A DNA stretch of 64,000 nt from Elioraea sp. (GCF_022842375.1 NZ_JALHPR010000024.1:1-64000); one strand, 5' to 3'. Shown: positions 1 to 64,000, numbered from the stretch's first letter. Made by a program: numbers and translations. The notes: generated from the sequence alone by a model not told the origin.

Positions 1-15
1 GCCACGGGGGCTGCG

Positions 16-921
16 TTGACGCCCCAGGTCGCGATCGCGCGCGCCGAGGGCCACGTCTGGCCCCTCGGCGCGCCGCTGCCGGCCGGCGAGCCTGCCACGC
101 TCGCGCCACGCTTGGCCGCATTGGCCGGGCGCGGGGCGGCGCTGCTCGCGCTCGACGTGCCGATTGGCCTGCCGCACCGCTTCGCCACGGCGCATCTGGC
201 GGTGCATCCCGGCTTCGCTGCCTGGCTCGACGCCCTGCACGACGATGCGCCCTTCCTCCGCCCGGCAGCGACCCTGGCCGACGTCTCTCCCGCCCGCCCG
301 TTCTTTCCGGCGGGCCAGGTCGCAGGGGCTGGGCTGAAGGCAAGCTTCCTCGACCGCCTCGGCCTCGACGGCGAGACGCTGCTGCGCGCCTGCGACCGTG
401 GCGGCCGGACGGCCAACGGTGGCCGGATCGCGCGCGCCTGCGGCCTGTTCTGGACGCTGGGCGGCAACCAGGTCGGCAAGGCGGCGGCAAGTGCCTGGCG
501 CGAAGTGCTGCTGCCGGCCCGCGCGTCAGGGCTCAGGCTCTGGCCGTTCGAGGGAACCCTCGCCGCACTTGCCACGCCCGGTGGCGTCGTGGCGGCCGAG
601 GCGTACCCAGGCGAGGGCTATGCCCGGCTCGGCCTCCGCTTTCCCTCGGCGAAGCGGCGACAGGGCTGGCGCGCGGCGCAGGCCGCCGCAATCGCTGCCT
701 GGTGCGCGCGCCATGGCATCGTGCCGGACACATCGCTCGCGGCCCGCATCGCCGACGGCTTCGGCCCATCGCCAGAGGGCGAGGATGCGTTCGACGCGAC
801 CATCGGCGCGCTGGCCGCCATCACCGTCGCTGCCGGCATCGATCCGGAGGGAACGCCCGACGACCCTGCCATCCGCTCCTGGGAGGGATGGATGCTGGGG
901 CGGATCGATCAGCCCCCGTAA
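16..921 (+). CDS. DUF429-like protein (5' end may lie outside the window)
   Basis: ORF; ALDVPIGLP...AYPGEGYARLGL resembles DUF429 family. Begins at TTG 16 nt from the window edge. Confidence 0.6.
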   Translation: MTPQVAIARAEGHVWPLGAPLPAGEPATLAPRLAALAGRGAALLALDVPIGLPHRFATAHLAVHPGFAAWLDALHDDAPFLRPAATLADVSPARPFFPAGQVAGAGLKASFLDRLGLDGETLLRACDRGGRTANGGRIARACGLFWTLGGNQVGKAAASAWREVLLPARASGLRLWPFEGTLAALATPGGVVAAEAYPGEGYARLGLRFPSAKRRQGWRAAQAAAIAAWCARHGIVPDTSLAARIADGFGPSPEGEDAFDATIGALAAITVAAGIDPEGTPDDPAIRSWEGWMLGRIDQPP

Positions 922-1889
922 AGACCTGCGGTATCGGCCCGCGCCTTGGCGAGCGAGACGAGCAGGTCGAGGACCGGCGTCGCCACCCCGGCCAGCCGCG
1001 CGAGATCGAGCGGCACGGTGAATTGCGCATCCACCTCCATCTGCCGTCCGAGCTCGAGGTCCTGCAGGATCGAGGGCTTGTGCGCGAAGCCGCCCCAGGC
1101 ATCGAGCCGCGCCGCGACATCGAGCGTCACGTGCCGCCCATGCGCGGCGGCGACGGCGAGGCATTCATGCATCGCGTCGATGCCGGCCTGGCGCAGCACG
1201 GGGTCGCCGATCATGCCGGCAAGCCCCTTGCCGGTGAGGATGGCCAGCGGGCCGGAGGCGACGTTGCCCGACAGCTTCTCCCACACCGCCGTGCGGATGT
1301 CGGCCTCGACCGGCGCGCCCATGCCGCCGGCCTCGAGCGCGGCTGAGATCATCTTCGCACGCGGGCTGATCGTGCCATCGGGCTCGCCGAGGATCACCCG
1401 GCTCCTGGCCTGCGCCACGTTCACCACGCCGGGCTCGATCACGGTGCAGGCGGAGTAGACGACGCCGCCCATCGCACGACCGATACCGACCCCGTCCCAC
1501 AAGGCACCGCCAGGGTCGAGCACATCGAGCCGCGTGCCGTCATGCGGCCCGCCTTCCTTGTGGAAGTACCACCAGGGGATGCCGTTGATCACGTAGGCCA
1601 CCGGCGTCTCCGGGCCGAGCAGCGGCGCGATCGCGGCCGCGACGGAGGCGAGCGCGGGCGCCTTCGTCGTCACGATCACCGCATCCTGTGGCCCGAGCGC
1701 TGCGGGGTCGGCCGAGCAGGCGACGCGCTGCACCTCGTCGAGCTCCGGCGTGATGACGCGGATGCCGCGTGCCGCGATCGCCTGCCCTTGCGCGCCGCGG
1801 GCGACGACCGAGACATCCGCCCCGCCGCGTGCGAGGCGGAACGCGACATGCCCGCCGATCGCTCCGGCGCCGAACACAGCGATGCGCAT
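909..1889 (-). CDS. Ketopantoate reductase (PanE/ApbA) family protein
   Basis: N-terminus MRIAVFGAGAIGGHVAFRLARGG Rossmann motif; start placed at ATG 1889, the longer ORF is shadow. Confidence 0.88.
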   Translation of the reverse strand: MRIAVFGAGAIGGHVAFRLARGGADVSVVARGAQGQAIAARGIRVITPELDEVQRVACSADPAALGPQDAVIVTTKAPALASVAAAIAPLLGPETPVAYVINGIPWWYFHKEGGPHDGTRLDVLDPGGALWDGVGIGRAMGGVVYSACTVIEPGVVNVAQARSRVILGEPDGTISPRAKMISAALEAGGMGAPVEADIRTAVWEKLSGNVASGPLAILTGKGLAGMIGDPVLRQAGIDAMHECLAVAAAHGRHVTLDVAARLDAWGGFAHKPSILQDLELGRQMEVDAQFTVPLDLARLAGVATPVLDLLVSLAKARADTAGLYGG

Positions 1890-2704
1890 CAGCGTGCGGC
1901 CCGGAGATGCGCGATGAGCCGCGCCCCGGTCTCGGCGAGCCAGGTGGCTGCCCGCGCGCCCGTCTCGGCGTTGCCGAAGGCGGGGTTGGCGCCGGAGACG
2001 CCCGATGGCGCGATGTCGTCGATCTCGAGCGGCACGGTCACCTCCACATCCTCGAAACGAATGGCGCCGAACCCGGTGACCTTGAGGCCAAGCACGGGCG
2101 GCGGCGGTACGGGCCCTGCCATCAGGTCGGGCCGACAGAGCTCGGGGAACAATGCGAGGGCGACCGACCACACGGGGTCGGCGCCATGCCCGATTGGCCC
2201 GAGCGCACCCGGCGGCGGCTTCGCGACGTCGCCCGCGAAGGCGGGCCACTTGGCCGCGAGCGCGCGCCAGATATGCAGGCAGGGAACGAGCGCGCCGCCG
2301 CGGCGCTTGATGCCGCGCGTCACCTCGTCGATGGTCGGGTTGTTCCCGGAATGACCGTTGACGATCAGCACCCGGTCGAGCCCGTGGCCCATCAGGCTGT
2401 CGAGCGTGTCCTCGAGCAGCGCCGAGAGCGTCTCGCGCCGAAGCGCGATGCCGCCGGGCACGGGGCGGAACCAGTCGGCGTAGCCGAACGGGATCACGGG
2501 GGCGACGAGCGCCTCCGCCCCCTGCTGAACCGCACGCTCGGCCATCATCACGGCCAGTCGTTCCGCCAGCAGATAGTCGCCCATCGGCGCATGCGGGCCC
2601 TGCTCCTCCAGGCTGCCGAGGGGCAGCAGGATGACGGGCCGCCGCGTGAACCGCTCGCGCGCCTCGGCCGAGGTGAGCTCGGCCAGCTTCAGCTTGCGTT
2701 GCAT
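1889..2704 (-). CDS. Creatininase/creatinine amidohydrolase family protein
   Basis: LLPLGSLEEQGPHAPMGDYLLAE...VNGHSGNNPTIDEV motifs; stop overlaps the start of the next gene. Confidence 0.88.
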   Translation of the reverse strand: MQRKLKLAELTSAEARERFTRRPVILLPLGSLEEQGPHAPMGDYLLAERLAVMMAERAVQQGAEALVAPVIPFGYADWFRPVPGGIALRRETLSALLEDTLDSLMGHGLDRVLIVNGHSGNNPTIDEVTRGIKRRGGALVPCLHIWRALAAKWPAFAGDVAKPPPGALGPIGHGADPVWSVALALFPELCRPDLMAGPVPPPPVLGLKVTGFGAIRFEDVEVTVPLEIDDIAPSGVSGANPAFGNAETGARAATWLAETGARLIAHLRAAR

Positions 2705-2708
2705 CGGC

Positions 2709-3893
2709 TCAGCGCAGGATGTCGAGCGCCGCGCGCGACAGCGCCTCGACGCCGATGGTGATCGATCGTTCGTCGGGCTGGTATGCGCTGTTGTGCAGGC
2801 TATCGCTGCGGCCCGGCGTGCCGGAGCCAATGCGGAGATGTGCTGCCGGCATCGCATCGGCGAAATAGGCGAAATCCTCGGCCCCCATGCTCGCCGCACC
2901 CTCGATCACCGCCGCCTCGCCGAAGGTGCGCCGCATCGTGCCGAGCACGCGGTCGAGCAGCGGCGCGTCGTTCACCAGCGGCGGCACCTTCCGCGCGTAG
3001 ACGAACTCCGATGGCAGCCTCAGTCCCGTCTCGATGCCGGCGAGGAGGCGGCGCATCCCAGCCTCCACGGCATCGCGCGCAGTGGCGTCGAGTGTGCGCA
3101 CGGTGCCCTTCAGCGTCACGGCATCGGGGATGATGTTGCGCACCGTTCCCCCCTGGATGTGGCCCACCGTGACGACGGCGGGCGAGAGCGGGTTCACCTC
3201 GCGGCTGACCAGCGTCTGCAACTGGCCGATGAAGAGCGCAGCGCCCACCACCGGGTCGATCGCCTGGTGCGGGTGCGCCGCGTGGCCGGAACGGCCGCGG
3301 AACACGATGTCGAACGCATCCGACGCCGCCTGGCAAGCACCGTTCACATAGGCGATGGAGCCGACCGGCTGGTACGGCCAGTTGTGGAAGCCGAGCGCGT
3401 AGTCGGGCTTCGCCTCGTCGAGGATGCCGTCGGCGATCATCGCAGCCGCCCCTTCGAGGATCTCCTCCGCCGGTTGGAAAACCAGCATCACGCGGCCCGC
3501 GAAGCTTGGCGCAAGGCGCTTGAGCACGGCCGCGGCACCGAGCAGCGTCGTGGTGTGAAGATCATGCCCGCAGGCGTGCATCCTGCCATCCTGCGCTGAT
3601 GCGAAGTCGAGGCCCGTCTGCTCATGGATCGGCAGGGCATCCATGTCGGCGCGGATCAGCAATGTCGGACCCGGGCGCCCGCCCTCGATCATGCCCACCA
3701 CGCCGGTGCGCCCCACGCCGGTGCGCGCGGCGATGCCGAGGCGGCCGAGTTCCTCGGCGACGCGCGCCGCGGTGGCGTGCTCCTCGAAGGCGAGTTCGGG
3801 GTTGCGGTGAAGGTCGCGGCGGATGGCGATCAGCGCGGGTGCGATACGGTCCGCTTCCTCGCGCACGACGCTCTCTGGGTCGTTGGCAGCCAT
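2709..3893 (-). CDS. M20 family amidohydrolase (hippurate hydrolase-like)
   Basis: RRDLHRNPELAFEEHATAARVAEEL, MHACGHDLHTTTLLGAA, FQPAEEILEGA, SMGAEDFAYF. Confidence 0.92.
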   Translation of the reverse strand: MAANDPESVVREEADRIAPALIAIRRDLHRNPELAFEEHATAARVAEELGRLGIAARTGVGRTGVVGMIEGGRPGPTLLIRADMDALPIHEQTGLDFASAQDGRMHACGHDLHTTTLLGAAAVLKRLAPSFAGRVMLVFQPAEEILEGAAAMIADGILDEAKPDYALGFHNWPYQPVGSIAYVNGACQAASDAFDIVFRGRSGHAAHPHQAIDPVVGAALFIGQLQTLVSREVNPLSPAVVTVGHIQGGTVRNIIPDAVTLKGTVRTLDATARDAVEAGMRRLLAGIETGLRLPSEFVYARKVPPLVNDAPLLDRVLGTMRRTFGEAAVIEGAASMGAEDFAYFADAMPAAHLRIGSGTPGRSDSLHNSAYQPDERSITIGVEALSRAALDILR

Positions 3894-4105
3894 CTTCCGT
3901 CCTGTTGCTGAAAGGGCGCGACGACGCCCCGGCACGCGGCAGGCGTGCGGTTTCACGGGTTGAGCACGCCGCGGGCGCGCGCGTTCGTCACGCAATGATG
4001 GAGCGCCCCGTGGGCCCGGGCAAGTGCGGTATCGGCTGCTTGCCGCGGGCGGGGCAGCGTGCCATACGCAAGGCGGGGGAGAGAACGCAGCGAGGGAGGG
4101 ATCGC

Positions 4106-5125
4106 ATGACCGGAGACGGTCACCCGAACGAACGCGCAATGACGCCGGTGCCACGCCGGGCACTCGTGGCGGCATTTGCCGTCATGGCCGGCTGGGCGTC
4201 GCTGAGCATGCCCGCGCGCGCCCAGGCACCCTGGCCCAATGGCCCGATCCGCTTCGTCGTTCCCTTCGCGCCTGGCGGCACGACCGACATCATGGCCCGC
4301 CTCGTCGGCGAACGGCTGCAGGTGCGGCTCGGCGTTCCCGTGGTGGTCGAGAACCGCGCTGGGGCGGGTGCGACGGTCGGCAGCCTGGTGGTGGCTCAGG
4401 CCGCCTCGGATGGACAGACGATCGTGATGAGCAACATCGCCAGCCACGCGATCAGCCCGAGCCTCTACCGCAACATCCGCTACGACCCGGTGAAGGATTT
4501 CGCGCACATCGCCATGGTGACGGTGAACCCCTCGGTCATGGTCGCTAACCCCAGGTTCGAGGCGCAGAGCCTCCAGGCCTATATCGCACTCGCGAAGGCG
4601 AGGCCCGGGCGCGTGGACTATGCGACGTCCGGGGCCGGTTCGTCGAACCACCTGATCGGCGTGCGCCTCTCCCTCGCCGCGGGGGTCGAGCTCAACCACA
4701 TCCCCTATCGCGGCGCCGGCCCCGCGATGACGGACGTGATCGCAGGCGTCGTCGGCGTGATGTTCGACAGCCTTCCCTCCGCCGCCTCGCATATCCGCGG
4801 CGGAAGCGTGAACGCCCTCGCCATCTCCTCGAATGAGCGCAACCCTGCGTTCCCGAACGTGCCGACCTTCCGCGAGGCGGGCGTCGACATCGTGTCCTAC
4901 TCCTGGTTTGGTGTCTCAGCACCCGCGGGAACGCCGGCGGCGATCGTGGCGAGGCTCAATGCCGAGATCCGCGCAGCGGTGGCCGAGCCTGCCGTTGCGC
5001 AGCGGCTCGAGGAACTCGGCGGCAGCCCGCGCGACTGGACGGCGGAGCAGTACACCGCCTTCGTCGCAGAGGAGTTCGCTGCCTGGGCGCCGGTCGTGCG
5101 CGCCTCGGGAGCAACGGTGCAGTGA
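4106..5125 (+). CDS. tctC: Tripartite tricarboxylate transporter substrate-binding protein (TctC/Bug)
   Basis: Signal peptide then WPNGPIRFVVPFAPGGTTDIMARLV; alternative ATG at 4139. Confidence 0.9.
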   Translation: MTGDGHPNERAMTPVPRRALVAAFAVMAGWASLSMPARAQAPWPNGPIRFVVPFAPGGTTDIMARLVGERLQVRLGVPVVVENRAGAGATVGSLVVAQAASDGQTIVMSNIASHAISPSLYRNIRYDPVKDFAHIAMVTVNPSVMVANPRFEAQSLQAYIALAKARPGRVDYATSGAGSSNHLIGVRLSLAAGVELNHIPYRGAGPAMTDVIAGVVGVMFDSLPSAASHIRGGSVNALAISSNERNPAFPNVPTFREAGVDIVSYSWFGVSAPAGTPAAIVARLNAEIRAAVAEPAVAQRLEELGGSPRDWTAEQYTAFVAEEFAAWAPVVRASGATVQ

Positions 5126-5165
5126 AGGTTTGGGCAACGATGCGCGGCGCAAGGGAGCGCACCCG

Positions 5166-5618
5166 ATGAAGCTGAAGCCCGACGCGCAGGCCCTTCTGGC
5201 CGGTTTCCTGTTCATCGCCTTCGCCGGCGCAATGCTGTGGATGAACATGGAGCATCCGATCGGCACCGCGCGGCGGATGGGGCCGGGCTACATGCCAATG
5301 CTGGCATTCTGGATCCTGGGCGGCGTCGGCGTCGCGGTGATGATCGGCGGGCTGTTCAGCGGTGCGAACGCGATCGGACGCTTCGTCTGGCGCGACATGG
5401 CTCTCATCCTGGCCGCGATGATCGTGTTCGGCCTGACGGTCGAGCGGCTCGGCTTCGTCGCCTCGATCACGCTCTGCGTCATCATCGCCTCGTTTGCCGA
5501 GAAGGTGTACCGGCCGGTCAGGGTTGCCGGGCTGATCGCGTTCCTGCTGGCCCTCTGCTGGTTCCTGTTCATCTGGTATCTGGACATCCGGATCCCGGTC
5601 TTCCCGTGGTCATACTGA
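5166..5618 (+). CDS. tctB: Tripartite tricarboxylate transporter TctB family protein
   Basis: Four-TM small protein between tctC and tctA; MGPGYMPMLAFWILGGVG. Confidence 0.88.
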   Translation: MKLKPDAQALLAGFLFIAFAGAMLWMNMEHPIGTARRMGPGYMPMLAFWILGGVGVAVMIGGLFSGANAIGRFVWRDMALILAAMIVFGLTVERLGFVASITLCVIIASFAEKVYRPVRVAGLIAFLLALCWFLFIWYLDIRIPVFPWSY

Positions 5619-5628
5619 GGGCGCCGCG

Positions 5629-7128
5629 ATGGAACTCCTGTCCAACCTCGCCTTCGGCTTCGGCGTCGCGCTCACCTTCCAGAACATGGGCGCCTGCCTG
5701 ATCGGCGCGCTGCTCGGCACCGCCATCGGCGTTCTCCCGGGAATCGGGCCGGTGGCGACGATCAGCCTGCTGCTGCCGCTGACCTTCGGCATGCCGTCGA
5801 CCACCGCCATCATCATGCTCGCGGGCATCTACTACGGCGCTCAGTACGGCGGCTCGACCACCTCGATCCTGATGAACCTGCCGGGCGAGGTGAGTTCCGT
5901 CATCACTGCGCTCGACGGCTACCAGATGGCGCGCAACGGCGAGGCGGGGCCTGCGCTCGCGGTCGCGGCGCTGGGTTCGTTCTTCGCTGGCTCGGTCGCC
6001 ACCCTGCTGGTCGCCGCCTCAGGCCCGCTGCTCACCTCCGTGGCGCTGTCCTTCGGCCCGGCCGACTATTTCAGCCTGATGTTCCTCGGCCTCATCGTCT
6101 CGGCGGTGCTCAGTGAGGGCAGCCCGATGAAATCGATCGGCATGATGGTCGCAGGTGTCGGGCTGGGTCTCGTCGGCACCGACGTGCAGACCGGCCAGCA
6201 GCGCTTCACCTTCAACATCCCCGAACTGTCCGACGGGATCGGCTTCGCGCCGATGGCGATGGGCATGTTCGGCGTCGCTGAGATCATTCGCAACCTCGAG
6301 ATGCCCGAGGTGCGCGACGCGCTGAAAACCAAGATCACGCGGCTGTGGCTGACCAAGGAACAGTTCAAGCGGGTCTCCGGCCCGGTGCTGCGCGGCACCG
6401 CGCTCGGCTCCATCGTGGGCATCCTGCCGGGCGGCGGCGCCGCGCTCGCCTCGATGGGCGCCTATACGCTCGAACGGCGCATCAGCCGCAACAAGGCGAT
6501 GTTCGGCAAGGGCGCAATCGAGGGCGTCGCAGCGCCCGAGGCCGCGAACAACGCAGCGGCCCAGACCTCGTTCATCCCGCTGCTCACCCTCGGCATCCCA
6601 GCCAATGCGGTGATGGCACTGATGGTCGGCGCGCTGATCATCCAGGGCATCCAGCCGGGCCCGCGCATGATCGAGGCGCAGCCCGACCTGTTCTGGGGCC
6701 TGATCGCCTCGATGTGGATCGGCAACCTGATGCTGGTGGTGATCAACCTGCCGCTGATCGGCATGTGGGTCAGGCTGCTGAAGGTACCGTACGACCTGAT
6801 GTACCCGGCCATCCTCGTGTTCTGCGCGATCGGCGTGTACAGCCTCAACAACAACAGCTTCGATGTCTACGTCACGGTCGTATTCGGCTTCCTCGGCTAC
6901 GTGTTCAGCAAGATCGGCTGCCCCCCCGCGCCGATGCTGATCGGCTTCGTGCTGGGGCCGATGATGGAGGAGCATCTCCGCCGCGCCATGCTGCTCTCGC
7001 GCGGCGACCCGATGGTGTTCCTGCAGCGCCCGATCAGCGCGACGCTGCTCGGCCTCGCCCTGCTCGCCGTGATCGCGATGGCGCTGCCCTCGATCCGCCG
7101 CGGCAAGGACCAGGCCCTGGCTGGATGA
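5629..7128 (+). CDS. tctA: Tripartite tricarboxylate transporter permease TctA
   Basis: GVLPGIGPVATISLLLPLTFGMPSTTAIIMLAGIYYGAQYGGSTTSILMNLPGE signature. Confidence 0.95.
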   Translation: MELLSNLAFGFGVALTFQNMGACLIGALLGTAIGVLPGIGPVATISLLLPLTFGMPSTTAIIMLAGIYYGAQYGGSTTSILMNLPGEVSSVITALDGYQMARNGEAGPALAVAALGSFFAGSVATLLVAASGPLLTSVALSFGPADYFSLMFLGLIVSAVLSEGSPMKSIGMMVAGVGLGLVGTDVQTGQQRFTFNIPELSDGIGFAPMAMGMFGVAEIIRNLEMPEVRDALKTKITRLWLTKEQFKRVSGPVLRGTALGSIVGILPGGGAALASMGAYTLERRISRNKAMFGKGAIEGVAAPEAANNAAAQTSFIPLLTLGIPANAVMALMVGALIIQGIQPGPRMIEAQPDLFWGLIASMWIGNLMLVVINLPLIGMWVRLLKVPYDLMYPAILVFCAIGVYSLNNNSFDVYVTVVFGFLGYVFSKIGCPPAPMLIGFVLGPMMEEHLRRAMLLSRGDPMVFLQRPISATLLGLALLAVIAMALPSIRRGKDQALAG

Positions 7129-7157
7129 TCGGGGCTGGCTGACACAGGACCCGGACG

Positions 7158-7841
7158 ATGACGATCCTCGACGTGACGTGCCTTTCAGCGGCCGGCCCAC
7201 AGCGGCGCACGCTTGCCGTGCGCGCCCTCGTCGTCGCCGGCCTCACGGGGCGCGACACGGCGGCGGTGGAGCATCACCTGCATGAGCTCGCCGCCATCGG
7301 CGTGAAGCGGCCCGCCCGCATCCCTGCCTATTTCCGCAACACCTTCTCGCTGATCACCCATGGCACCGCGATCGAGGTGCTCGGGCCGGACACGTCGGGC
7401 GAGGTCGAGTTCGTCCTTGTCGGCATGCCGGATGGGCTCTGGGTGGGCTTGGGCTCCGACCACACCGACCGCCGCGTCGAGGCGGTGGCGATCGACGTCT
7501 CGAAGCAGCTCTGCGCCAAGGTCATCGCGCCGGTGCTGTGGAAGTTCGATGAGCTCGCCGCGCACTGGGACAGGCTGACGCTCAAGGCCTGGATCGAGGA
7601 GGATGGCGGCCTGAAACCGTACCAGGACGGCAGCGTCGCCGCGATCCGCCGGCCCGAGGACCTGATCGCCGGCTACACCAGCGGCGCGCCGCTGCCGACA
7701 GGCACGGTGATGTTCGGCGGCACGTTCGGTGCGATCGGCGGCATCCGGCCAAGCCCGCGCTTCGAGATGGAGCTGGCCGACCCCGTGCTGGGCCGCGCCA
7801 TCCACCATGGCTATACCGCCGCCACGCTGCCGCTCGCCTGA
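7158..7841 (+). CDS. DUF2848 family protein
   Basis: VLVGMPDGLWVGLGSDHTDR...VSKQLCAKVIAPVLWKFDEL; lies after tctA. Confidence 0.75.
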   Translation: MTILDVTCLSAAGPQRRTLAVRALVVAGLTGRDTAAVEHHLHELAAIGVKRPARIPAYFRNTFSLITHGTAIEVLGPDTSGEVEFVLVGMPDGLWVGLGSDHTDRRVEAVAIDVSKQLCAKVIAPVLWKFDELAAHWDRLTLKAWIEEDGGLKPYQDGSVAAIRRPEDLIAGYTSGAPLPTGTVMFGGTFGAIGGIRPSPRFEMELADPVLGRAIHHGYTAATLPLA

Positions 7842-7850
7842 TCGCTCGGA

Positions 7851-8339
7851 TCAGCCGAGCGTCTTCTGCATCAGCACAAGGTCGAGCCAGCGATCGAACT
7901 TGCGGCCGACCTCGGGCATGACGCCCGCGCGCACGAAACCGAACCGCGCGTGCAGCGCGAGCGAGGCCGCGTTGCCCGCCTCGATCGCGCCCACCATCAC
8001 GTGGACGCCGCGCGCGGCGGCGCGGTCGATCAACGCACCCAGCAGCGCCGTTCCCGCACCGGATCGATGCGCCAGCGGGTCGACATACAGCCCATGCTCG
8101 ACAGTGTGCAGGTAGCCCTCGAACGGGCGGAACGGCCCGAAGCTGCCGAAGCCGATCACGCCGCCCGCCCGTTCCGCCACGAGCACGGGAAGCCCCGCGC
8201 GGCGCCGATCCTCGAGCCAGGCAGCCCGTTGCGTGAGCGTCACCGGCGTGACGTTCCAGTTCGCGGTGGTGCTGACGATCGCGTGGTTGGTGATCGCCGT
8301 GATCGCGGGAACGTCGCCGCCGCCAGCCTCTCGGATCAT
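7851..8339 (-). CDS. GNAT family N-acetyltransferase (phosphinothricin acetyltransferase-like)
   Basis: MIREAGGGDVPAITAITNHAIV...VEHGLYVDPLAHRSGAGTALLGALI. Confidence 0.82.
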   Translation of the reverse strand: MIREAGGGDVPAITAITNHAIVSTTANWNVTPVTLTQRAAWLEDRRRAGLPVLVAERAGGVIGFGSFGPFRPFEGYLHTVEHGLYVDPLAHRSGAGTALLGALIDRAAARGVHVMVGAIEAGNAASLALHARFGFVRAGVMPEVGRKFDRWLDLVLMQKTLG

Positions 8340-8446
8340 GGTCTCGCGGATGGTGGTGCCGCGCCCCTTGCCCTGTTCCTGCATCCTGCCTGGTCTTCGC
8401 CCTCCGCCGAATGGTTCCCGCCCATCCTCATGCCATGCTCGGCGCC

Positions 8447-9703
8447 ATGACGCGACCCCACCCGGCCCCGATCGCACGCGCCGATGCAGCGTTGCTGATC
8501 GTCGCATTGGCCGCCGTCACGTCGCTGTCGAACTTCCACCGCGCCTCGCTCGCCGTGATCGCGCCTGAGCTGTCGGCGGAACTGGGCCTCGATGCGGCCT
8601 CGCTCGGGCTCGCGAACGGCGTGTTCTTCCTGGCCCTTGGCCTGATGCAGATCCCCGTGGGCCTGCTGTTCGACAGGATCGGCGCGCGCGCGACGGTCGC
8701 TGCCCTCGGCCTCGTCACATTCGCCGGCGCCATCGGCCATGCGGCAGCGACCGATGCCGCGGAGGTGATCGCCGCGCGCTTCGTGCTCGGCGTCGGCTCG
8801 GCGGCGAGCTTCATGAGCGCTGTGTATCTCTGCTCGCGCTGGTTCGGCCCCGCACGGCTTGCCGGAACCGTCAGCCGCGTCTTCGCGCTGAGCCAGGCGG
8901 GAACGCTGCTGGCCGGCACCCCGCTCGCTGCGGCCAGTGCCGTGATCGGCTGGCGCGGCGCGTTCCTCGCGGTCGCTGCGCTCACCGCGTTGATCGGCCT
9001 CCTGTTCCACCGCATCGTGCGTGACGATCCGCCGGGCATCGTGCCGGCCCCGCGGCGGGCGGAGCGTGCCGGCGCTGTGCTTGCCGGCCTCGGCGCGGTG
9101 CTGCGCACGCGGGGGCTGTTCCCGATCCTTGCGATCCACGGCTTTGCCTATGCCTCCGCCGCGGTGGTCCTCACCCTCTGGGCGGGGCCGTATCTCGCCG
9201 ATGTGCATGGGCTCGGGCCGATCGGTCGCGGCAACGTGATGCTGGCCATGTCGCTCGCCCAGGCCGGCGGGACGCTGCTGGTCGGCCCGCTCGACCTCAG
9301 GTTCAACACGCGGAAGTGGATCGTCGTGCCGGGGGCATGCGTGACGCTGGCGATCCTCGCATTGCTGGCCGCCTTTCCGGCCATGCCCGCGGCGGCCAGC
9401 ATCGCGTTGCTCGTCCTTTTGTGTGGGACCACGACCTACAGCGTCATCACCGTGAGCCATGGCAGGAGCCTCTTTCCAGACCACCTCGCAGGCCGCGGCG
9501 TCACCACCGTGAACATCGCCCAGGTGGGGGGCGCGGCGCTGCTCCCCGTGCTGACGGGCAGCGCCGTGACGCATGTCGGCGCGGGCGCGGTCCCAGCCCC
9601 GCCTGGTGCGTACGGTGCCTGCTTCGGCGTGATCGCGCTCTGCCTCGGCGCTGGGCTGCTCGTGTATGCGCTTCGCGCGCGTGATGCGAAGCCGAGACAC
9701 TGA
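8447..9703 (+). CDS. MFS transporter
   Basis: Twelve-TM-like ORF with GLLFDRIGARAT MFS loop motif; ATG at 8411 also possible. Confidence 0.85.
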   Translation: MTRPHPAPIARADAALLIVALAAVTSLSNFHRASLAVIAPELSAELGLDAASLGLANGVFFLALGLMQIPVGLLFDRIGARATVAALGLVTFAGAIGHAAATDAAEVIAARFVLGVGSAASFMSAVYLCSRWFGPARLAGTVSRVFALSQAGTLLAGTPLAAASAVIGWRGAFLAVAALTALIGLLFHRIVRDDPPGIVPAPRRAERAGAVLAGLGAVLRTRGLFPILAIHGFAYASAAVVLTLWAGPYLADVHGLGPIGRGNVMLAMSLAQAGGTLLVGPLDLRFNTRKWIVVPGACVTLAILALLAAFPAMPAAASIALLVLLCGTTTYSVITVSHGRSLFPDHLAGRGVTTVNIAQVGGAALLPVLTGSAVTHVGAGAVPAPPGAYGACFGVIALCLGAGLLVYALRARDAKPRH

Positions 9704-9763
9704 GCGGCCCGATCGCGGATCTGTTATTGCAATACGATGATGGTACCGTGACAAGCTTTTGTC

Positions 9764-10615
9764 ATGGACCGGGGACTGCTTCGCGACACGTTGCTTTTCA
9801 CGGCATTCACCGTCGCCGTTGCGGTCGCGGCCCTTGCGCGGCATCCGGATGAATGGCTGATCGGCGAGGACGGGTTCCTCGAGACACTTTCGGCGCTGCT
9901 CTACGCCACGGCCTTCTTCCTTGGCGGCGCGACGTTGCTGCGCCTTCGCCGTACTGCGCACTCAGCCCTGTGGTTCATCACTCCCTTCGGCCTGCTCTGC
10001 GCGCTCGACGAGATCAGCTTCGGCACGCGCCTGTTCGGCTATGACGCACCCCCGCTCAAGGGCGGCGGCGAGTTCGATGGCGCGCATGACCTGATCATCC
10101 TGGCGAAGCGGGAACTCCTCGGCCTTGACCAGGGCGATGCGCTGCTGCTGCTTGGCTGTGCCACCCTGATCGCTCTCGGCGCGACCGTGCTGCTCCGCCG
10201 ACGCCTGGTTGCCGCAGCGCACGCCGTGCTTGCAGACCCCGTGTTGTTGCGCGTGGCCGCCTGCATTTCCTTCCTCGTTGGTTCCCAGGCGCTCGACATC
10301 GAGCTCGTGACCATTCCGAAGCAGATGTACCTCGAGGAATGGGGCGAAACCTCGGGCGGGTTCTGGCTGCTCGCCGCCGCCGTCGCCGCACGCAGGCCCG
10401 CCGCCATTCCGCATCACCGCGCGCGGCCCAAGCACCGTCACGCGATCAGCGCGACCACCCCGACGGCGACGAGGATGCTGTACGCAACCACGCGGAACGA
10501 TGCCTGGCCGACGCGGCCGAACAGCGCCGCGCCCACGCGCACGAATGCGAGCAGCACCGGTACGAGCAGTGCGACCTTCACCAGCACCTCGGCCGTGAAC
10601 AGCCCGCCGACATAG
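9764..10615 (+). CDS. Hypothetical membrane protein; C-terminal reading frame runs into the convergent gene
   Basis: Hydrophobic ORF; residues after about 10440 are low-complexity shadow sequence antisense to the TauE gene. Confidence 0.6.
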   Translation: MDRGLLRDTLLFTAFTVAVAVAALARHPDEWLIGEDGFLETLSALLYATAFFLGGATLLRLRRTAHSALWFITPFGLLCALDEISFGTRLFGYDAPPLKGGGEFDGAHDLIILAKRELLGLDQGDALLLLGCATLIALGATVLLRRRLVAAAHAVLADPVLLRVAACISFLVGSQALDIELVTIPKQMYLEEWGETSGGFWLLAAAVAARRPAAIPHHRARPKHRHAISATTPTATRMLYATTRNDAWPTRPNSAAPTRTNASSTGTSSATFTSTSAVNSPPT

Positions 10616-11193
10616 GGCGGGATGAGCGAGACGAGGCCGAGGATGGCAAAGAACAGGATCAGGTTCGCCCGGTGCTCGCGCGCCTCCTCCGTTCCCGCCA
10701 GCAGGTAGACGATCACGGGCGGCCCGCTCATCCCGGTGGAGCCCTTCATCAGCCCCGCCGTGGCGCCGACGGCCATGGTGAGCGGAAGCGGGCGAGAGCC
10801 GCGATACCGCCAGCCGCTCGCCAGCACCCCGCCGAACACGAGGACGAGCCCGCCCATCACACGCGTCAGAATCTCGGGGTCGGCCACGAACAGCACCCAG
10901 GCGCCGAAGGGCACCATGGCGCAGGCGGCGAAGGCCATCGGGAAGGCGACGCGGCGGTTGACGTGCTGCCAGGCGCCGAACAGCAGCTGGCTGCCGATCA
11001 GCGCCTCCATCAGCAACATCGCCGGCACGCCGACGGTGGGGCCCCAGAGGACGCTGTAGACGGGGGCAAGCGTGATGGCGGTGCCGAAGCCGGCGAAGCC
11101 ACGCATGATGCCCGCGACCGCCGTCGCCGCCGCGGCCACGCCCAGCCGCCAGTCGACCGCCGCGAGCAGCGCCTCGGCAACACCGCTGAGCAT
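10438..11193 (-). CDS. TSUP family sulfite exporter TauE/SafE-like
   Basis: Eight-TM-like; GIMRGFAGFGTAITLAPVYSVL and GLMKGSTGMSGPPVIVYLLA repeats. Confidence 0.85.
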   Translation of the reverse strand: MLSGVAEALLAAVDWRLGVAAAATAVAGIMRGFAGFGTAITLAPVYSVLWGPTVGVPAMLLMEALIGSQLLFGAWQHVNRRVAFPMAFAACAMVPFGAWVLFVADPEILTRVMGGLVLVFGGVLASGWRYRGSRPLPLTMAVGATAGLMKGSTGMSGPPVIVYLLAGTEEAREHRANLILFFAILGLVSLIPPYVGGLFTAEVLVKVALLVPVLLAFVRVGAALFGRVGQASFRVVAYSILVAVGVVALIA

Positions 11194-11200
11194 CAGCGAT

Positions 11201-11383
11201 TCACCACGGCTGGGTGGCGTCGAGCGGCTCGAGCGGCACCACGGCGGTGTTCACCAGCACCTTGCCGGCATGCTCGAAATTCACCGTCACCCGGTCGCCG
11301 ACCACGCTCTGCACCTGGCCCTCGCCCCATTCGGGGCGTTCGGGGTGGCGCACGCGCTGGCCAGGGACGAGGTGGGAGGGCAC
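11201..11383 (-). CDS. DUF3553-like small protein
   Basis: VPSHLVPGQRVRHPERPEWGEGQVQSVVGDRVTVNFEHAGKVLVNT; GTG start inferred at 11383. Confidence 0.6.
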   Translation of the reverse strand: MPSHLVPGQRVRHPERPEWGEGQVQSVVGDRVTVNFEHAGKVLVNTAVVPLEPLDATQPW

Positions 11384-11530
11384 GGCGGAAAGGATAGGCG
11401 GTCGCCGCCGGCCGCACCACACCCCGAAGCCACCGGGCCGCGCCACCGCCCGGTCGGGTTGCCGGGGCCGCGCCCCCCGCCTAGCATCCCTCGCAGCGGC
11501 ACGCCGAGGCCGCAATGGGAGGATCCAGGC

Positions 11531-12508
11531 ATGGCGGGAATGAACAGGCGCGCTGCGCTTGCGGGCATGGGGGCTGCGCTGCTGGCGCGCCCGGCGCTGG
11601 GGCAGTCCGGCTGGCCCACCGGGCCGATCAGGATCATCGTTCCCTTCCCGCCCGGCGGCAGCACCGATGCCGTCGCGCGCCTCGCCTCTCCTGGCCTGCA
11701 GCAGGCACTCGGCGTTCCCATCGTGATCGAGAACCGCGCCGGGGCGGCCGGCAGCATCGGCACCAGTGCCGTTGCCCGCGCCGAGCCCGACGGCAATACT
11801 TGGCTGCTGACGTTCGACAGCCATGCGGTGCTCGAGGCATTGCTGCCGTCGCTGAACTTCAGCCCCGAGCGCGACCTCGTGCCGGTGATGCATATCGGCG
11901 GCGCCCCCTACGTCCTTGCCACCAGGCCGGACAAGCCCTTCCGCACGATCGCGGATGTGGTCGCGGCGGCCAAGGCACGGCCGGATGCGGTGAGCTTCGG
12001 GTCCACCGGAAACGGCACGGTCGGGCATCTCGCGATGACACTGCTCGGCCAGCGCGCCGACGTGCGCCTCACCCACATCGCCTATCGCGGCGGCGGCCCT
12101 GCCGTAACGGATGCGGTGGCCGGCAACATCGACCTCATCATCGGCTCCGCAGCCGTGCTGAACCCACAGATCGCCGGCGGCAGGCTTCGCGCCGTGGTGC
12201 AGATGGGGTCGGAGCGCCTGTCGGCACTCGCCGACACGCCGACGATGCAGCAATCGGGCTTCGACGGTTTCCTCGCCGAGGCCTGGTGGGCCGTGTTCGC
12301 TCCGGCGCGCACGCCGGCCCCGGTGATCGAGCGGTTCCATGGCGCCCTCGTCACGGCGTTCCGGGAGCCGAAGGTGGTCGAGACCATGACCACGGCACAG
12401 CAGGCACGGATCGTGCTATCCTCGCCCGACGAGGCAGCCCGCTTCGTTGCCCGCGAGGTCGAGGTGTGGGGCAAGGTGGTGCGCGACAACCAGATCAAGC
12501 CGGACTGA
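11531..12508 (+). CDS. Orphan Bug/TctC-type tripartite tricarboxylate transporter substrate-binding protein
   Basis: WPTGPIRIIVPFPPGGSTDAVARL; no TctA/B adjacent. Confidence 0.9.
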   Translation: MAGMNRRAALAGMGAALLARPALGQSGWPTGPIRIIVPFPPGGSTDAVARLASPGLQQALGVPIVIENRAGAAGSIGTSAVARAEPDGNTWLLTFDSHAVLEALLPSLNFSPERDLVPVMHIGGAPYVLATRPDKPFRTIADVVAAAKARPDAVSFGSTGNGTVGHLAMTLLGQRADVRLTHIAYRGGGPAVTDAVAGNIDLIIGSAAVLNPQIAGGRLRAVVQMGSERLSALADTPTMQQSGFDGFLAEAWWAVFAPARTPAPVIERFHGALVTAFREPKVVETMTTAQQARIVLSSPDEAARFVAREVEVWGKVVRDNQIKPD

Positions 12509-12547
12509 CCGGGCGGCGAAACGGCGCTGCCTGGTCAGTCGTTCCTG

Positions 12548-13507
12548 CTACCTTGCCCAGGGGTTGCGGCGACCGGCGGGGCGTGCCGGCTGGGCGGGCG
12601 GCACAGCCCAGGGCGCCTCCCATGCTGGCCTGCCGGCCCCGTCCGCGACGGTGATCGCGGCCAGCGCCGCCACACGCTGCGCCACCGTCGGGTGCGTGCG
12701 GAACCAGCGGAGCCAGCGTGGCCCGCGCGCCGTCATGCGCTCGAAATCATCGCCCTGGATGCGCTCGAGCCTTCTCAGCGCCGCGGCGAGCGCTGCCGGC
12801 TCGCCTGTCAGCTCCGCGGCCCCGGCATCGGCCAGGAACTCGCGCGCGCGGGTGAGCGAAAGCGTCAGCAGGTCCGCCACCAGCGGCGAGAGGATCAGCA
12901 GCACGGGCAGCAACGGATGCGCCCCGATCGCGCCGAAGCCGGCGAAGATCGCCACGATCAGCCCGGCCTGCGCCATCGCCCGGGTGGCGGTGGCAGCGAT
13001 CGTGGCGAGCCTGAGCACGAACAGGTCGCCATCGCGCACATGGCTCACCTCATGCGCGAGCACGGCGGCAAGCTCCTCCGGCGGCAGCGCCTCGACCAGC
13101 GCGCGCGTCACCCCGATGCCGGGCGCTGCCATGGTGCCGGCGGCGATGGCCTGCAGATGCCGCTGCGGCAGCAGCCAGAGCCGCGGCGCGGCGGCGAGCC
13201 CGGCGCGGGCCGAGAGCGTGGCCAGCATCGCGTGCAGCCCCGGCGCCTGGAACGGCGAGAGCGGCACCGCACCGAGCGCCTGGCGGAACACCGCCTCGGA
13301 CGGCGCGGCCGACAGGACGAAGGTCATGGCCGCGAAACCGAGCCCGACTCCAAGTCCGAGCCCGCCTGCCGCAAGGTGGCCGATCGCTGCGGCCAGACCC
13401 GCCAGGGCAGTCAGGATCAGCGCGGTCTCCAGCCTGTTCCTCGCCCGGCTGCGGGCGAGCAGCGCACGGTCGGTCGTCTGGCGGGGCCGTGGCGGCAGCT
13501 GTTGCAT
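12548..13507 (-). CDS. M48 family metalloprotease (HtpX-like)
   Basis: AVLAHEVSHVRDGD (HExxH) and REFLADAGAAELTG. Confidence 0.9.
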   Translation of the reverse strand: MQQLPPRPRQTTDRALLARSRARNRLETALILTALAGLAAAIGHLAAGGLGLGVGLGFAAMTFVLSAAPSEAVFRQALGAVPLSPFQAPGLHAMLATLSARAGLAAAPRLWLLPQRHLQAIAAGTMAAPGIGVTRALVEALPPEELAAVLAHEVSHVRDGDLFVLRLATIAATATRAMAQAGLIVAIFAGFGAIGAHPLLPVLLILSPLVADLLTLSLTRAREFLADAGAAELTGEPAALAAALRRLERIQGDDFERMTARGPRWLRWFRTHPTVAQRVAALAAITVADGAGRPAWEAPWAVPPAQPARPAGRRNPWAR

Positions 13508-13598
13508 CGCGCTGCTGGTGGTATCGCCTTAATCCCCGTGGCGCTATAGCTCCTGCGCCGCCCGAACACGGCACCCGAACACAGCAACGGTTCACGCC

Positions 13599-15035
13599 AT
13601 GTCCCTGACACGCCTTTCCCCTGTCATTCCGGTCATCCTCTCGGGCGGAACCGGCACCCGCCTCTGGCCGGCGAGCCGCGAGAGCCTGCCGAAGCAGCTC
13701 CTGCCCCTCGTCTCGGGCAGGACGATGATCGTCGAGACGGCGCTGCGCGCGCCGCCCGAGGCCGGGTTCGCCGCTCCCATCATTGTCTGCAACGAGGCGC
13801 ACCGGTTCATGGTGGGCGAACAGCTGCGCGAGGCGGGCGTCGCCGGCGCGCGGATCGTGCTCGAGCCCGAGGGTCGCAACAGCGCGCCCGCGATCGCCGC
13901 CGCCGCCGTGCTGGTGGCCGAGACCGATCCCGACGCCCCGCTCTGGATGATGGCGGCGGACGCCGCGATCATCGACATCCCCGCCCTGCACCGGGCCGTC
14001 GCCGCCGCCGCGGCGGCCGCGCGCGCGGGCCATGTCGTGACCTTCGGCATGACGCCGACCGCCGCGGAGACGGGCTATGGATATATCGAGACGGGGGCCG
14101 CACTCGCTGGCCTCGACGGTGTCCATGCCGTCGCGCGGTTCACCGAGAAGCCCGATGCCGCGACGGCGGAGGCCTTCCTCGCCGGGGGCAAGCACCTCTG
14201 GAACAGCGGCATGTTCCTGTTCACCGCAGCGACCCTGATCGCCGAGCTCGAGCGGCATGCGCCGGACGTGCTGACGGCCGTGCGTGCCGCCGTTGCCGCG
14301 CGCACCACCGATCTCGACTTCATCCGCCTCGACAAGGCGGCATTCGCCCGCGCTCCCTCGATCAGCCTCGACTATGCGGTGGCCGAGCGGACGACGAAGG
14401 CCGCCGTGGTGCCCGCATCGCTCGGCTGGTCGGACGTCGGCTCGTGGGCAGCGCTGTGGGAGCTCGCCGCGAAGGACGCCTCGGGCAATGCCGCGGTCGG
14501 CAACGTCCTGATCGAGGACAGCCGCAACAGCTACGTCCGCAGCGACGGGCCGCTGGTCGCGGTTCTCGGGCTCGAGGATGCCATCGTGGTCGCGACCGAG
14601 GACGCGGTGCTCGCCATGCCGCGAAGCCGTGCGCAGGACGTCAAGCGCATCGTCGACCGGCTGAAGGCGGCGAAGCGGCGCGAAGCGACCGAGCACAAGC
14701 GGATGTACCGCCCCTGGGGCTTCTACGAGGGCCTGATCATGGGCGAGCGGTTCCAGGTCAAGCGCATCGTCGTGAAGCCGGGCGGGCGACTGTCGCTGCA
14801 GAAGCACATGCACCGGGCCGAGCACTGGGTGGTGGTGAACGGCACGGCGGAAGTGACGCGCGACGACGAGGTGCTGCTGGTGCGCGAGAACGAAAGCGTC
14901 TACCTGCCGCTCGGCTGCGTCCATCGCCTGGTGAACCAGGGCAAGATCCCGCTCGCACTGATCGAGGTGCAGTCGGGTCCCTATCTCGGGGAGGACGACA
15001 TCGTCCGCCTCGAGGACGTGTACGGGCGAGGCTAG
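13599..15035 (+). CDS. manC: Mannose-1-phosphate guanylyltransferase/mannose-6-phosphate isomerase
   Basis: VILSGGTGTRLWPASRESLPKQLLPL; C-terminal cupin RPWGFYEGLIMGERFQVKRIVVKPGGRLSLQKHMHRAEHW. Confidence 0.95.
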   Translation: MSLTRLSPVIPVILSGGTGTRLWPASRESLPKQLLPLVSGRTMIVETALRAPPEAGFAAPIIVCNEAHRFMVGEQLREAGVAGARIVLEPEGRNSAPAIAAAAVLVAETDPDAPLWMMAADAAIIDIPALHRAVAAAAAAARAGHVVTFGMTPTAAETGYGYIETGAALAGLDGVHAVARFTEKPDAATAEAFLAGGKHLWNSGMFLFTAATLIAELERHAPDVLTAVRAAVAARTTDLDFIRLDKAAFARAPSISLDYAVAERTTKAAVVPASLGWSDVGSWAALWELAAKDASGNAAVGNVLIEDSRNSYVRSDGPLVAVLGLEDAIVVATEDAVLAMPRSRAQDVKRIVDRLKAAKRREATEHKRMYRPWGFYEGLIMGERFQVKRIVVKPGGRLSLQKHMHRAEHWVVVNGTAEVTRDDEVLLVRENESVYLPLGCVHRLVNQGKIPLALIEVQSGPYLGEDDIVRLEDVYGRG

Positions 15036-15041
15036 CGGCCG

Positions 15042-15800
15042 ATGGATCTCGAGCTTCGCGGCAAGGTCGCCCTCGTCACCGGCGCGTCCGCCGGCCTCGG
15101 CCGTGCGATCGCGCGCGAGCTCGCGGCGGAAGGCGCACGGCTTGCCATCCTCGCCCGCCGCGAGGCATTGCTCGCCGAGGCAGCAGCCGAGATCGTCGCC
15201 GCCGGCGCCGAGCCACCCCTCGTGATCGTGGCAGACGTGACCGATCCGGCGACGGCCGACCATGCGCGCGACTCCGTCACCGCCCGCTTCGGGCGCTGCG
15301 ACATCCTCGTCAACAACGCCGGCGGCTCGCGCCCGCAAGTCGGGCTCGGCGACGATGCGGCGTGGGAGGAGGCGATGGCGCTGAACTTCACCGCCGGGCG
15401 CCGCATCACGCACGCGATCGTTCCGCTGATGCAGCAGCATCGATTCGGCCGCATCGTAAACCTCACCGGCCAGGACGAGCCCTTCAACGTCAATGCCGCC
15501 AACGCGCCGAACGGGGCGGTGCATATCTGGGCCAAGGCCCTGTCGCGCGCTCTCGGGTCTGACGGCATCACCGTGAACTCGATCGCACCAGGCCGCATCC
15601 ATTCCGAGCAGATCGACCAGCGCGTGATGCCGACCGAGGAAAGCCGGCGTGCGTGGGTGGCAGCGAACGTGCCGGTCGGCTACATCGGCGAGCCGCGCGA
15701 CCTCGCCGTGCTCGTGGCCTTCCTCGCCTCGCCGGTTGCCCGCTACATCACCGGCCAGGTGATCCATGTCGATGGTGGAACGCGGCGGTTCAGCCATTAG
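15042..15800 (+). CDS. SDR family oxidoreductase
   Basis: GKVALVTGASAGLGRAIA...NNAGGSR Rossmann motifs. Confidence 0.9.
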   Translation: MDLELRGKVALVTGASAGLGRAIARELAAEGARLAILARREALLAEAAAEIVAAGAEPPLVIVADVTDPATADHARDSVTARFGRCDILVNNAGGSRPQVGLGDDAAWEEAMALNFTAGRRITHAIVPLMQQHRFGRIVNLTGQDEPFNVNAANAPNGAVHIWAKALSRALGSDGITVNSIAPGRIHSEQIDQRVMPTEESRRAWVAANVPVGYIGEPRDLAVLVAFLASPVARYITGQVIHVDGGTRRFSH

Positions 15801-15823
15801 GACCAGCCTGCTACGGTGCCTCC

Positions 15824-17410
15824 GTGCACACGCTCGAAGTCGTCCTCTTCCTGATCGCCGCCGCCCTGCCACTCGCGCTCATCGCGCGGTGGCTGGCGCT
15901 GCCTTATGCGGTGGCCCTCGTGATCGGCGGCATGGCGCTCGCCGTCGTGCCGTTCCTGCCGGAAGTCAGGGTCGAGCCGAGCTTCGTGTTGACCTTCTTC
16001 CTGCCGCCGCTGCTGCAATCCGCTGCCTTCTTCATGCCGTGGCGGGCCTTCAAGGCCAATCTCCGCCCGATCCTGATGCTCGCCGTCGGGCTCGTGCTGT
16101 TCACCACGCTGCTCGTGGGCGTCGCTGCGAAGCTGCTGCTGCCTGACCTGCCCTGGGCCGTCTGCTTCGCGCTTGGCGCGATCGTCTCGCCGCCCGATGC
16201 GGTCGCCGCCGCCTCAGTGCTCGAGCGCCTGCGCATCCCCAAGCGCCTGCTCGTGATCCTTGAGGGCGAGAGCCTGGTGAACGATGCCTCCGGCCTCATC
16301 CTCTACAATTTCGCCATTGCCGCGGTGCTGACGGGCGGGTTCTCCGCCACGGAGGCGGCAGGGCGGTTCGTCGTCGTCGCCGCCGGTGGCATCGGCGTGG
16401 GGCTCCTTGTCGGGCTTGGCGCCGCCTGGGTGATCCGTCGCCTGCCGGAGACGATGCTGGTGATCACCACGTCCTTCCTCGCCGCCTACGCCGCCTATCT
16501 CCTGCCCGAGCGGATCGGCGCCTCCGGCGTGCTCGGCACCGTCTCCTGCGGCCTCGTGCTCGGCTGGCGCGCGCCGAAGGACCTTACCCCCCGCGCGCGG
16601 ATCGAGGGCAAGGCGACGTGGGATGTCGCGGTCTACCTGCTGAACAGCGCGCTGTTCCTGCTGATCGGCATGAGCCTCGACGAGCTGGTCGAGCGGATCG
16701 AGCGGCAATCGCTGGTAGAGATGCTCCTGATCGGACTCGTGATCTCCGCCGTCACCATCCTCGTGCGGTTCGTCTGGGTGTTCCCTGCCGCCTGGCTTGC
16801 ACGCGCCGTTTTGCCGCCACTGAAGCGGCGCGATCCGCTGCCGTCATGGCGCGTGCTCACCGTCCTCTCCTGGGCCGGCATGCGCGGCGTCGTCAGCCTG
16901 GCCGCCGCCCTCGCAATCCCCGAGCGGCTGCCGGACGGCACGCCCTTCCCGGGTCGCGACATCGTCCTGGTGCTGACCTTCGTCGTGATCCTCATCACGC
17001 TGGTCGGCCAGGCGACGACGCTCGGGCCACTGATCCGCCGCCTCGGCGTCACCCGCCCCGGGGCGGAGACTGACCCGCATGCCGAGACACGGACGCTGAT
17101 CGCCGACGTGGCACTCGCTCATCTCCGCGGCCGGGCGTCAGACCCGCTCGACGGTGCGATGGCGCACGACCTCCTGCCTGAGTTCGAGGCGCGCGCGGCA
17201 GCCGTGCGCGGCACGGGCGGCGCGGCGGCAGCGGCGGCCACCGCCCGTCTCTCGCTCTATCTGGAGACGAAACGGATCCAGCAGCGCGCGCTCGTGAAGC
17301 TCCAACGCGAGGGCAGGATCGAGGACGAGACGCTGCGGCATCTGCAGGAGGAGCTCGATTTCGACGAGCTCAGGATGCGGCGCGCCCTCGGCCAGGCCAC
17401 CGAGGACTAG
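15824..17410 (+). CDS. Na+/H+ antiporter (NhaP/CPA1 type)
   Basis: Multi-TM; GAIVSPPDAVAAASVLERLRIPKRLLVILEGESLVNDASGLILYNFA; GTG start inferred. Confidence 0.88.
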   Translation: MHTLEVVLFLIAAALPLALIARWLALPYAVALVIGGMALAVVPFLPEVRVEPSFVLTFFLPPLLQSAAFFMPWRAFKANLRPILMLAVGLVLFTTLLVGVAAKLLLPDLPWAVCFALGAIVSPPDAVAAASVLERLRIPKRLLVILEGESLVNDASGLILYNFAIAAVLTGGFSATEAAGRFVVVAAGGIGVGLLVGLGAAWVIRRLPETMLVITTSFLAAYAAYLLPERIGASGVLGTVSCGLVLGWRAPKDLTPRARIEGKATWDVAVYLLNSALFLLIGMSLDELVERIERQSLVEMLLIGLVISAVTILVRFVWVFPAAWLARAVLPPLKRRDPLPSWRVLTVLSWAGMRGVVSLAAALAIPERLPDGTPFPGRDIVLVLTFVVILITLVGQATTLGPLIRRLGVTRPGAETDPHAETRTLIADVALAHLRGRASDPLDGAMAHDLLPEFEARAAAVRGTGGAAAAAATARLSLYLETKRIQQRALVKLQREGRIEDETLRHLQEELDFDELRMRRALGQATED

Positions 17411-17419
17411 ACACGCAGC

Positions 17420-19102
17420 CTACGCAGCGAGCGCCTGGATGCGCGCCGCGAGGTCCTTCATCGAGAAAGGCTTGGCGAGGAACTGCACCGCGCTGCCGGG
17501 CAGGTCGGCCAGCGCCTCGGTCTCGGCGTAGCCGGAGACGAGGATCACCGGCAGCGTCGGCAGGATTGCACGCACGGCGCGGACAAGCTGCGGCCCGTCC
17601 ATCCCGGGCATCGACACGTCGCTCACCATCACCGCAGGCGGCGCCTCGGCGGCGGCGAGCACGGCGAGTGCCGCCTCGCCGGAATCGGCCGCGAGCACGC
17701 GCCAGCCCGAGAGCTCGAGCCCACGTGTCGTCAGCCGCCGCACGGCCTCCTCGTCCTCGACCAGCAGCACGGTGCCGCGCACGGGCGGCCGCTCGGCCTG
17801 GTCTCTGCGAACAGGCTCTGCCGGCAGCGTCGCATCGGCGCTGCTGCGGCGCGGGATCGCCGGGCGCGACAGCGAATCCTGGGGCGGATCAGGCGCGAGC
17901 GCGCCCTCGTGGCGCGGCAGGTAGATGCGGAACGTCGTGCCTTCCCCCGGGCTGCTCTCGACCGCGATGAACCCGTCCGTCTGGCGAACGATTCCATACA
18001 CCATGGCGAGGCCGAGCCCCGTGCCACCCGTCTCGCGCTTGGTGGTGAAGAACGGCTCGAACAGCCTTCCCAGGTGCTCCGGCTTGATGCCCGTTCCCGT
18101 ATCGGCTACCTCGACCATCGCGTAGCGGCCAGGCGGGATCACCTCCTGGCCGCGCACGAGCGGGCGATAGAGCGTCACGGCGCCGGTTCGGATCGACAGC
18201 CGCCCACCCTGCGTCATCGCATCGCGGGCATTGAGGGCGAGGTTCACCACCACCTGGTCGAACTGCACCGGGTCGACGCGAACAAGGCTTCCCGGCTGGT
18301 CGAGGTCGAGCGCGATGGCGATGCGCTGGCCGAGCAGGCGGCGCAGCAGGCTCGCCACGTCCTCGATCGCGGCGTTGAGCGCGAGCACGCGCGGCTGCAG
18401 CGTCTGCTTGCGGCCGAAGGCGAGCAGCTGGCGCACCAGCGCAGCCCCCCGCTCGGCGCTGCGGCGGATGTGCACGAGGTCGCCACGCGTCGTCTCGTCC
18501 TGGTCCTGCCGGTCGAGGCTCATGTCGGCGGCAGCGATCACCGCCGTCAGCAGGTTGTTGAAGTCATGCGCGATGCCGCCGGCAAGCTGGCCGACGGCCT
18601 GCATCTTCTGTGTCTGCGCAAGCTGGGTCTCGAGCGCGCGGTGGCGGGTGATGTCGATCAGCCGAACGACCGCGCCACCGACCGTGCCGTCATCGTCGAC
18701 AAGCGGTGAGACCGAGACCATCGCGACCGTGACGCCTACGCCCTCCTCGCCCCCGCCGCGACCCAATCGAAGCTCGAGCCCCGTGCGGCCGACCGGCATG
18801 GCGGCGAGGCGCGCCAGCTCCGCCGCCAGCATCGCGCGATCCTCGGGGTGGACGAGCCCGTCGAGGCGATGGCCGGGCGAGGCCGCATCGGGATCGGCAC
18901 CGGCCAGGATGACGAGGGCCTCGTTCGCCGCGACGATCGCGCCCGACCGGTCGACGATGGCGATGCCGATCGCCGCCTCGTCGAACAGCCTGCGCCAGGC
19001 CACGCCATCGCCGGCGACGAGCGCGTCAAGCAAAGGCGACGGCGCGTAGGGCGTCTCAGCCACCACCCGCTCCACCAGCACGGCGGCGCAGGCGCCACAC
19101 AT
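17420..19102 (-). CDS. cckA: PAS-containing hybrid histidine kinase/response regulator, CckA-like
   Basis: QLAGGIAHDFNNLLTAVIAAADM, RQLLAFGRKQTLQPRVLALN, NLALNARDAM, C-terminal receiver VLLVEDEEAVRR...SGYAETE...FLAKPFSMKDL. Confidence 0.6.
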   Translation of the reverse strand: MCGACAAVLVERVVAETPYAPSPLLDALVAGDGVAWRRLFDEAAIGIAIVDRSGAIVAANEALVILAGADPDAASPGHRLDGLVHPEDRAMLAAELARLAAMPVGRTGLELRLGRGGGEEGVGVTVAMVSVSPLVDDDGTVGGAVVRLIDITRHRALETQLAQTQKMQAVGQLAGGIAHDFNNLLTAVIAAADMSLDRQDQDETTRGDLVHIRRSAERGAALVRQLLAFGRKQTLQPRVLALNAAIEDVASLLRRLLGQRIAIALDLDQPGSLVRVDPVQFDQVVVNLALNARDAMTQGGRLSIRTGAVTLYRPLVRGQEVIPPGRYAMVEVADTGTGIKPEHLGRLFEPFFTTKRETGGTGLGLAMVYGIVRQTDGFIAVESSPGEGTTFRIYLPRHEGALAPDPPQDSLSRPAIPRRSSADATLPAEPVRRDQAERPPVRGTVLLVEDEEAVRRLTTRGLELSGWRVLAADSGEAALAVLAAAEAPPAVMVSDVSMPGMDGPQLVRAVRAILPTLPVILVSGYAETEALADLPGSAVQFLAKPFSMKDLAARIQALAA

Positions 19103-20132
19103 AGGCAATGATCTCTGCCACGGCCTGGTAATGCTCCTCCGGGATCTCGCGATCAAGGTCGACAGTATAGAGCGCGCGGGCCAGCGGCGGGTTGGCGATG
19201 ATGGGAACCTCGTGCTTTTCCGCCGCAGCCCTGATCCGTGCCGCCATGTGGTCGACACCCTTCGCGACGATGCGCGGCGCCCCCTGCCCGCCCGTCTCGT
19301 AGGCCAGCGCGACGGCATAGTGGGTCGGGTTCGTGATCACCACCTCGGCGGTGGGGACGGCCGACATCATCCTGTTGCGCGACCGTTCGATGCGGATGCG
19401 CTTCAACCGTGCGCGGATCTCGGGGTCACCCTCGGTCTGCTTCATTTCCTCGCGCAGATCCTCACGCGACATGCGAAGCCGCCGCTGGTGGTCATAGCGC
19501 ACCCAGACGAAGTCGAGCACGGCAATGGCGGTGAAGGCAGCGGCAAGTGCCGCGAGCAGCAGGAAGCTGTCTGCGAGCAGCGTCGCCATCAGCTGGCTCG
19601 TCTCCCACGTGATCGAGGGAACGAGCTGCCAGGTCATGCCGTCGAGCACCAGCCAGGACACGACGCAGAGTATCGCGAGCTTGGCGACGTTCTTCAGGAA
19701 CTCAACGATGTTCTGCGCCGAGACGAGGCGCTTCACGCCGGCGATCGGGCTCAGTCGCGAGAGTTTCGGTTCGATCAGGGTGGACGAGACCATTCCCCGC
19801 GTCTGCATGAGGGTCGTCAGCGGACCGAGCAGCATCGGCAGCGCCACGATCGCGAGCGTGGCGAGAGCGCCCCAGAGCAGCGTGTCCCAAATCACCGGCG
19901 AGAACGCGCCGTCGGTGAGTTGCGCCGGCTGTTCGATCAGCACCAACGCGCTCTCGACCAGCTTGTGCGCCGCTGGCGGGAGGATCAGCGCCATGCCGAT
20001 CAGCGCGCCGACCATGCCTGCCGCACCGGCAATTTCGCGCGAGACGGCAACCTGGCCTTCCTCGCGCGCCTTCTCGAGCCGCCGTTGTGTCGGGGCTTCC
20101 GTCTTTTCGCCCGGGCCCTCCTCGTCCGACAT
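19056..20132 (-). CDS. flhB: Flagellar biosynthesis protein FlhB
   Basis: GEKTEAPTQRRLEKAREEGQVAVSREI; VVITNPTHYAVALAY. Confidence 0.96.
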   Translation of the reverse strand: MSDEEGPGEKTEAPTQRRLEKAREEGQVAVSREIAGAAGMVGALIGMALILPPAAHKLVESALVLIEQPAQLTDGAFSPVIWDTLLWGALATLAIVALPMLLGPLTTLMQTRGMVSSTLIEPKLSRLSPIAGVKRLVSAQNIVEFLKNVAKLAILCVVSWLVLDGMTWQLVPSITWETSQLMATLLADSFLLLAALAAAFTAIAVLDFVWVRYDHQRRLRMSREDLREEMKQTEGDPEIRARLKRIRIERSRNRMMSAVPTAEVVITNPTHYAVALAYETGGQGAPRIVAKGVDHMAARIRAAAEKHEVPIIANPPLARALYTVDLDREIPEEHYQAVAEIIAYVWRLRRRAGGAGGG

Positions 20133-20138
20133 CCCGGC

Positions 20139-20915
20139 TCAGAGCCCCGGCATGGAGGAGAAGAGCGCCCGCGCACCCTCGACCCAGGCGGCGAGCATGC
20201 TGCCGGCGAGCAGCGCCATCAGCGCGAGACCGCCGATGATCTGCACCGGCATCGCAACGAAATAGACCTGCATCTGCGGCACGATGCGCGACATCACGCC
20301 GAGCGCCAGCTGGAACACGATGCCAGCAAGCACGAAGGGCCCGGAGAGCTGGAAGGCAAGCCCAAAGGTCGCTGCGGCCATGCGCACGGCTGCGTCGGCT
20401 GCCGCCTCCGCTGGAAACGGGGCACCCGGCGGGATCACCCCGTAGGAGCCGACGAGGGCCGCGAGCGGCAGCGCATGCAGGCCCGTCGCGAACAAAAGCA
20501 CGATGGCACCGAGGCCGAGGAGGCGCGACAGCGCGGTTCCCGTGGCACCGAAGGCGGGATCGAACAGCACCGCCGAGGAGAGGCCAAGCAGGAAGCCGAT
20601 GAACTGTGCCGCAAGCGGGAGCACGAGCACGACCATCCGCGCAAGCCCGCCAAGCCAGAGCCCGACGAGGCATTCGGTGACGACGAGCAGAACCGCCCTC
20701 GCCGCATCCACCGGCGGCGGGGGCAACCCAGGCGAGACGATCGGCCAGACGACGGCAGAGAACGAGAGCGCGATGCCGGCCTTCACCGTCACCGGCACCT
20801 CGGCCTCGCCGAATGCAGGCAGCGCCATCACCGCAGCGCCGATGCGGCAGACCACGAGCAGGAACCCGAAGGTCCAGGCAGGCAGCAATGCGGGCAGGTC
20901 CGCGACCGCAAGCAT
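20139..20915 (-). CDS. fliR: Flagellar biosynthesis protein FliR
   Basis: Multi-TM ORF in fliQ-fliR-flhB order. Confidence 0.92.
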   Translation of the reverse strand: MLAVADLPALLPAWTFGFLLVVCRIGAAVMALPAFGEAEVPVTVKAGIALSFSAVVWPIVSPGLPPPPVDAARAVLLVVTECLVGLWLGGLARMVVLVLPLAAQFIGFLLGLSSAVLFDPAFGATGTALSRLLGLGAIVLLFATGLHALPLAALVGSYGVIPPGAPFPAEAAADAAVRMAAATFGLAFQLSGPFVLAGIVFQLALGVMSRIVPQMQVYFVAMPVQIIGGLALMALLAGSMLAAWVEGARALFSSMPGL

Positions 20916-20919
20916 CAGC

Positions 20920-21198
20920 TCAGAAGCCGCCGCCGCCGACCGCGATCATGCGATCGAAGAGCCGTTCCGCGAACGTGCCGAGCGTGCCGCCGATGAACGG
21001 CGCCGTCAGGGCAGCGACAGCGGCGACCGCGATCACCTTCGGCACGAACACGAGCGAGGCTTCGTTGACCTGCGTCAGCGCCTGCAGCAGCGAGACGATG
21101 AGGCCGACGACGAGGGCGGCGATCATCAGCGGCGCGCTCGCGAGGATCGTCACCCACAAGCCCTCGCGCACCAGCGCGAGTACGTCCTGGTCGGTCAT
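20920..21198 (-). CDS. fliQ: Flagellar biosynthesis protein FliQ
   Basis: VVGLIVSLLQALTQVNEASLVFVPKVIAV. Confidence 0.93.
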   Translation of the reverse strand: MTDQDVLALVREGLWVTILASAPLMIAALVVGLIVSLLQALTQVNEASLVFVPKVIAVAAVAALTAPFIGGTLGTFAERLFDRMIAVGGGGF

Positions 21199-21248
21199 CC
21201 CCACCCCCTTCTGGGCCAGAGATTGCAAGGAAGAGACGCCAAGCGGCG

Positions 21249-21578
21249 TCAGATCGGCATCCGCATCACGTCCTGGTAGGCCTGGATCACGCGGTCGCGG
21301 ATCGCGACCGTGGTCTGCAACGCAAGCTCGGCGCGCGCGACCGCGGTGACGACGGAGGTGATGTCGCCGCCGCCCGCGATCGCATCCATCGCGGCGCGGT
21401 CGCTCTGCCGCGCTGCGTCGACGGTCCCGGTGACCGCGCGCTCGAGCAGCGCGCCAAAGCCACTTGGGCCGCCTGCCCCCATGGCTGCACCGGCGGCAGC
21501 ACCCGCTGGCTCGCCCGGCTGGCCGAGCGCGGTTGCGGCATAGCGGGAGGCGGCGGTCGCGGCTGGAATGGAGGCCAT
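21249..21578 (-). CDS. fliE: Flagellar hook-basal body protein FliE
   Basis: VVTAVARAELALQTTVAIRDRVIQAYQDVMRMPI C-terminus. Confidence 0.92.
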   Translation of the reverse strand: MASIPAATAASRYAATALGQPGEPAGAAAGAAMGAGGPSGFGALLERAVTGTVDAARQSDRAAMDAIAGGGDITSVVTAVARAELALQTTVAIRDRVIQAYQDVMRMPI

Positions 21579-21589
21579 GGTCAGGTCCC

Positions 21590-21997
21590 TCAGCGCAGGA
21601 GCTCGATCGCGCGGGTGAGCATCCCGCGCGTGACTTCGAGGACCGACAGGTTGGCGCTGTAGCCGCGCTGCGCCTCGCGCATGTCCATCATCTCGATGAA
21701 GCTGTTCACGTTCGGCACTTTCACGTAGCCGTTGTCGTCAGCTGCCGGGTGGCTGGGATCGAAGCGCGTGCCGAAGGCACTCTGGTCGCGGTCGACGCCC
21801 TTCACACGCACGGTCTCCGCACCGAGGGCGCGGTCGAGCCTGTTCTCGAACGCGACCGTCTTGCGGCGATATGGCTCGCCCCCCGGGCTGGTCGCCGTGG
21901 TGTCGCGGTTGGCCATGTTCTCGGCCACCACGCGCAGGCGCAGCGCCTGGGCATCCATGCCGCTCGCCGAGATCCTGAACGACTTGAAGAGGTCCAT
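21590..21997 (-). CDS. flgC: Flagellar basal-body rod protein FlgC
   Basis: MDLFKSFRISASGMDAQALRLRVVAENMAN. Confidence 0.93.
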   Translation of the reverse strand: MDLFKSFRISASGMDAQALRLRVVAENMANRDTTATSPGGEPYRRKTVAFENRLDRALGAETVRVKGVDRDQSAFGTRFDPSHPAADDNGYVKVPNVNSFIEMMDMREAQRGYSANLSVLEVTRGMLTRAIELLR

Positions 21998-22094
21998 CAC
22001 GTCCTCCGAAACAGCCGCGGGTCCTGGCGGCGCAGCGGCGCATTCTGCCGGGCAAACCTTTCCACCGCGTTGCGCCGGGCCAAGCAGCGGCGGG

Positions 22095-22487
22095 TCATCC
22101 GCCGCGGCCGAGCGCGATGCGGAAGAGGCCCAGGTACTTCCGGTAGAGGCCGGTGGCGAGTTCGTGGTGCATCTCCGTCTCGGCCACGCGTGCCACCTGG
22201 TCGTCCATCCGCACGGCGTTGCCGTCCTGCGTGCGCTCCGCGGCCTCACGTTCCGGCCTTATGGCCTGGGCGCCGGCGGCCGGAGTGATGTGGCGGGCGG
22301 AGGTCTGCACCATCGCGACGTTGCCGGTCGTTCGCGCCATCACCTTGGCGAACGCAGGCAGGTCGCGCGCGGCGTAGCCCGGCGTGTCGGCGTTGGCGAT
22401 GTTCTGGGCGAGCACCTGCTGGCGCTGGGCGAGCCAGCCGAGGCGCTGTTCCGCGAGTTTGAGGAGGCCGATCCTGCCGGGGTCCAT
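22095..22487 (-). CDS. flgB: Flagellar basal-body rod protein FlgB
   Basis: RQQVLAQNIANADTPGYAARDLPAF. Confidence 0.93.
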   Translation of the reverse strand: MDPGRIGLLKLAEQRLGWLAQRQQVLAQNIANADTPGYAARDLPAFAKVMARTTGNVAMVQTSARHITPAAGAQAIRPEREAAERTQDGNAVRMDDQVARVAETEMHHELATGLYRKYLGLFRIALGRGG

Positions 22488-22574
22488 CGATCGATCCTTG
22501 AGCAGCACGCGCTGCGGTCACCTCTTCTGCGCCGGCAGGATGAACGGCGCGTTAACGGCGGCATGCATGCGTCC

Positions 22575-22590
22575 TTAATCCCTTGCTAAC
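22575..22590. promoter_or_regulatory. Candidate CtrA-type box TTAA-N7-CTAAC in the flgB / fliO-side divergent intergenic region
   Basis: TTAATCCCTTGCTAAC versus consensus TTAA-N7-TTAAC, one mismatch. Confidence 0.4.
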
Positions 22591-22657
22591 CCGGCCATGG
22601 TGATGTTCGGCCTGCGCCGCCAGGACGGAGGTGCGAAGGCAGAGGCCGGCAGGACCA

Positions 22658-22960
22658 ATGGCCAGACTGGACAATGACGGACACGACGATGGCGACGATG
22701 CCGGGCCGAAGGATGCGGTCGAGGCGATCGCTGCCGCCGTGACGCAGCTGACCGAGACGCTCGTGCTCGCGCGCGTGCTCGTGCATGCGGGCATGGCGGT
22801 CGACCTTGGCGGGCTCGAGCGCGAGGTCGGCGATCTCTGCGCCGACGCCATTGCGCTGCCGCGCGCCGAAGGCCGCGACATGGCGACCCCGCTCGCCGAC
22901 CTGCTCGCCGAGATCGAGCTTCTCGAACGCGCGATGGAGGACCGCCCACCCACTCTGTGA
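22658..22960 (+). CDS. Small hypothetical protein upstream of fliO
   Basis: ORF in a divergent flagellar block; start at MARLDND inferred. Confidence 0.5.
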   Translation: MARLDNDGHDDGDDAGPKDAVEAIAAAVTQLTETLVLARVLVHAGMAVDLGGLEREVGDLCADAIALPRAEGRDMATPLADLLAEIELLERAMEDRPPTL

Positions 22961-23011
22961 GTTCCCCCTCACGTCCCACCATGCAGCACACGGCAGAAGG
23001 CCTGCGCACCC

Positions 23012-23299
23012 ATGGATACGCTTTCCTCCATTCCGCTCGCGATCGGCGCGCTGGCCGCGACGATCGGCGCGATCTTCCTGGTCGCGGCGATCGCGCGCCG
23101 TAGCGGCCTTGCCGCTGCCGCGCGGCCCGGCCGCAGGCTCGCGATCGTCGAGACCGTCTCCCTCGACCCGCGCAGGCGCCTCATTCTCGCCCGCTGCGAT
23201 GGCGGGGAGGCGCTGCTGCTCGTCGGCGGGGAAAGCGACCAGGTGGTCGGATGGATCACGCCACCGGCAACATCGACCAAGGCCGGGGTGACGCCATGA
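23012..23299 (+). CDS. fliO: Flagellar biosynthetic protein FliO
   Basis: N-terminal TM then RRLAIVETVSLDPRRRLILARCDGGEALLLVGG; directly before fliP. Confidence 0.85.
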   Translation: MDTLSSIPLAIGALAATIGAIFLVAAIARRSGLAAAARPGRRLAIVETVSLDPRRRLILARCDGGEALLLVGGESDQVVGWITPPATSTKAGVTP

Positions 23300-24027
23300 T
23301 CCGGGCGCTCGTCATCGCGCTCATCCTGCTCGTGCCCTCGGCAGCACTGGCACAGAGCGTCACGCTCGATCTCGGCGAGGCGACGGACGGCTCGGCAGCG
23401 ACCCGGCTGATCCAGCTCACCGCGCTGATCGCGCTGCTCTCGCTCGCACCGTCGCTGCTCGTGATGGTCACGTCGTTCGCACGCATCGTCATCGTTCTCA
23501 GCCTCCTCCGCAGCGCGCTCGGCACACAGGGGACGCCGCCCAATATCGTGCTGATCGGGCTGGCGCTGTTCCTCACCTTCTTCGTCATGCAACCGGCCTT
23601 CGAGGCTGCCTGGTTGCAGGGCATCCTGCCGATGACCGAGGGGCGCGTGGCCGAGCTCGAGGGCATGCGGCTTGCCGCGGAGCCGTTCCGACGGTTCATG
23701 CTCGCCAACCTCCGCGAAGCCGACCTGTCGCTGTTCCTCGACCTCGCACGCCTGCCCCTGCCCGAGACGGCGGATGCGACGCCGTGGCGCGCGCTGGTTC
23801 CCGCCTTCCTGGTGGGCGAGCTTCGTCGCGCCTTCGAGATCGGGTTCCTGCTGTTCATTCCGTTCCTGGTGATCGATCTCGTCGTCGCCTCCGTGCTGAT
23901 GAGCATGGGCATGATGATGCTGCCGCCCACCGTCGTGTCGCTGCCGTTCAAGCTGATCTTCTTCGTGCTGGTCGATGGCTGGCGCCTCATCTCCGGCTCC
24001 CTCGCGCAGGGGTTCGTCACAGGCTGA
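23296..24027 (+). CDS. fliP: Flagellar biosynthesis protein FliP
   Basis: LLVMVTSFARIVIVLSLLRSALGTQGTPPNIVLIGLALFLTFFVM. Confidence 0.96.
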   Translation: MIRALVIALILLVPSAALAQSVTLDLGEATDGSAATRLIQLTALIALLSLAPSLLVMVTSFARIVIVLSLLRSALGTQGTPPNIVLIGLALFLTFFVMQPAFEAAWLQGILPMTEGRVAELEGMRLAAEPFRRFMLANLREADLSLFLDLARLPLPETADATPWRALVPAFLVGELRRAFEIGFLLFIPFLVIDLVVASVLMSMGMMMLPPTVVSLPFKLIFFVLVDGWRLISGSLAQGFVTG

Positions 24028-24139
24028 CAGGCTGGAGTCCGGCCCGCTTCCGATCCGAACCGCTTCCGTGTCATGATTGCGCCGGATCGGCCGTGGCAGA
24101 AGGCGCGCGGCCGCCCATGACGTGGTTCGGGGGCGTGGC

Positions 24140-25474
24140 ATGCGGCGGTTGTTGCTCGGGCTGATCGTTCTGCTGCTGGCATCCGGCGGCGCATCCGCAG
24201 ACGAGGACTGGCGGAGGCTCTGCACGCTCGGCGGCGTGGCCGACCGTGATGGCCGCATCGCCATCGCGCCGCAGGCATCCGCAAGCACGATCTCCTCGGT
24301 GCTGCCCGATGGCGGCCTCGTTCCATTCAGCATCGAGCGACGCTTCGAAGCCGACCTCGCCTATTTCGCGCTCGTCGGCCGACTCGGCGACACACCGGGC
24401 CTTCACGGCAATCGCGTGCCGGCAGGCGCGCGCGAGGCCCCCGTGCTGCACGCGCGCGCGACCGAGGACAGCCAGCGCACGGAGCTCAGGATCAGGCTGC
24501 CGCGCGTCGAGACCTTCGCGCTCTGGCCGGCACATCGCGTCATCATCATGGTCTGCCGTCCGAACAGGGGCGCGATCGAGGCGGTGGGCGCAATCGACGT
24601 TCCGATCGCAGGATACGGCACCGCGGTCGTCGGTGCGCTCGCCCTCGTCGCGCTCGTGCTCATCGCCACCGCCGCGGTCCGCCGGCGCATGTCTCCGGGC
24701 CTCAGCGTCGCCCGCTCGCTCGACCCGCTCGTGATCGCGCAGGACGGCCTCGGCTATGGCTCGATCTCGCGGCTGCAGGTGTTCTTCTTCAGCCTGATCG
24801 TGTTCGGCCTTCTCACCTACATCGCATTGCGCACAGGTGTTGTCGCGGCAATCTCGGGCGATGTGCTGATCCTGATGGGCATCGCCGCCGTCGGCACGGC
24901 AGGGGCCGCGCTCGTCGGCAACACGGGGCCGGTGGCGACGCGCACTGCGGAGACGGAGCGCACGCCAGCGGACTCGGGATCGGGCTCGGGCTCGCTCGCA
25001 CCGGAGACGCGCATCTTCCTCGCCGCCACCGGCCTCGTGCCGCTCGACCGCGTGGCGCAATGGCGTGACCTGTTCGTGGCGCGCGGCGAGATCGACATCT
25101 TCCGCGTGCAGGCGGTGGTGTTCAGCATCTTCGTCGGCGGCACGCTGGTCATTTCGGGGCTCGAACAGCTTGCGGCCTACGAGATCCCACCAACGGTGCT
25201 CGGGCTGCTCGGCCTCAGCCAGGCCTCCTATGTCGGCGGCAAGATCGTGTTCCGGCGCCCGGGCGACATCGCCGAGCTCGACTCTGCCGCAGCCACCGCG
25301 CGCGCCGCCCTGGCTGCGATCGCCGCCGGTGACACCTCGGCTCCGATGCTCGACCAGGCACGGATCGCACTCGGGCAGTTGAGGAGGGCGCTCGCGCTGC
25401 TTCTGGAGGAGGCCGTGCCGCAGGCGCGGATGGAAGCCCTGATCGCCGCTGCCGCACGCCAAGGAAGGCAATGA
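24140..25474 (+). CDS. Hypothetical membrane protein with signal peptide
   Basis: Signal peptide [22 protein letters not shown] segment with [20 protein letters not shown] motif and a second [13 protein letters not shown]...[13 protein letters not shown] segment. Confidence 0.75.
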
Positions 25475-25824
25475 GTGAAGGGAACAGGCGCATGATCTTC
25501 ACCACGACCAACAGCGTCGCCGGGCGCGAGATCACCGGCTATCTCGGCATCGTCTTCGGTGACGCGATCGTCGGCGTGAACGTGTTCCGCGACCTCTTCG
25601 CCTCGATCCGCGACATCGTCGGCGGCCGCTCCGCCGCCTACGAGAAGGAGCTTGCCGCGGCCCGCCAGGCAGCGCTCGAAAGCCTGCTCGAGGAAGCCCG
25701 GCTGCTCGGCGCCGACGCCGTCGTCGGCGTCGACATCGACTATGCAACGGTCGGGCAGAACGGCAGCATGATGATGGTGACGACGACTGGGACGGCCGTG
25801 ACGCTCGGGCCTGCGACGGGCTGA
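25471..25824 (+). CDS. YbjQ family (UPF0145/DUF74) protein
   Basis: [26 protein letters not shown]...[19 protein letters not shown]. Confidence 0.9.
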
Positions 25825-25828
25825 ACCG

Positions 25829-26698
25829 TCACCGCGTCGGCAGAAGCTCGGCGATATAGGGCGGCAGCGCGAAGGCGGCCTGGTGCACCCCGGGGCTCCA
25901 GTACCGCGTGGTGCCGAGGATGCCGGCCTCGGCTGCGCGCCGGGCGATCTCATCGGCGGCAACGCGCCGCAGCGATCCATCCTGCGCGGACCAGCCAAGC
26001 GTCATGAACCCGCCGACATAGGTCGGCACCGCCGCGAGGTAGGCCGAAACGTCAGCGAAATGACGGGCGCGGCGGAGGGAGGTGTCGCGCAGCTCGTCGC
26101 CCTGCATGAAGGGAACGCCGCACTGGTTCACCAGGATGCCGCCAGGGCCGAGGATGCGCGCGCAATCGGCGTAGAACGCATCCGTGAACAGCACCTCGCC
26201 GACGCCGATCGGATCGGTGCTGTCGACGATGACCACGTCATAGGCGCCCGCCTCGGCCTCGCGTACATGGGCGATGCCGTCTGCGATCAGCACACGGGCG
26301 CGCGGATCGTCCCACGCAGCGCCGCCGATGCCCGGAAGATGGGCGCGAGAGAGACGCACAACCGCGGCATCGATCTCGACCATCGTCGCCTCGGCCACGC
26401 CGCTGTGGGCGAGGACGCGCCGCAGCACCCCGCCGTCGCCGGCGCCGATGATCAGCACGCGCCGCGCCGCGCCATGGGCGATGAGCGGCACGTGGACGAT
26501 CATCTCCTGGTAGGCGAACTCATCGGCTTCGGTGATCTGCACCACGCCGTCGAGCAGCATGGCACGGCCATGGCTCTCGGTCTCGACGATGCGGATGTCC
26601 TGGAAATCGGAGCGCTCGTGCGCGATCTCGCGCAGGATGCGGAAGCGCTGCCCCCAGGCGGGGTAGAGCGCCTCCGCGATCCAGGTTTCCTCCGGCAA
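25829..26698 (-). CDS. speE: Polyamine aminopropyltransferase (spermidine synthase); start uncertain (possible TTG)
   Basis: WIAEALYPAWGQRFRI, VLIIGAGDGGVLRRVLAH, DVVIVDSTDPIGVGEVLFT. Confidence 0.9.
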   Translation of the reverse strand: MPEETWIAEALYPAWGQRFRILREIAHERSDFQDIRIVETESHGRAMLLDGVVQITEADEFAYQEMIVHVPLIAHGAARRVLIIGAGDGGVLRRVLAHSGVAEATMVEIDAAVVRLSRAHLPGIGGAAWDDPRARVLIADGIAHVREAEAGAYDVVIVDSTDPIGVGEVLFTDAFYADCARILGPGGILVNQCGVPFMQGDELRDTSLRRARHFADVSAYLAAVPTYVGGFMTLGWSAQDGSLRRVAADEIARRAAEAGILGTTRYWSPGVHQAAFALPPYIAELLPTR

Positions 26699-26712
26699 GG
26701 GAAGTACGCCGT

Positions 26713-27210
26713 CTAGGAGATCACACCGCGCCGCTGCTCGGACACTTCGACGCGGCCGGCGCGGAACGCCACCTTCAGGTGCGGCAGCGCGAGATGCGGA
26801 TCGCACGCGCCGCACATGAAGATGTCGATCGCCGCATAGCCTCGCTCGGGCCACGTGTGGATCGAGATGTGGCTCTCGGCCAGCACGAGAACGCCCGAGA
26901 CGCCGCCGTTCGGCGTGAAATGATGGAAATGCCCGTGCAGGATGGTCGCCCCGGCCGCCACGGCTCCGGCGCGCAGCGCGGCATCGACATGCGCGGGATC
27001 ATCCAGCGCGTCGGCTTCCCAGAGATCGACGAGCAGGTGCATGCCGGCGAAACGAACGCCGTCCCGCTCGATGAAATAGTCCTTCGGCGCCTCGTCCACG
27101 GTGGTGCCTGCGGCATCCCGTGTCGTTGCGCCCTCCGTCTGGGCATCCATCGTCGTCTGGGCTTCGCTCGGAAACTCCGAGACCATCCCCAGTCGGGCGA
27201 GAGCGTTCAT
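26713..27210 (-). CDS. speD: S-adenosylmethionine decarboxylase proenzyme
   Basis: GVLVLAESHISIHTWPERGYAAIDIFMCG. Confidence 0.95.
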   Translation of the reverse strand: MNALARLGMVSEFPSEAQTTMDAQTEGATTRDAAGTTVDEAPKDYFIERDGVRFAGMHLLVDLWEADALDDPAHVDAALRAGAVAAGATILHGHFHHFTPNGGVSGVLVLAESHISIHTWPERGYAAIDIFMCGACDPHLALPHLKVAFRAGRVEVSEQRRGVIS

Positions 27211-27366
27211 CGCGAACCCCTTCCAACCAGCAGATGACCAGCGGCTGCGGTCAACTTCCCGCACTAACGGGCGCGGCTATGTGCGGCAAGCGCCACGGGG
27301 ATGCAAGCAGAAATCGAACATTGCTGCGGCGCGAACACGAACGCGTCATGCCTTTGCAACAAGGGG

Positions 27367-30300
27367 TCAGTTGGGCACCGCGCCACCGCCGATCGCGGCG
27401 ATGCTGCGCGGCAGGGCACGGGCGAGCTCGACTTCGGCGGCGAGCCGCGGCAGGTCGATCGCACCGCCGGCAGGGTCTGACGTCAGCAGCCGGAACGGTT
27501 CGGCGAAGGCCCCGTTGGCCATCTGTTCCCCGCGTGTCGAGGCGAGCGACGCAAGCGTCGCCGTGTCGCCGGCCAGAGCCGCGGCGGCGGCGAAGCGCAC
27601 AAGCAGGCGACGCTGCGGCTCATCCAGCGCCACGTCAGGCGGGGGAAGCCGCGTTTCAGCAAGTTCGGCGAGCGCGGAGACAACCTCGCCCCACACGCCC
27701 TTCGCGGCGGCGATCTCGACGCGCGCCTCGGCGGCACCCGGCAGGCCGCGCAGCATCGCGAGCGCTTCGGTGTGCTTGCCATCGGCCGACATCGCGCGGG
27801 CGCGGACGAGCAGGCGATCCGCCGCCAGCGTTGCCGGCAACCGTTCCGCCTCGCTCGCGGCGAGTGCGCCGAGCGCGCTTTCGGCATCCTGGTCGCCGAG
27901 CCTGAGCTGGGCGAGGCGAAGCCCGGTGCGGGCACGATCGAGCCCGCCCTCTGGCTGTGCCGTCATCAGCCGCGTCAGCATCGTCGCGGCCCGGCTGGTG
28001 AGATCGAGCGCGATCAGGCGCTCGGCCACGCGGGCAACCACCGCATCGCCGGCAGAGCCTGTCGGCAGCAGGTCGGCGCTCTCCTCGAAGAGTGCGACGG
28101 CCTGCGCGGCGGGCAGCGCATCGGCAGCACCGTCACGGAAAAGAGCGAGGAAGGCGCCGGCCGTGCGCGGCCTGATCTCGGCGATGTGCTCGGGGAACGA
28201 CGCTTCCGTCTCGCGCAGCAGGGAGAGCGCGCCGCTCCAGTCACCGGCCTCGCCGCGCAGCTCGGCGGCGCGAAGCCGCAGCAACCGCTCGGACGCATCG
28301 CCGCGCCAGGCATAGAGCAGCGGCTCGAGTTTCGCAGCGGCCTCGGGCGCGCCGATCCTGCCTTCGCGCAGCGCGAGTTCGGCCGCACGCGACAGGGCGC
28401 GATACCGCATCCGCCGGTCCCGCGCGTCGCCGAGCGCCTCGTAGGCGGCAAGGGCATCGTCAACCCGGCCTTGCGCCTCCGCCAGCAGCGCGCGGGCGAG
28501 CGCGAGCGAGGGGACATCGCCGACGCGTGCAAGCAGTGCCGCGGCGGCGGCAGCCTCGCCACCGGCGGCCATCGCCTCGGCAGCGGCACTGCCAAGGCGC
28601 GTGCGCAACGCATCGGGGTAGGACGGCAGGAGCCCGGCGCTCGCGGAGAACAGCGGTGCGGTCGACGCAGGTGGCTCGCCTTCCTGGTCTGCCAGGTAGG
28701 CGCGCCAGAGGGTGATCTCGTCGGTGCCGTCCAGGCGTGGGTCCTTCAGCGCCGGGCGGGCATCGTCCAACCGCCCCGCGATGAGCGAGGCAGCGCCGGC
28801 GAGCGCCGCCCAGCGGGGCGTCGCGCCAGCCACGGGGTCCTCGGCGGCGGCGACATCGAGCACCGCGCGTGCCTCGACGCCGAAGCCGAGCGCGAGCATC
28901 GCCTCGGCGAGCGCAATCCGCGGCCGCGCGCGGGCAAGCGGCGGGGCCAGGGCGGCTTCGCCGCGCAGCAGGCGCACCCGTTCCGCAAGCGCATCATGCG
29001 GCAGGGCGGGAAGATCGAAGGCGCGGGTGAGCGCGTGGCCGGCGAGCGCGTCCGGCGAGGCAAGCTGGGCTGGCGAGAGAGCGAGCCCGCGTTCGAGCTG
29101 CGGCCCGGCTGCAAGGACGAAGCCCTCGGGCTGCACGCGCATCGTCACGTGGTCGGATTGCGCGGTGATCGCCACGCCACGCAGCGTCGGCACCAGCGAG
29201 AACTCGGCAAAGGCGCGCGCGACCGGCTGGCGCGCCTCGCCGGCCTTCAGCGTGCCGACGATCAGGAGCTCGCCCGTTTCCGGGTCATGCAGGTGCACGG
29301 CACGGCCCGCATTGGCTGCCCGCAGCAGAAGCCGCCGGCCGGAGGGGTCATCCTGCACCTCGGCGGGAACCGATTCGGAGGCAGCGGCCCCGGCGGGCAG
29401 GATCTCGACGATCAGGCCGCGCTCACCCGGCAGCACGCGGGCGGCCGCCGGCAGCGGTGCCGGGATGCGCAGCAGCGTCGCTGCGCTGCCGACCGTCAGG
29501 ACCGCCCTGCCGAAGACGGGATCGTTGCGGAGGGCCGCGAGATCGACGGGCCGCGGATCGTCGAACACGACCCAGAGTTCGCTGCCCCGGCGCATCACCG
29601 CGACACCCGTATCGCGCTCGAACGGAAGCCGGGCCGCAGGCCCTTCCGTGCCGCGATGCGGCAGGGCGGCGAGGCTGATCGGCACTTGGCGCTGCGGCAC
29701 CGGCTGCAGCAGGGGAACTGGTCGCGGCGCCTGCTCGGGCTGCGGCTGGGCAGCGGCCTGGCGTGGTCGCTCCGCCGGGTTGGCCGGGCGCGGCGGCAGC
29801 GGCAGGGCATCACGCGCCGGCGTCGGCAGCTCGGGCGGCGGGGGCGGGGGCAGCGGAAGCGATGCGAGGCGCTGCGCCGGAGCCGCGAGGGGAGGGGCCA
29901 GGGGAGGGGCCAGGGGAGGCGCTAAAGGAGTCGCCAGAGGAGCCGGCACGGATGAGGGAGCTGCCGAGGGTGCGGGCGGTGTGATCCCCGCCTGGGGTTG
30001 GAGCTGGGCCGGGGAACGGGGTGCCGCGGCAGCATTCGCCTGCGCCGCTTCGGGGGGGAAGATGTCAAGGACGATGCGCCCGCCGAGGCGGTAGTCACGC
30101 ACCCGAACGCCAGGCTTCAGCGTGATCACCACGCTGCTGCCCTCGGCTGTGAAGCCTTCCACCATCGGCGGAAGACGGCGAAGCGAGGCCGTATCGAAGC
30201 CCGGCGTGCGCGCGAACCGTACACGCACGCGATCGCCCTCGCGCACCACTGTGTAGTCGGCAGGCGTGGGCCAGTCGAACACCACGCGGCTGTAGGTCGG

Positions 30301-30408
30301 ATGGACGCCGAAACGAAGCGCGACAGCCTCCTCGGCCCTTGCCTCGATCCCTGCCGACGCGAGCAGGAGAGGCAGGGCGAGACAAGAGGCGAGGAGGGTG
30401 TTGCGCAT
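27367..30408 (-). CDS. Large exported TPR-like protein with N-terminal AMIN-like beta domain and Pro/Ala-rich linker
   Basis: Signal peptide MRNTLLASCLALPLLLASAGIEARA; RFGVHPTYSRVVFDW; helical-repeat C-terminal half; stop/start overlap with the cheZ gene. Confidence 0.75.
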   Translation of the reverse strand: MRNTLLASCLALPLLLASAGIEARAEEAVALRFGVHPTYSRVVFDWPTPADYTVVREGDRVRVRFARTPGFDTASLRRLPPMVEGFTAEGSSVVITLKPGVRVRDYRLGGRIVLDIFPPEAAQANAAAAPRSPAQLQPQAGITPPAPSAAPSSVPAPLATPLAPPLAPPLAPPLAAPAQRLASLPLPPPPPPELPTPARDALPLPPRPANPAERPRQAAAQPQPEQAPRPVPLLQPVPQRQVPISLAALPHRGTEGPAARLPFERDTGVAVMRRGSELWVVFDDPRPVDLAALRNDPVFGRAVLTVGSAATLLRIPAPLPAAARVLPGERGLIVEILPAGAAASESVPAEVQDDPSGRRLLLRAANAGRAVHLHDPETGELLIVGTLKAGEARQPVARAFAEFSLVPTLRGVAITAQSDHVTMRVQPEGFVLAAGPQLERGLALSPAQLASPDALAGHALTRAFDLPALPHDALAERVRLLRGEAALAPPLARARPRIALAEAMLALGFGVEARAVLDVAAAEDPVAGATPRWAALAGAASLIAGRLDDARPALKDPRLDGTDEITLWRAYLADQEGEPPASTAPLFSASAGLLPSYPDALRTRLGSAAAEAMAAGGEAAAAAALLARVGDVPSLALARALLAEAQGRVDDALAAYEALGDARDRRMRYRALSRAAELALREGRIGAPEAAAKLEPLLYAWRGDASERLLRLRAAELRGEAGDWSGALSLLRETEASFPEHIAEIRPRTAGAFLALFRDGAADALPAAQAVALFEESADLLPTGSAGDAVVARVAERLIALDLTSRAATMLTRLMTAQPEGGLDRARTGLRLAQLRLGDQDAESALGALAASEAERLPATLAADRLLVRARAMSADGKHTEALAMLRGLPGAAEARVEIAAAKGVWGEVVSALAELAETRLPPPDVALDEPQRRLLVRFAAAAALAGDTATLASLASTRGEQMANGAFAEPFRLLTSDPAGGAIDLPRLAAEVELARALPRSIAAIGGGAVPN
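29885..29940. repeat. Imperfect 12-bp tandem repeat (gccaggggaggg) coding an A/P/L-rich linker
   Basis: ggaggggccaggggaggggccaggggaggcgc; encodes LAPPLAPPLAPPLAAP. Confidence 0.7.
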
Positions 30409-31064
30409 CAGTCGAAACTCGCGAGAAGGCGGTCGATCTCGGCCTGATCGACACCGTTTCCGGGAAGCTGCGGGCCGTTCAGCAGCGCTGCCTCGCCTTC
30501 GGGCTCGGATTTCGGCGAAAGCCGCGCCTCGCCCGGAACACGCGCGGCGAAGGTATCGATGATCGCCCCGATCCGCTCCTCGATGGACTTGAGGGTGGAG
30601 ACGACCTTGGTGATCCTCTGTCCGGTGATGTCCTGGAAGCTGCACGCCTCGTAGATCCGCGTGGTCGCTCCCTGGAGCTTGTCCGACACCTCGGCGCTGA
30701 CCTCGGAGGAGATCATGTCGAAGGTCTCGCAGGCATCGAGGATCTCATTGGTCGCCCGTGCCGTCGCCTCGACGATGGCATCGAGCTCATCGGTCGCCGA
30801 CGGGATGAAGCTGCCGTTGATGTCCTCGACCTGGAGCGAGGCGATCTCCTGCTTCGCCGCCGCGATCGTGCGAGCAATCTGCTCGACCTCCGAGAGCAGG
30901 GTTGCCTCTGTCTGCGAAAGGTCGCCGTGCATCGTTCCGAGCACTGTCTCGACGATGTTGGCGACCGCTTCCGGCGTCGTCGCGTCGCGGTGGCGGTCAC
31001 GCAGGACCGCAAGCCGCTCCGCGAGCTCCGCCACGCCCGTCGGGCCTTGCACTCCCTCAGGCAT
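30408..31064 (-). CDS. cheZ: Chemotaxis phosphatase CheZ-like
   Basis: ACSFQDITGQRITKVVSTLKSIEERI CheZ motif. Confidence 0.88.
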   Translation of the reverse strand: MPEGVQGPTGVAELAERLAVLRDRHRDATTPEAVANIVETVLGTMHGDLSQTEATLLSEVEQIARTIAAAKQEIASLQVEDINGSFIPSATDELDAIVEATARATNEILDACETFDMISSEVSAEVSDKLQGATTRIYEACSFQDITGQRITKVVSTLKSIEERIGAIIDTFAARVPGEARLSPKSEPEGEAALLNGPQLPGNGVDQAEIDRLLASFD

Positions 31065-31437
31065 GGACCAGCACCTTCTCGATCTTCTCCTTCAGCGTCT
31101 CGGCGTTGAAGGGCTTCACGATGTAGTTCGAGACGCCGGCCTGCTTGGCGGCAACGACGTTCTCGGTCTTGCTCTCTGCCGTCACCATGATGAACGGCAT
31201 GTTCTTCAGCTTCGCGTCGGCGCGCACTTCCTGGAGAAGCTGCAGACCCGTCATCGGCTGCATGTTCCAGTCGCTGATCACGAGCCCGTAGCTGCCGGTG
31301 CGCAGCATCGACAGGGCCGCGGCACCATCGGTTGCCTCATCCACATTCTGGAAGTCGAGCTGCCGCAGCAGGTTGCGGATGATGCGCAGCATCGTCTTGT
31401 AGTCGTCGACGATGAGGATGTTCATGTTCTTGTCCAT
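31057..31437 (-). CDS. cheY: CheY-like response regulator
   Basis: NILIVDDYKTMLRIIRNLLRQL...VISDWNMQPMTGLQLL...VKPFNAETLKEKI. Confidence 0.88.
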   Translation of the reverse strand: MDKNMNILIVDDYKTMLRIIRNLLRQLDFQNVDEATDGAAALSMLRTGSYGLVISDWNMQPMTGLQLLQEVRADAKLKNMPFIMVTAESKTENVVAAKQAGVSNYIVKPFNAETLKEKIEKVLVHA

Positions 31438-31478
31438 GTGCCCGTCCTGTCCTCTCTGTTCCCTTGCGTGATCGGTGT

Positions 31479-32204
31479 TCAGCGGCCGGCCTCGGCGCGA
31501 GGTCCTGTCGCACGCCGCCTTGCCAGCTCAGCCGTCAGCGCCTTCGCCTTGTCCGGCTCCATGCCAGCAAGGATCGTCGCCGCCGACCGCTCCTTCATGC
31601 GGTCGACCACCTCTACCAGCGTGACCATTTCAAGTTCGTTGAAGATGCGCGCGGCATCGCGTGGGCGCATGTTCTCGTAGATGCGCACGAGGCCACGCCA
31701 GCCGCTGTCCTCACGCTCGCGCGCCGCCTTGTCGAGCGCCTCGAGGCGCTGCTGCAGGGCGCCGAGTTCCTCGACGCGGCGTGACAGGCGCTGCTCGGTG
31801 GCCACGAGCACGCTCTCGCGCACGGCCAGCGCCTGCTCGCGGGCATCGAGGGAGGCGCGGCGAGCACGCAGTTCCTCGAGCACGGAGCGTTCCGCGGCCG
31901 TGATGGCGCCAGGCTGGGCATCCTGAACCTGATTCTGGGCCTGATTCTGGGCCTGATTCTGACCCTGGCCCTGGCCCTGGGCCTGGGCTGGCTGCGCCGG
32001 GGCATCAGAGGCGGCACGGAACGGCTCCGCCGTCACGCGCGCTGCCTGCGCCGGCGTGCCGATCGGCAGCAACGTCGCATCGCCGCGGCGTGCGGCATCA
32101 GGCGCGCGGAGCGCGAGATCGGTTGCCTTCACCGCGAGCAGCACGGCCATCACGACGATGGCGCTCGGCAAGAGACGCGGCGTGAAGCGGAGGGACATGC
32201 TCAT
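31479..32204 (-). CDS. MotE-like flagellar protein (MgtE N-domain-like C-terminus)
   Basis: YENMRPRDAARIFNELEMVTLVEVVDRMKERSAATILAGMEPDKAKALTAELA; TM N-terminus. Confidence 0.75.
   Translation of the reverse strand: MSMSLRFTPRLLPSAIVVMAVLLAVKATDLALRAPDAARRGDATLLPIGTPAQAARVTAEPFRAASDAPAQPAQAQGQGQGQNQAQNQAQNQVQDAQPGAITAAERSVLEELRARRASLDAREQALAVRESVLVATEQRLSRRVEELGALQQRLEALDKAAREREDSGWRGLVRIYENMRPRDAARIFNELEMVTLVEVVDRMKERSAATILAGMEPDKAKALTAELARRRATGPRAEAGR
31928..31995. repeat. Tandem 12-bp/6-bp repeat coding (Q-A/G/N-Q) tract in the MotE-like gene
   Basis: cctgattctggg x3 followed by ccctgg units; encodes QAQGQGQGQNQAQNQAQNQ. Confidence 0.85.
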
Positions 32205-32671
32205 CGCGCCGCCCGCAGGGCCTGGAGAAGGTCGCGCTCCGCCTGGCTGCGAACGCGTGGCGCATCGGCCTCCGCCGCCGGCGGGGTGGGCATCGGTGCG
32301 AGATTGGCGCGCGAGGGCAGGCCGCGCTCGCTCACCGCGCCGCGCGCCTCGCGCACCGCGCCGTCGAGCCTGTCGGCAAGCTGCTCGCCACGCTCAAGCA
32401 GGAACAGGAGGTCATCGCGCAGCCGCGCCGCACCCTCGACCTGCTCGGTCACCTGCCGCCCCGCACCTTCGGCGGCGGCACGCAGCCGTGCGGTCGAGGC
32501 CTCGGCGCGCGCCGTCGCCTCGTTGAAGCCGGCGACGAGCGCCTCGAGCGCTGCGTTGTCGCGGCGCAGAACGCCAAGCCGCCGCTCGAGCCTGATGGCG
32601 TACCAGAGGGTTGCCGCGAGCAGCAGCGCGAGTGCGAACTCGAACCCCCATTGCAGCGCTGCCATGGTCAT
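32201..32671 (-). CDS. DUF6468-like membrane-anchored coiled-coil protein
   Basis: Between fliM and the motE-like gene; TM plus LERRLGVLRRDNAALEALVAGFNEATARAE. Confidence 0.65.
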   Translation of the reverse strand: MTMAALQWGFEFALALLLAATLWYAIRLERRLGVLRRDNAALEALVAGFNEATARAEASTARLRAAAEGAGRQVTEQVEGAARLRDDLLFLLERGEQLADRLDGAVREARGAVSERGLPSRANLAPMPTPPAAEADAPRVRSQAERDLLQALRAAR

Positions 32672-33762
32672 GCGCGCACTCCTTCCCGCCGCGGTGCGTC
32701 ACGGTCGATCCGCACTGCCATGCGGCCGTTCCGCCGCCCCATGTGCCCCTCGAAGAGCGACACGCCACCGCAACGAAGCCTCACCGGGCTGTCGATCGTG
32801 CTGTTGAGCACGAGCTGGCTTCCCGGCCGCATCCGCACGATGTCGGAGAGCTTCATCCACTGCTCGTCCAGCACCGCGTCCATCTCGACATCCGTCTCGA
32901 GCAGCTCGTCGGCCAGGTGGTTTTCCCAGATGCTGTCGCGGCCGAACTTCTCGCCCATGAACTGCTGCAGCAGCATCTCGCGCACGGGCTCGAGCGTGGC
33001 ATAGGGCAGCAGCAGCTCGAGCTTGCCGCCGCGATCGTCCATCTCGACGCGCAGCTTCGCCAGCACGGCGGCGTTGGAGAGGCGTGAGACGACGGCAAAG
33101 CGCGGGTTGGTCTCGAGCCTCTCGAAGCGGAAGTTCACGGGGCAGAGCGGGTCGAAGCTCTGCGCAAGGTCGGCCAGCACCACGTGGATCATGCGCTCGA
33201 CCAGCGTGCGCTCGATCGTGGTGTAGGGGCGGCCCTCGATGCGCATCGGTGCGGTGCCGCGGCGGCCACCGAGCAGCACGTCGACGATCGAGTAGATCAT
33301 CGCGCTATCGACCACCATCAGCCCGTAATTGTCCCACTCCTCCGCCTTGAACACGGCGAGCATGGCGGGCAGCGGGATGGAGTTCAGGTAGTCACCGAAG
33401 CGCAGCGACACGATGTTGTCGATCGACACCTCGACGTTGTCTGAGGTGAAGTTGCGCAGGGACGTCGACATGATGCGGACGAGACGGTCATAGACGATCT
33501 CGAGCATCGGCAGGCGTTCGTAGGTGATCAGGCCGGAGGAGATGATCCTCTGGATGCCCGACATCTGGTCATCGCCGCTGCCGCCACCCTCGAAGCCGAG
33601 CAGGCTGTCGATCTCGGCCTGGTTCAGGACGCGCGCCGCATCGACGCCGCCTCCATCACCTTCGCCCTCCTCGCCGTCGACCGAGGCACCCCACGCCGCG
33701 GCGAGCGCGTCGTCGTCGATCTCTTCGTTCTGGCCGTCGGCCGGGTCTGCCGGAGGTGTCAT
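32668..33762 (-). CDS. fliM: Flagellar motor switch protein FliM
   Basis: LNQAEIDSLLGF; ISSGLITYERLPMLEIVYDRLVR. Confidence 0.95.
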   Translation of the reverse strand: MTPPADPADGQNEEIDDDALAAAWGASVDGEEGEGDGGGVDAARVLNQAEIDSLLGFEGGGSGDDQMSGIQRIISSGLITYERLPMLEIVYDRLVRIMSTSLRNFTSDNVEVSIDNIVSLRFGDYLNSIPLPAMLAVFKAEEWDNYGLMVVDSAMIYSIVDVLLGGRRGTAPMRIEGRPYTTIERTLVERMIHVVLADLAQSFDPLCPVNFRFERLETNPRFAVVSRLSNAAVLAKLRVEMDDRGGKLELLLPYATLEPVREMLLQQFMGEKFGRDSIWENHLADELLETDVEMDAVLDEQWMKLSDIVRMRPGSQLVLNSTIDSPVRLRCGGVSLFEGHMGRRNGRMAVRIDRDAPRREGVRA

Positions 33763-34280
33763 TGCACGAGCATCTCGACGAAGAGCACATCGGTGACGCG
33801 GGCAGGCCGCGTGGCGACACTGGCGCGCGCGATCAACTCCTCGCGGAGCCGGTGCATGCCGGCTGACCCCCGAAGCTCCTCGGGGCGAAGCTCGCGCAGA
33901 TAGGTGGTGAAGAGGTCCTGCAGCCGCGGCACGGCGGCCTGCACATGCGCGAGGTCACGCCCATCGGCGATCTCGATCTTCGACCTGAGCTTGAGGTAGC
34001 TCGCGCGCCGATTGCCGACATTGAGGTTGACGATGATCTCGGGCATCTCGAACAGCGCCGGCACGATCGGCGGCGGCTCGGAGGGTTCCGCCTCGGCCGC
34101 GGGCTTGGCGCCCATGCCGAGCATTCCAGGCAGGATGCCGCTGAACCAGAGGCCGGCACCGGCGATGACAAGCACGAGCGGCACGGCGAGCAGGATGAGC
34201 TTGCCCTTGCCCTTCTTCTTGCCTTCGCCGCCCTCTTCGGCCCCCTGCTCTGGTGCCGCTGCCGCTGCCCCGCCAGACAT
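33759..34280 (-). CDS. fliL: Flagellar basal body-associated protein FliL
   Basis: TM helix then MPEIIVNLNVGNRRASYLKLRSKIEI. Confidence 0.9.
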   Translation of the reverse strand: MSGGAAAAAPEQGAEEGGEGKKKGKGKLILLAVPLVLVIAGAGLWFSGILPGMLGMGAKPAAEAEPSEPPPIVPALFEMPEIIVNLNVGNRRASYLKLRSKIEIADGRDLAHVQAAVPRLQDLFTTYLRELRPEELRGSAGMHRLREELIARASVATRPARVTDVLFVEMLVQ

Positions 34281-34350
34281 CGGCGCTTCTCCTGCCCGAG
34301 CGAGCCCACCCCCATGGCGACCTCACGCATGCATCTGTGCCCGGGACCGG

Positions 34351-34365
34351 TTAACGAAGCTTGAA
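34351..34365. promoter_or_regulatory. Candidate CtrA-type box TTAA-N7-TGAA (reverse strand TTCA-N7-TTAACC) between fliL and flgF
   Basis: ggTTAACGAAGCTTGAA, one mismatch to TTAA-N7-TTAA, in a divergent flagellar intergenic region. Confidence 0.4.
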
Positions 34366-34559
34366 GCCGGCAAGAATTGCTGCCCCGCGCCGAAGCGCGA
34401 CGCGCATCGTCCGCCTCACCCGGCACACCCTGCCGCCCGAACCGCTGCCTTTCGGCGAAACCAGCCTCGAAGCTGGGTTGCGCACGCTGGCACGGGCCTT
34501 GCTCGATCCGGGATGGACGGCACCTCGCCACCGAGGATGCCACGGCCTGGAAGACGCAG

Positions 34560-35306
34560 ATGGAACAGACGACCTACGTTGCCCTCTCCCGCATGATCGC
34601 GATCCAGCGCCAGACGGAGATGACGGCGCACAACATCGCCAATGCGGGGACGCCGGGCTTCAAGAGCTCGCAGAAGGTGTTCGCCGACTATCTGCTGACG
34701 CAGCACCGCGTCGACCAGCCCGCCAGCGCGCGCACGATCCACTTCGTGCAGGACCGGGCCACGCACCGCGACCACGAGGCGGCGCCGATGCAGCGCACCG
34801 GCAACACGCTTGATGTCGGCATCGCATCGGATGGGTTCCTCGCCTTCGAGACGCCGCGCGGCGAACGCTACGGCCGCAACGGGCGCATGACGCTCGACCC
34901 GAACGGCAGGATCACCTCCTCGGAGGGCTATCCCGTCCTCTCGACCGATGGCACGCCGCTTGTCGTCGCGCCGAACGAGAGCCGCATCTCGATCTCTGCC
35001 GATGGCACGGTGAGCACACCCGACGGCGAGATCGGCCGGCTGCGCGTCATGCGTTTCGAGCAGCCGCAGAAGCTGATCGCCGAGGGTGCGACGCTGTACC
35101 GCGCCGACGAGGGGCAGGAGCCGCAGGCAGTGGCGGCACCTGGCGTGATGCAAGGCATGGTCGAGGAAGCGAACGTCCAGCCCGTCGTCGAGCTGACGAG
35201 GCTCATGGCGCAGCAGCGCGAGTTCGAGTTCGCTGCGCAATTCGTCGAGCGCGAGGGCGAGCGCCAGCTCCAGGCGGTCGAGCGCCTGCTGCGCCGGCGC
35301 AGCTGA
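34560..35306 (+). CDS. flgF: Flagellar basal-body rod protein FlgF
   Basis: ALSRMIAIQRQTEMTAHNIANAGTPGFKSS. Confidence 0.92.
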   Translation: MEQTTYVALSRMIAIQRQTEMTAHNIANAGTPGFKSSQKVFADYLLTQHRVDQPASARTIHFVQDRATHRDHEAAPMQRTGNTLDVGIASDGFLAFETPRGERYGRNGRMTLDPNGRITSSEGYPVLSTDGTPLVVAPNESRISISADGTVSTPDGEIGRLRVMRFEQPQKLIAEGATLYRADEGQEPQAVAAPGVMQGMVEEANVQPVVELTRLMAQQREFEFAAQFVEREGERQLQAVERLLRRRS

Positions 35307-35347
35307 CGCCGCGCGCCCAGGACAAGGCCCGGAAAGGACAGAGACCC

Positions 35348-36133
35348 ATGCGTTCCCTCCACATCGCCGCGACCGGGATGCTCGCGCAGCAGACCAATGT
35401 CGAGGTGATCTCGAACAACATCGCCAACCTCTCGACCACTGGCTACAAGCGACGCCGCGCGGAGTTCCAGGACCTGATCTACCAGAACCTCCGCCGCGTC
35501 GGCTCCACCAGCTCCGATACCGGAACGGTTGTTCCCTCCGGCGTGCAGATCGGCCTCGGCGTCAAGACGGCCGCCGTCTACCGCATCGCCGAGCAGGGCA
35601 ACCTGAGCCAGACCGACAACCGCTTCGACCTCGCGATCCGCGGCCCTGGCTATTTCCAGGTCGAGCTTCCCTCAGGCGAGACCGCCTACTCGCGCGACGG
35701 GACGTTCGGCCTCTCGCCGCAGGGTGAGATCGTGACGGCCGATGGCTTCCGCGTGCTTCCCGGCATCCAGATCCCCAACCAGGCGCGCGACGTGACGATC
35801 AACGCCAATGGCGAAGTGCTGGTGAAGCTCGACGGCCAGGCGGCGCTGCAGAACGTGGGCCAGATCCAGACGGCGATCTTCGCCAACGACGCCGGCCTCG
35901 AGGCAATCGGCGACAACCTGTTCCTCGAAACACCGGCCTCGGGTCAGGTGCAGGCGGGCGTTCCCGGCTCGCCCGGTTTCGGCAACATCATGCAGGGCTT
36001 CGTCGAGACCTCGAACGTCAACGTCGTCTCGGAGATCACGAGCCTGATCACCGCCCAGCGCGCCTACGAGATGAACAGCAAGGTGATCACTGCGTCCGAC
36101 GAGATGCTCTCGACACTCACACGGATGCGCTGA
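35348..36133 (+). CDS. flgG: Flagellar basal-body rod protein FlgG
   Basis: MRSLHIAATGMLAQQTNVEVISNNIANLSTTGYKRRRAEFQDLIYQ. Confidence 0.97.
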   Translation: MRSLHIAATGMLAQQTNVEVISNNIANLSTTGYKRRRAEFQDLIYQNLRRVGSTSSDTGTVVPSGVQIGLGVKTAAVYRIAEQGNLSQTDNRFDLAIRGPGYFQVELPSGETAYSRDGTFGLSPQGEIVTADGFRVLPGIQIPNQARDVTINANGEVLVKLDGQAALQNVGQIQTAIFANDAGLEAIGDNLFLETPASGQVQAGVPGSPGFGNIMQGFVETSNVNVVSEITSLITAQRAYEMNSKVITASDEMLSTLTRMR

Positions 36134-36147
36134 GGAGGATCGACGCC

Positions 36148-37143
36148 ATGCGCACATCGCTTCTGCTCGGTGCCACCCTGGCCGCCGCGCTCGCCGCTGG
36201 ACTCGCGGGTGGGGCGGCAGCGCTCACGCCACGCAGCCACGTCGTGGTGCACGGGCCCGAGGTCAGGCTGTCGGATCTGTTCGACGGCACGCTGCCGCGC
36301 GGTGACCGGGTGCTCGGCCCCTCGCCCGCGCCCGGCCGCGTCTATACCGTCGAGGCGGGGCAGCTCACCGCCATCGCGCGCGCCAACGGCATCACGCTCG
36401 CCTCGCCGACGACGGCGGTGGTGGAGCGCCCCGGCCGCCCGCTCTCGCGCGAGACGATCGAGGAGGCGCTGCGCGAGGCACTGCTCGCCGCCGGCGCGAT
36501 CGACACCGCCGATGCGCCCATCGCGCTGAACGCCTTCACCGCACCCGTCGTTCCGCTGTCGACGGCGCAGCCGCGCATCATCGTCGAGGATCTCGGCTGG
36601 GATGCCGGCCAGGCGCGCTTCAATGCGCAGATCGCCGCGATCGTCGGGCCCGAGGCGCCGGTGCGCGCACGTATCGCAGGAAGGGTGGATGACACCGTCG
36701 CGGTGCCGGTCGCCGTGCGCAGGCTTGCCGAGGGCGATACGATCCGCGCCTCCGACATCAAGCTCGTCCGCATGTCGCCAGCCCGCGTGCCACAGGACGC
36801 CGTGCTCGACCCCCAGCGCCTTGCAGGCCGCACGCTGCGCCAGTCGGTTGCCGCCGGCGCGCCGCTGGCCGGCGAACAGTTCGGCACCGCATCGGCCGTG
36901 CAGAAGGGTGCGGCTGTGGTGATGCTCGTCGACCTGCCAGGCCTCTCGATCACCGCCCAGGGCCGCGCGCTCGAGGATGGCGCACAGGGAGCCCGCATCC
37001 AGGTGATGAACGTCGCCTCCCGCGCCGTGCTCGAGGCCGTCGTCCTCGGGCCAGGACGGGTTCGCGTCGCGGCCGACAGCGCGCCGATCAGCAGGCCCCA
37101 GCAGGGACGCACGCCCCAGCGCCGCGCGGAGCTCGTCCGATGA
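36148..37143 (+). CDS. flgA: Flagellar P-ring assembly protein FlgA
   Basis: SAF domain; VAVRRLAEGDTIRASDIKLVRM; between flgG and flgH. Confidence 0.92.
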   Translation: MRTSLLLGATLAAALAAGLAGGAAALTPRSHVVVHGPEVRLSDLFDGTLPRGDRVLGPSPAPGRVYTVEAGQLTAIARANGITLASPTTAVVERPGRPLSRETIEEALREALLAAGAIDTADAPIALNAFTAPVVPLSTAQPRIIVEDLGWDAGQARFNAQIAAIVGPEAPVRARIAGRVDDTVAVPVAVRRLAEGDTIRASDIKLVRMSPARVPQDAVLDPQRLAGRTLRQSVAAGAPLAGEQFGTASAVQKGAAVVMLVDLPGLSITAQGRALEDGAQGARIQVMNVASRAVLEAVVLGPGRVRVAADSAPISRPQQGRTPQRRAELVR

Positions 37144-37877
37144 TCCGTCTCGCAGCCATCCTGCTCGCCGGCACCATGCTCGCCGGCTGCAACGCCGCCA
37201 CGCGGCTCGCCGAGATCGGGCGCGGGCCACGCCTGTCGGAGATCGAGAACCCGACGCAGACGCCGGAGTATCGCCCCGTCAGCATGCCGATGCCGCAGGC
37301 GCGCGAGCCGGTGCCGAATGCCAACAGTCTCTGGCGGCCGGGCGCGCGCGCCTTCTTCCGTGATCAGCGCGCCGCCCAGGTCGGCGACATCGTCACCGTG
37401 CTCGTGAGCATCCGTGACGAGGCGCAGCTCGCCAACAGCTCGACCCGCTCGCGCGACAACAGCGAGAGCCTGGGCCTGCCCGCGATGCTCGGCCTCGAGA
37501 GCTCGATCAACCGCATCCTGCCCAACAGCGTCTCCGCCTCGAACCTCGTCTCCGGCAACTCGACCAGCGGCTCGACAGGCACAGGGCAGATCCAGCGCAA
37601 CGAAACCGTGACGCTGCGTGTCGCTGCCGTGGTGACGCAGGTGCTGCCGAACGGCAACCTCGTGGTCGGCGCGCGGCAGGAGGTGCGGGTGAACAACGAG
37701 CTCCGCGACCTCGGCATCGCGGGCGTCATCCGCCCGCAGGATATCCAGAGCGACAACACGGTGCGCCATGACCGCATGGCGGAGGCGCGAATCTCCTATA
37801 TCGGTCGCGGCATGCTGTCGGACGTGCAGCAGCCGCGCTACGGCCAGCAGCTGCTCGACATCATCCTGCCCTTCTGA
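37140..37877 (+). CDS. flgH: Flagellar L-ring protein FlgH
   Basis: Lipobox ILLAGTMLAGC; SLWRPGARAFFRDQRAAQVGDIVTVLV. Confidence 0.95.
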   Translation: MIRLAAILLAGTMLAGCNAATRLAEIGRGPRLSEIENPTQTPEYRPVSMPMPQAREPVPNANSLWRPGARAFFRDQRAAQVGDIVTVLVSIRDEAQLANSSTRSRDNSESLGLPAMLGLESSINRILPNSVSASNLVSGNSTSGSTGTGQIQRNETVTLRVAAVVTQVLPNGNLVVGARQEVRVNNELRDLGIAGVIRPQDIQSDNTVRHDRMAEARISYIGRGMLSDVQQPRYGQQLLDIILPF

Positions 37878-37894
37878 GAGAGCATCCGTCAGTT

Positions 37895-38596
37895 CTAGGC
37901 CAGCGCGGCGAGGACGGTGTCGAGCGTGGCACCCTGGGCGGAGGCAGCGCCGAGCGCCGCGACGAGCTTGGTCTCGCTCGCCTTGCCGATCAGCGCCTCG
38001 GCCTGCGGCGTCACGGAAATGCCCACGGCCCCCAGCACCTGCATCAGTTGGCGCCCGACGACGGAAAGCGCCTTGCGGCAGCGGAGATCGAACGGTACAG
38101 AAACGAAATCGATCTTCATCTTGATCTTGTTGCGCGACGAGGCCTCGTACAGCGCGTGGAATCCGGCCTGCAGCGTGACGACCTGGATCATCCCGCCGAC
38201 CGCGGCCTGCCCGCCGTAGCTCTCGTTGGCGTGGAACTCGAACTCGGTCTCGAGCGAGGCGGTCTTCGGCACGAGCAGGTCGATCTGCTCGATGCTGTGA
38301 AGGCCCTTGCTCAGCGCGTCGAACAGCCCGCCGACGACTTCCGCCGGCGAGGGAACCGGCGCGCCCGAGCCCTCACGCTTCGGCCCGGCGAGCTTGCCGA
38401 GGCCGCGGATGAGGTTGTCGGCCTGCGCCTGCGCCGCCGCGCGCAGCGGACCGTCGTCCTCCTCCACCGCGCATTTGGCGAGCTTGCCGATCGTTGCCAG
38501 GAGCGACGGTGCCAGCGAGGAAAGGCCGATCGCCGCCAGGCTCTCCGCGAGCACGGCGGTATAGGTCGCGAGCGAGGTGAAGGCCGTCAACGCCAT
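37895..38596 (-). CDS. Conserved hypothetical, possibly DUF2589-related
   Basis: TASLETEFEFHANES...ALYEASSRNKIKMKIDFVSVP segment resembles the neighbouring 39096..39725 product. Confidence 0.55.
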   Translation of the reverse strand: MALTAFTSLATYTAVLAESLAAIGLSSLAPSLLATIGKLAKCAVEEDDGPLRAAAQAQADNLIRGLGKLAGPKREGSGAPVPSPAEVVGGLFDALSKGLHSIEQIDLLVPKTASLETEFEFHANESYGGQAAVGGMIQVVTLQAGFHALYEASSRNKIKMKIDFVSVPFDLRCRKALSVVGRQLMQVLGAVGISVTPQAEALIGKASETKLVAALGAASAQGATLDTVLAALA

Positions 38597-38619
38597 GGTC
38601 GCCTCCTGGTCTCTATGCG

Positions 38620-39090
38620 TCAGCCCATCGGGCGGATCCCCTGGGCGGGTGTGAGGTTGAGCGTGAACACCGCCTGGCCACCGGGGCCGAGATCGAGCGT
38701 GACGGCAACGCTGCCGCCGCCGATCGCGAGATTGGTCTGGTTCAGCCGCCCCTCCGCCTGGTTCACCGCATCGGCGATGGCGGTGAGCGGCGCCGTTGGA
38801 TCAAGCGCGATCGGGAACGGCATCCTGCCCTCGCCGAACTGGGCCCAGACGGCCTCGAGCATGCGCGAGAGCGCCTCGAACATCTGCCTCGGGCTGGGCT
38901 GCACATCGGCGGCAAGGCCGAACAGGCTGCGCGCCGTATCGGTCATCGCCTTGGTGGCCGCCTCGGCTGCCGCCCCGCTAAGGCCGAGCGTGGCAAGCGT
39001 GGCGCCGAGCGCCGTGGCGCCAGCGCCGATCGGCGTGTTCGACAGCGTCTCCGCTGCCTGCTGGACGATGGGCGAAAGCGGGAACGGCAC
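38620..39090 (-). CDS. Conserved hypothetical, possibly related to its neighbours
   Basis: Co-oriented ORF; GGGSVAVTLDLGPGGQAVFTLNLTP beta-rich C-terminus. Confidence 0.5.
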   Translation of the reverse strand: MPFPLSPIVQQAAETLSNTPIGAGATALGATLATLGLSGAAAEAATKAMTDTARSLFGLAADVQPSPRQMFEALSRMLEAVWAQFGEGRMPFPIALDPTAPLTAIADAVNQAEGRLNQTNLAIGGGSVAVTLDLGPGGQAVFTLNLTPAQGIRPMG

Positions 39091-39095
39091 CGTGG

Positions 39096-39725
39096 TCAGC
39101 CCTTCGCCGCGGCACGCAGCCGCGCGAGCAGGAGCTTCTCTGCCCGCGTCAGCAAGGCGATGCTGCCCTCCGCGCCGGCTCGGTCGCCACCGGCGAGCAA
39201 CGACGCGACGGCGTCGAGCCGTGCCGCAAGCGCGCGCGGTGCATCACCGTCCTTGCCCTTGGGGGCAGCGCGCGCGAGCGCTTCCGCGACATGCGCAACG
39301 GCTGCGGAACTGAGCCTGGCATCGCCCTCGCGCACTGTCTCGGCGAGCGCGCCAGCCGCCTCGTTGCCGCCACGCACGATGCCTCTGCCGATCAGCGCGC
39401 CGGCCTTCGCCTCGGTCTCGCGCGGGGAATAGGGAACCTGCACCACCGTCAGCTTGATCGTCGCGTGGTTGGTCTCCCGTGTCGACGAAGTCTCCACGGT
39501 GAACATCGGATTGAGCACGCGCACACCTGAGAGGTCGGCGCCGTACTTGGCCGTCTCTGCCACCGCAACCCAGTCGAAATCGAGCGTGACTTCCGCCTGC
39601 TTCGTTGCCAGCGCGCCGAGATCGGTCACGGAGGTTTCGAGCAGCCTCGCATGTCCCCGCGCCAGGGCATCGAGCACGGTGACGACGAGCTTGCCGATCT
39701 GTTCGGGCTGTTGCGGCCACGCCAT
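39096..39725 (-). CDS. Conserved hypothetical, possibly DUF2589-related
   Basis: KQAEVTLDFDWVAVAE...FTVETSSTRETNHATIKLTVVQVPYS. Confidence 0.55.
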   Translation of the reverse strand: MAWPQQPEQIGKLVVTVLDALARGHARLLETSVTDLGALATKQAEVTLDFDWVAVAETAKYGADLSGVRVLNPMFTVETSSTRETNHATIKLTVVQVPYSPRETEAKAGALIGRGIVRGGNEAAGALAETVREGDARLSSAAVAHVAEALARAAPKGKDGDAPRALAARLDAVASLLAGGDRAGAEGSIALLTRAEKLLLARLRAAAKG

Positions 39726-39873
39726 GGGCGCCCTCCATCAGCACACGCTAGGTGATGGAAAGCGAGTACGCAACAATCCGTTTGCGCAGCGAACTGCCTT
39801 CCCCCCTTGGCCCTGGCCGGCGGATGGTCAATCCTCACCCTTGCCTTCCCCTCCCGCATGGCAGGACCGGAGC

Positions 39874-41529
39874 ATGACCGCGATCGACCCCGTGACCGTA
39901 TCCGTCGTCCAGCATCGCCTGCAGGCGATCGTCGAGGAGATGGGCGAGGCGATGCTGCGCACCGCCTATTCGCAGATCCTGAACTCGAGCCGCGACTTCT
40001 CCACTGCCCTGACTGACCCTGAAGGCAGGCTGGTCGCGCAGGCCGAGCACGTGCCCATCCATGTCGGCGCCCTGCCCTGGGCGGTGAAGTCGGTGCATGA
40101 CTATTTCCGCGGCCGGATCCATCCCGGCGATGTGTTCCTGCTGAACGACCCGTATCGCGGCGGCAATCATCTGCCTGACCTGACGGCCTTCGTGCCGGTG
40201 TTCGACGGTGATCGCCTGGCCTTCTGGGCGATCAACCGCTCGCACCAGAGCGATATCGGCGGCGCCACGCACGGTGCCTACAACCCGGCCGCGACCGAGA
40301 TCTGGCAGGAGGGCATCCGCATCCCGCCGTTGCGCCTCTACGATCGTGGCAGGCTGATCGACGACGTGGCCGAACTGCTCGTGCTGAACGTGCGCCACCC
40401 GCGTGATTTCCGCGGTGACCTCGCGGCGATGATCGGCTCCGCCCGCGTCGGCGAGAGGCGATTGCAGGCGCTGCTTGCCGAATTCGGCTCACCCACCGCG
40501 CATGCGGCGATCGAGGCCGTTCTCGATGGGGCGGAGCGCCAGGTGCGCGCGGTGATCGCCGCCTGGCCCGACGGCGTCTACCACGGCGAGGCGATCATCG
40601 ATGATGATGGGCATCGATTCCGCGACATCCATATCCGCGCGACCGTGACCAAGACAGGCAGCGACCTCGTCGTCGATCTCTCCGACAGCCACGAGGAAGT
40701 CGATGGTTTCATCAATTCTGCCTATGCGAACACGCGCTCTGCCGTCGTCGTGGCACTTGCCTACCTGATCGATCCGGAGACGCCGAAGAACGACGGTGCG
40801 TTCCGCCCCCTCACCGTCATCACGCGCGAGGGAACCATCGTCCACCCGCGCCCGGGCAAGCCGGTGACGCTGTCGACCAATTGCTGCGGCCAGGAGATCA
40901 TCGAGGCCGTGATCAAGGCGCTGGCGCCTGCCTGCCCTGATCGTGCGATGGCGGGATGGGGGCGGCGCTTTCGCATCGCCATCCAGGGCCGCGATCCGCG
41001 GCGCGACCGGCCCTTCATCTGGCACCTGTTCCAGGCCCGCCCCGGCGGTGGCGCGTCGCCCGTGGGCGATGGCTGGCCAGGGGCTGGCGAGTGGCAGGCG
41101 GCAGGCGGCATCAAGTTCGGCAGCATCGAGGTGGCTGAGGTGCGCTTCCCGCTGTTCTTCCTCCGTCACGAATTCCGCCCCGACAGCGGCGGCGACGGGC
41201 GCTTCCGCGGCGGCCCTGGGGGCGACCTTGCCTTCGCCGTGGAGGTGGCCGAGCCCGCCGTCGCGAACACGGCCGGCGACGGTATCCGCCACGGTGCGTG
41301 CGGCCTGTTCGGCGGGCATGACGGCGCGCCCCACCACTATGTGCTGCGGTCTGCCAGTGGCGGGAAACGTGAGCTGAAGACGAAGGAGGCCGGCATCGTG
41401 ATCGCGCCGGGCGACATGATCATTGCGCAGTCGGGCGGCGGCGGTGGCTGGGGCGACCCAGCGGAACGCAGCCTGGAGGAACGCCAGCGCGACGAAACGC
41501 TCGGCTTCGTCACCGGCGAGGCCCGGTGA
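39874..41529 (+). CDS. hyuB: Hydantoinase B/oxoprolinase family protein
   Basis: LNSSRDFSTALTDPEGRLVAQAEHVPIHVGALPWAV; NDPYRGGNHLPD. Confidence 0.94.
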   Translation: MTAIDPVTVSVVQHRLQAIVEEMGEAMLRTAYSQILNSSRDFSTALTDPEGRLVAQAEHVPIHVGALPWAVKSVHDYFRGRIHPGDVFLLNDPYRGGNHLPDLTAFVPVFDGDRLAFWAINRSHQSDIGGATHGAYNPAATEIWQEGIRIPPLRLYDRGRLIDDVAELLVLNVRHPRDFRGDLAAMIGSARVGERRLQALLAEFGSPTAHAAIEAVLDGAERQVRAVIAAWPDGVYHGEAIIDDDGHRFRDIHIRATVTKTGSDLVVDLSDSHEEVDGFINSAYANTRSAVVVALAYLIDPETPKNDGAFRPLTVITREGTIVHPRPGKPVTLSTNCCGQEIIEAVIKALAPACPDRAMAGWGRRFRIAIQGRDPRRDRPFIWHLFQARPGGGASPVGDGWPGAGEWQAAGGIKFGSIEVAEVRFPLFFLRHEFRPDSGGDGRFRGGPGGDLAFAVEVAEPAVANTAGDGIRHGACGLFGGHDGAPHHYVLRSASGGKRELKTKEAGIVIAPGDMIIAQSGGGGGWGDPAERSLEERQRDETLGFVTGEAR

Positions 41530-43586
41530 TGCGCTATCGCATCGGAATCGATGTCGGCGGCACCTTCACCGACCTTGTCGCGGTTGACGAGGCCGGGCGC
41601 GTCGTTCACGCCAAGGCCGCCTCCACACCGCATGACCAGTCGCTCGGCGTCATGGAGGGGCTCGGGCTCCTTGCCGCCGCGCTCGACCTCGGCCTGCCAC
41701 ACTTACTTGCGGGGACGGAACGGATCGTCCACGGTACGACGGTGGCCACCAACGCGCTGCTCGAGCGCAAGGGTGCGCGTACCGCGCTGCTGACCACCGA
41801 GGGGCATCGCGACATCCTCGAGATGCGCGAGGGGCTGAAGGACGATCGCTACAACCTCCGCATGCCGCCGCCCGAGCCGCTGGTGCCGCGCGATCTTCGC
41901 CTCGGCGTTGCCGAGCGCATCCGCCATGACGGGCGTATCGAGACACCGCTCGACCCGGCCTCCCTCGCACGGGCGATCGAGGTGCTACGCGCGCGCGAGG
42001 TCGAGGCCGTGGCCGTCTGCTATCTCCATGCCTATCGCGATCCGTCGCATGAGCGTGCCACGGCGGAGGCCATCCGCGCGGCACTGCCTGGCAGCTACGT
42101 CTCGCTCAGTTCGGATGTGCTGCCGCAGATCAAGGAGTACGAGCGCACCTGCACGACCGTGGTCAACGCCTATGTCGGGCCTGCACTTCGCCGCTATCTC
42201 GAACGGCTCGCGGTCAGGCTTGCGGAGGCGGGTTCGCCCGTGCCGCTGCTGATCATCCAGTCGCATGGCGGGGTGGCGACGGTTGCGGACGCCGTTCGGC
42301 TTGCCGCGGGGGCGGTGCTGTCGGGGCCGGCCGGTGGCGTCGCCGGGGCTGCACATGTCGCGCGGCTGACGGGGGTGGGCGATCTCATTCCCTTCGACAT
42401 GGGCGGCACGAGCACCGACATCTCCCTGGTGACGGCCGGCGAGGCGGCGATCTCGTCCGACCGCAAGCTCGCCGGCCAGCGCGTCGGGCTGCAGAGCCTC
42501 GACATCGCGAGCATCGGCGCCGGCGGCGGCTCGATCGCGCGCGTCGATGCCGGCGGCGTGCTGCATGTCGGGCCCGAGAGTGCCGGGGCGATGCCGGGGC
42601 CCGCCTGCTACGGCCGCGGCGGGGAGCGTGCGACGGTGACGGATGCGAACCTCGTGCTCGGTTATCTCGATGCCGCGAACTTCCTCGGCGGTCGCGCACG
42701 TCTCGACACCGCGGCGGCCGAGGCGGCGGTCGATCGCATCGCCATCGCACTCGGCGTCGATCGCATGGCGGCGGCCGCCGGCATCCATCGCGTCGTCAAC
42801 ACGCGGATGGCGGAAGGCGTGCGGCTGGTCTCGGTGCGCCGTGGCATCGATCCGCGGCGCTTCGCGCTGCTTTCCTTCGGCGGGGCCGCGGGGCTGCACA
42901 TCACCGACATCGCGCGGCAGCTCGAGCTCACCCGCGTCATCGTGCCGCGGCTTGCCTCGGTTCTCTCCGCCTGGGGCATGCTCGCGACCGACCTGCGCTA
43001 CGAGCTTTCGCGCACCCATCTCGGCGATGCGAGCGTGCTGTCAGCCGATGCGCTGCGCCAGGCGTTCGCCGGCATGGAGGGGGAGGGCCGCGCGCGGCTC
43101 GCCGCCACGCGCTTTGCCGGCGAGGTGCGCACGCAGCGTTCGGCCGAGATGCGCTATGGCGAGCAGATCTTCGAGGTGATGGTCCCGCTCGACACGCTTG
43201 CCTGGGAACGTGACGACCTCGTCGCACAGATGGCCGATGCGTTCCACGCGCGGCACGAGGCGCTCTACACCTACGCGCTGAGGGACCAGGAGGCCGTTCT
43301 CGTGAACGCCCGCATTGCTGTGATCGGCGCGCTGTCACCTCTCGCGGCAGAACACCGTGCCGCCAGCACGACCGGTAGCGCGGCGGCCACCCGCCGCGTC
43401 CATCTCGGCGGATGGATCGACGTTGCGGTTCATGATCTCGATGGCCTCTCGCCGGGCCAGGTGATCGCCGGCCCGGCGATCATCGAATCGAGCACGACGA
43501 CGGTACTGCTGCGGCCGGGCGACAATGCGACGGTCACGCCGCTCGGCTGGCTCGACATCGCGGTGCAGGGCCGCAGCGGGGGATAG
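41526..43586 (+). CDS. hyuA: Hydantoinase A/5-oxoprolinase family protein
   Basis: RIGIDVGGTFTDLVAVDEAG; VLSGPAGGVAGAAHVARLTGVGDLIPFDMGGTSTD. Confidence 0.95.
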   Translation: MMRYRIGIDVGGTFTDLVAVDEAGRVVHAKAASTPHDQSLGVMEGLGLLAAALDLGLPHLLAGTERIVHGTTVATNALLERKGARTALLTTEGHRDILEMREGLKDDRYNLRMPPPEPLVPRDLRLGVAERIRHDGRIETPLDPASLARAIEVLRAREVEAVAVCYLHAYRDPSHERATAEAIRAALPGSYVSLSSDVLPQIKEYERTCTTVVNAYVGPALRRYLERLAVRLAEAGSPVPLLIIQSHGGVATVADAVRLAAGAVLSGPAGGVAGAAHVARLTGVGDLIPFDMGGTSTDISLVTAGEAAISSDRKLAGQRVGLQSLDIASIGAGGGSIARVDAGGVLHVGPESAGAMPGPACYGRGGERATVTDANLVLGYLDAANFLGGRARLDTAAAEAAVDRIAIALGVDRMAAAAGIHRVVNTRMAEGVRLVSVRRGIDPRRFALLSFGGAAGLHITDIARQLELTRVIVPRLASVLSAWGMLATDLRYELSRTHLGDASVLSADALRQAFAGMEGEGRARLAATRFAGEVRTQRSAEMRYGEQIFEVMVPLDTLAWERDDLVAQMADAFHARHEALYTYALRDQEAVLVNARIAVIGALSPLAAEHRAASTTGSAAATRRVHLGGWIDVAVHDLDGLSPGQVIAGPAIIESSTTTVLLRPGDNATVTPLGWLDIAVQGRSGG

Positions 43587-43668
43587 CGGATCGCGCGATC
43601 GTGCCCTCGCCAGCGCGCCGCCGTGCCACCATCTCCGCCGCAGGGCGAGTCACGGGGATTGTGTGGCG

Positions 43669-44652
43669 ATGGGGCTTCTGATCGATGGCAGCTGGACCGA
43701 TGGGCGGCCCGATGCGAAGGGCGGCGAGGGCCGCTTCGTGCGCGCGCTGTCAGGCTTCCGCAACTGGGTGACGGCGGATGGCGCGCCGGGGCCCACGGGC
43801 ACGGGGGGGTTTCGGGCGGAGCCTGGGCGCTATCACCTCTACGTCGCCTACGCCTGCCCCTGGGCGCACCGCACGCTGATCTACCGCGCGATCAAGGGGC
43901 TCGACGGCATGATCTCGATCTCCGTCGTGCACTGGCTGATGGCGGAGAATGGGTGGAGCTTCACTGACGGTCCTGGCGTGATCCCCGACGGCGTGAACGG
44001 TGCGCGCCATATCCATGAAGTCTACACGAAGGCTGACGCTCGCTATACCGGCCGCGCGACCGTGCCGGTGCTGTGGGACAAGGCCAGGGGCACCATCGTC
44101 TCGAACGAATCCTCCGAGATCATCCGGATGCTCAACAGCGCCTTTGATTGCGTCGGCGCGGCGCCCGGCGACACCTATCCAGAATCGCTGCGGGGCGAGA
44201 TCGATACGCTGAATGAGCGCATTTACGAGACGGTGAACAACGGCGTCTACAAGGCGGGCTTCGCCACGACGAAGGCGGCCTACGAGGAGGCCGTCGTGCC
44301 GCTGTTCGAAACGCTCGACTGGCTCGACGCGCGCCTGGCGACAAGGCGCTACCTGACTGGCGAGGCGATCACGGAGGCGGACTGGCGGTTGCTGCCGACG
44401 CTGCTGCGGTTCGATGCCGTCTATGTCGGGCACTTCAAGTGCAACGTCCGCCGCATCGCCGATTATCCGAACCTCTCCGGCTATATGCGCGACCTCTACG
44501 CACAGCCTGGCATTGCCGAGACGTTCAACATCGATCACGCGAAACGGCACTATTACGAGAGCCATCGCGGCATCAACCCGACGGGAATCGTGCCGGCGGG
44601 CCCGATGCTGGATTTCACGCGCCCGCATGGTCGCGACGGCATCGGGGCATGA
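43669..44652 (+). CDS. Glutathione S-transferase, glutathionyl-hydroquinone reductase type
   Basis: FRAEPGRYHLYVAYACPWAHRTLIYRAIKGL; VPVLWDKARGTIVSNESSEIIRMLN. Confidence 0.92.
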   Translation: MGLLIDGSWTDGRPDAKGGEGRFVRALSGFRNWVTADGAPGPTGTGGFRAEPGRYHLYVAYACPWAHRTLIYRAIKGLDGMISISVVHWLMAENGWSFTDGPGVIPDGVNGARHIHEVYTKADARYTGRATVPVLWDKARGTIVSNESSEIIRMLNSAFDCVGAAPGDTYPESLRGEIDTLNERIYETVNNGVYKAGFATTKAAYEEAVVPLFETLDWLDARLATRRYLTGEAITEADWRLLPTLLRFDAVYVGHFKCNVRRIADYPNLSGYMRDLYAQPGIAETFNIDHAKRHYYESHRGINPTGIVPAGPMLDFTRPHGRDGIGA

Positions 44653-45635
44653 TCTCGCGCCGCGCCTTCACCGCCACCGTCATTGCCGCTACGGCAGCGC
44701 CATTCGTCAATCGCGCCACCGCACAGGCGACCGACGATATCCGGAGCATGATCGCCGGCATGAACCAGCTGCATTCGTTGCAGATCCAGCTTGGTGATGA
44801 GGTGGTGTTCGCCGCCGCCCCGCGTGGGGCCGGGCTCGATCGCATGGCCAACATCAAGTCATGCTCCAAGAGCCTCGTCGCCCTGCTGCTCGGTTCGGCG
44901 ATCGATCGTGGCGAGATCGCTGACGTCACCGCTCGGTTGCGCGACGTTGCGCCTGCGCTGATTCCGCCGCGCGCGACTGCCGGTGTTGGATCGATCACGA
45001 TGCAGGATTTCGTCACGCTGAGCGCCGGGCTCGAGGGGACGTCAGGCGCGGGTTATGGACGCTGGGTGAGTTCCGCGAACTGGGTGGCGGACGCGCTGCA
45101 GCGACCGATGGTCGATACGCCGGGCGGACGGATGATCTACTCCACCGGCACGACGCATGTGCTCGGCGCGGCGATCGCGCTCGCCACCGGGCAGAGCCTG
45201 CTCGCACTTGCGCGTGCGAGGCTCGGCGCGCCGCTTGGCATCGAGATCCCGGCCTGGACGCGCGATCCGCAGGGCAACTATCTCGGCGGCAACGACATGG
45301 CGCTGACCCCCCGCGCGATGCTGCGCATTGGCGTGATGATGCGCGATGGCGGTCGTTACGCTGGCGCCCAGGTAGTGTCAGAGGCGTGGATGCGCGCTTC
45401 GCTCATTGCCCGCACGCGATCGCCCTGGTCGGGCCTCGGCTACGGCTATGGCTGGTTCCTCAGCCAATCCGGCTACGTGATCGCGCGGGGCTTCGGCGGG
45501 CAGCTGATCGCGGCGAACCCGGGCCGGGGCCTCGCCGTCGCGATCACGTCGGGGCTGGAGCGGCCGGCACGGTCGCAGGGCTATTTCGGTGAGCAGATGG
45601 CCCTGCTCGACGGCCCCGTCCTGGCGCTCGCCTAG
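44649..45635 (+). CDS. Serine hydrolase (beta-lactamase class C-like)
   Basis: Signal peptide; SCSKSLVALLLGSAI (SxxK), later YSTGTTHVLG. Confidence 0.85.
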   Translation: MISRRAFTATVIAATAAPFVNRATAQATDDIRSMIAGMNQLHSLQIQLGDEVVFAAAPRGAGLDRMANIKSCSKSLVALLLGSAIDRGEIADVTARLRDVAPALIPPRATAGVGSITMQDFVTLSAGLEGTSGAGYGRWVSSANWVADALQRPMVDTPGGRMIYSTGTTHVLGAAIALATGQSLLALARARLGAPLGIEIPAWTRDPQGNYLGGNDMALTPRAMLRIGVMMRDGGRYAGAQVVSEAWMRASLIARTRSPWSGLGYGYGWFLSQSGYVIARGFGGQLIAANPGRGLAVAITSGLERPARSQGYFGEQMALLDGPVLALA

Positions 45636-45641
45636 GCCGGC

Positions 45642-46010
45642 TCAGCGGCCGAGCGCTGCGGCATAGCGGGCAGGATCGAAACCCACCAGGATCGTTCCGC
45701 CAACGGTCAGGACCGGCCGCTTGATGGCAGACGGGTGGCCCAGCATCAGCGCGATGGCGCGCGCCTCCGTCAGCCCCTCCTTCTCGGCGTCGGGCAGCTT
45801 GCGGAACGTCGTGCCGGCGCGGTTCAGCAGCACCTCCCAGCCCGCGCTCTTCGCCCAGGCCGCGAGCATCGCCCGGTCGATGCCCTGCGTCTTGTAGTCA
45901 TGGAACGCGTGCGCGATGGCGTTGGCGTCCAGCCAGGCCCGCGCCTTCTTCATCGTGTCGCAGTTCTTGATTCCGTGGATGGTGACATCTGCCGGCATCG
46001 CTTCCCTCAC
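45642..46010 (-). CDS. ArsC/Spx-family protein (YffB-like)
   Basis: VTIHGIKNCDTMKKARAWLDANAIAHAFHDYKTQG. Confidence 0.9.
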   Translation of the reverse strand: MREAMPADVTIHGIKNCDTMKKARAWLDANAIAHAFHDYKTQGIDRAMLAAWAKSAGWEVLLNRAGTTFRKLPDAEKEGLTEARAIALMLGHPSAIKRPVLTVGGTILVGFDPARYAAALGR

Positions 46011-46129
46011 TCCCGTTCGATTGCTGCGCGCCCCGGTCGATGCCTGCCTTCAGCGATCCCACCATCGTGGGGCCGGCTGCGCAGAGCGGGCAGCGCTGAG
46101 CGGGGGCAGCTTCGGCCTCTGATCCTCGG

Positions 46130-46729
46130 TCATCCCGGCTGGATGTAGAAGGTCGGCGCCGGATAGACTGCGGGGCTCTGGTCGCGAATCACGCGTGCCG
46201 TGCGATGCGGCCGGTTCGACGGGCGCGTGTCGAGGTAGTGCTGCGTCACGAGCGGGCGGAAACCTTCGGCGCGGATCCAGTAGTGGATATGCGGCGGACG
46301 CGGCCAGTACTCCTTCGGAAACAGCGACATCACGTCGAAGCGGCCCGCGTGGTCTGTGATGACGGTGCCGCGAAGGTCGATCTCGTCGTCACGAAAATCG
46401 CTGTAGTTGCCCTTCGTCTGCGGGTGGTAGCGCCCCTGGCCATCCGTCTGCCACAGCTCAAGCCTCGCACCGGGGACAGGCTTCTCCGGGTCCGCCGCAT
46501 TCATCACCTGCCCGACAATGCGCATGGTTTCACCAGGCTTGCCGAAGCGGTTCAGATTGGCAACGATCGGGGTGTTGGCGATGTAGTAGGGTCCTTCCAT
46601 GTCGCTCGCCGTCGGCACCATGGCCTGCTGTGCCGCCGCCCGACCAAACGACAGTCCAAGACCTGCCGGCACCATCGCCGCAACCGTGAGAAAGCGGCGG
46701 CGAAGTGTCTGTCGGTCCGTGCTGTTCAC
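46130..46729 (-). CDS. Intradiol ring-cleavage dioxygenase-like protein (protocatechuate 3,4-dioxygenase beta-like), probable Tat/Sec signal
   Basis: EGPYYIANTPI...PVPGARLELWQTDGQGRYHPQ...PPHIHYWIRAEGFRPLVTQHYLD. Confidence 0.9.
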   Translation of the reverse strand: MNSTDRQTLRRRFLTVAAMVPAGLGLSFGRAAAQQAMVPTASDMEGPYYIANTPIVANLNRFGKPGETMRIVGQVMNAADPEKPVPGARLELWQTDGQGRYHPQTKGNYSDFRDDEIDLRGTVITDHAGRFDVMSLFPKEYWPRPPHIHYWIRAEGFRPLVTQHYLDTRPSNRPHRTARVIRDQSPAVYPAPTFYIQPG

Positions 46730-46744
46730 GCCGCTTCTCCTCGA

Positions 46745-46860
46745 CTTCGGTTCCGGTGCTCCACGCTTGCCTCATGGCAGGGCACGCGACGGCGGACAAG
46801 CGCGAGCTTGGTGGAGTCGATGAAGGCGATGTCAGGCTTACTCGCGTCAGGGGCAGTGGA
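46745..46860 (-). pseudogene. Transposase-like fragment (IS982/IS4-type DDE remnant)
   Basis: Reverse-complement reading PDASKPDIAFIDSTKLALVRRRVPCHEASVEHRNRSRG; resembles the FIDST-KLA segment of DDE transposases; no complete ORF. Confidence 0.55.
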
Positions 46861-46861
46861 T

Positions 46862-47095
46862 CACGGGGCCCGGCCAGGGATGCCGCCGCCACGCCACGGC
46901 CGATGGCAAAGGGGAAACCGAGGTTTTCCGTCCCGACGAGCAGCCTGGCGCGGAGCCCCTCCGGCGTGGCGGACGTTGCCCGCGCCTTCTCCCAATGGTC
47001 CAGATAGGCCAGCGTGGCGTCGAACACACTCGCGTCATTGGCGCTGCCCGGCTTGCGGTGGCCGGGGATGAGGGTGCGCGCGCCGACGCGGACGC
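46862..47095 (-). pseudogene. C-terminal remnant of an MBL-fold metallo-hydrolase
   Basis: VGARTLIPGHRKPGSANDASVFDATLAYLDHWEKARATSATPEGLRARLL reads like an MBL-fold C-terminus with no upstream domain. Confidence 0.5.
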
Positions 47096-47751
47096 TTCAA
47101 GGCGAGCGGTGCGAATACGCTGATATCGTCAGCACGTGTCACTTGGTGCGGGATATCGGCCGATCGGCGAAAATCACTCCCACTCGATTCTCTCAATGCA
47201 TCGTAACGTGCTGATTTATAAGTGAAAAATCTTTCTTCTGACGGTCAAAACCCGACCGCCGAGCCGTCAAAATCTTTCGCTTTTGATTGCAAAGGAAAAT
47301 TCGCGCGATTTGGATTTAGCGCGGTTTCATCGTCTATCGACAACGATCGGTCAATTTTTCGCGCCATCAACCATGCAGGGCACTGCGCGCCGATGCGAGA
47401 AAAGACCGTCGCCGTTCATAGCACAGGACGTTCGTGCTCGCCATGCTCAACGTCTCTCCCCCTTCCAGATCTACTCGCTGGGCCTGGTGACTTGATGCAA
47501 GGCGAATGAACCGGATAGACAAGCGCTTCTGGCTGCGGCGGTGTGGAAGGACACATGGCCAGCAAAGGTCCGAGATGGTGACGAGAAGGCAGCGGCGTAA
47601 TGGCTCGGTGCGCTAAGCCCATCCACTAGCCGGTTTCGAGTCCGGTCCGCAGCAAATCGTCGGGACCGGCATCGATGCCACGACGCTCTATGCCTATTAT
47701 ATCAAGCCGCCGCTCTCTACACGATCCTGCAATATTGCGATAAGACCAACC

Positions 47752-48261
47752 ATGACCAAGAGCATGAAATGGCTGCAGGCGAAGGCGCCCGGATTCAATC
47801 ATCTCGCCAAAGATGAGCAGGCCGCGATTACTGACTTCGCGCTACTCTGGAGCCTGTTCGAGTCCCGCGTCCTTGACACCGAGGGCAACGTCAAGGCGAT
47901 CTGCGGCGCGGTCGAGGCGTGGCAGGAGACCGGGAGGCTCGATGCTGACGCCTTCAACCCCGAACTCGGCTACTTCCGGCAGCGCTATTACGCCGATGGC
48001 GCCTTCACCTATCACTTCGACCATCTGCATTTGAGGAATCCCGACCGCGAGGCCCTGGTACGTGCCGTGATCGACGGCAGCGACAACGACCCATGCAGCC
48101 GCATGGCCGCCGTCCTCATCATCGTCTTCCGCTATCGCAACAACCTCTTTCACGGCGTGAAATGGCAGTACAAGCTGCAAGGCCAGCTCGGCAATTTCAC
48201 CACCGCGAACGACGTGCTCATGAAGGTGCTGGAACGGCACGGCGCACTCGCTGACGGATAA
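47752..48261 (+). CDS. HEPN-like protein (RNNLFH motif)
   Basis: Helical 169-aa ORF with IIVFRYRNNLFHGVKW (R-x4-H). Confidence 0.6.
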   Translation: MTKSMKWLQAKAPGFNHLAKDEQAAITDFALLWSLFESRVLDTEGNVKAICGAVEAWQETGRLDADAFNPELGYFRQRYYADGAFTYHFDHLHLRNPDREALVRAVIDGSDNDPCSRMAAVLIIVFRYRNNLFHGVKWQYKLQGQLGNFTTANDVLMKVLERHGALADG

Positions 48262-48298
48262 GAGCGCCGGCGCACGCCCACGACGGCCGGAACTGTCC

Positions 48299-49069
48299 AT
48301 GCCCGATACCAACGACGCCATCCCGCCAAACCTTGCCAGCCTTCATGCCGGGGAAGAATTCCTGCGCGACAAGGCAATCGGTCTCATCGCTGGCGATGAG
48401 CGCCTGAAGTTGCACCTGACCATCACCGAAGCGGCCATGGACCTCGCAGATGTCCTGCGCCAATTCGAAACCGCCGACGAGGACCTCAAGGTCATCCAGT
48501 TGCTTGGGATGCGCACCTTCAATGCCTTCGGCGCGAGCGTGAAGCTTGCTCTATCGGGCTACAGCCAAAACAGCGCACTGATACTGCGTGACGTGCTCGA
48601 GACGGTCTTCCTGATCGACTATTTCGCCGGCGACCGAACCCTGATCGAGCGTTGGCGTTTCGCCGACAAGAAGGCGCGCCTAAGGGACTTCGGACCGGTG
48701 AAGGTTCGCGAGGCCCTCGACGCCCGCGACGGTTTCACCGACAAGAAGCGCTTCGCGATGTACGAAATGTTCTCCGAGCTCGCCGGCCATCCCACCATGA
48801 AGTCTGCCTTCATGATGCGGCCGCAGCGCGACGGCGACGCGGTCATCGGCCCGTTCATGGAGACGACGACCTTGGAAGCCGTCGTCTCCGAAATGGGTCG
48901 CCTCGCGATCCAGGTTGGCGAACAGCTCAACCTGTTCTTTCCAGCCGACTGGCCGCAGGGCCTTCCGAGCCGCCTCGCCTTCACCAAGCTCAAGCAGCGC
49001 TGGATCGCAACCTTCTACCCAAGTCCTGGTCACGCAACGCCGACGTCCGATAAGCCCGACGGCGCGTGA
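48299..49069 (+). CDS. Hypothetical, DUF5677/HEPN-like helical protein
   Basis: SALILRDVLETVFLIDYFAGDRTLIERW and YEMFSELAGHPTMKSAFM. Confidence 0.45.
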   Translation: MPDTNDAIPPNLASLHAGEEFLRDKAIGLIAGDERLKLHLTITEAAMDLADVLRQFETADEDLKVIQLLGMRTFNAFGASVKLALSGYSQNSALILRDVLETVFLIDYFAGDRTLIERWRFADKKARLRDFGPVKVREALDARDGFTDKKRFAMYEMFSELAGHPTMKSAFMMRPQRDGDAVIGPFMETTTLEAVVSEMGRLAIQVGEQLNLFFPADWPQGLPSRLAFTKLKQRWIATFYPSPGHATPTSDKPDGA

Positions 49070-49084
49070 CCGTCGGGCTCGTCA

Positions 49085-49522
49085 TTACGATCTGCCAGAT
49101 ATCCGGGTCCAGACGCGGCGCCAGAAGCCCGGTTCCTCCTTGGGCGGAACGGGTTGAACCGAAGGTTCGACCTTCGGTGACTCCCCGTAGAAGCGCGCTT
49201 TGGCGGTGCGATCCCGACGACGCTCGGCTTCGACCTGCTCGTCACTCCACGGGCCGGCCTCGATCACTTTGCCGCGGTCGATCACATAGTGCGACCGGCA
49301 CTTCAGTGTCCAATTGCCGATCGACGGGCGCAGCGAGATGGTCTCGCCGTCGAACGTCATCTTCCAGTCCGTCGGCGTGAGGGGCGCCACGACCTCCTCG
49401 CCGCAACCGCAGCAGCAGCTGTGGGCCGATGTCGCATATTCCATCGAGACATAGAGAATGCCCGCCTCAAGGCGCTCCGGGATGTGTTCGACGAAACGAT
49501 GGTCGAGTCGCTTGTGTCGCAT
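49085..49522 (-). CDS. DUF6527-like Cys/His-rich protein
   Basis: MEYATSAHSCCCGCGEEVVAPLTPTDWKMTFDGETISLRPSIGNWTLKCRSHYVI; ATG overlaps the ThiF stop (ATGA). Confidence 0.7.
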   Translation of the reverse strand: MRHKRLDHRFVEHIPERLEAGILYVSMEYATSAHSCCCGCGEEVVAPLTPTDWKMTFDGETISLRPSIGNWTLKCRSHYVIDRGKVIEAGPWSDEQVEAERRRDRTAKARFYGESPKVEPSVQPVPPKEEPGFWRRVWTRISGRS

Positions 49523-50694
49523 CACGCGAGGTCCCCATTGATCAGCATGTTGCCGTCGGTGGTGTAGGTGCAGTGATGCTCGCGCTCGAGGTCCCGGTAG
49601 AAGCCTCGGATCTTCTTCCACTTAACGACCGCGAGGACCGCATTCAGCGCGTTGAGGTCCGCGACCTGGATGTTGGAGGCGTAGATGTCCTTGGCGCCGC
49701 CGCCGACGAAGGAAATGCGCTGCCGCGCATGATCCCGTTTCTCCGGCGTGCTGGCGGTCACCCGTAGGATACCGCCGAGCGACCCCTCGTCGAGCTCAAG
49801 ACCCATGCCGACATCGACGAACGCGGCGCCGATCGCCTCAAGCTTCTCGACGATCAACCGCTTCGCTTCGCCGGCGTCGAGGGATAGGAACGCGAAGGTG
49901 ACACCGTCGAGAAGGTGCAGGTTGTCGGCCCCGAGCTCGACATCGTGCGCCACGATGTTGCGGTGCATCCGGCTATAGACGCGCTTCAGATAGTCGACCT
50001 TCTTCGGCGCCTCGCGCAGTTCTTCCAGGCTCGGCGCGCCGGGCGCACGAAACGCGTTGTGGGTCAGGAACTCGTCGCTGTCGAAGAGCCGGATCTCGCG
50101 AACCGGCGTCTTGGCGACGAAGTCCAGGATGTAGCCGCCGGTGCCGCCGCCGCCGATGATGGCGACCCGCTCGTTGACGAGCCGCTCGGTCAGGACGCCG
50201 ATACCGACACGGTCGGAGGCGGTCTCGACATAGTTGAAGACGCTGTCTTCCTCTTCTTCCGGTTCGCGGAAGGTGCGAGCGGTCATGCCGGGCTTCAGCA
50301 CCGCAGCGGGCCCCGCGATGATGTTCGCGTAGCTCGTCATCTTGTGGTGGTAGTCCGTGTAGCCGCCATCCGGCTTGCTGGAGAAGCTGTGTGTCGCTTT
50401 GAGGCCGTGGCCGAGGTCGAAGGCGCCGGCCTGATGCGAGATCCCCTGGATAGGTGTCCCATCTGCGCGGCATGGGAAGTCGCCATCCCAGTGGACGACA
50501 TGGGTGTCGGGCGTGCGCGTCGCATCGCCGGCCAGCGTGAGGCTCGAGATGAGGGTGCCGATGCGCACCTCCCGATGCGCATCGACATAGGGCACCTCCC
50601 GCATGACGAGATGCCCGCCCTGCCGCTGGACGAAGTAGCCTTCGTCCCGCAGCCGCTTGAGGTCGAGATTACGACTGAACAGTTCGCGTGACAT
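49522..50694 (-). CDS. ThiF/E1-like adenylyltransferase with N-terminal accessory domain (DUF6791-like)
   Basis: VAIIGGGGTGGYILDFVAKTPVREIRLFDSDEFLTHNAFRAPG nucleotide-binding motif. Confidence 0.85.
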   Translation of the reverse strand: MSRELFSRNLDLKRLRDEGYFVQRQGGHLVMREVPYVDAHREVRIGTLISSLTLAGDATRTPDTHVVHWDGDFPCRADGTPIQGISHQAGAFDLGHGLKATHSFSSKPDGGYTDYHHKMTSYANIIAGPAAVLKPGMTARTFREPEEEEDSVFNYVETASDRVGIGVLTERLVNERVAIIGGGGTGGYILDFVAKTPVREIRLFDSDEFLTHNAFRAPGAPSLEELREAPKKVDYLKRVYSRMHRNIVAHDVELGADNLHLLDGVTFAFLSLDAGEAKRLIVEKLEAIGAAFVDVGMGLELDEGSLGGILRVTASTPEKRDHARQRISFVGGGAKDIYASNIQVADLNALNAVLAVVKWKKIRGFYRDLEREHHCTYTTDGNMLINGDLA

Positions 50695-51415
50695 TGAACA
50701 CCGTGCCTTTCTTCTTGACGTCGACCGAGCCGCCGGCACCGAGTTCGCCCGCGTGCGGCGTCGACGCCGCATGCCGATAGGTCATCGAGAAGACGACGTT
50801 GGGCTCGTGCTGGCCCGGGAAGGCGAGCTGGACGATCTGCTCGAACGTGACCGTGCGGGCATTCACCGTGCGCGGCCGCGAATTGACTATGATCTCGAAC
50901 GTCAGCCGCGCGGTGATGAACCGCTCGATGCCGGGCTCGGCCAGATCGATCATCTCGCCATGCTCGATCAGGCGATCTTCGCCGCCGGGGACCTCGAGGA
51001 AAACGCCCTCCCCCTCGCCCGGCTTGGCGAGGCCGTAGAGCACCGCACCGCTGAGGATGGGCTTGCCCCAGCGCAGCTCGTCGTCGTTCAGCGTGAGCTT
51101 GAAGTCGCGATCCGTCAGGAAGGCGACGAACCGCTCGGCGCCGTGCTCACGCAGGTCGAAGGGCTCGTTCAGCCGCACGTCCTCGAAGTCCCCCGAGGGG
51201 AGAATCGCGAACAGGCTGTAGCCGTCCGGCGGGTCCAGGGCCCCGGCCTCGAGCAACTGACGGCCGAGCGGCACGGGATCGCTCACCTGACGGGACTGGA
51301 AGTTGAGATCGCCCTGCGCGAGCAGGAAGCGATACCCCCGCGCCGGACGCAGCGCCCGGCCTTCGCGCAGGGCGTCGCCGAGATCGTCGTAATCGAGAAG
51401 CTCTTCGGTGTTCAT
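50669..51415 (-). CDS. Multi-ubiquitin-like domain protein (three predicted beta-grasp repeats)
   Basis: C-terminal repeat LTFEIIVNSRPRTVNARTVTFEQIVQLAF...FSMTYRHA...GELGAGGSVDVKKKGTVFNVTRTVQS is multiubiquitin-like; two diverged repeats precede it. Confidence 0.75.
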   Translation of the reverse strand: MNTEELLDYDDLGDALREGRALRPARGYRFLLAQGDLNFQSRQVSDPVPLGRQLLEAGALDPPDGYSLFAILPSGDFEDVRLNEPFDLREHGAERFVAFLTDRDFKLTLNDDELRWGKPILSGAVLYGLAKPGEGEGVFLEVPGGEDRLIEHGEMIDLAEPGIERFITARLTFEIIVNSRPRTVNARTVTFEQIVQLAFPGQHEPNVVFSMTYRHAASTPHAGELGAGGSVDVKKKGTVFNVTRTVQS

Positions 51416-51418
51416 AAG

Positions 51419-51469
51419 ATTGGATCCTTAGGTTCTGCCGCGGCGATGCAGCGGCTCTAAGGGTCCAAT
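51419..51469 (-). promoter_or_regulatory. Hairpin overlapping the Shine-Dalgarno of the multi-ubiquitin gene
   Basis: ATTGGATCCTTAG (51419-51431) and CTAAGGGTCCAAT (51457-51469) complementary at 12/13; AAGGA lies in the arm nearest the ATG. Confidence 0.7.
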
Positions 51470-51496
51470 CGGGGCGAGATCCGCCGACCGGTAAGG

Positions 51497-54400
51497 TCAG
51501 ACGAACTTTTTTCGCAGGGGGCCGTCGGGGGTCTGCCCGCAGATGAAGAAGGCCGGGCAATTCGGGCAGGTGCGCGACGACACCTCTGCCGGAAACCGTC
51601 CAGCGCGGATGTCGCCGAGAAACTTGGCGAGCTTGTCCTTGCGCCCCTTCAGCTCCCGATCCGACAAGGCGAGCGCATGCGTCTCGCCATCGGAAAGATG
51701 GACGAGCTCCGCGACGGCGCCGGGAAAGGCCTGCTGGACCGCCAGCATCAGCGCCGCCGCGCCGACATCCTTGCTCTCGGCCGACCGCCTATGGCCCGTG
51801 CGGATACGACGGACGGTCCGGACGCCGTCCGGCCGCACCAGCACCTCGTCCGGCCGAACGATGATCTCTTCGCCGCCGAAATTGAGGCTGAGCGCGACCG
51901 GCGCCTCGGCGACCGCGTCGGCGCGATTGGCCAGGAGGAAGCGCAGCATCGCCAGCGCCAGGTCGCGGAATTCTGCGCGATAGCCATGGTCGCCGAGGCC
52001 CTGACCGGCAAGCGCCGCGTCGGTGCGATCCTCCAGGTCCCGCTCGGTTATAGGGCTATCCGACGTGATCACCCCCTCGACCACCACGCGCACCGCCTCG
52101 TGAAGGTGCATGAAGGCGGTGGCGGTCCGCCGCCCGCCGACCTGCAAGACATGCGTGTAGAAGAAGCGGCGCGGGCAGGACTCATAAAGGGCTATTTGCG
52201 CGGCCCCGAACTGCAGCCGTCCATCGACGATCAACTCGATGCCCTGAGCTTCCGCCGCCATGGGAAGCGGCCGCGCCGGCACGACCGAACGGCGCGTCAA
52301 GTTGGTCCCGAGACGGTCGAGGAATGGCGATAGCGGTCGATTGTGGCCGTTGCTCTTCTCGGTCGGCGCATAAAGGATCAGCCGGTCGCGGGCGCGCGAC
52401 TGCGCCACGTAGAACAGGCACTCCTGCTCCTCGGCCTGGCCCGCGCGGAACGCCTCCAGCGCGCTGCCTTCGGCCCCCGCGATCATGCCGTCGGGCGCCG
52501 GACAGGGCGGCGCCGGCGGCGTGCGCGGGATGGTGTCGCTGTTGAGCCCTGGAATATGGACACCGCCGAACTCCAGGCCCTTGGCGCCATGGATGGTCAT
52601 CAGCCGCACGGCGTCGAGATGCTGGGCGGCCGCCGGAAGCTGACGCAGGTCGCGATCGTCACCGAGACGGACAAGCCTACGCACCCGATCGAGCACGCGC
52701 GTAATCGGCAGTCCGCGGCCGGCCGGCTGGACCCGCAGGAAGTTGAGGAACTGCCAGATCGCGATGCCGCGCGTGCGATCGGCGAGGTCCGCCGACCCGC
52801 CAAGGCGCGCGGCGATGCTGGTGCGATCGAGCAGCAGCGTCGCGAGCACGGTCCAGGGCGCGGCCGTTTGGTCGAAGCCGCTGAGCGCGGCCGCGAGCTT
52901 GGCGAACGCCTGGCGGCCGGCATCGCCGACGCCGGGGATCGCATCCACCTGCTGGAGCCAACTGCCCGGGGCGTGGTCGGTCGCCCGCAGATGCTCGAAG
53001 ATCGCCGCCACGTCCGCAAAAGAGATCGTGAAATCACGCCAGCAAGCGATGCGCACTAGGCCCATGGCGCGCCGATCGACAAGGACGGAGAGCAAGGCCA
53101 GGAGATCCTTGACCTCGGCCCGCTCGAATAGGCTGCCCAGAAACAGCACGGGCACACCAAGCCGCTCAAGGTCCTGCCCGATCGTCGACAGCTTCTCATT
53201 GCCGGTGCAGAGGACCGCTTGGTCACGATAGGCATAGCCCTCTCCACGAAGCGCCTCGATCGCGTCGGCCAGGGCCACTTGCTGCTGCTCGGCGCGCTGC
53301 ACCGTGCGCAACTCGGGCTTCTTGCCGTTGCCGTCGCGCTCGGCGTCGAGACCGCTGTCCGCGTCGCCCGCGCGCATCGTGATCGCGAAGCCGGAGAAGC
53401 TGGCGACGATCTCCGGCACCGAGCGATAGTTGCGCTTCAAGCGGCCGCGCATGCCGCCGGGAAAGTCCCCCTTCCCGAACCGGGTCATGTTGAAGGACGA
53501 CGCGCCCCGAAACCGATAGATCGACTGCTTGGCGTCGCCGACCATCCAAAGATTGCGGCCGCTTGGCCGCAGCGCGCTCAGCAAGCGCACGCTGCTGCGG
53601 TTCACGTCCTGATACTCATCGACCAGGACGTGGTCGTATTGCGCCTGCAGCGTTGCGCGGATGGCCGCGTCGGTCTCGAGCAGCTTGACCGGCAGGGCGA
53701 CAAGGTCCCCGAAGTCGACGCAATGCGCGTTGCGCTTGAGCTGTTCATAGGCGGCGTAGACACGGGCCACCTCGCCGGCGCGTTCGGCGGCGTCGCGTCC
53801 ATCAGGGTCGCGAGCTTTGGCAAGCATGGCGGCGGCGAGCGCAGCATAGGTCTCGGCGTCAACCACCTCGTCCTTTGCCCGCGACACCGCGGCCAGCATG
53901 TCGGCGATGATCTGGGTTGGATCGTAGAGATTGCGGTAATGCGCGAGCCTCAGCCGCGGGAACTCCTCCTCAAGGAGCTCGACCGCCTCGGTCCGATCCA
54001 TCATCCGCGGGTCTTTCGGCAGCCCGAGCTCGGCATGGAAACGACGGATGATATCGAGACCGAAGGCGTGGAACGTGCCGATCCACATCGCGGCCGCAGC
54101 CTCGGGCCGCTTGCGCGCAATGCGCTCCGCCATCTCGCCCGCCGCCTTGTTCGAGAAGGTGAGCAGCAAGATGCGCCGCGAATCGACACCTTCCTCCAGA
54201 AGGCCTTCGACACGCGCGATCAGCGTCTGCGTCTTGCCGGTGCCGGGGCCCGCCTCGAGCAGATAGGCTTCGCCGCGATGCGCTGCGGCCTCGGCCTGCA
54301 GGGGATTGAGCGGCCGCTCGACATGCGTCGCGGCCGCGGCAGGCGGCACCGCTGGCAGGAGCAAAGCGTCGAACAGCTGCTGCGCGACGACCTCGAACGG

Positions 54401-54898
54401 CGCGCCGAGCTTCGCGGCGATTGCGGAGGCGGGGAGCCCCTGGTCGAGATGGAGCACGCGCGCGACAGTGCGCGGCAGCAGCAGCTCGCGCGCAAACAGG
54501 TCCATCTGGACCTCGCGGCGCTGCCGGCGTCCATAATCGACAACCCGATCCATCCCGACCGGCGAAGGCTCGGCCGCGCGAGCCGGATCGATCGTCGGCG
54601 CGGGTTCGCTTTCGGGATCGTCGCCGAGCTCGACATGGCCAATCTCGTGCGCCACGAGGAAGGCCTGCTCGAAGCGAGACCCCACGCGCTCGTGAAGGAT
54701 CAGATCGTCGGCGGCGACGAAGGTTGCGCGACCGCCGTTGAGGACGGCCGCGCCGACGGCCGTCGGTTCGACATCGATCCCGCGCCGCTTGGCCTCAGCG
54801 ACCGCAAAGTCATAGGGCGACCAAGGATCGGCGCCGGATGCGACGAGGCGAGCATGAAGCTCGGCAGCGATTTGCCTGGCGAGCTCCACGCCGTCCAT
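51497..54898 (-). CDS. ImmA/IrrE metallopeptidase - UvrD-type helicase - PD-(D/E)XK/4Fe-4S fusion
   Basis: LVAHEIGHVELG plus FARELLLP; Walker A EAGPGTGKTQTL; LVDEYQDVNRS; C-terminal SRTCPNCPAFFICG. Confidence 0.88.
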   Translation of the reverse strand: MDGVELARQIAAELHARLVASGADPWSPYDFAVAEAKRRGIDVEPTAVGAAVLNGGRATFVAADDLILHERVGSRFEQAFLVAHEIGHVELGDDPESEPAPTIDPARAAEPSPVGMDRVVDYGRRQRREVQMDLFARELLLPRTVARVLHLDQGLPASAIAAKLGAPFEVVAQQLFDALLLPAVPPAAAATHVERPLNPLQAEAAAHRGEAYLLEAGPGTGKTQTLIARVEGLLEEGVDSRRILLLTFSNKAAGEMAERIARKRPEAAAAMWIGTFHAFGLDIIRRFHAELGLPKDPRMMDRTEAVELLEEEFPRLRLAHYRNLYDPTQIIADMLAAVSRAKDEVVDAETYAALAAAMLAKARDPDGRDAAERAGEVARVYAAYEQLKRNAHCVDFGDLVALPVKLLETDAAIRATLQAQYDHVLVDEYQDVNRSSVRLLSALRPSGRNLWMVGDAKQSIYRFRGASSFNMTRFGKGDFPGGMRGRLKRNYRSVPEIVASFSGFAITMRAGDADSGLDAERDGNGKKPELRTVQRAEQQQVALADAIEALRGEGYAYRDQAVLCTGNEKLSTIGQDLERLGVPVLFLGSLFERAEVKDLLALLSVLVDRRAMGLVRIACWRDFTISFADVAAIFEHLRATDHAPGSWLQQVDAIPGVGDAGRQAFAKLAAALSGFDQTAAPWTVLATLLLDRTSIAARLGGSADLADRTRGIAIWQFLNFLRVQPAGRGLPITRVLDRVRRLVRLGDDRDLRQLPAAAQHLDAVRLMTIHGAKGLEFGGVHIPGLNSDTIPRTPPAPPCPAPDGMIAGAEGSALEAFRAGQAEEQECLFYVAQSRARDRLILYAPTEKSNGHNRPLSPFLDRLGTNLTRRSVVPARPLPMAAEAQGIELIVDGRLQFGAAQIALYESCPRRFFYTHVLQVGGRRTATAFMHLHEAVRVVVEGVITSDSPITERDLEDRTDAALAGQGLGDHGYRAEFRDLALAMLRFLLANRADAVAEAPVALSLNFGGEEIIVRPDEVLVRPDGVRTVRRIRTGHRRSAESKDVGAAALMLAVQQAFPGAVAELVHLSDGETHALALSDRELKGRKDKLAKFLGDIRAGRFPAEVSSRTCPNCPAFFICGQTPDGPLRKKFV

Positions 54899-54899
54899 C

Positions 54900-55478
54900 T
54901 CAGTCGGTCTCCGCCAACAGCTGGGCGCGCTTCTCGGCCGGGACGCCGGCGTCAATCAGCACTTGCTCGAAGCTGACCTGCTCGCCGGCCGTCGGCTTAC
55001 TGTCCGCCTTGTAGCTGCGCGCGCCGGCCAGTTGACCCGGCCCCCAAGACGCTTCCAACTGCGCCACGGAGCTTCTCGCCGCCTCGGCGAATCGCTGGAG
55101 AAACCGCCGCGGGATGCTCACGAGGGATACCCGCCGTTCGCGCAGTGCGGTCACGACCTGTCGAGGCACATCCAGACCTCGGGCCACTGCGCGCCAGTCA
55201 TCGACCGTCAGCGCCGCAAAAGGGTCGGCCGCCGCCGCCGGAGAAGCCGCGGCGTGTTGCAACCATGCCGTGTTGATCAAGGCCTGGTCGGCACCGGAAA
55301 GTGGTGCGGCTTCGTCACAGGCTTCGCGACTAAGCTCGCGCGAGAGGTCGATCAGCTCCCCGGCATATTCCGGGTAGAGCCGCAGATAGCGCTCCAAGGT
55401 CGATCGACCAGGCTCGCTCTCGACCGCAAACGCGTCGAGCACAGTTTCGCGGGCGGGACGTGCGCCAGCGGGACTCAC
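54900..55478 (-). CDS. Hypothetical regulator/adaptor between the sigma-like and ImmA-UvrD genes
   Basis: 4-bp overlap with the upstream gene, 1-bp gap to the downstream gene; LERYLRLYPEYAGELIDLSREL. Confidence 0.6.
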   Translation of the reverse strand: MSPAGARPARETVLDAFAVESEPGRSTLERYLRLYPEYAGELIDLSRELSREACDEAAPLSGADQALINTAWLQHAAASPAAAADPFAALTVDDWRAVARGLDVPRQVVTALRERRVSLVSIPRRFLQRFAEAARSSVAQLEASWGPGQLAGARSYKADSKPTAGEQVSFEQVLIDAGVPAEKRAQLLAETD

Positions 55479-56266
55479 CGCTCATCTCCGTCGGCCATGG
55501 CCGCCCGTAGTGCGGCGAAGGCCTTGTCGCGATAGGTTCGAACAGTCTTTTCGGAGCGGCCCAGGGCTTTCGCGATGGTCATGACGTCCGGCTCCTTGGA
55601 GTCGATGGGAAAGCCTTGCCTCAGCATGTGAATGATCCTGCTTTGTTCTGTCGGTAGAGCCTCAATCGCCGCATCCAGGCGCAACCGGTAAGCCGGATCG
55701 TCGAAATCCGACGCGGCGAACGGGTCGTAGACCCCCGCGGCCGCCTCGACCTCCGGCGACAGCTCGCCGCTCTCCTCGTCAAATTCGAGGGGCTGGGAAC
55801 GGTTCTCGTCGCGCCAAGCCTGCTCCTGCGCGTCGCGCCGCAGACTTGCCAACGCGCCGTCAAAGCGCACCTCGAAATAGTCGACCTTGTCGACATAGCC
55901 GGCGCGATCCGCCGAAAGCAGCTCGACGAACCGGCCGAACACCTTGTCGCGTATGACCCCGCGCGTCAGCGACTCCGTCTCGCCGTCAACGCTTTCCGCC
56001 CTGGGCAGACTACGCAGCACCCGTTCGGTCAGTATCCTATAGAGGCGCTCGAACCCCGCCTCATTATTGTCATGGCGGCTCGCGCGCAGGAAATAGACGA
56101 GACATTCGCTGGGGATATAGCCTGGGTCGGCGCGCTTCGTGATCGCGGCCCTGGCGATCAATGCGTCACGCGGCATGACCGCCAGTTCGGCGATGAGCGC
56201 TTCTATCGTCGGGTCGCGCGCATAGAGCTCTCCGGTGACGCGCCGTTTTCGCAGCGGCGTCACCAC
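55475..56266 (-). CDS. Sigma-70 region 4-like transcription factor
   Basis: AIEALPTEQSRIIHMLRQGFPIDSKEPDVMTIAKALGRSEKTVRTYRDKAFAALR; GTG start. Confidence 0.7.
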   Translation of the reverse strand: MVTPLRKRRVTGELYARDPTIEALIAELAVMPRDALIARAAITKRADPGYIPSECLVYFLRASRHDNNEAGFERLYRILTERVLRSLPRAESVDGETESLTRGVIRDKVFGRFVELLSADRAGYVDKVDYFEVRFDGALASLRRDAQEQAWRDENRSQPLEFDEESGELSPEVEAAAGVYDPFAASDFDDPAYRLRLDAAIEALPTEQSRIIHMLRQGFPIDSKEPDVMTIAKALGRSEKTVRTYRDKAFAALRAAMADGDER

Positions 56267-56362
56267 CGCCTCGTCCGCACGGTGCGCATCAGCCTCCAGC
56301 TTCGTGCCGGCACCCTCCCCCAGCCTCGCCCGATCGTTCCCATAAGAAGATCGATCCCTATT

Positions 56363-57310
56363 CTATGAAAGCGCGTCGCGGAGCGATTGCAACAACGCCT
56401 CCGCTTCGTCGATCTTCTTCAAGATATCCACGTCCCCTTTGAGTTCCTGCAGGGTCGAGAAAGGGACCTTTTTCATCGCGTCTACCGCAGCTTCAAGATC
56501 GCCGGACAAGCCGCCCTTCACCGGCTTAGGCGCGGGCCCAAGGCGCAGCATCGCCGACTCCAAATCTCCTGCATCGCTCAGAAACTGCGAACGCGCGACT
56601 GGATCGGGCAAGATCGTGCGGAGCTTCCGAAGGTCTTTTGAATTGGTAATGCGCTTCTGGTTGACCTTTTTGACCACGGCTTCGATGACGGTCGGCGTCA
56701 GTAGTTTCTTGCTCACCCCCATCAACTCACGCGACCAGGTGATCGCGGCGCCGGGGTCACGGAGACTGGTGAATTTTTCTGAGAGCTCAAATACATCGAC
56801 CAGCTTGTCGAGCTCACGCACCGTGATGCCGAGGATGTTGGCGGCGCTCGACCGGCCCATCATGTCGACCAGGCGATAGGCCACCATTTCCTTTTCCTTG
56901 GCGTCCCATTCCTTCCGCTGGCGATGGATATAAATCCAGACCCGAAGTCGGTCCTCCTCACTCAAGGTTCGGTCGGTAACCTCGATTGGGATCTGCCGAT
57001 AATCTTCCTTCCCCTGTTCCACCAAAACCCGCGAGTTGGTCCACCGGCGGTCGCCGTCGATGATCCGGAATTTTCCCGATAGATCAGGATGTGGCTCGAC
57101 AAGCAGGGGTTCGAAGAGGCCGCCATTCGCTTCGATCTGCCGCTGCAGCTCTTCATCGATCTTCGGGCCCATGCGGGGCTGCTTTTCGTTCGGCACGATG
57201 TCGTCGATATCGGCCTTGGTCCGGTACGTGCGCAGGACGGTACGATCGAGCCGACGCTCCTGAAGATTGATGATGTTGTCGCGCTGCGGGATGACCTGCG
57301 GGCTCGTCAT
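56363..57310 (-). CDS. ParB/sulfiredoxin N-terminal domain protein
   Basis: IVPNEKQPRMGPKIDEELQRQIEANGGLFEPLLVEP...RIIDGDRRWTNSRVL. Confidence 0.85.
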   Translation of the reverse strand: MTSPQVIPQRDNIINLQERRLDRTVLRTYRTKADIDDIVPNEKQPRMGPKIDEELQRQIEANGGLFEPLLVEPHPDLSGKFRIIDGDRRWTNSRVLVEQGKEDYRQIPIEVTDRTLSEEDRLRVWIYIHRQRKEWDAKEKEMVAYRLVDMMGRSSAANILGITVRELDKLVDVFELSEKFTSLRDPGAAITWSRELMGVSKKLLTPTVIEAVVKKVNQKRITNSKDLRKLRTILPDPVARSQFLSDAGDLESAMLRLGPAPKPVKGGLSGDLEAAVDAMKKVPFSTLQELKGDVDILKKIDEAEALLQSLRDALS

Positions 57311-58935
57311 TGAGGACTCTCCGGCGCGGACGCCGTACCGATGATGGAGTCGATCTGATTGCGCAATTCAGCCTGCACTTTCATGGCGGCGCGGATGGCA
57401 AGACCCTGCTGCTTCCAGACGTTTTCGTGGGCTTTGACCTCCTTCGTCTGAATATCCAGCAGCGACTCCGCCAGTTCGTCCAGCCGCGCGAATGAATCGG
57501 CGCACTGCTGGGAAGTAATGAAACTGTACAGGGCCGCGGTTTTCTGGGTGCGTTCGGCGTTGCTCATGCGCAGGGTGTGAGATTGAACCAGATGGGCGCG
57601 AACGAGCTGGATGAGGGCGACGACCCGCGCCGGGCACGCGATCACGACACCATCCTGGATATGCAGCTGCCGGGCGCCGGCCGGGAACTTGCTGGACGAC
57701 AAGACGGCGTGGTCGGCCTGCGCACTCAACTGGTCCGACCGCAGTTTGGTCACGAAATCATTTCGCCACGCGTTGTGGTTCTTCGAATCGTAGATGATCG
57801 TGCCGCACTCCTGTCCGTTGTGAATAACGGTGTGCAGGATGTCTGCGCCTTGCTGGCCCTTGGTCACGCGCACGATTCGATCACCATCGAACTCAGTCTT
57901 CAGCGCTTCAAACAAATTGATTTCGGCGCCTTCGCCTAGCTCTTCGGCCGTCTTCTTCTCAAGGGCGCGTTGCAGTTCTTCCACCTTGTTGGCCAACTTC
58001 TGGCGCTCTTCGAACGTAGCCGACTTCTCGGCGTTGACAGCCGCTGTCTTGTCTGCCTCAAGGGCCTCACGCTGTTCTTGCAGCCGCTCATTGAGCTGGG
58101 CTTCGTGGGATTCTTGGAGGCTTTTCGCTGTCGCCTCCGCAGCGGCCGCCTTGGCTTCGGCGTCTGCCTTGGCCTGTTCGGCGGCGCCAATCTGCAGCTG
58201 CGCCGCGGCCTCAGCGGCCGCGCTGACTTCAGCGCGGACTTCCACTTCGCGGGCGGCCGCCTTTGCCTGGACGTCCGCCAAGGCCTGCTCGCTGGTCAGT
58301 CTGGCTTCCGCCAGTTCGGCCTTCAGCGCCTCGCCGGAATTTTCGGCGGTCACTTTCTGAGCCTCCACTTCCGCCAGCCGACTCGCAGCCGCTTCCGTGG
58401 CGATGCGCGCCGCCTCTGAGCGGATCGTGTCTTCCTGCGCCGCCGCGTCCGCCTTCACCTTCTCGATCGCGGCGGCGGATTCATGCTGCACCTGTTCGAG
58501 TTGGCCCTGAAGCGCGACCTTCGCCGCGTCAGCGTTGGCCTTCTCGGTCGCGGCCTCGAAGGTCTTGGCTTGAAGCGCGTCCTGGGCTGCAACGCGCGCC
58601 GCTTCCGCCGCGTCCACCCGCGCCTTCGACTGGAGCTCAGCGGCCAGGCGGGCCTGTTCTCTGGCCTCGGTGATTTTTTGGTTGGCTTCTAACCGTGCAC
58701 GCTCGAGCGCCTCTGTCTTCTCGGTGTCGAACTTCTCCTGCAGCCGCGCGGTGATAGTGGCGGACTGCGCCTGCTCACGCGCCTGCAGCCGCTCAGCGAC
58801 CTCGTCGGCGCGGTCGTGTGTGATGGCCTGCTCGCAAACCGGACAGACGTCGTCAACCGGATGAAGGTGGTGGATGGGACTGGAACGCACGGTCGACGCT
58901 GCTGAGGTCTGCGGATTCGCCATCATGGCCTCCAT
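57307..58935 (-). CDS. DUF2130 domain protein (predicted PD-(D/E)XK-like nuclease with long coiled coil)
   Basis: N-terminal VCPVCEQAI Zn motif; coiled coil; GTIIYDSKNHNAWRNDFVTKLRSDQL. Confidence 0.82.
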   Translation of the reverse strand: MEAMMANPQTSAASTVRSSPIHHLHPVDDVCPVCEQAITHDRADEVAERLQAREQAQSATITARLQEKFDTEKTEALERARLEANQKITEAREQARLAAELQSKARVDAAEAARVAAQDALQAKTFEAATEKANADAAKVALQGQLEQVQHESAAAIEKVKADAAAQEDTIRSEAARIATEAAASRLAEVEAQKVTAENSGEALKAELAEARLTSEQALADVQAKAAAREVEVRAEVSAAAEAAAQLQIGAAEQAKADAEAKAAAAEATAKSLQESHEAQLNERLQEQREALEADKTAAVNAEKSATFEERQKLANKVEELQRALEKKTAEELGEGAEINLFEALKTEFDGDRIVRVTKGQQGADILHTVIHNGQECGTIIYDSKNHNAWRNDFVTKLRSDQLSAQADHAVLSSSKFPAGARQLHIQDGVVIACPARVVALIQLVRAHLVQSHTLRMSNAERTQKTAALYSFITSQQCADSFARLDELAESLLDIQTKEVKAHENVWKQQGLAIRAAMKVQAELRNQIDSIIGTASAPESPQ

Positions 58936-58950
58936 AGTTTTCTAGGTCCT

Positions 58951-58978
58951 ATTTTCTCCTAATTTATCCTGAAGTCAA
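58951..58978 (-). promoter_or_regulatory. Candidate sigma-70 promoter for the DUF2130-ParB genes
   Basis: Minus strand TTGACT-N16-GAAAAT, 15 nt before ATG 58935. Confidence 0.45.
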
Positions 58979-59118
58979 CCCCTCTGACCAAGCGGATGGC
59001 CCGCGGGCCGATATTGGAGACCACAAGCCGAGGCAGCTGGCCTCGATCTCGGGCGAGTTCGGCATCATAGCGCCGCGCGATGCACGGTGAGCTTCATCGG
59101 TGCAGATTAGCGGCGCGC

Positions 59119-60261
59119 TCATTCGAAGACTTGATGCATCAGGGCTGGAATCAGGTGATCAAGTTCGCCTGCGACCCCACGCTGACCTGCCTGAACGTCG
59201 CTGGCTTTTTGTTGAAGGTCGTCGAACCAGAACTGCGCATCCATCGATGGCAATGGAATCTCGATAGCCGCCAGCTTCCTCTGACTGAGGGTCCTGTTTC
59301 GATCTGCACTGCCAGGCGATGCCGCTTGAACCTGTGCTAGTCCTGCATCGCTCTGGAGAAAGTACCACAGGAAGTTCGGTGTCGCGTTCCTGGTATCGAC
59401 CACGCACGTGAGATAACGGTGAGAGCCAACCTTGCCGTGGTGCTCCGGTTTCGCAACGGCGAAAGCTCCCTCCCACGCCTTGATATTGCTGAAGACAATA
59501 TCCCCGCAGTGAATTCGGAAGGGTTTTTGCCATGTTAATTCGCCGCCAATGACGTCCGGCTTTTTGAACAGTCCTTTGCCGAAGGACCGAACTCCAAGTT
59601 CTGCGTAAACCCCATTCGATTCAAGCTCGACAGGTCGCCGCAATATCGGCGCGACGTCCCCGATCGCGACGCGCGGAGCGCCTGCGATCACCTTCCGAAA
59701 CGCTGCCTCCATCGTTGCGTTGAGCTCCGCGCGCGCGGTATCGGCCGTCCAACGCAACGTCTTCAGTTGCAACGCCGCGCCGTCGAGCTTCGCAATGATC
59801 CGACGTTGCTGCTCGATCGGCGGAAGGGGGATGGCATGATCGAGAAGACGCCTGGGATGCAGCCTCTCTCGGCGGGCGCCGATTCCCTTCCCGCCTGAGG
59901 CTAGCTGGCGCCAGACGCGATTCTGCCTGAAGTACCAGCCCAGGAATCCGGGCTCGAGTTGCTCATGATGCAGGTCGAAGGTCGGGAATTCGTTCGAGAC
60001 GAAATACCCGTCGACCTCTGGCGAAACGATCGCATAAGCGCCTTCAAAAGACTTCAGGCGGCTATAGATGAATTGGCCCGCCCGGATTCGAAACAACTGC
60101 GTGGCAGCCATCTCCCGCCCAGTGACCGCCGCGCGCTGAATCATCCCGCGACCGAATCCATAAACGCCCGCGATTGGATAGTCGCGGTCGGGCTCCACCC
60201 CGTGAGGGTCCGGTGCGTAGGTAAGGAGTTCACCCAGTGGAATAAGCGGAAAGCTCGGCAT
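59119..60261 (-). CDS. hsdS: Type I restriction-modification specificity subunit HsdS
   Basis: Two half-repeats each ending in IPLPPIEQQRRIIAKLD / IEIPLPSMDAQFWFDDLQQ. Confidence 0.88.
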   Translation of the reverse strand: MPSFPLIPLGELLTYAPDPHGVEPDRDYPIAGVYGFGRGMIQRAAVTGREMAATQLFRIRAGQFIYSRLKSFEGAYAIVSPEVDGYFVSNEFPTFDLHHEQLEPGFLGWYFRQNRVWRQLASGGKGIGARRERLHPRRLLDHAIPLPPIEQQRRIIAKLDGAALQLKTLRWTADTARAELNATMEAAFRKVIAGAPRVAIGDVAPILRRPVELESNGVYAELGVRSFGKGLFKKPDVIGGELTWQKPFRIHCGDIVFSNIKAWEGAFAVAKPEHHGKVGSHRYLTCVVDTRNATPNFLWYFLQSDAGLAQVQAASPGSADRNRTLSQRKLAAIEIPLPSMDAQFWFDDLQQKASDVQAGQRGVAGELDHLIPALMHQVFE

Positions 60262-60264
60262 GAC

Positions 60265-61821
60265 CTACGCGCGCTCCGCCACGAGCGCCTTGATCTCGTT
60301 CAAGACGGCCAGCACCTGTTGCTCTTTGGCGATGGCGCTATCGACAATTTCCGCCGGCAAGCGGTGATCGATCGCCGCCTTCGCGTGTGGATTTCTTAGA
60401 TCCAGATCAACCGCGACGACGCGCCCCTGCTCATCGCGCTTGATCAAATCGGGACCCGACACCTTCCATGCCTGCGAGCCTTCCTTGCGGTCAGACCACC
60501 AGGCTCGGCAATCGTCGAACTCCTCATACTGCAGCGGCAGTGTCTTGGAGTATTTCCGCCGACCTTCCGGAAGCGGTTGCTCCCAGTACCAGACGTCGCG
60601 CGTCGGACCGGACGTATCGAAGAAGATAATATTAGTCGGGATGTCGGTGTAGGGCGCGAAGGTGCCGTCGGGCAATCGGACGACGGTGTGAACATTGAAC
60701 TGTTCCAGAAGGTCGGCTTTGATCCGTGCCGCAATGCCGTCGCCGAAGAGGATGCCGTGCGGCACGACGACGCCGGCGCGCCCGAGTCCGCCGCGTTTGA
60801 GTCGCCGCATGATGAGCTGCAGAAAGAGCAGCGCCGTTTCGGTGGTTCGGCGATCCTCCGGAAAATTCGTGAGGATGCCGGCTTCTTCTTCACCGCCGAA
60901 CGGCGGATTGGTCAAGATGACTTCGACCCGATCTCGCTCACCGATCTCCGTCAGCTTGAATCGCAGTGCGTTGCCGAATTCGATGTCGGGCGCTTCGATC
61001 CCGTGCAGCAGCAGGTTCATCTGCGCTAGCAGGAACGGAAGCGAGGAATCCTCGCCGCCACGCAAGGTCTTGCGCTGAAGGATTTCGCGTTTTTCGACCG
61101 TGCTGGCTTGCGGCTTCATTTGGTCAAAGGCAGCAGCCAGAAACCCGCCCGTGCCGCAGGCAGGATCGAGCACGACTTCGCCGAGCTTGGGATCGATCGC
61201 CTCGACCATGAAACGCACGACGGGACGTGGCGTATAGAACTCTCCGTTCTGACCCGCTGCATCGCGCATCTCGCGTAACAGAGTCTCGTACATCCGGCCG
61301 AGGGTCTGAATGTCCTCGGTGCTATCGAAATGGATGCCATTGATCAGGTTGATGACGTCCCGCAACACATACCCGCTGGTCGCGTAATTCCGAAGATCGC
61401 GAAACACCGCAGAGACCACGTCGCGCCGCTGCCGACCGGCGCCATTGCCGCGTAGGCCGCGGAGGAAAGCGAACAGACCCGGGCCTTGCGTGCCGTCGGC
61501 GCGAACGGACTGCTCGCCATTGATGAACGAGAGCAGATCCGGCCCGGTGATACCCGCGGGATCGGCCGCCCAGTCTCGCCAGCGGTAAGGCGCATCGATC
61601 AGGAGACGGTACGGTTCGCCAGCGAGCACCGCCTCATCCTCATGGACGCGCTCCATGTCGTCGACGAATTTCAGGAACATCAGCCAAGTGAGCGTGGGCA
61701 GCCGCGTGAGGTCCGTCTTCAGCTCCCTGTCCTTGCGCATTTTGTTGCGCGCGGACTTGATGAGGCTGTCGAGTCGCTGCGCCGTGGTTTTCGGCGAAAT
61801 GATCTTCTTCTCACGGGGCAT
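60265..61821 (-). CDS. hsdM: Type I restriction-modification N6-adenine methyltransferase HsdM
   Basis: FYTPRPVVRFMVEAIDPKLGEVVLDPACGTGGFL; VILTNPPFGGEEE. Confidence 0.95.
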   Translation of the reverse strand: MPREKKIISPKTTAQRLDSLIKSARNKMRKDRELKTDLTRLPTLTWLMFLKFVDDMERVHEDEAVLAGEPYRLLIDAPYRWRDWAADPAGITGPDLLSFINGEQSVRADGTQGPGLFAFLRGLRGNGAGRQRRDVVSAVFRDLRNYATSGYVLRDVINLINGIHFDSTEDIQTLGRMYETLLREMRDAAGQNGEFYTPRPVVRFMVEAIDPKLGEVVLDPACGTGGFLAAAFDQMKPQASTVEKREILQRKTLRGGEDSSLPFLLAQMNLLLHGIEAPDIEFGNALRFKLTEIGERDRVEVILTNPPFGGEEEAGILTNFPEDRRTTETALLFLQLIMRRLKRGGLGRAGVVVPHGILFGDGIAARIKADLLEQFNVHTVVRLPDGTFAPYTDIPTNIIFFDTSGPTRDVWYWEQPLPEGRRKYSKTLPLQYEEFDDCRAWWSDRKEGSQAWKVSGPDLIKRDEQGRVVAVDLDLRNPHAKAAIDHRLPAEIVDSAIAKEQQVLAVLNEIKALVAERA

Positions 61822-61834
61822 TCATGGTTCTTCC

Positions 61835-64000
61835 CTAAGCGGCGTACAACAGGCCGGACATTTCGTTGACCGCGTCGCGGAGTTTGTCCGGACCACCGAA
61901 GCGGCGAGCGATTTCGCTCGGATTGCCGAACCCAGCCAGCGGCGGCACCTTCAAGATACCTGGCAGGACGAACTGTGCGGCGCCGTGCTCAGCGTATTTC
62001 TCCAGCAGCGCCTCCAGCACGGTCCTCGCATCGGCACCATATCGGTCGAAGAAATCGGTGCGATCTCGCTTGAGACGTTCGGCGCGCTCACGTCGCGTCC
62101 GGAGCGGTGCGTTCCAGGCGAGATGGCAAAGCAGATCGAATGGGTCGTCTTCCGGCCGCCCGGCTTCGTCGGCCAAGCTCTCCAGGTCGATGCCCCGTTC
62201 AGCGAGCGCCTCGACGATCGCGTGGCGCTTGTCGGCGAGCATCCAGTCGGCGCGGAAACTTGAAGCGGTCGGATAAAGCGTGCGGACCTTCTCGCCGGTC
62301 CAGTCCGTCAGTTTCTTGCACGTCAGCCGTTTGCCGTCCGTATCGAGTTCGTAGACCAGATGCGCAACCACTTCGACCGTGCCGCCATCGACGTAGAGTT
62401 TGCGCGGTTCCCCGGGCTCCTCGTCGGCGGGAAGACCACCTTCGAGTTCCGCCCCGACGTCGTCCGGCGCCTCGGGCGCTGGATTTTCCTCTTCCTGGGT
62501 GGTGACGATCTCGCCCTCGGCATCGATCTCTGTGATCGTCTCCACTGTCGGCTCGCCATCGAAATCGGGATCGGCGAACTTTTCAGTCGCGGTGCCGGTG
62601 TAGTCGAGGATGTTGAAGAACAGCTTGTCGTAGTCCTCGCGCAGCCTGGTCCCGCGGCCGATGATCTGCTTGAACTCCGTCATCGAGCCGACCACGCGCG
62701 CCAACACGACGTTCTTGCAGGTCGGCGCATCGACACCCGTGGTGAGAAGCTGAGACGTCGTCAGAATCACCGGGACCTTCGTCTCGACGTCCTGGAAGCG
62801 GCTGAGTTTGCCCTTGCCGATGTCGCCCTCGTCGGCAGTCACACGGCAAGCGTAGTCCGGATAGTTAGCAACGAGATCGGCGTTGAGATTGGCGAGCGCA
62901 CGACGCATCTCGCTTGCATGCTCCTGGTCCACGCAGAACACGATCGTCTTTGCGAAGCGGTCGGTCTGCGCGAGGAAATGCGTGAGGTGGCGCGCGATCG
63001 CCTCGGTGCGCGCGCGCAACGCGACGACGCGCTCGAAATCCTTGGTGTGATACTCGTCGTCGGGAATCTCGCGCCCGAAGCGATCGAGTTCGCCTTTGGT
63101 TGGTCTCCACCCCGCCGCATCATAGTCCGTGACGACACGGTGTACGCGATAGGGCGCGAGGAATCCGTCCGCGATGCCTTGCGCCAAGGAGTAGGTGTAA
63201 AGCGGTGCGCCGAAGTAGGTGTAGGTGTCCCGGTTGTCTTCCCTCAGCGGCGTCGCCGTCATGCCGAGCTGATAGGCCGGCTCAAAATAGTTCAGAATGT
63301 CTCGCCAATTGCTGTCGTCGCGCGCGCTGCCGCGGTGGCACTCATCGATGATGATCAGGTCGAAGAAGTCCGGCGAATATTCCCGGTACAGACCCGGTCG
63401 CCGTTCGTCACTGGCGATGGCCTGGTAAATCGCAAAATAGATGTCGCGGCCATGGCTGATCTCGCCGTTCTCGATCTTGAACCGCGCATCGCCGAAGGGC
63501 GCAAAGGTCTTGGCCATCGGGTCGTCGACGAGAATATTGCGATCGGCGAGGAACAGGATCTTGGGTTTGCGGAAGTCGCCGCGCTTGTTCCACCCGGCGG
63601 TCCACAGCCGCCAGGCGATCTGGAACGCTACCGCGGTCTTGCCCGCGCCCGTGCATAAAGTGAGCAACGCCCGCCGCTGGCCTGTCAGAACCACCTGAAG
63701 CGCGCGATTGACGGCGATCTCCTGATAGTAGCGCAACGGCCTTGAGGGATCGGAAAAACCGGGCGCGAGCAGGCGCTCGGCGGCCGTGTCATCGGTCAGA
63801 CCGAGACCGGCCCGTTGCCGACCCCAAAGCTCTGCGGGCGTCGGAAAGTCTGGCCGCAGGGTTTCCAAGCCGGTGAGAAAATCGAATTCGAGAATCTCCG
63901 CGCCATTGGTGGCATAGGCGAATTTCAGGCCGAGAATTTCGGCGTAGTCCTTGGCCTGCTGCAAGCCATCGGCGGCGGATTTGTACACGGCCTTTGCCTC
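61835..64000 (-). CDS. hsdR: Type I restriction enzyme HsdR (EcoEI-like), N-terminus beyond the window
   Basis: LLTLCTGAGKTAVAFQIAWRL, IIIDECHRGSARDDSNW, GMTATPLREDNRDTYTYFG, IIGRGTRL; the frame continues to the window edge. Confidence 0.93.
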   Translation of the reverse strand, partial: EAKAVYKSAADGLQQAKDYAEILGLKFAYATNGAEILEFDFLTGLETLRPDFPTPAELWGRQRAGLGLTDDTAAERLLAPGFSDPSRPLRYYQEIAVNRALQVVLTGQRRALLTLCTGAGKTAVAFQIAWRLWTAGWNKRGDFRKPKILFLADRNILVDDPMAKTFAPFGDARFKIENGEISHGRDIYFAIYQAIASDERRPGLYREYSPDFFDLIIIDECHRGSARDDSNWRDILNYFEPAYQLGMTATPLREDNRDTYTYFGAPLYTYSLAQGIADGFLAPYRVHRVVTDYDAAGWRPTKGELDRFGREIPDDEYHTKDFERVVALRARTEAIARHLTHFLAQTDRFAKTIVFCVDQEHASEMRRALANLNADLVANYPDYACRVTADEGDIGKGKLSRFQDVETKVPVILTTSQLLTTGVDAPTCKNVVLARVVGSMTEFKQIIGRGTRLREDYDKLFFNILDYTGTATEKFADPDFDGEPTVETITEIDAEGEIVTTQEEENPAPEAPDDVGAELEGGLPADEEPGEPRKLYVDGGTVEVVAHLVYELDTDGKRLTCKKLTDWTGEKVRTLYPTASSFRADWMLADKRHAIVEALAERGIDLESLADEAGRPEDDPFDLLCHLAWNAPLRTRRERAERLKRDRTDFFDRYGADARTVLEALLEKYAEHGAAQFVLPGILKVPPLAGFGNPSEIARRFGGPDKLRDAVNEMSGLLYAA

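What the first reader, a model, noticed from the sequence alone, without database searches (positions are those of the whole stretch)
49085..51415. Compact ubiquitin-like conjugation operon: multi-Ubl, E1-like ThiF and DUF6527
Three minus-strand genes overlap end-to-start: multi-Ubl/ThiF by 26 nt and ThiF/DUF6527 by an ATGA. Together they encode a multi-ubiquitin-like protein, an E1-type adenylyltransferase and a small Cys/His-rich protein. Bacterial Ubl/E1 operons are established, including defence-linked ones such as Bil. In this window I see no recognisable canonical E2 and no JAB deubiquitinase, so the layout differs from the textbook set.
Basis: partly seen in the sequence, partly recalled or inferred. 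Interest (0 to 1): 0.9.

Follow-up and report, generated by a model that had tools for sequence, protein, structure and literature searches.

The report
Helicase-linked bacterial ubiquitin-like tagging cassette
The three-gene ubiquitin-like operon is real, but it is the second half of a six-gene cassette that moves between bacteria as one unit; the first half, a sigma-factor-like regulator, an unknown protein and a protease-helicase fusion, also sits in front of other bacterial ubiquitin-like systems, including the known anti-phage Bil system.

Summary
Confirmed: the minus strand encodes a triple-beta-grasp Ubl (Multi_ubiq, E 1.3e-60), an E1-like protein (DUF6791+ThiF) and a Cys/His protein (DUF6527). 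All three occur together wherever sequence allows (87 of 87 loci). This set was described in 2006 (Iyer et al., group 6e with 'domain X'), so by itself it is a known kind. The inherited unit is six genes, window 49085-56266: sigma-region-4 protein, p192, IrrE-UvrD-PDDEXK fusion, then Ubl, X-E1, DUF6527. DNA similarity to unrelated hosts ends at its edges. Of 54 type-A loci with the upstream trio, 53 have a long Ubl; 22 of 25 without it have a short one. In sampled genomes all 10 trios are followed by a Ubl module; one plasmid trio precedes genuine BilABCD. A promoter-like box, TWCCGG-N16-CGATT, precedes the Ubl gene in 52/54 trio loci and 0/25 others; a second copy lies inside the sigma-like gene, kept at codon level; the genome holds only these two. 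A hairpin covers the Ubl ribosome-binding site. Best model: a DNA-sensing helicase-protease releases a sigma factor that switches on Ubl tagging, probably anti-phage. Sensing, cleavage and conjugation are inferred. New variant of a known kind.

The parts
55475..56266 (-). 'sig': 263-aa protein with a C-terminal sigma-70 region-4 (HTH) domain; first gene of the cassette
   Evidence: Sigma70_r4_2/r4 in 15/17 and 12/17 family members, best 1.9e-8; profile matches solved sigma factors (FliA 2.3e-7, ECF SigE) over residues ~147-258; no region 2 recognised
55664..55690 (-). Promoter-like box 1, TACCGG-N16-CGATT, inside the 3' part of sig
   Evidence: Ile codon there is ATT in 45/45 loci (31% elsewhere), Tyr TAC 40/40 (48% elsewhere); one of only two copies in the 4.8 Mb genome; chance expectation in window 0.04
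54900..55478 (-). 'p192': 192-aa protein of no known family, overlaps sig by 4 nt
   Evidence: No Pfam/PDB match; family alignment A4; followed by UvrD and a Ubl module in all good hits
51497..54898 (-). 1133-aa fusion: M78/IrrE metallopeptidase + UvrD/PcrA-type helicase + C-terminal PD-(D/E)XK Fe-S-type domain, nuclease site probably degenerate
   Evidence: Pfam M78 2.1e-14, UvrD 1.2e-63, PDDEXK_1 4.7e-11; HExxH, Walker A/B and four Cys 100% conserved in 50 loci; start set by homologues; catalytic D/K of the nuclease replaced
51467..51493 (-). Promoter-like box 2, TACCGG-N16-CGATT, directly after the helicase stop codon
   Evidence: 52/54 trio loci have the box near the Ubl start, 0/25 trio-less loci, shuffle expectation 0.04
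51418..51470 (-). Hairpin whose 3' arm contains the AAGGA ribosome-binding site of the Ubl gene
   Evidence: MFE -27.7 kcal/mol, z -6.1, 0/200 shuffles; hairpins of differing sequence in most trio loci
50669..51415 (-). Ubl: three Multi_ubiq beta-grasp repeats, C-terminus ...NVTRTVQS
   Evidence: PF14452 x3; solved relatives 9cd2 (1.2e-28), 8u38, 9d5b, 9d59
49522..50694 (-). X-E1: N-terminal DUF6791 ('domain X') + ThiF-type adenylation domain
   Evidence: adenylation residues G181/G183/G184/G186, D205/D207, N213, R216, K232, D273 invariant; nearest solved relative Citrobacter BubCD 3.8e-8
50669..50694 (-). 26-nt overlap of the Ubl 3' end and E1 5' end (encodes both the Ubl C-terminus and the E1 N-terminus)
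49085..49522 (-). DUF6527, predicted zinc-binding (H34, C36, C38, C40 ... C75-x2-H78)
   Evidence: PF20137 2.9e-25; ligands conserved in 14 and 40 sequences; AF2 pLDDT 89.8, no PDB fold match

Best explanation
It is a mobile six-gene, helicase-coupled ubiquitin-like immunity cassette. Front end: a sigma-like DNA-binding protein (sig), p192 and a protease-helicase fusion. Back end: a triple-Ubl, an X-E1 adenylating enzyme and a zinc protein. Proposed working: (1) the UvrD helicase engages abnormal DNA (ends or single strands made by phage or plasmid entry or damage); (2) this activates its M78 peptidase, which cuts p192 (or a p192-sig complex); (3) freed sig fires the two TWCCGG-N16-CGATT promoters, one inside sig for p192-helicase and one after the helicase gene for the Ubl module; (4) a hairpin hiding the Ubl ribosome-binding site gates translation; (5) X-E1 adenylates the Ubl C-terminus and, with X and/or DUF6527 as acceptor or adaptor, attaches it to a target. 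SHOWN by sequence here: the six-gene unit, its co-inheritance, pairing of the front end only with Ubl modules (Bil included) in every case examined, the paired boxes, the hairpin, intact peptidase, helicase and adenylation residues. INFERRED: DNA sensing, cleavage of p192, sig as the box-binding factor, conjugation, target, anti-phage effect.
For: DNA similarity (86-92%) to loci in other hosts starts at 56254-56296 and ends at 49046-49185, the edges of the six genes. Pairwise protein distances of all six correlate at r 0.92-0.96 over 50 loci. All 10 good p192 hits in 784 sampled genome searches (385 class, 399 phylum) are followed by helicase and then a Ubl module of type A, UblE2+JAB-E1, F or Bil. 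In the Xanthomonas plasmid locus L111 the module is BilA 4.9e-57, BilB 3e-60, BilC 2.4e-61, BilD 6.5e-175. Box: 52/54 versus 0/25, codon-level conservation in sig, exactly 2 copies in the genome. Loci with TTCCGG in sig also have TTCCGG in the gap, and in Bil-type loci L106, L111 and L112 the second box lies upstream of sig instead. Hairpin z -6.1. Precedent: CapH+CapP (HTH + ssDNA-activated peptidase) controls Bub and other immune operons (PMC13373217). The window cassette adjoins a type I R-M operon.
Against: No experiment. p192 has no recognisable fold or cleavage site, and sig shows only region 4, so 'sigma/anti-sigma' is a guess from gene order and box shape. A purely regulatory front end should also turn up beside non-Ubl immune operons, as CapH/CapP/CapK do; none was seen. 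The type-A Ubl ends in Ser and E1 lacks a conserved crossover Cys, so conjugation chemistry is open. Bub operons have not been shown to protect against phage (PMC13373217). RNAalifold found no hairpin or covariation on the one alignment tried. Trio-less single-Ubl X-E1-DUF6527 operons exist, so the back end can exist without the front end. No promoter was mapped.
Confidence: 0.55

Rival explanations
1. The helicase is not a controller but a core part of the machine: Ubl is conjugated to the helicase or to proteins on DNA it engages, so the cassette is a helicase-centred effector (comparable with UvrD-type helicases in other defence systems), and the box merely provides ordinary autoregulation.
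For: The front trio was seen only with Ubl modules (10/10 genomes; also plasmids), unlike the generic Cap controllers; helicase and Fe-S motifs are 100% conserved; PADLOC GajB/DRT helicase models match the helicase.
Against: The helicase lies upstream of a separate box and hairpin rather than fused or translationally coupled to the Ubl module; PADLOC models Bil as four genes, and trio-less Bil and X-E1 operons exist.
Confidence: 0.3
2. The Ubl/E1 pair does not conjugate proteins; it is a carrier-type system (ThiS/MoaD- or MccB-like) that activates a C-terminus for sulfur transfer or nucleotide/peptide modification.
For: No Gly-Gly and an invariant C-terminal Ser in 87/87; ThiF, MccB and TcdA are among the structural relatives of the adenylation domain; no conserved E1 crossover Cys.
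Against: Multi-domain Ubl, pairing with a zinc protein and with E2/JAB-bearing relatives, shared front end with Bil, best solved E1 relative is BubCD; sulfur carriers need a C-terminal Gly-Gly thiocarboxylate (established knowledge of ThiS/MoaD).
Confidence: 0.1
3. A self-contained three-gene Ubl operon whose upstream neighbours are unrelated defence-island genes.
For: Trio-less single-Ubl X-E1-DUF6527 operons are common (25 loci with long upstream sequence).
Against: Six-gene homology block with sharp edges, 54 loci with the full order, correlated distances, shared boxes.
Confidence: 0.02

Closest known systems
Iyer/Burroughs/Aravind 2006 group 6e polyUbl operons, 'domain X' variant (PMC1779556)
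   Same: polyUbl of 1-3 repeats, E1 with an uncharacterised N-terminal domain instead of JAB, Cys/His metal-binding protein; alphaproteobacteria listed
   Different: The passages read do not mention the sigma-like, p192 and IrrE-UvrD genes, the boxes or the hairpin; here there is no RWD/E2-like domain
Bub (bacterial ubiquitination-like) operons, BubA/BubCD (Ye et al. 2026 and Gong et al. 2025, cited in PMC13373217; papers not held)
   Same: E1 profile's best solved match is Citrobacter BubCD (3.8e-8); Ubl relatives 9cd2, 9d59, 9d5b solved as multi-ubiquitin proteins; 219/544 Bub operons carry CapW or CapH+CapP controllers
   Different: Window has no JAB and no separate E2-like protein; front end is sig-p192-IrrE/UvrD rather than CapH/P, CapW or CapK/S
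Bil (BilABCD) anti-phage system
   Same: Ubl plus E1; the same sig-p192-IrrE/UvrD trio precedes Bil operons (L107, L111, L112, L128, L129)
   Different: Window lacks BilB (E2) and BilC (JAB); E1 is of the X-ThiF type; Ubl ends in Ser
CapH + CapP controllers
   Same: M78-type peptidase beside a DNA-binding regulator, upstream of an immune operon
   Different: Here the peptidase is fused to a helicase and a Fe-S nuclease-like domain, and the regulator is sigma-region-4-like with a third protein p192
Type II CBASS Cap2 (E2-E1 fusion)
   Same: ThiF-type E1 with an N-terminal extension; PADLOC E1-E2 models match the ThiF part only
   Different: X shows no significant similarity to E2 domains; no cGAS-like enzyme nearby

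Membership tests
polyUbl operons, Iyer 2006 group 6e (X variant) | Protein of 1-3 Ub-like (Multi_ubiq) beta-grasp repeats | tested here: met
   PF14452 three times, E 1.3e-60
polyUbl operons, Iyer 2006 group 6e (X variant) | E1 with JAB or 'domain X' at its N-terminus | tested here: met
   DUF6791 at 11-158 followed by ThiF; no JAB. That DUF6791 is their 'domain X' is inferred from position and description
polyUbl operons, Iyer 2006 group 6e (X variant) | Metal-binding protein C-x3-C-x(35-38)-H-x2-C | tested here: inconclusive
   Window has C36-x3-C40-x34-C75-x2-H78, close, but the last pair is C-x2-H
Bil (BilABCD) | BilB (E2) and BilC (JAB) genes in the operon | tested here: not met
   No PADLOC Bil match for the window proteins; no E2/JAB domain
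Bub operon | BubA-like Ubl, E2-like protein, JAB-E1 (BubCD) | tested here: not met
   Ubl and E1 relationship present but no JAB and no separate E2-like gene
Ubiquitin-type conjugation | Intact adenylation site in E1 | tested here: met
   Invariant Gly, Asp, Arg, Lys residues in 14 aligned E1s
Ubiquitin-type conjugation | C-terminal Gly of the Ubl | tested here: not met
   Ser in 87/87 loci
Ubiquitin-type conjugation | Catalytic Cys in E1 (crossover loop) or E2 | tested here: inconclusive
   No conserved crossover Cys; only Cys75 in X is near-invariant (87/88) but it is His/Tyr in distant L009/L010
E2/UBC fold (for domain X) | Significant structural or profile similarity to E2 | tested here: inconclusive
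   AF2 pLDDT 87; Foldseek none significant, though E2s (Atg10, Rad6, Ube2g2, UBE2O) recur among weak hits at TM 0.30-0.34; hhalign to two bacterial E2 families negative
Sigma-70 family factor (sig) | Region 4 HTH | tested here: met
Sigma-70 family factor (sig) | Region 2 (core binding, -10 recognition) | tested here: not met
   No region-2 family among the matches listed for 17 members; a diverged region 2 is not excluded
CapH+CapP-type controller | ssDNA-activated peptidase cleaving an adjacent DNA-binding regulator | not testable with these tools
   M78 domain and HExxH present; cleavage needs biochemistry
Anti-phage defence system | Protects a host from phage | not testable with these tools
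   Needs plaque assays in laboratory strains

The most novel reading that the evidence does not exclude
An undescribed superfamily of helicase-gated ubiquitin-like immune systems: one conserved front end (sigma-like factor, p192, M78 peptidase-helicase-pseudonuclease) with a dedicated two-promoter switch drives at least five different Ubl conjugation back ends, Bil included, so bacterial Ubl tagging would be triggered by helicase sensing of invading or damaged DNA. The window type would further use a serine-ended modifier without any canonical E2 or deubiquitinase.
Probability: 0.4. Interest if true: 0.88.

Novelty: new variant of a known kind. Interest (0 to 1): 0.74.

Why it matters
What triggers bacterial Ubl systems, and what they tag, is largely open. 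A dedicated DNA helicase-peptidase-sigma module in front of several different Ubl back ends, including Bil, suggests that DNA state is the input, and gives defined parts to test: two matching boxes, a hairpin, one protease and one candidate substrate. It also suggests that Bil studied as four genes may, in some lineages, lack its natural switch, and offers a serine-ended Ubl with no recognisable E2 or JAB as a minimal tagging system.

Tried and rejected
Coincidental neighbourhood: rejected by the sharp six-gene homology block. Box inside sig as a mere coding coincidence: rejected by codon usage (45/45 ATT) and by its position upstream of sig in Bil-type loci. Domain X as an E2: not supported by profile comparison, only weakly hinted by fold search. 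DUF6527 fold: no PDB match. p192: Pfam and PDB searches empty; weak Death and DUF3102 hits judged chance. RNAalifold on a MAFFT alignment of the gaps found nothing useful because the hairpins misalign; single-sequence folding was used instead. Front trio as a generic immune controller: no non-Ubl partner found, though the sample is small; the G326 p192 hit was weak, with two stops and no module. Phages: no E1 homologue in 50,697 phage records. Key Bub and Bil papers are not in the library; what I know of them beyond citations is memory and was not used as evidence. Literature searches found no paper on the trio, which is weak evidence of novelty because many journals are not held.

Full report
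OBSERVATION. The three minus-strand genes are present as described: Ubl 50669-51415, E1 49522-50694, DUF6527 49085-49522. Pfam gives Multi_ubiq three times over the Ubl (1.3e-60), DUF6791 (2.2e-61) then ThiF (1.7e-7) in the E1, and DUF6527 (2.9e-25). The 26-nt overlap is exact. The E1/DUF6527 junction is TGATG or GTGA rather than ATGA. The own genome (4.8 Mb, 78 contigs) holds one copy of the Ubl gene and of DUF6527. It has another strong ThiF gene and JAB-family genes on other contigs, but no Prok-E2_E match (that last negative is uninformative because no control rang).

THE THREE GENES ARE A KNOWN KIND. Iyer et al. 2006 (PMC1779556) described operons with a protein of one to three Ub-like repeats, an E1 that carries either a JAB or an unrelated N-terminal domain, and a Cys/His metal-binding protein. 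The window matches the second version. Relatives of the Ubl have solved structures (9cd2 1.2e-28; 8u38 'BilA'; 9d5b; 9d59). The nearest solved E1 by profile is Citrobacter BubCD (3.8e-8). NCBI already names plasmid homologues 'multiubiquitin domain-containing protein', 'ThiF family adenylyltransferase' and 'DUF6527 family protein'; 115 plasmid records hold the E1, while no phage record does. About 2% of sampled genomes of the class carry DUF6791 (7 of 385).

THE UNIT HAS SIX GENES. Directly upstream on the same strand lie a 1133-aa IrrE/M78-UvrD-PDDEXK fusion (51497-54898), a 192-aa protein of no family (54900-55478) and a 263-aa protein with a sigma-70 region-4 domain (55475-56266). The same six in the same order occur in Mesorhizobium, Cereibacter, Rhizobium, a Klebsiella plasmid, the cyanobacterium Leptolyngbya and Acinetobacter. 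DNA comparison of the window with loci in other hosts shows one 7.1-7.2 kb block at 86-92% identity starting at 56254-56296 and stopping at 49046-49185, that is, at the ends of the six genes (L021 is the same island and is similar beyond them). In 50 loci, protein distances of all six genes correlate at 0.92-0.96, as expected for joint transfer, although shared host phylogeny may contribute. In 87 loci scored, the upstream trio is present in 54. Of those 54, 53 have a Ubl ORF of at least 200 aa; of 25 loci with enough upstream sequence but no trio, 22 have a shorter Ubl.

THE FRONT TRIO SERVES SEVERAL UBL BACK ENDS. Searching plasmids with the helicase led to loci where the same trio precedes other modules: Ubl-E2 fusion + JAB-E1 + DUF6527 (L101), Ubl + E2 + ThiF + phosphotransferase + DUF6527 (L104), Ubl + JAB + E1 (L105), and four-gene sets in Pseudohalocynthiibacter, Aminobacter, Sphingorhabdus, Rhizobium, Xanthomonas and Variovorax. 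For the Xanthomonas set PADLOC returns BilA 4.9e-57, BilB 3e-60, BilC 2.4e-61 and BilD 6.5e-175. To avoid choosing by Ubl, I searched 385 genomes of the class and 399 of the phylum with a profile of p192. Ten genomes gave good hits, the window's included, and all ten have helicase plus a Ubl module next: type A, UblE2 + JAB-E1, type F or Bil. A weak eleventh hit had stops and no module. The profile was itself built from Ubl-linked p192 copies, which limits how far this excludes other partners. The reverse does not hold: Bil operons without the trio exist (L136, L137), as do X-E1 operons without it.

A TWO-SITE SWITCH. Between helicase and Ubl lies an 81-nt gap with TACCGG-N16-CGATT (51467-51493) and then a hairpin. 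The box is near the Ubl start in 52 of 54 trio loci and in 0 of 25 trio-less loci; shuffles predict 0.04. The same box, same spacing, lies inside sig (55664-55690). There it codes YRLRLDAAI, but the Ile codon is ATT in 45 of 45 loci with Ile at that site (31% elsewhere in the same genes) and the Tyr codon TAC in 40 of 40 (48% elsewhere), so the DNA itself is kept. The whole genome has exactly these two copies. Loci with TTCCGG in sig also have TTCCGG in the gap (L051, L054, L057, L061, L062, L068). In Bil-type L106, L111 and L112 the second copy sits upstream of sig instead, with the lineage's own variant. This is what two promoters or operators of one regulator look like; sig, with its region-4 domain, is the natural candidate, by inference. 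The hairpin (51418-51470) contains the AAGGA site in its 3' arm (-27.7 kcal/mol, z -6.1). Of 20 diverse trio loci folded, z-scores run from -1.6 to -6.6, mostly below -3. No Rfam family matches.

ENZYMES. The peptidase HExxH, the main helicase motifs and four Cys of the Fe-S-type domain are invariant in 50 loci. The nuclease core keeps one Asp, but the usual D-x-K is replaced (VRRIRTG), so the domain is probably not a nuclease. The E1 keeps its adenylation residues. The Ubl ends in Ser in 87 of 87 loci and never in Gly-Gly; because these codons overlap the E1 start, part of that constancy may be imposed by the overlap. The only near-invariant Cys of the E1 protein is Cys75 in domain X (87 of 88; replaced in two distant members). 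AlphaFold2 gives confident models of X (pLDDT 87) and DUF6527 (89.8). Foldseek finds no significant PDB match for either; E2 enzymes recur among the weak matches to X, but hhalign against two bacterial E2 families is negative, so I do not call X an E2.

MECHANISM. The best reading combines these parts with the precedent of CapH+CapP, in which an ssDNA-activated peptidase cleaves a repressor to switch on immune operons, Bub included (PMC13373217). Here the peptidase is fused to a helicase, so sensing would depend on DNA being engaged or unwound. p192 is the likeliest substrate and sig the released activator. The Ubl module would then be made and would tag a target. All steps beyond the gene layout, boxes, hairpin and residue conservation are inference. 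The main rival is that the helicase is a working partner or target of the Ubl rather than its switch; the pairing with Ubl modules alone speaks for some direct link.

NOVELTY. The three-gene core: already known. The six-gene, helicase-linked, box-controlled form, and the sharing of its front end with Bil and Bub-like modules: I found no description in the held literature, but key papers are not held. I rate it a new variant of a known kind.

Noticed in passing
window 56363-63988 (-): Upstream of the cassette lies a defence-type cluster: ParB-domain protein (56363-57310), DUF2130 protein (57307-58935) and a type I restriction-modification set S, M, R (59119-63988).
   Followed up: partly
window 47752-49069 (+): Two plus-strand ORFs (169 and 256 aa) converge on the cassette and match no family above cut-off; L021 shares this stretch with the window.
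   Followed up: partly
L012 11828-17877, L014 11781-17833: In rhizobial plasmids the cassette is followed by a PD-(D/E)XK nuclease and a second UvrD helicase, AddAB-like in layout.
   Followed up: no
L105 2486-12989: Rhizobium beringeri plasmid carries two Ubl systems back to back: a trio plus Ubl-JAB-E1, and divergently a Ubl-X-E1-DUF6527 set without its own trio.
   Followed up: no
L112 4227, 4280, 9200: Variovorax Bil-type locus has two boxes upstream of sig plus one in the gap, with CGACT in place of CGATT.
   Followed up: partly
L065: Exception: full trio but a short ~138-aa Ubl ORF; may be a recombinant or a shortened gene.
   Followed up: no
L074, L095: Copies with several genes broken into two or more frames (sequencing errors or decaying copies).
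   Followed up: no
G000:C37:1563-1880 and G000:C6:59948-60217: JAB-family genes elsewhere in the host genome; whether either could act on the Ubl is unknown.
   Followed up: no
control genome Caulobacter vibrioides: DUF6527 matches in Caulobacter vibrioides although Multi_ubiq does not, so DUF6527 occurs outside Multi_ubiq operons.
   Followed up: no
L136, L137: Bil-like loci without the trio have a Trp (YRPWER) where most of the other BilB-like E2 proteins carry the PCDR cysteine.
   Followed up: no
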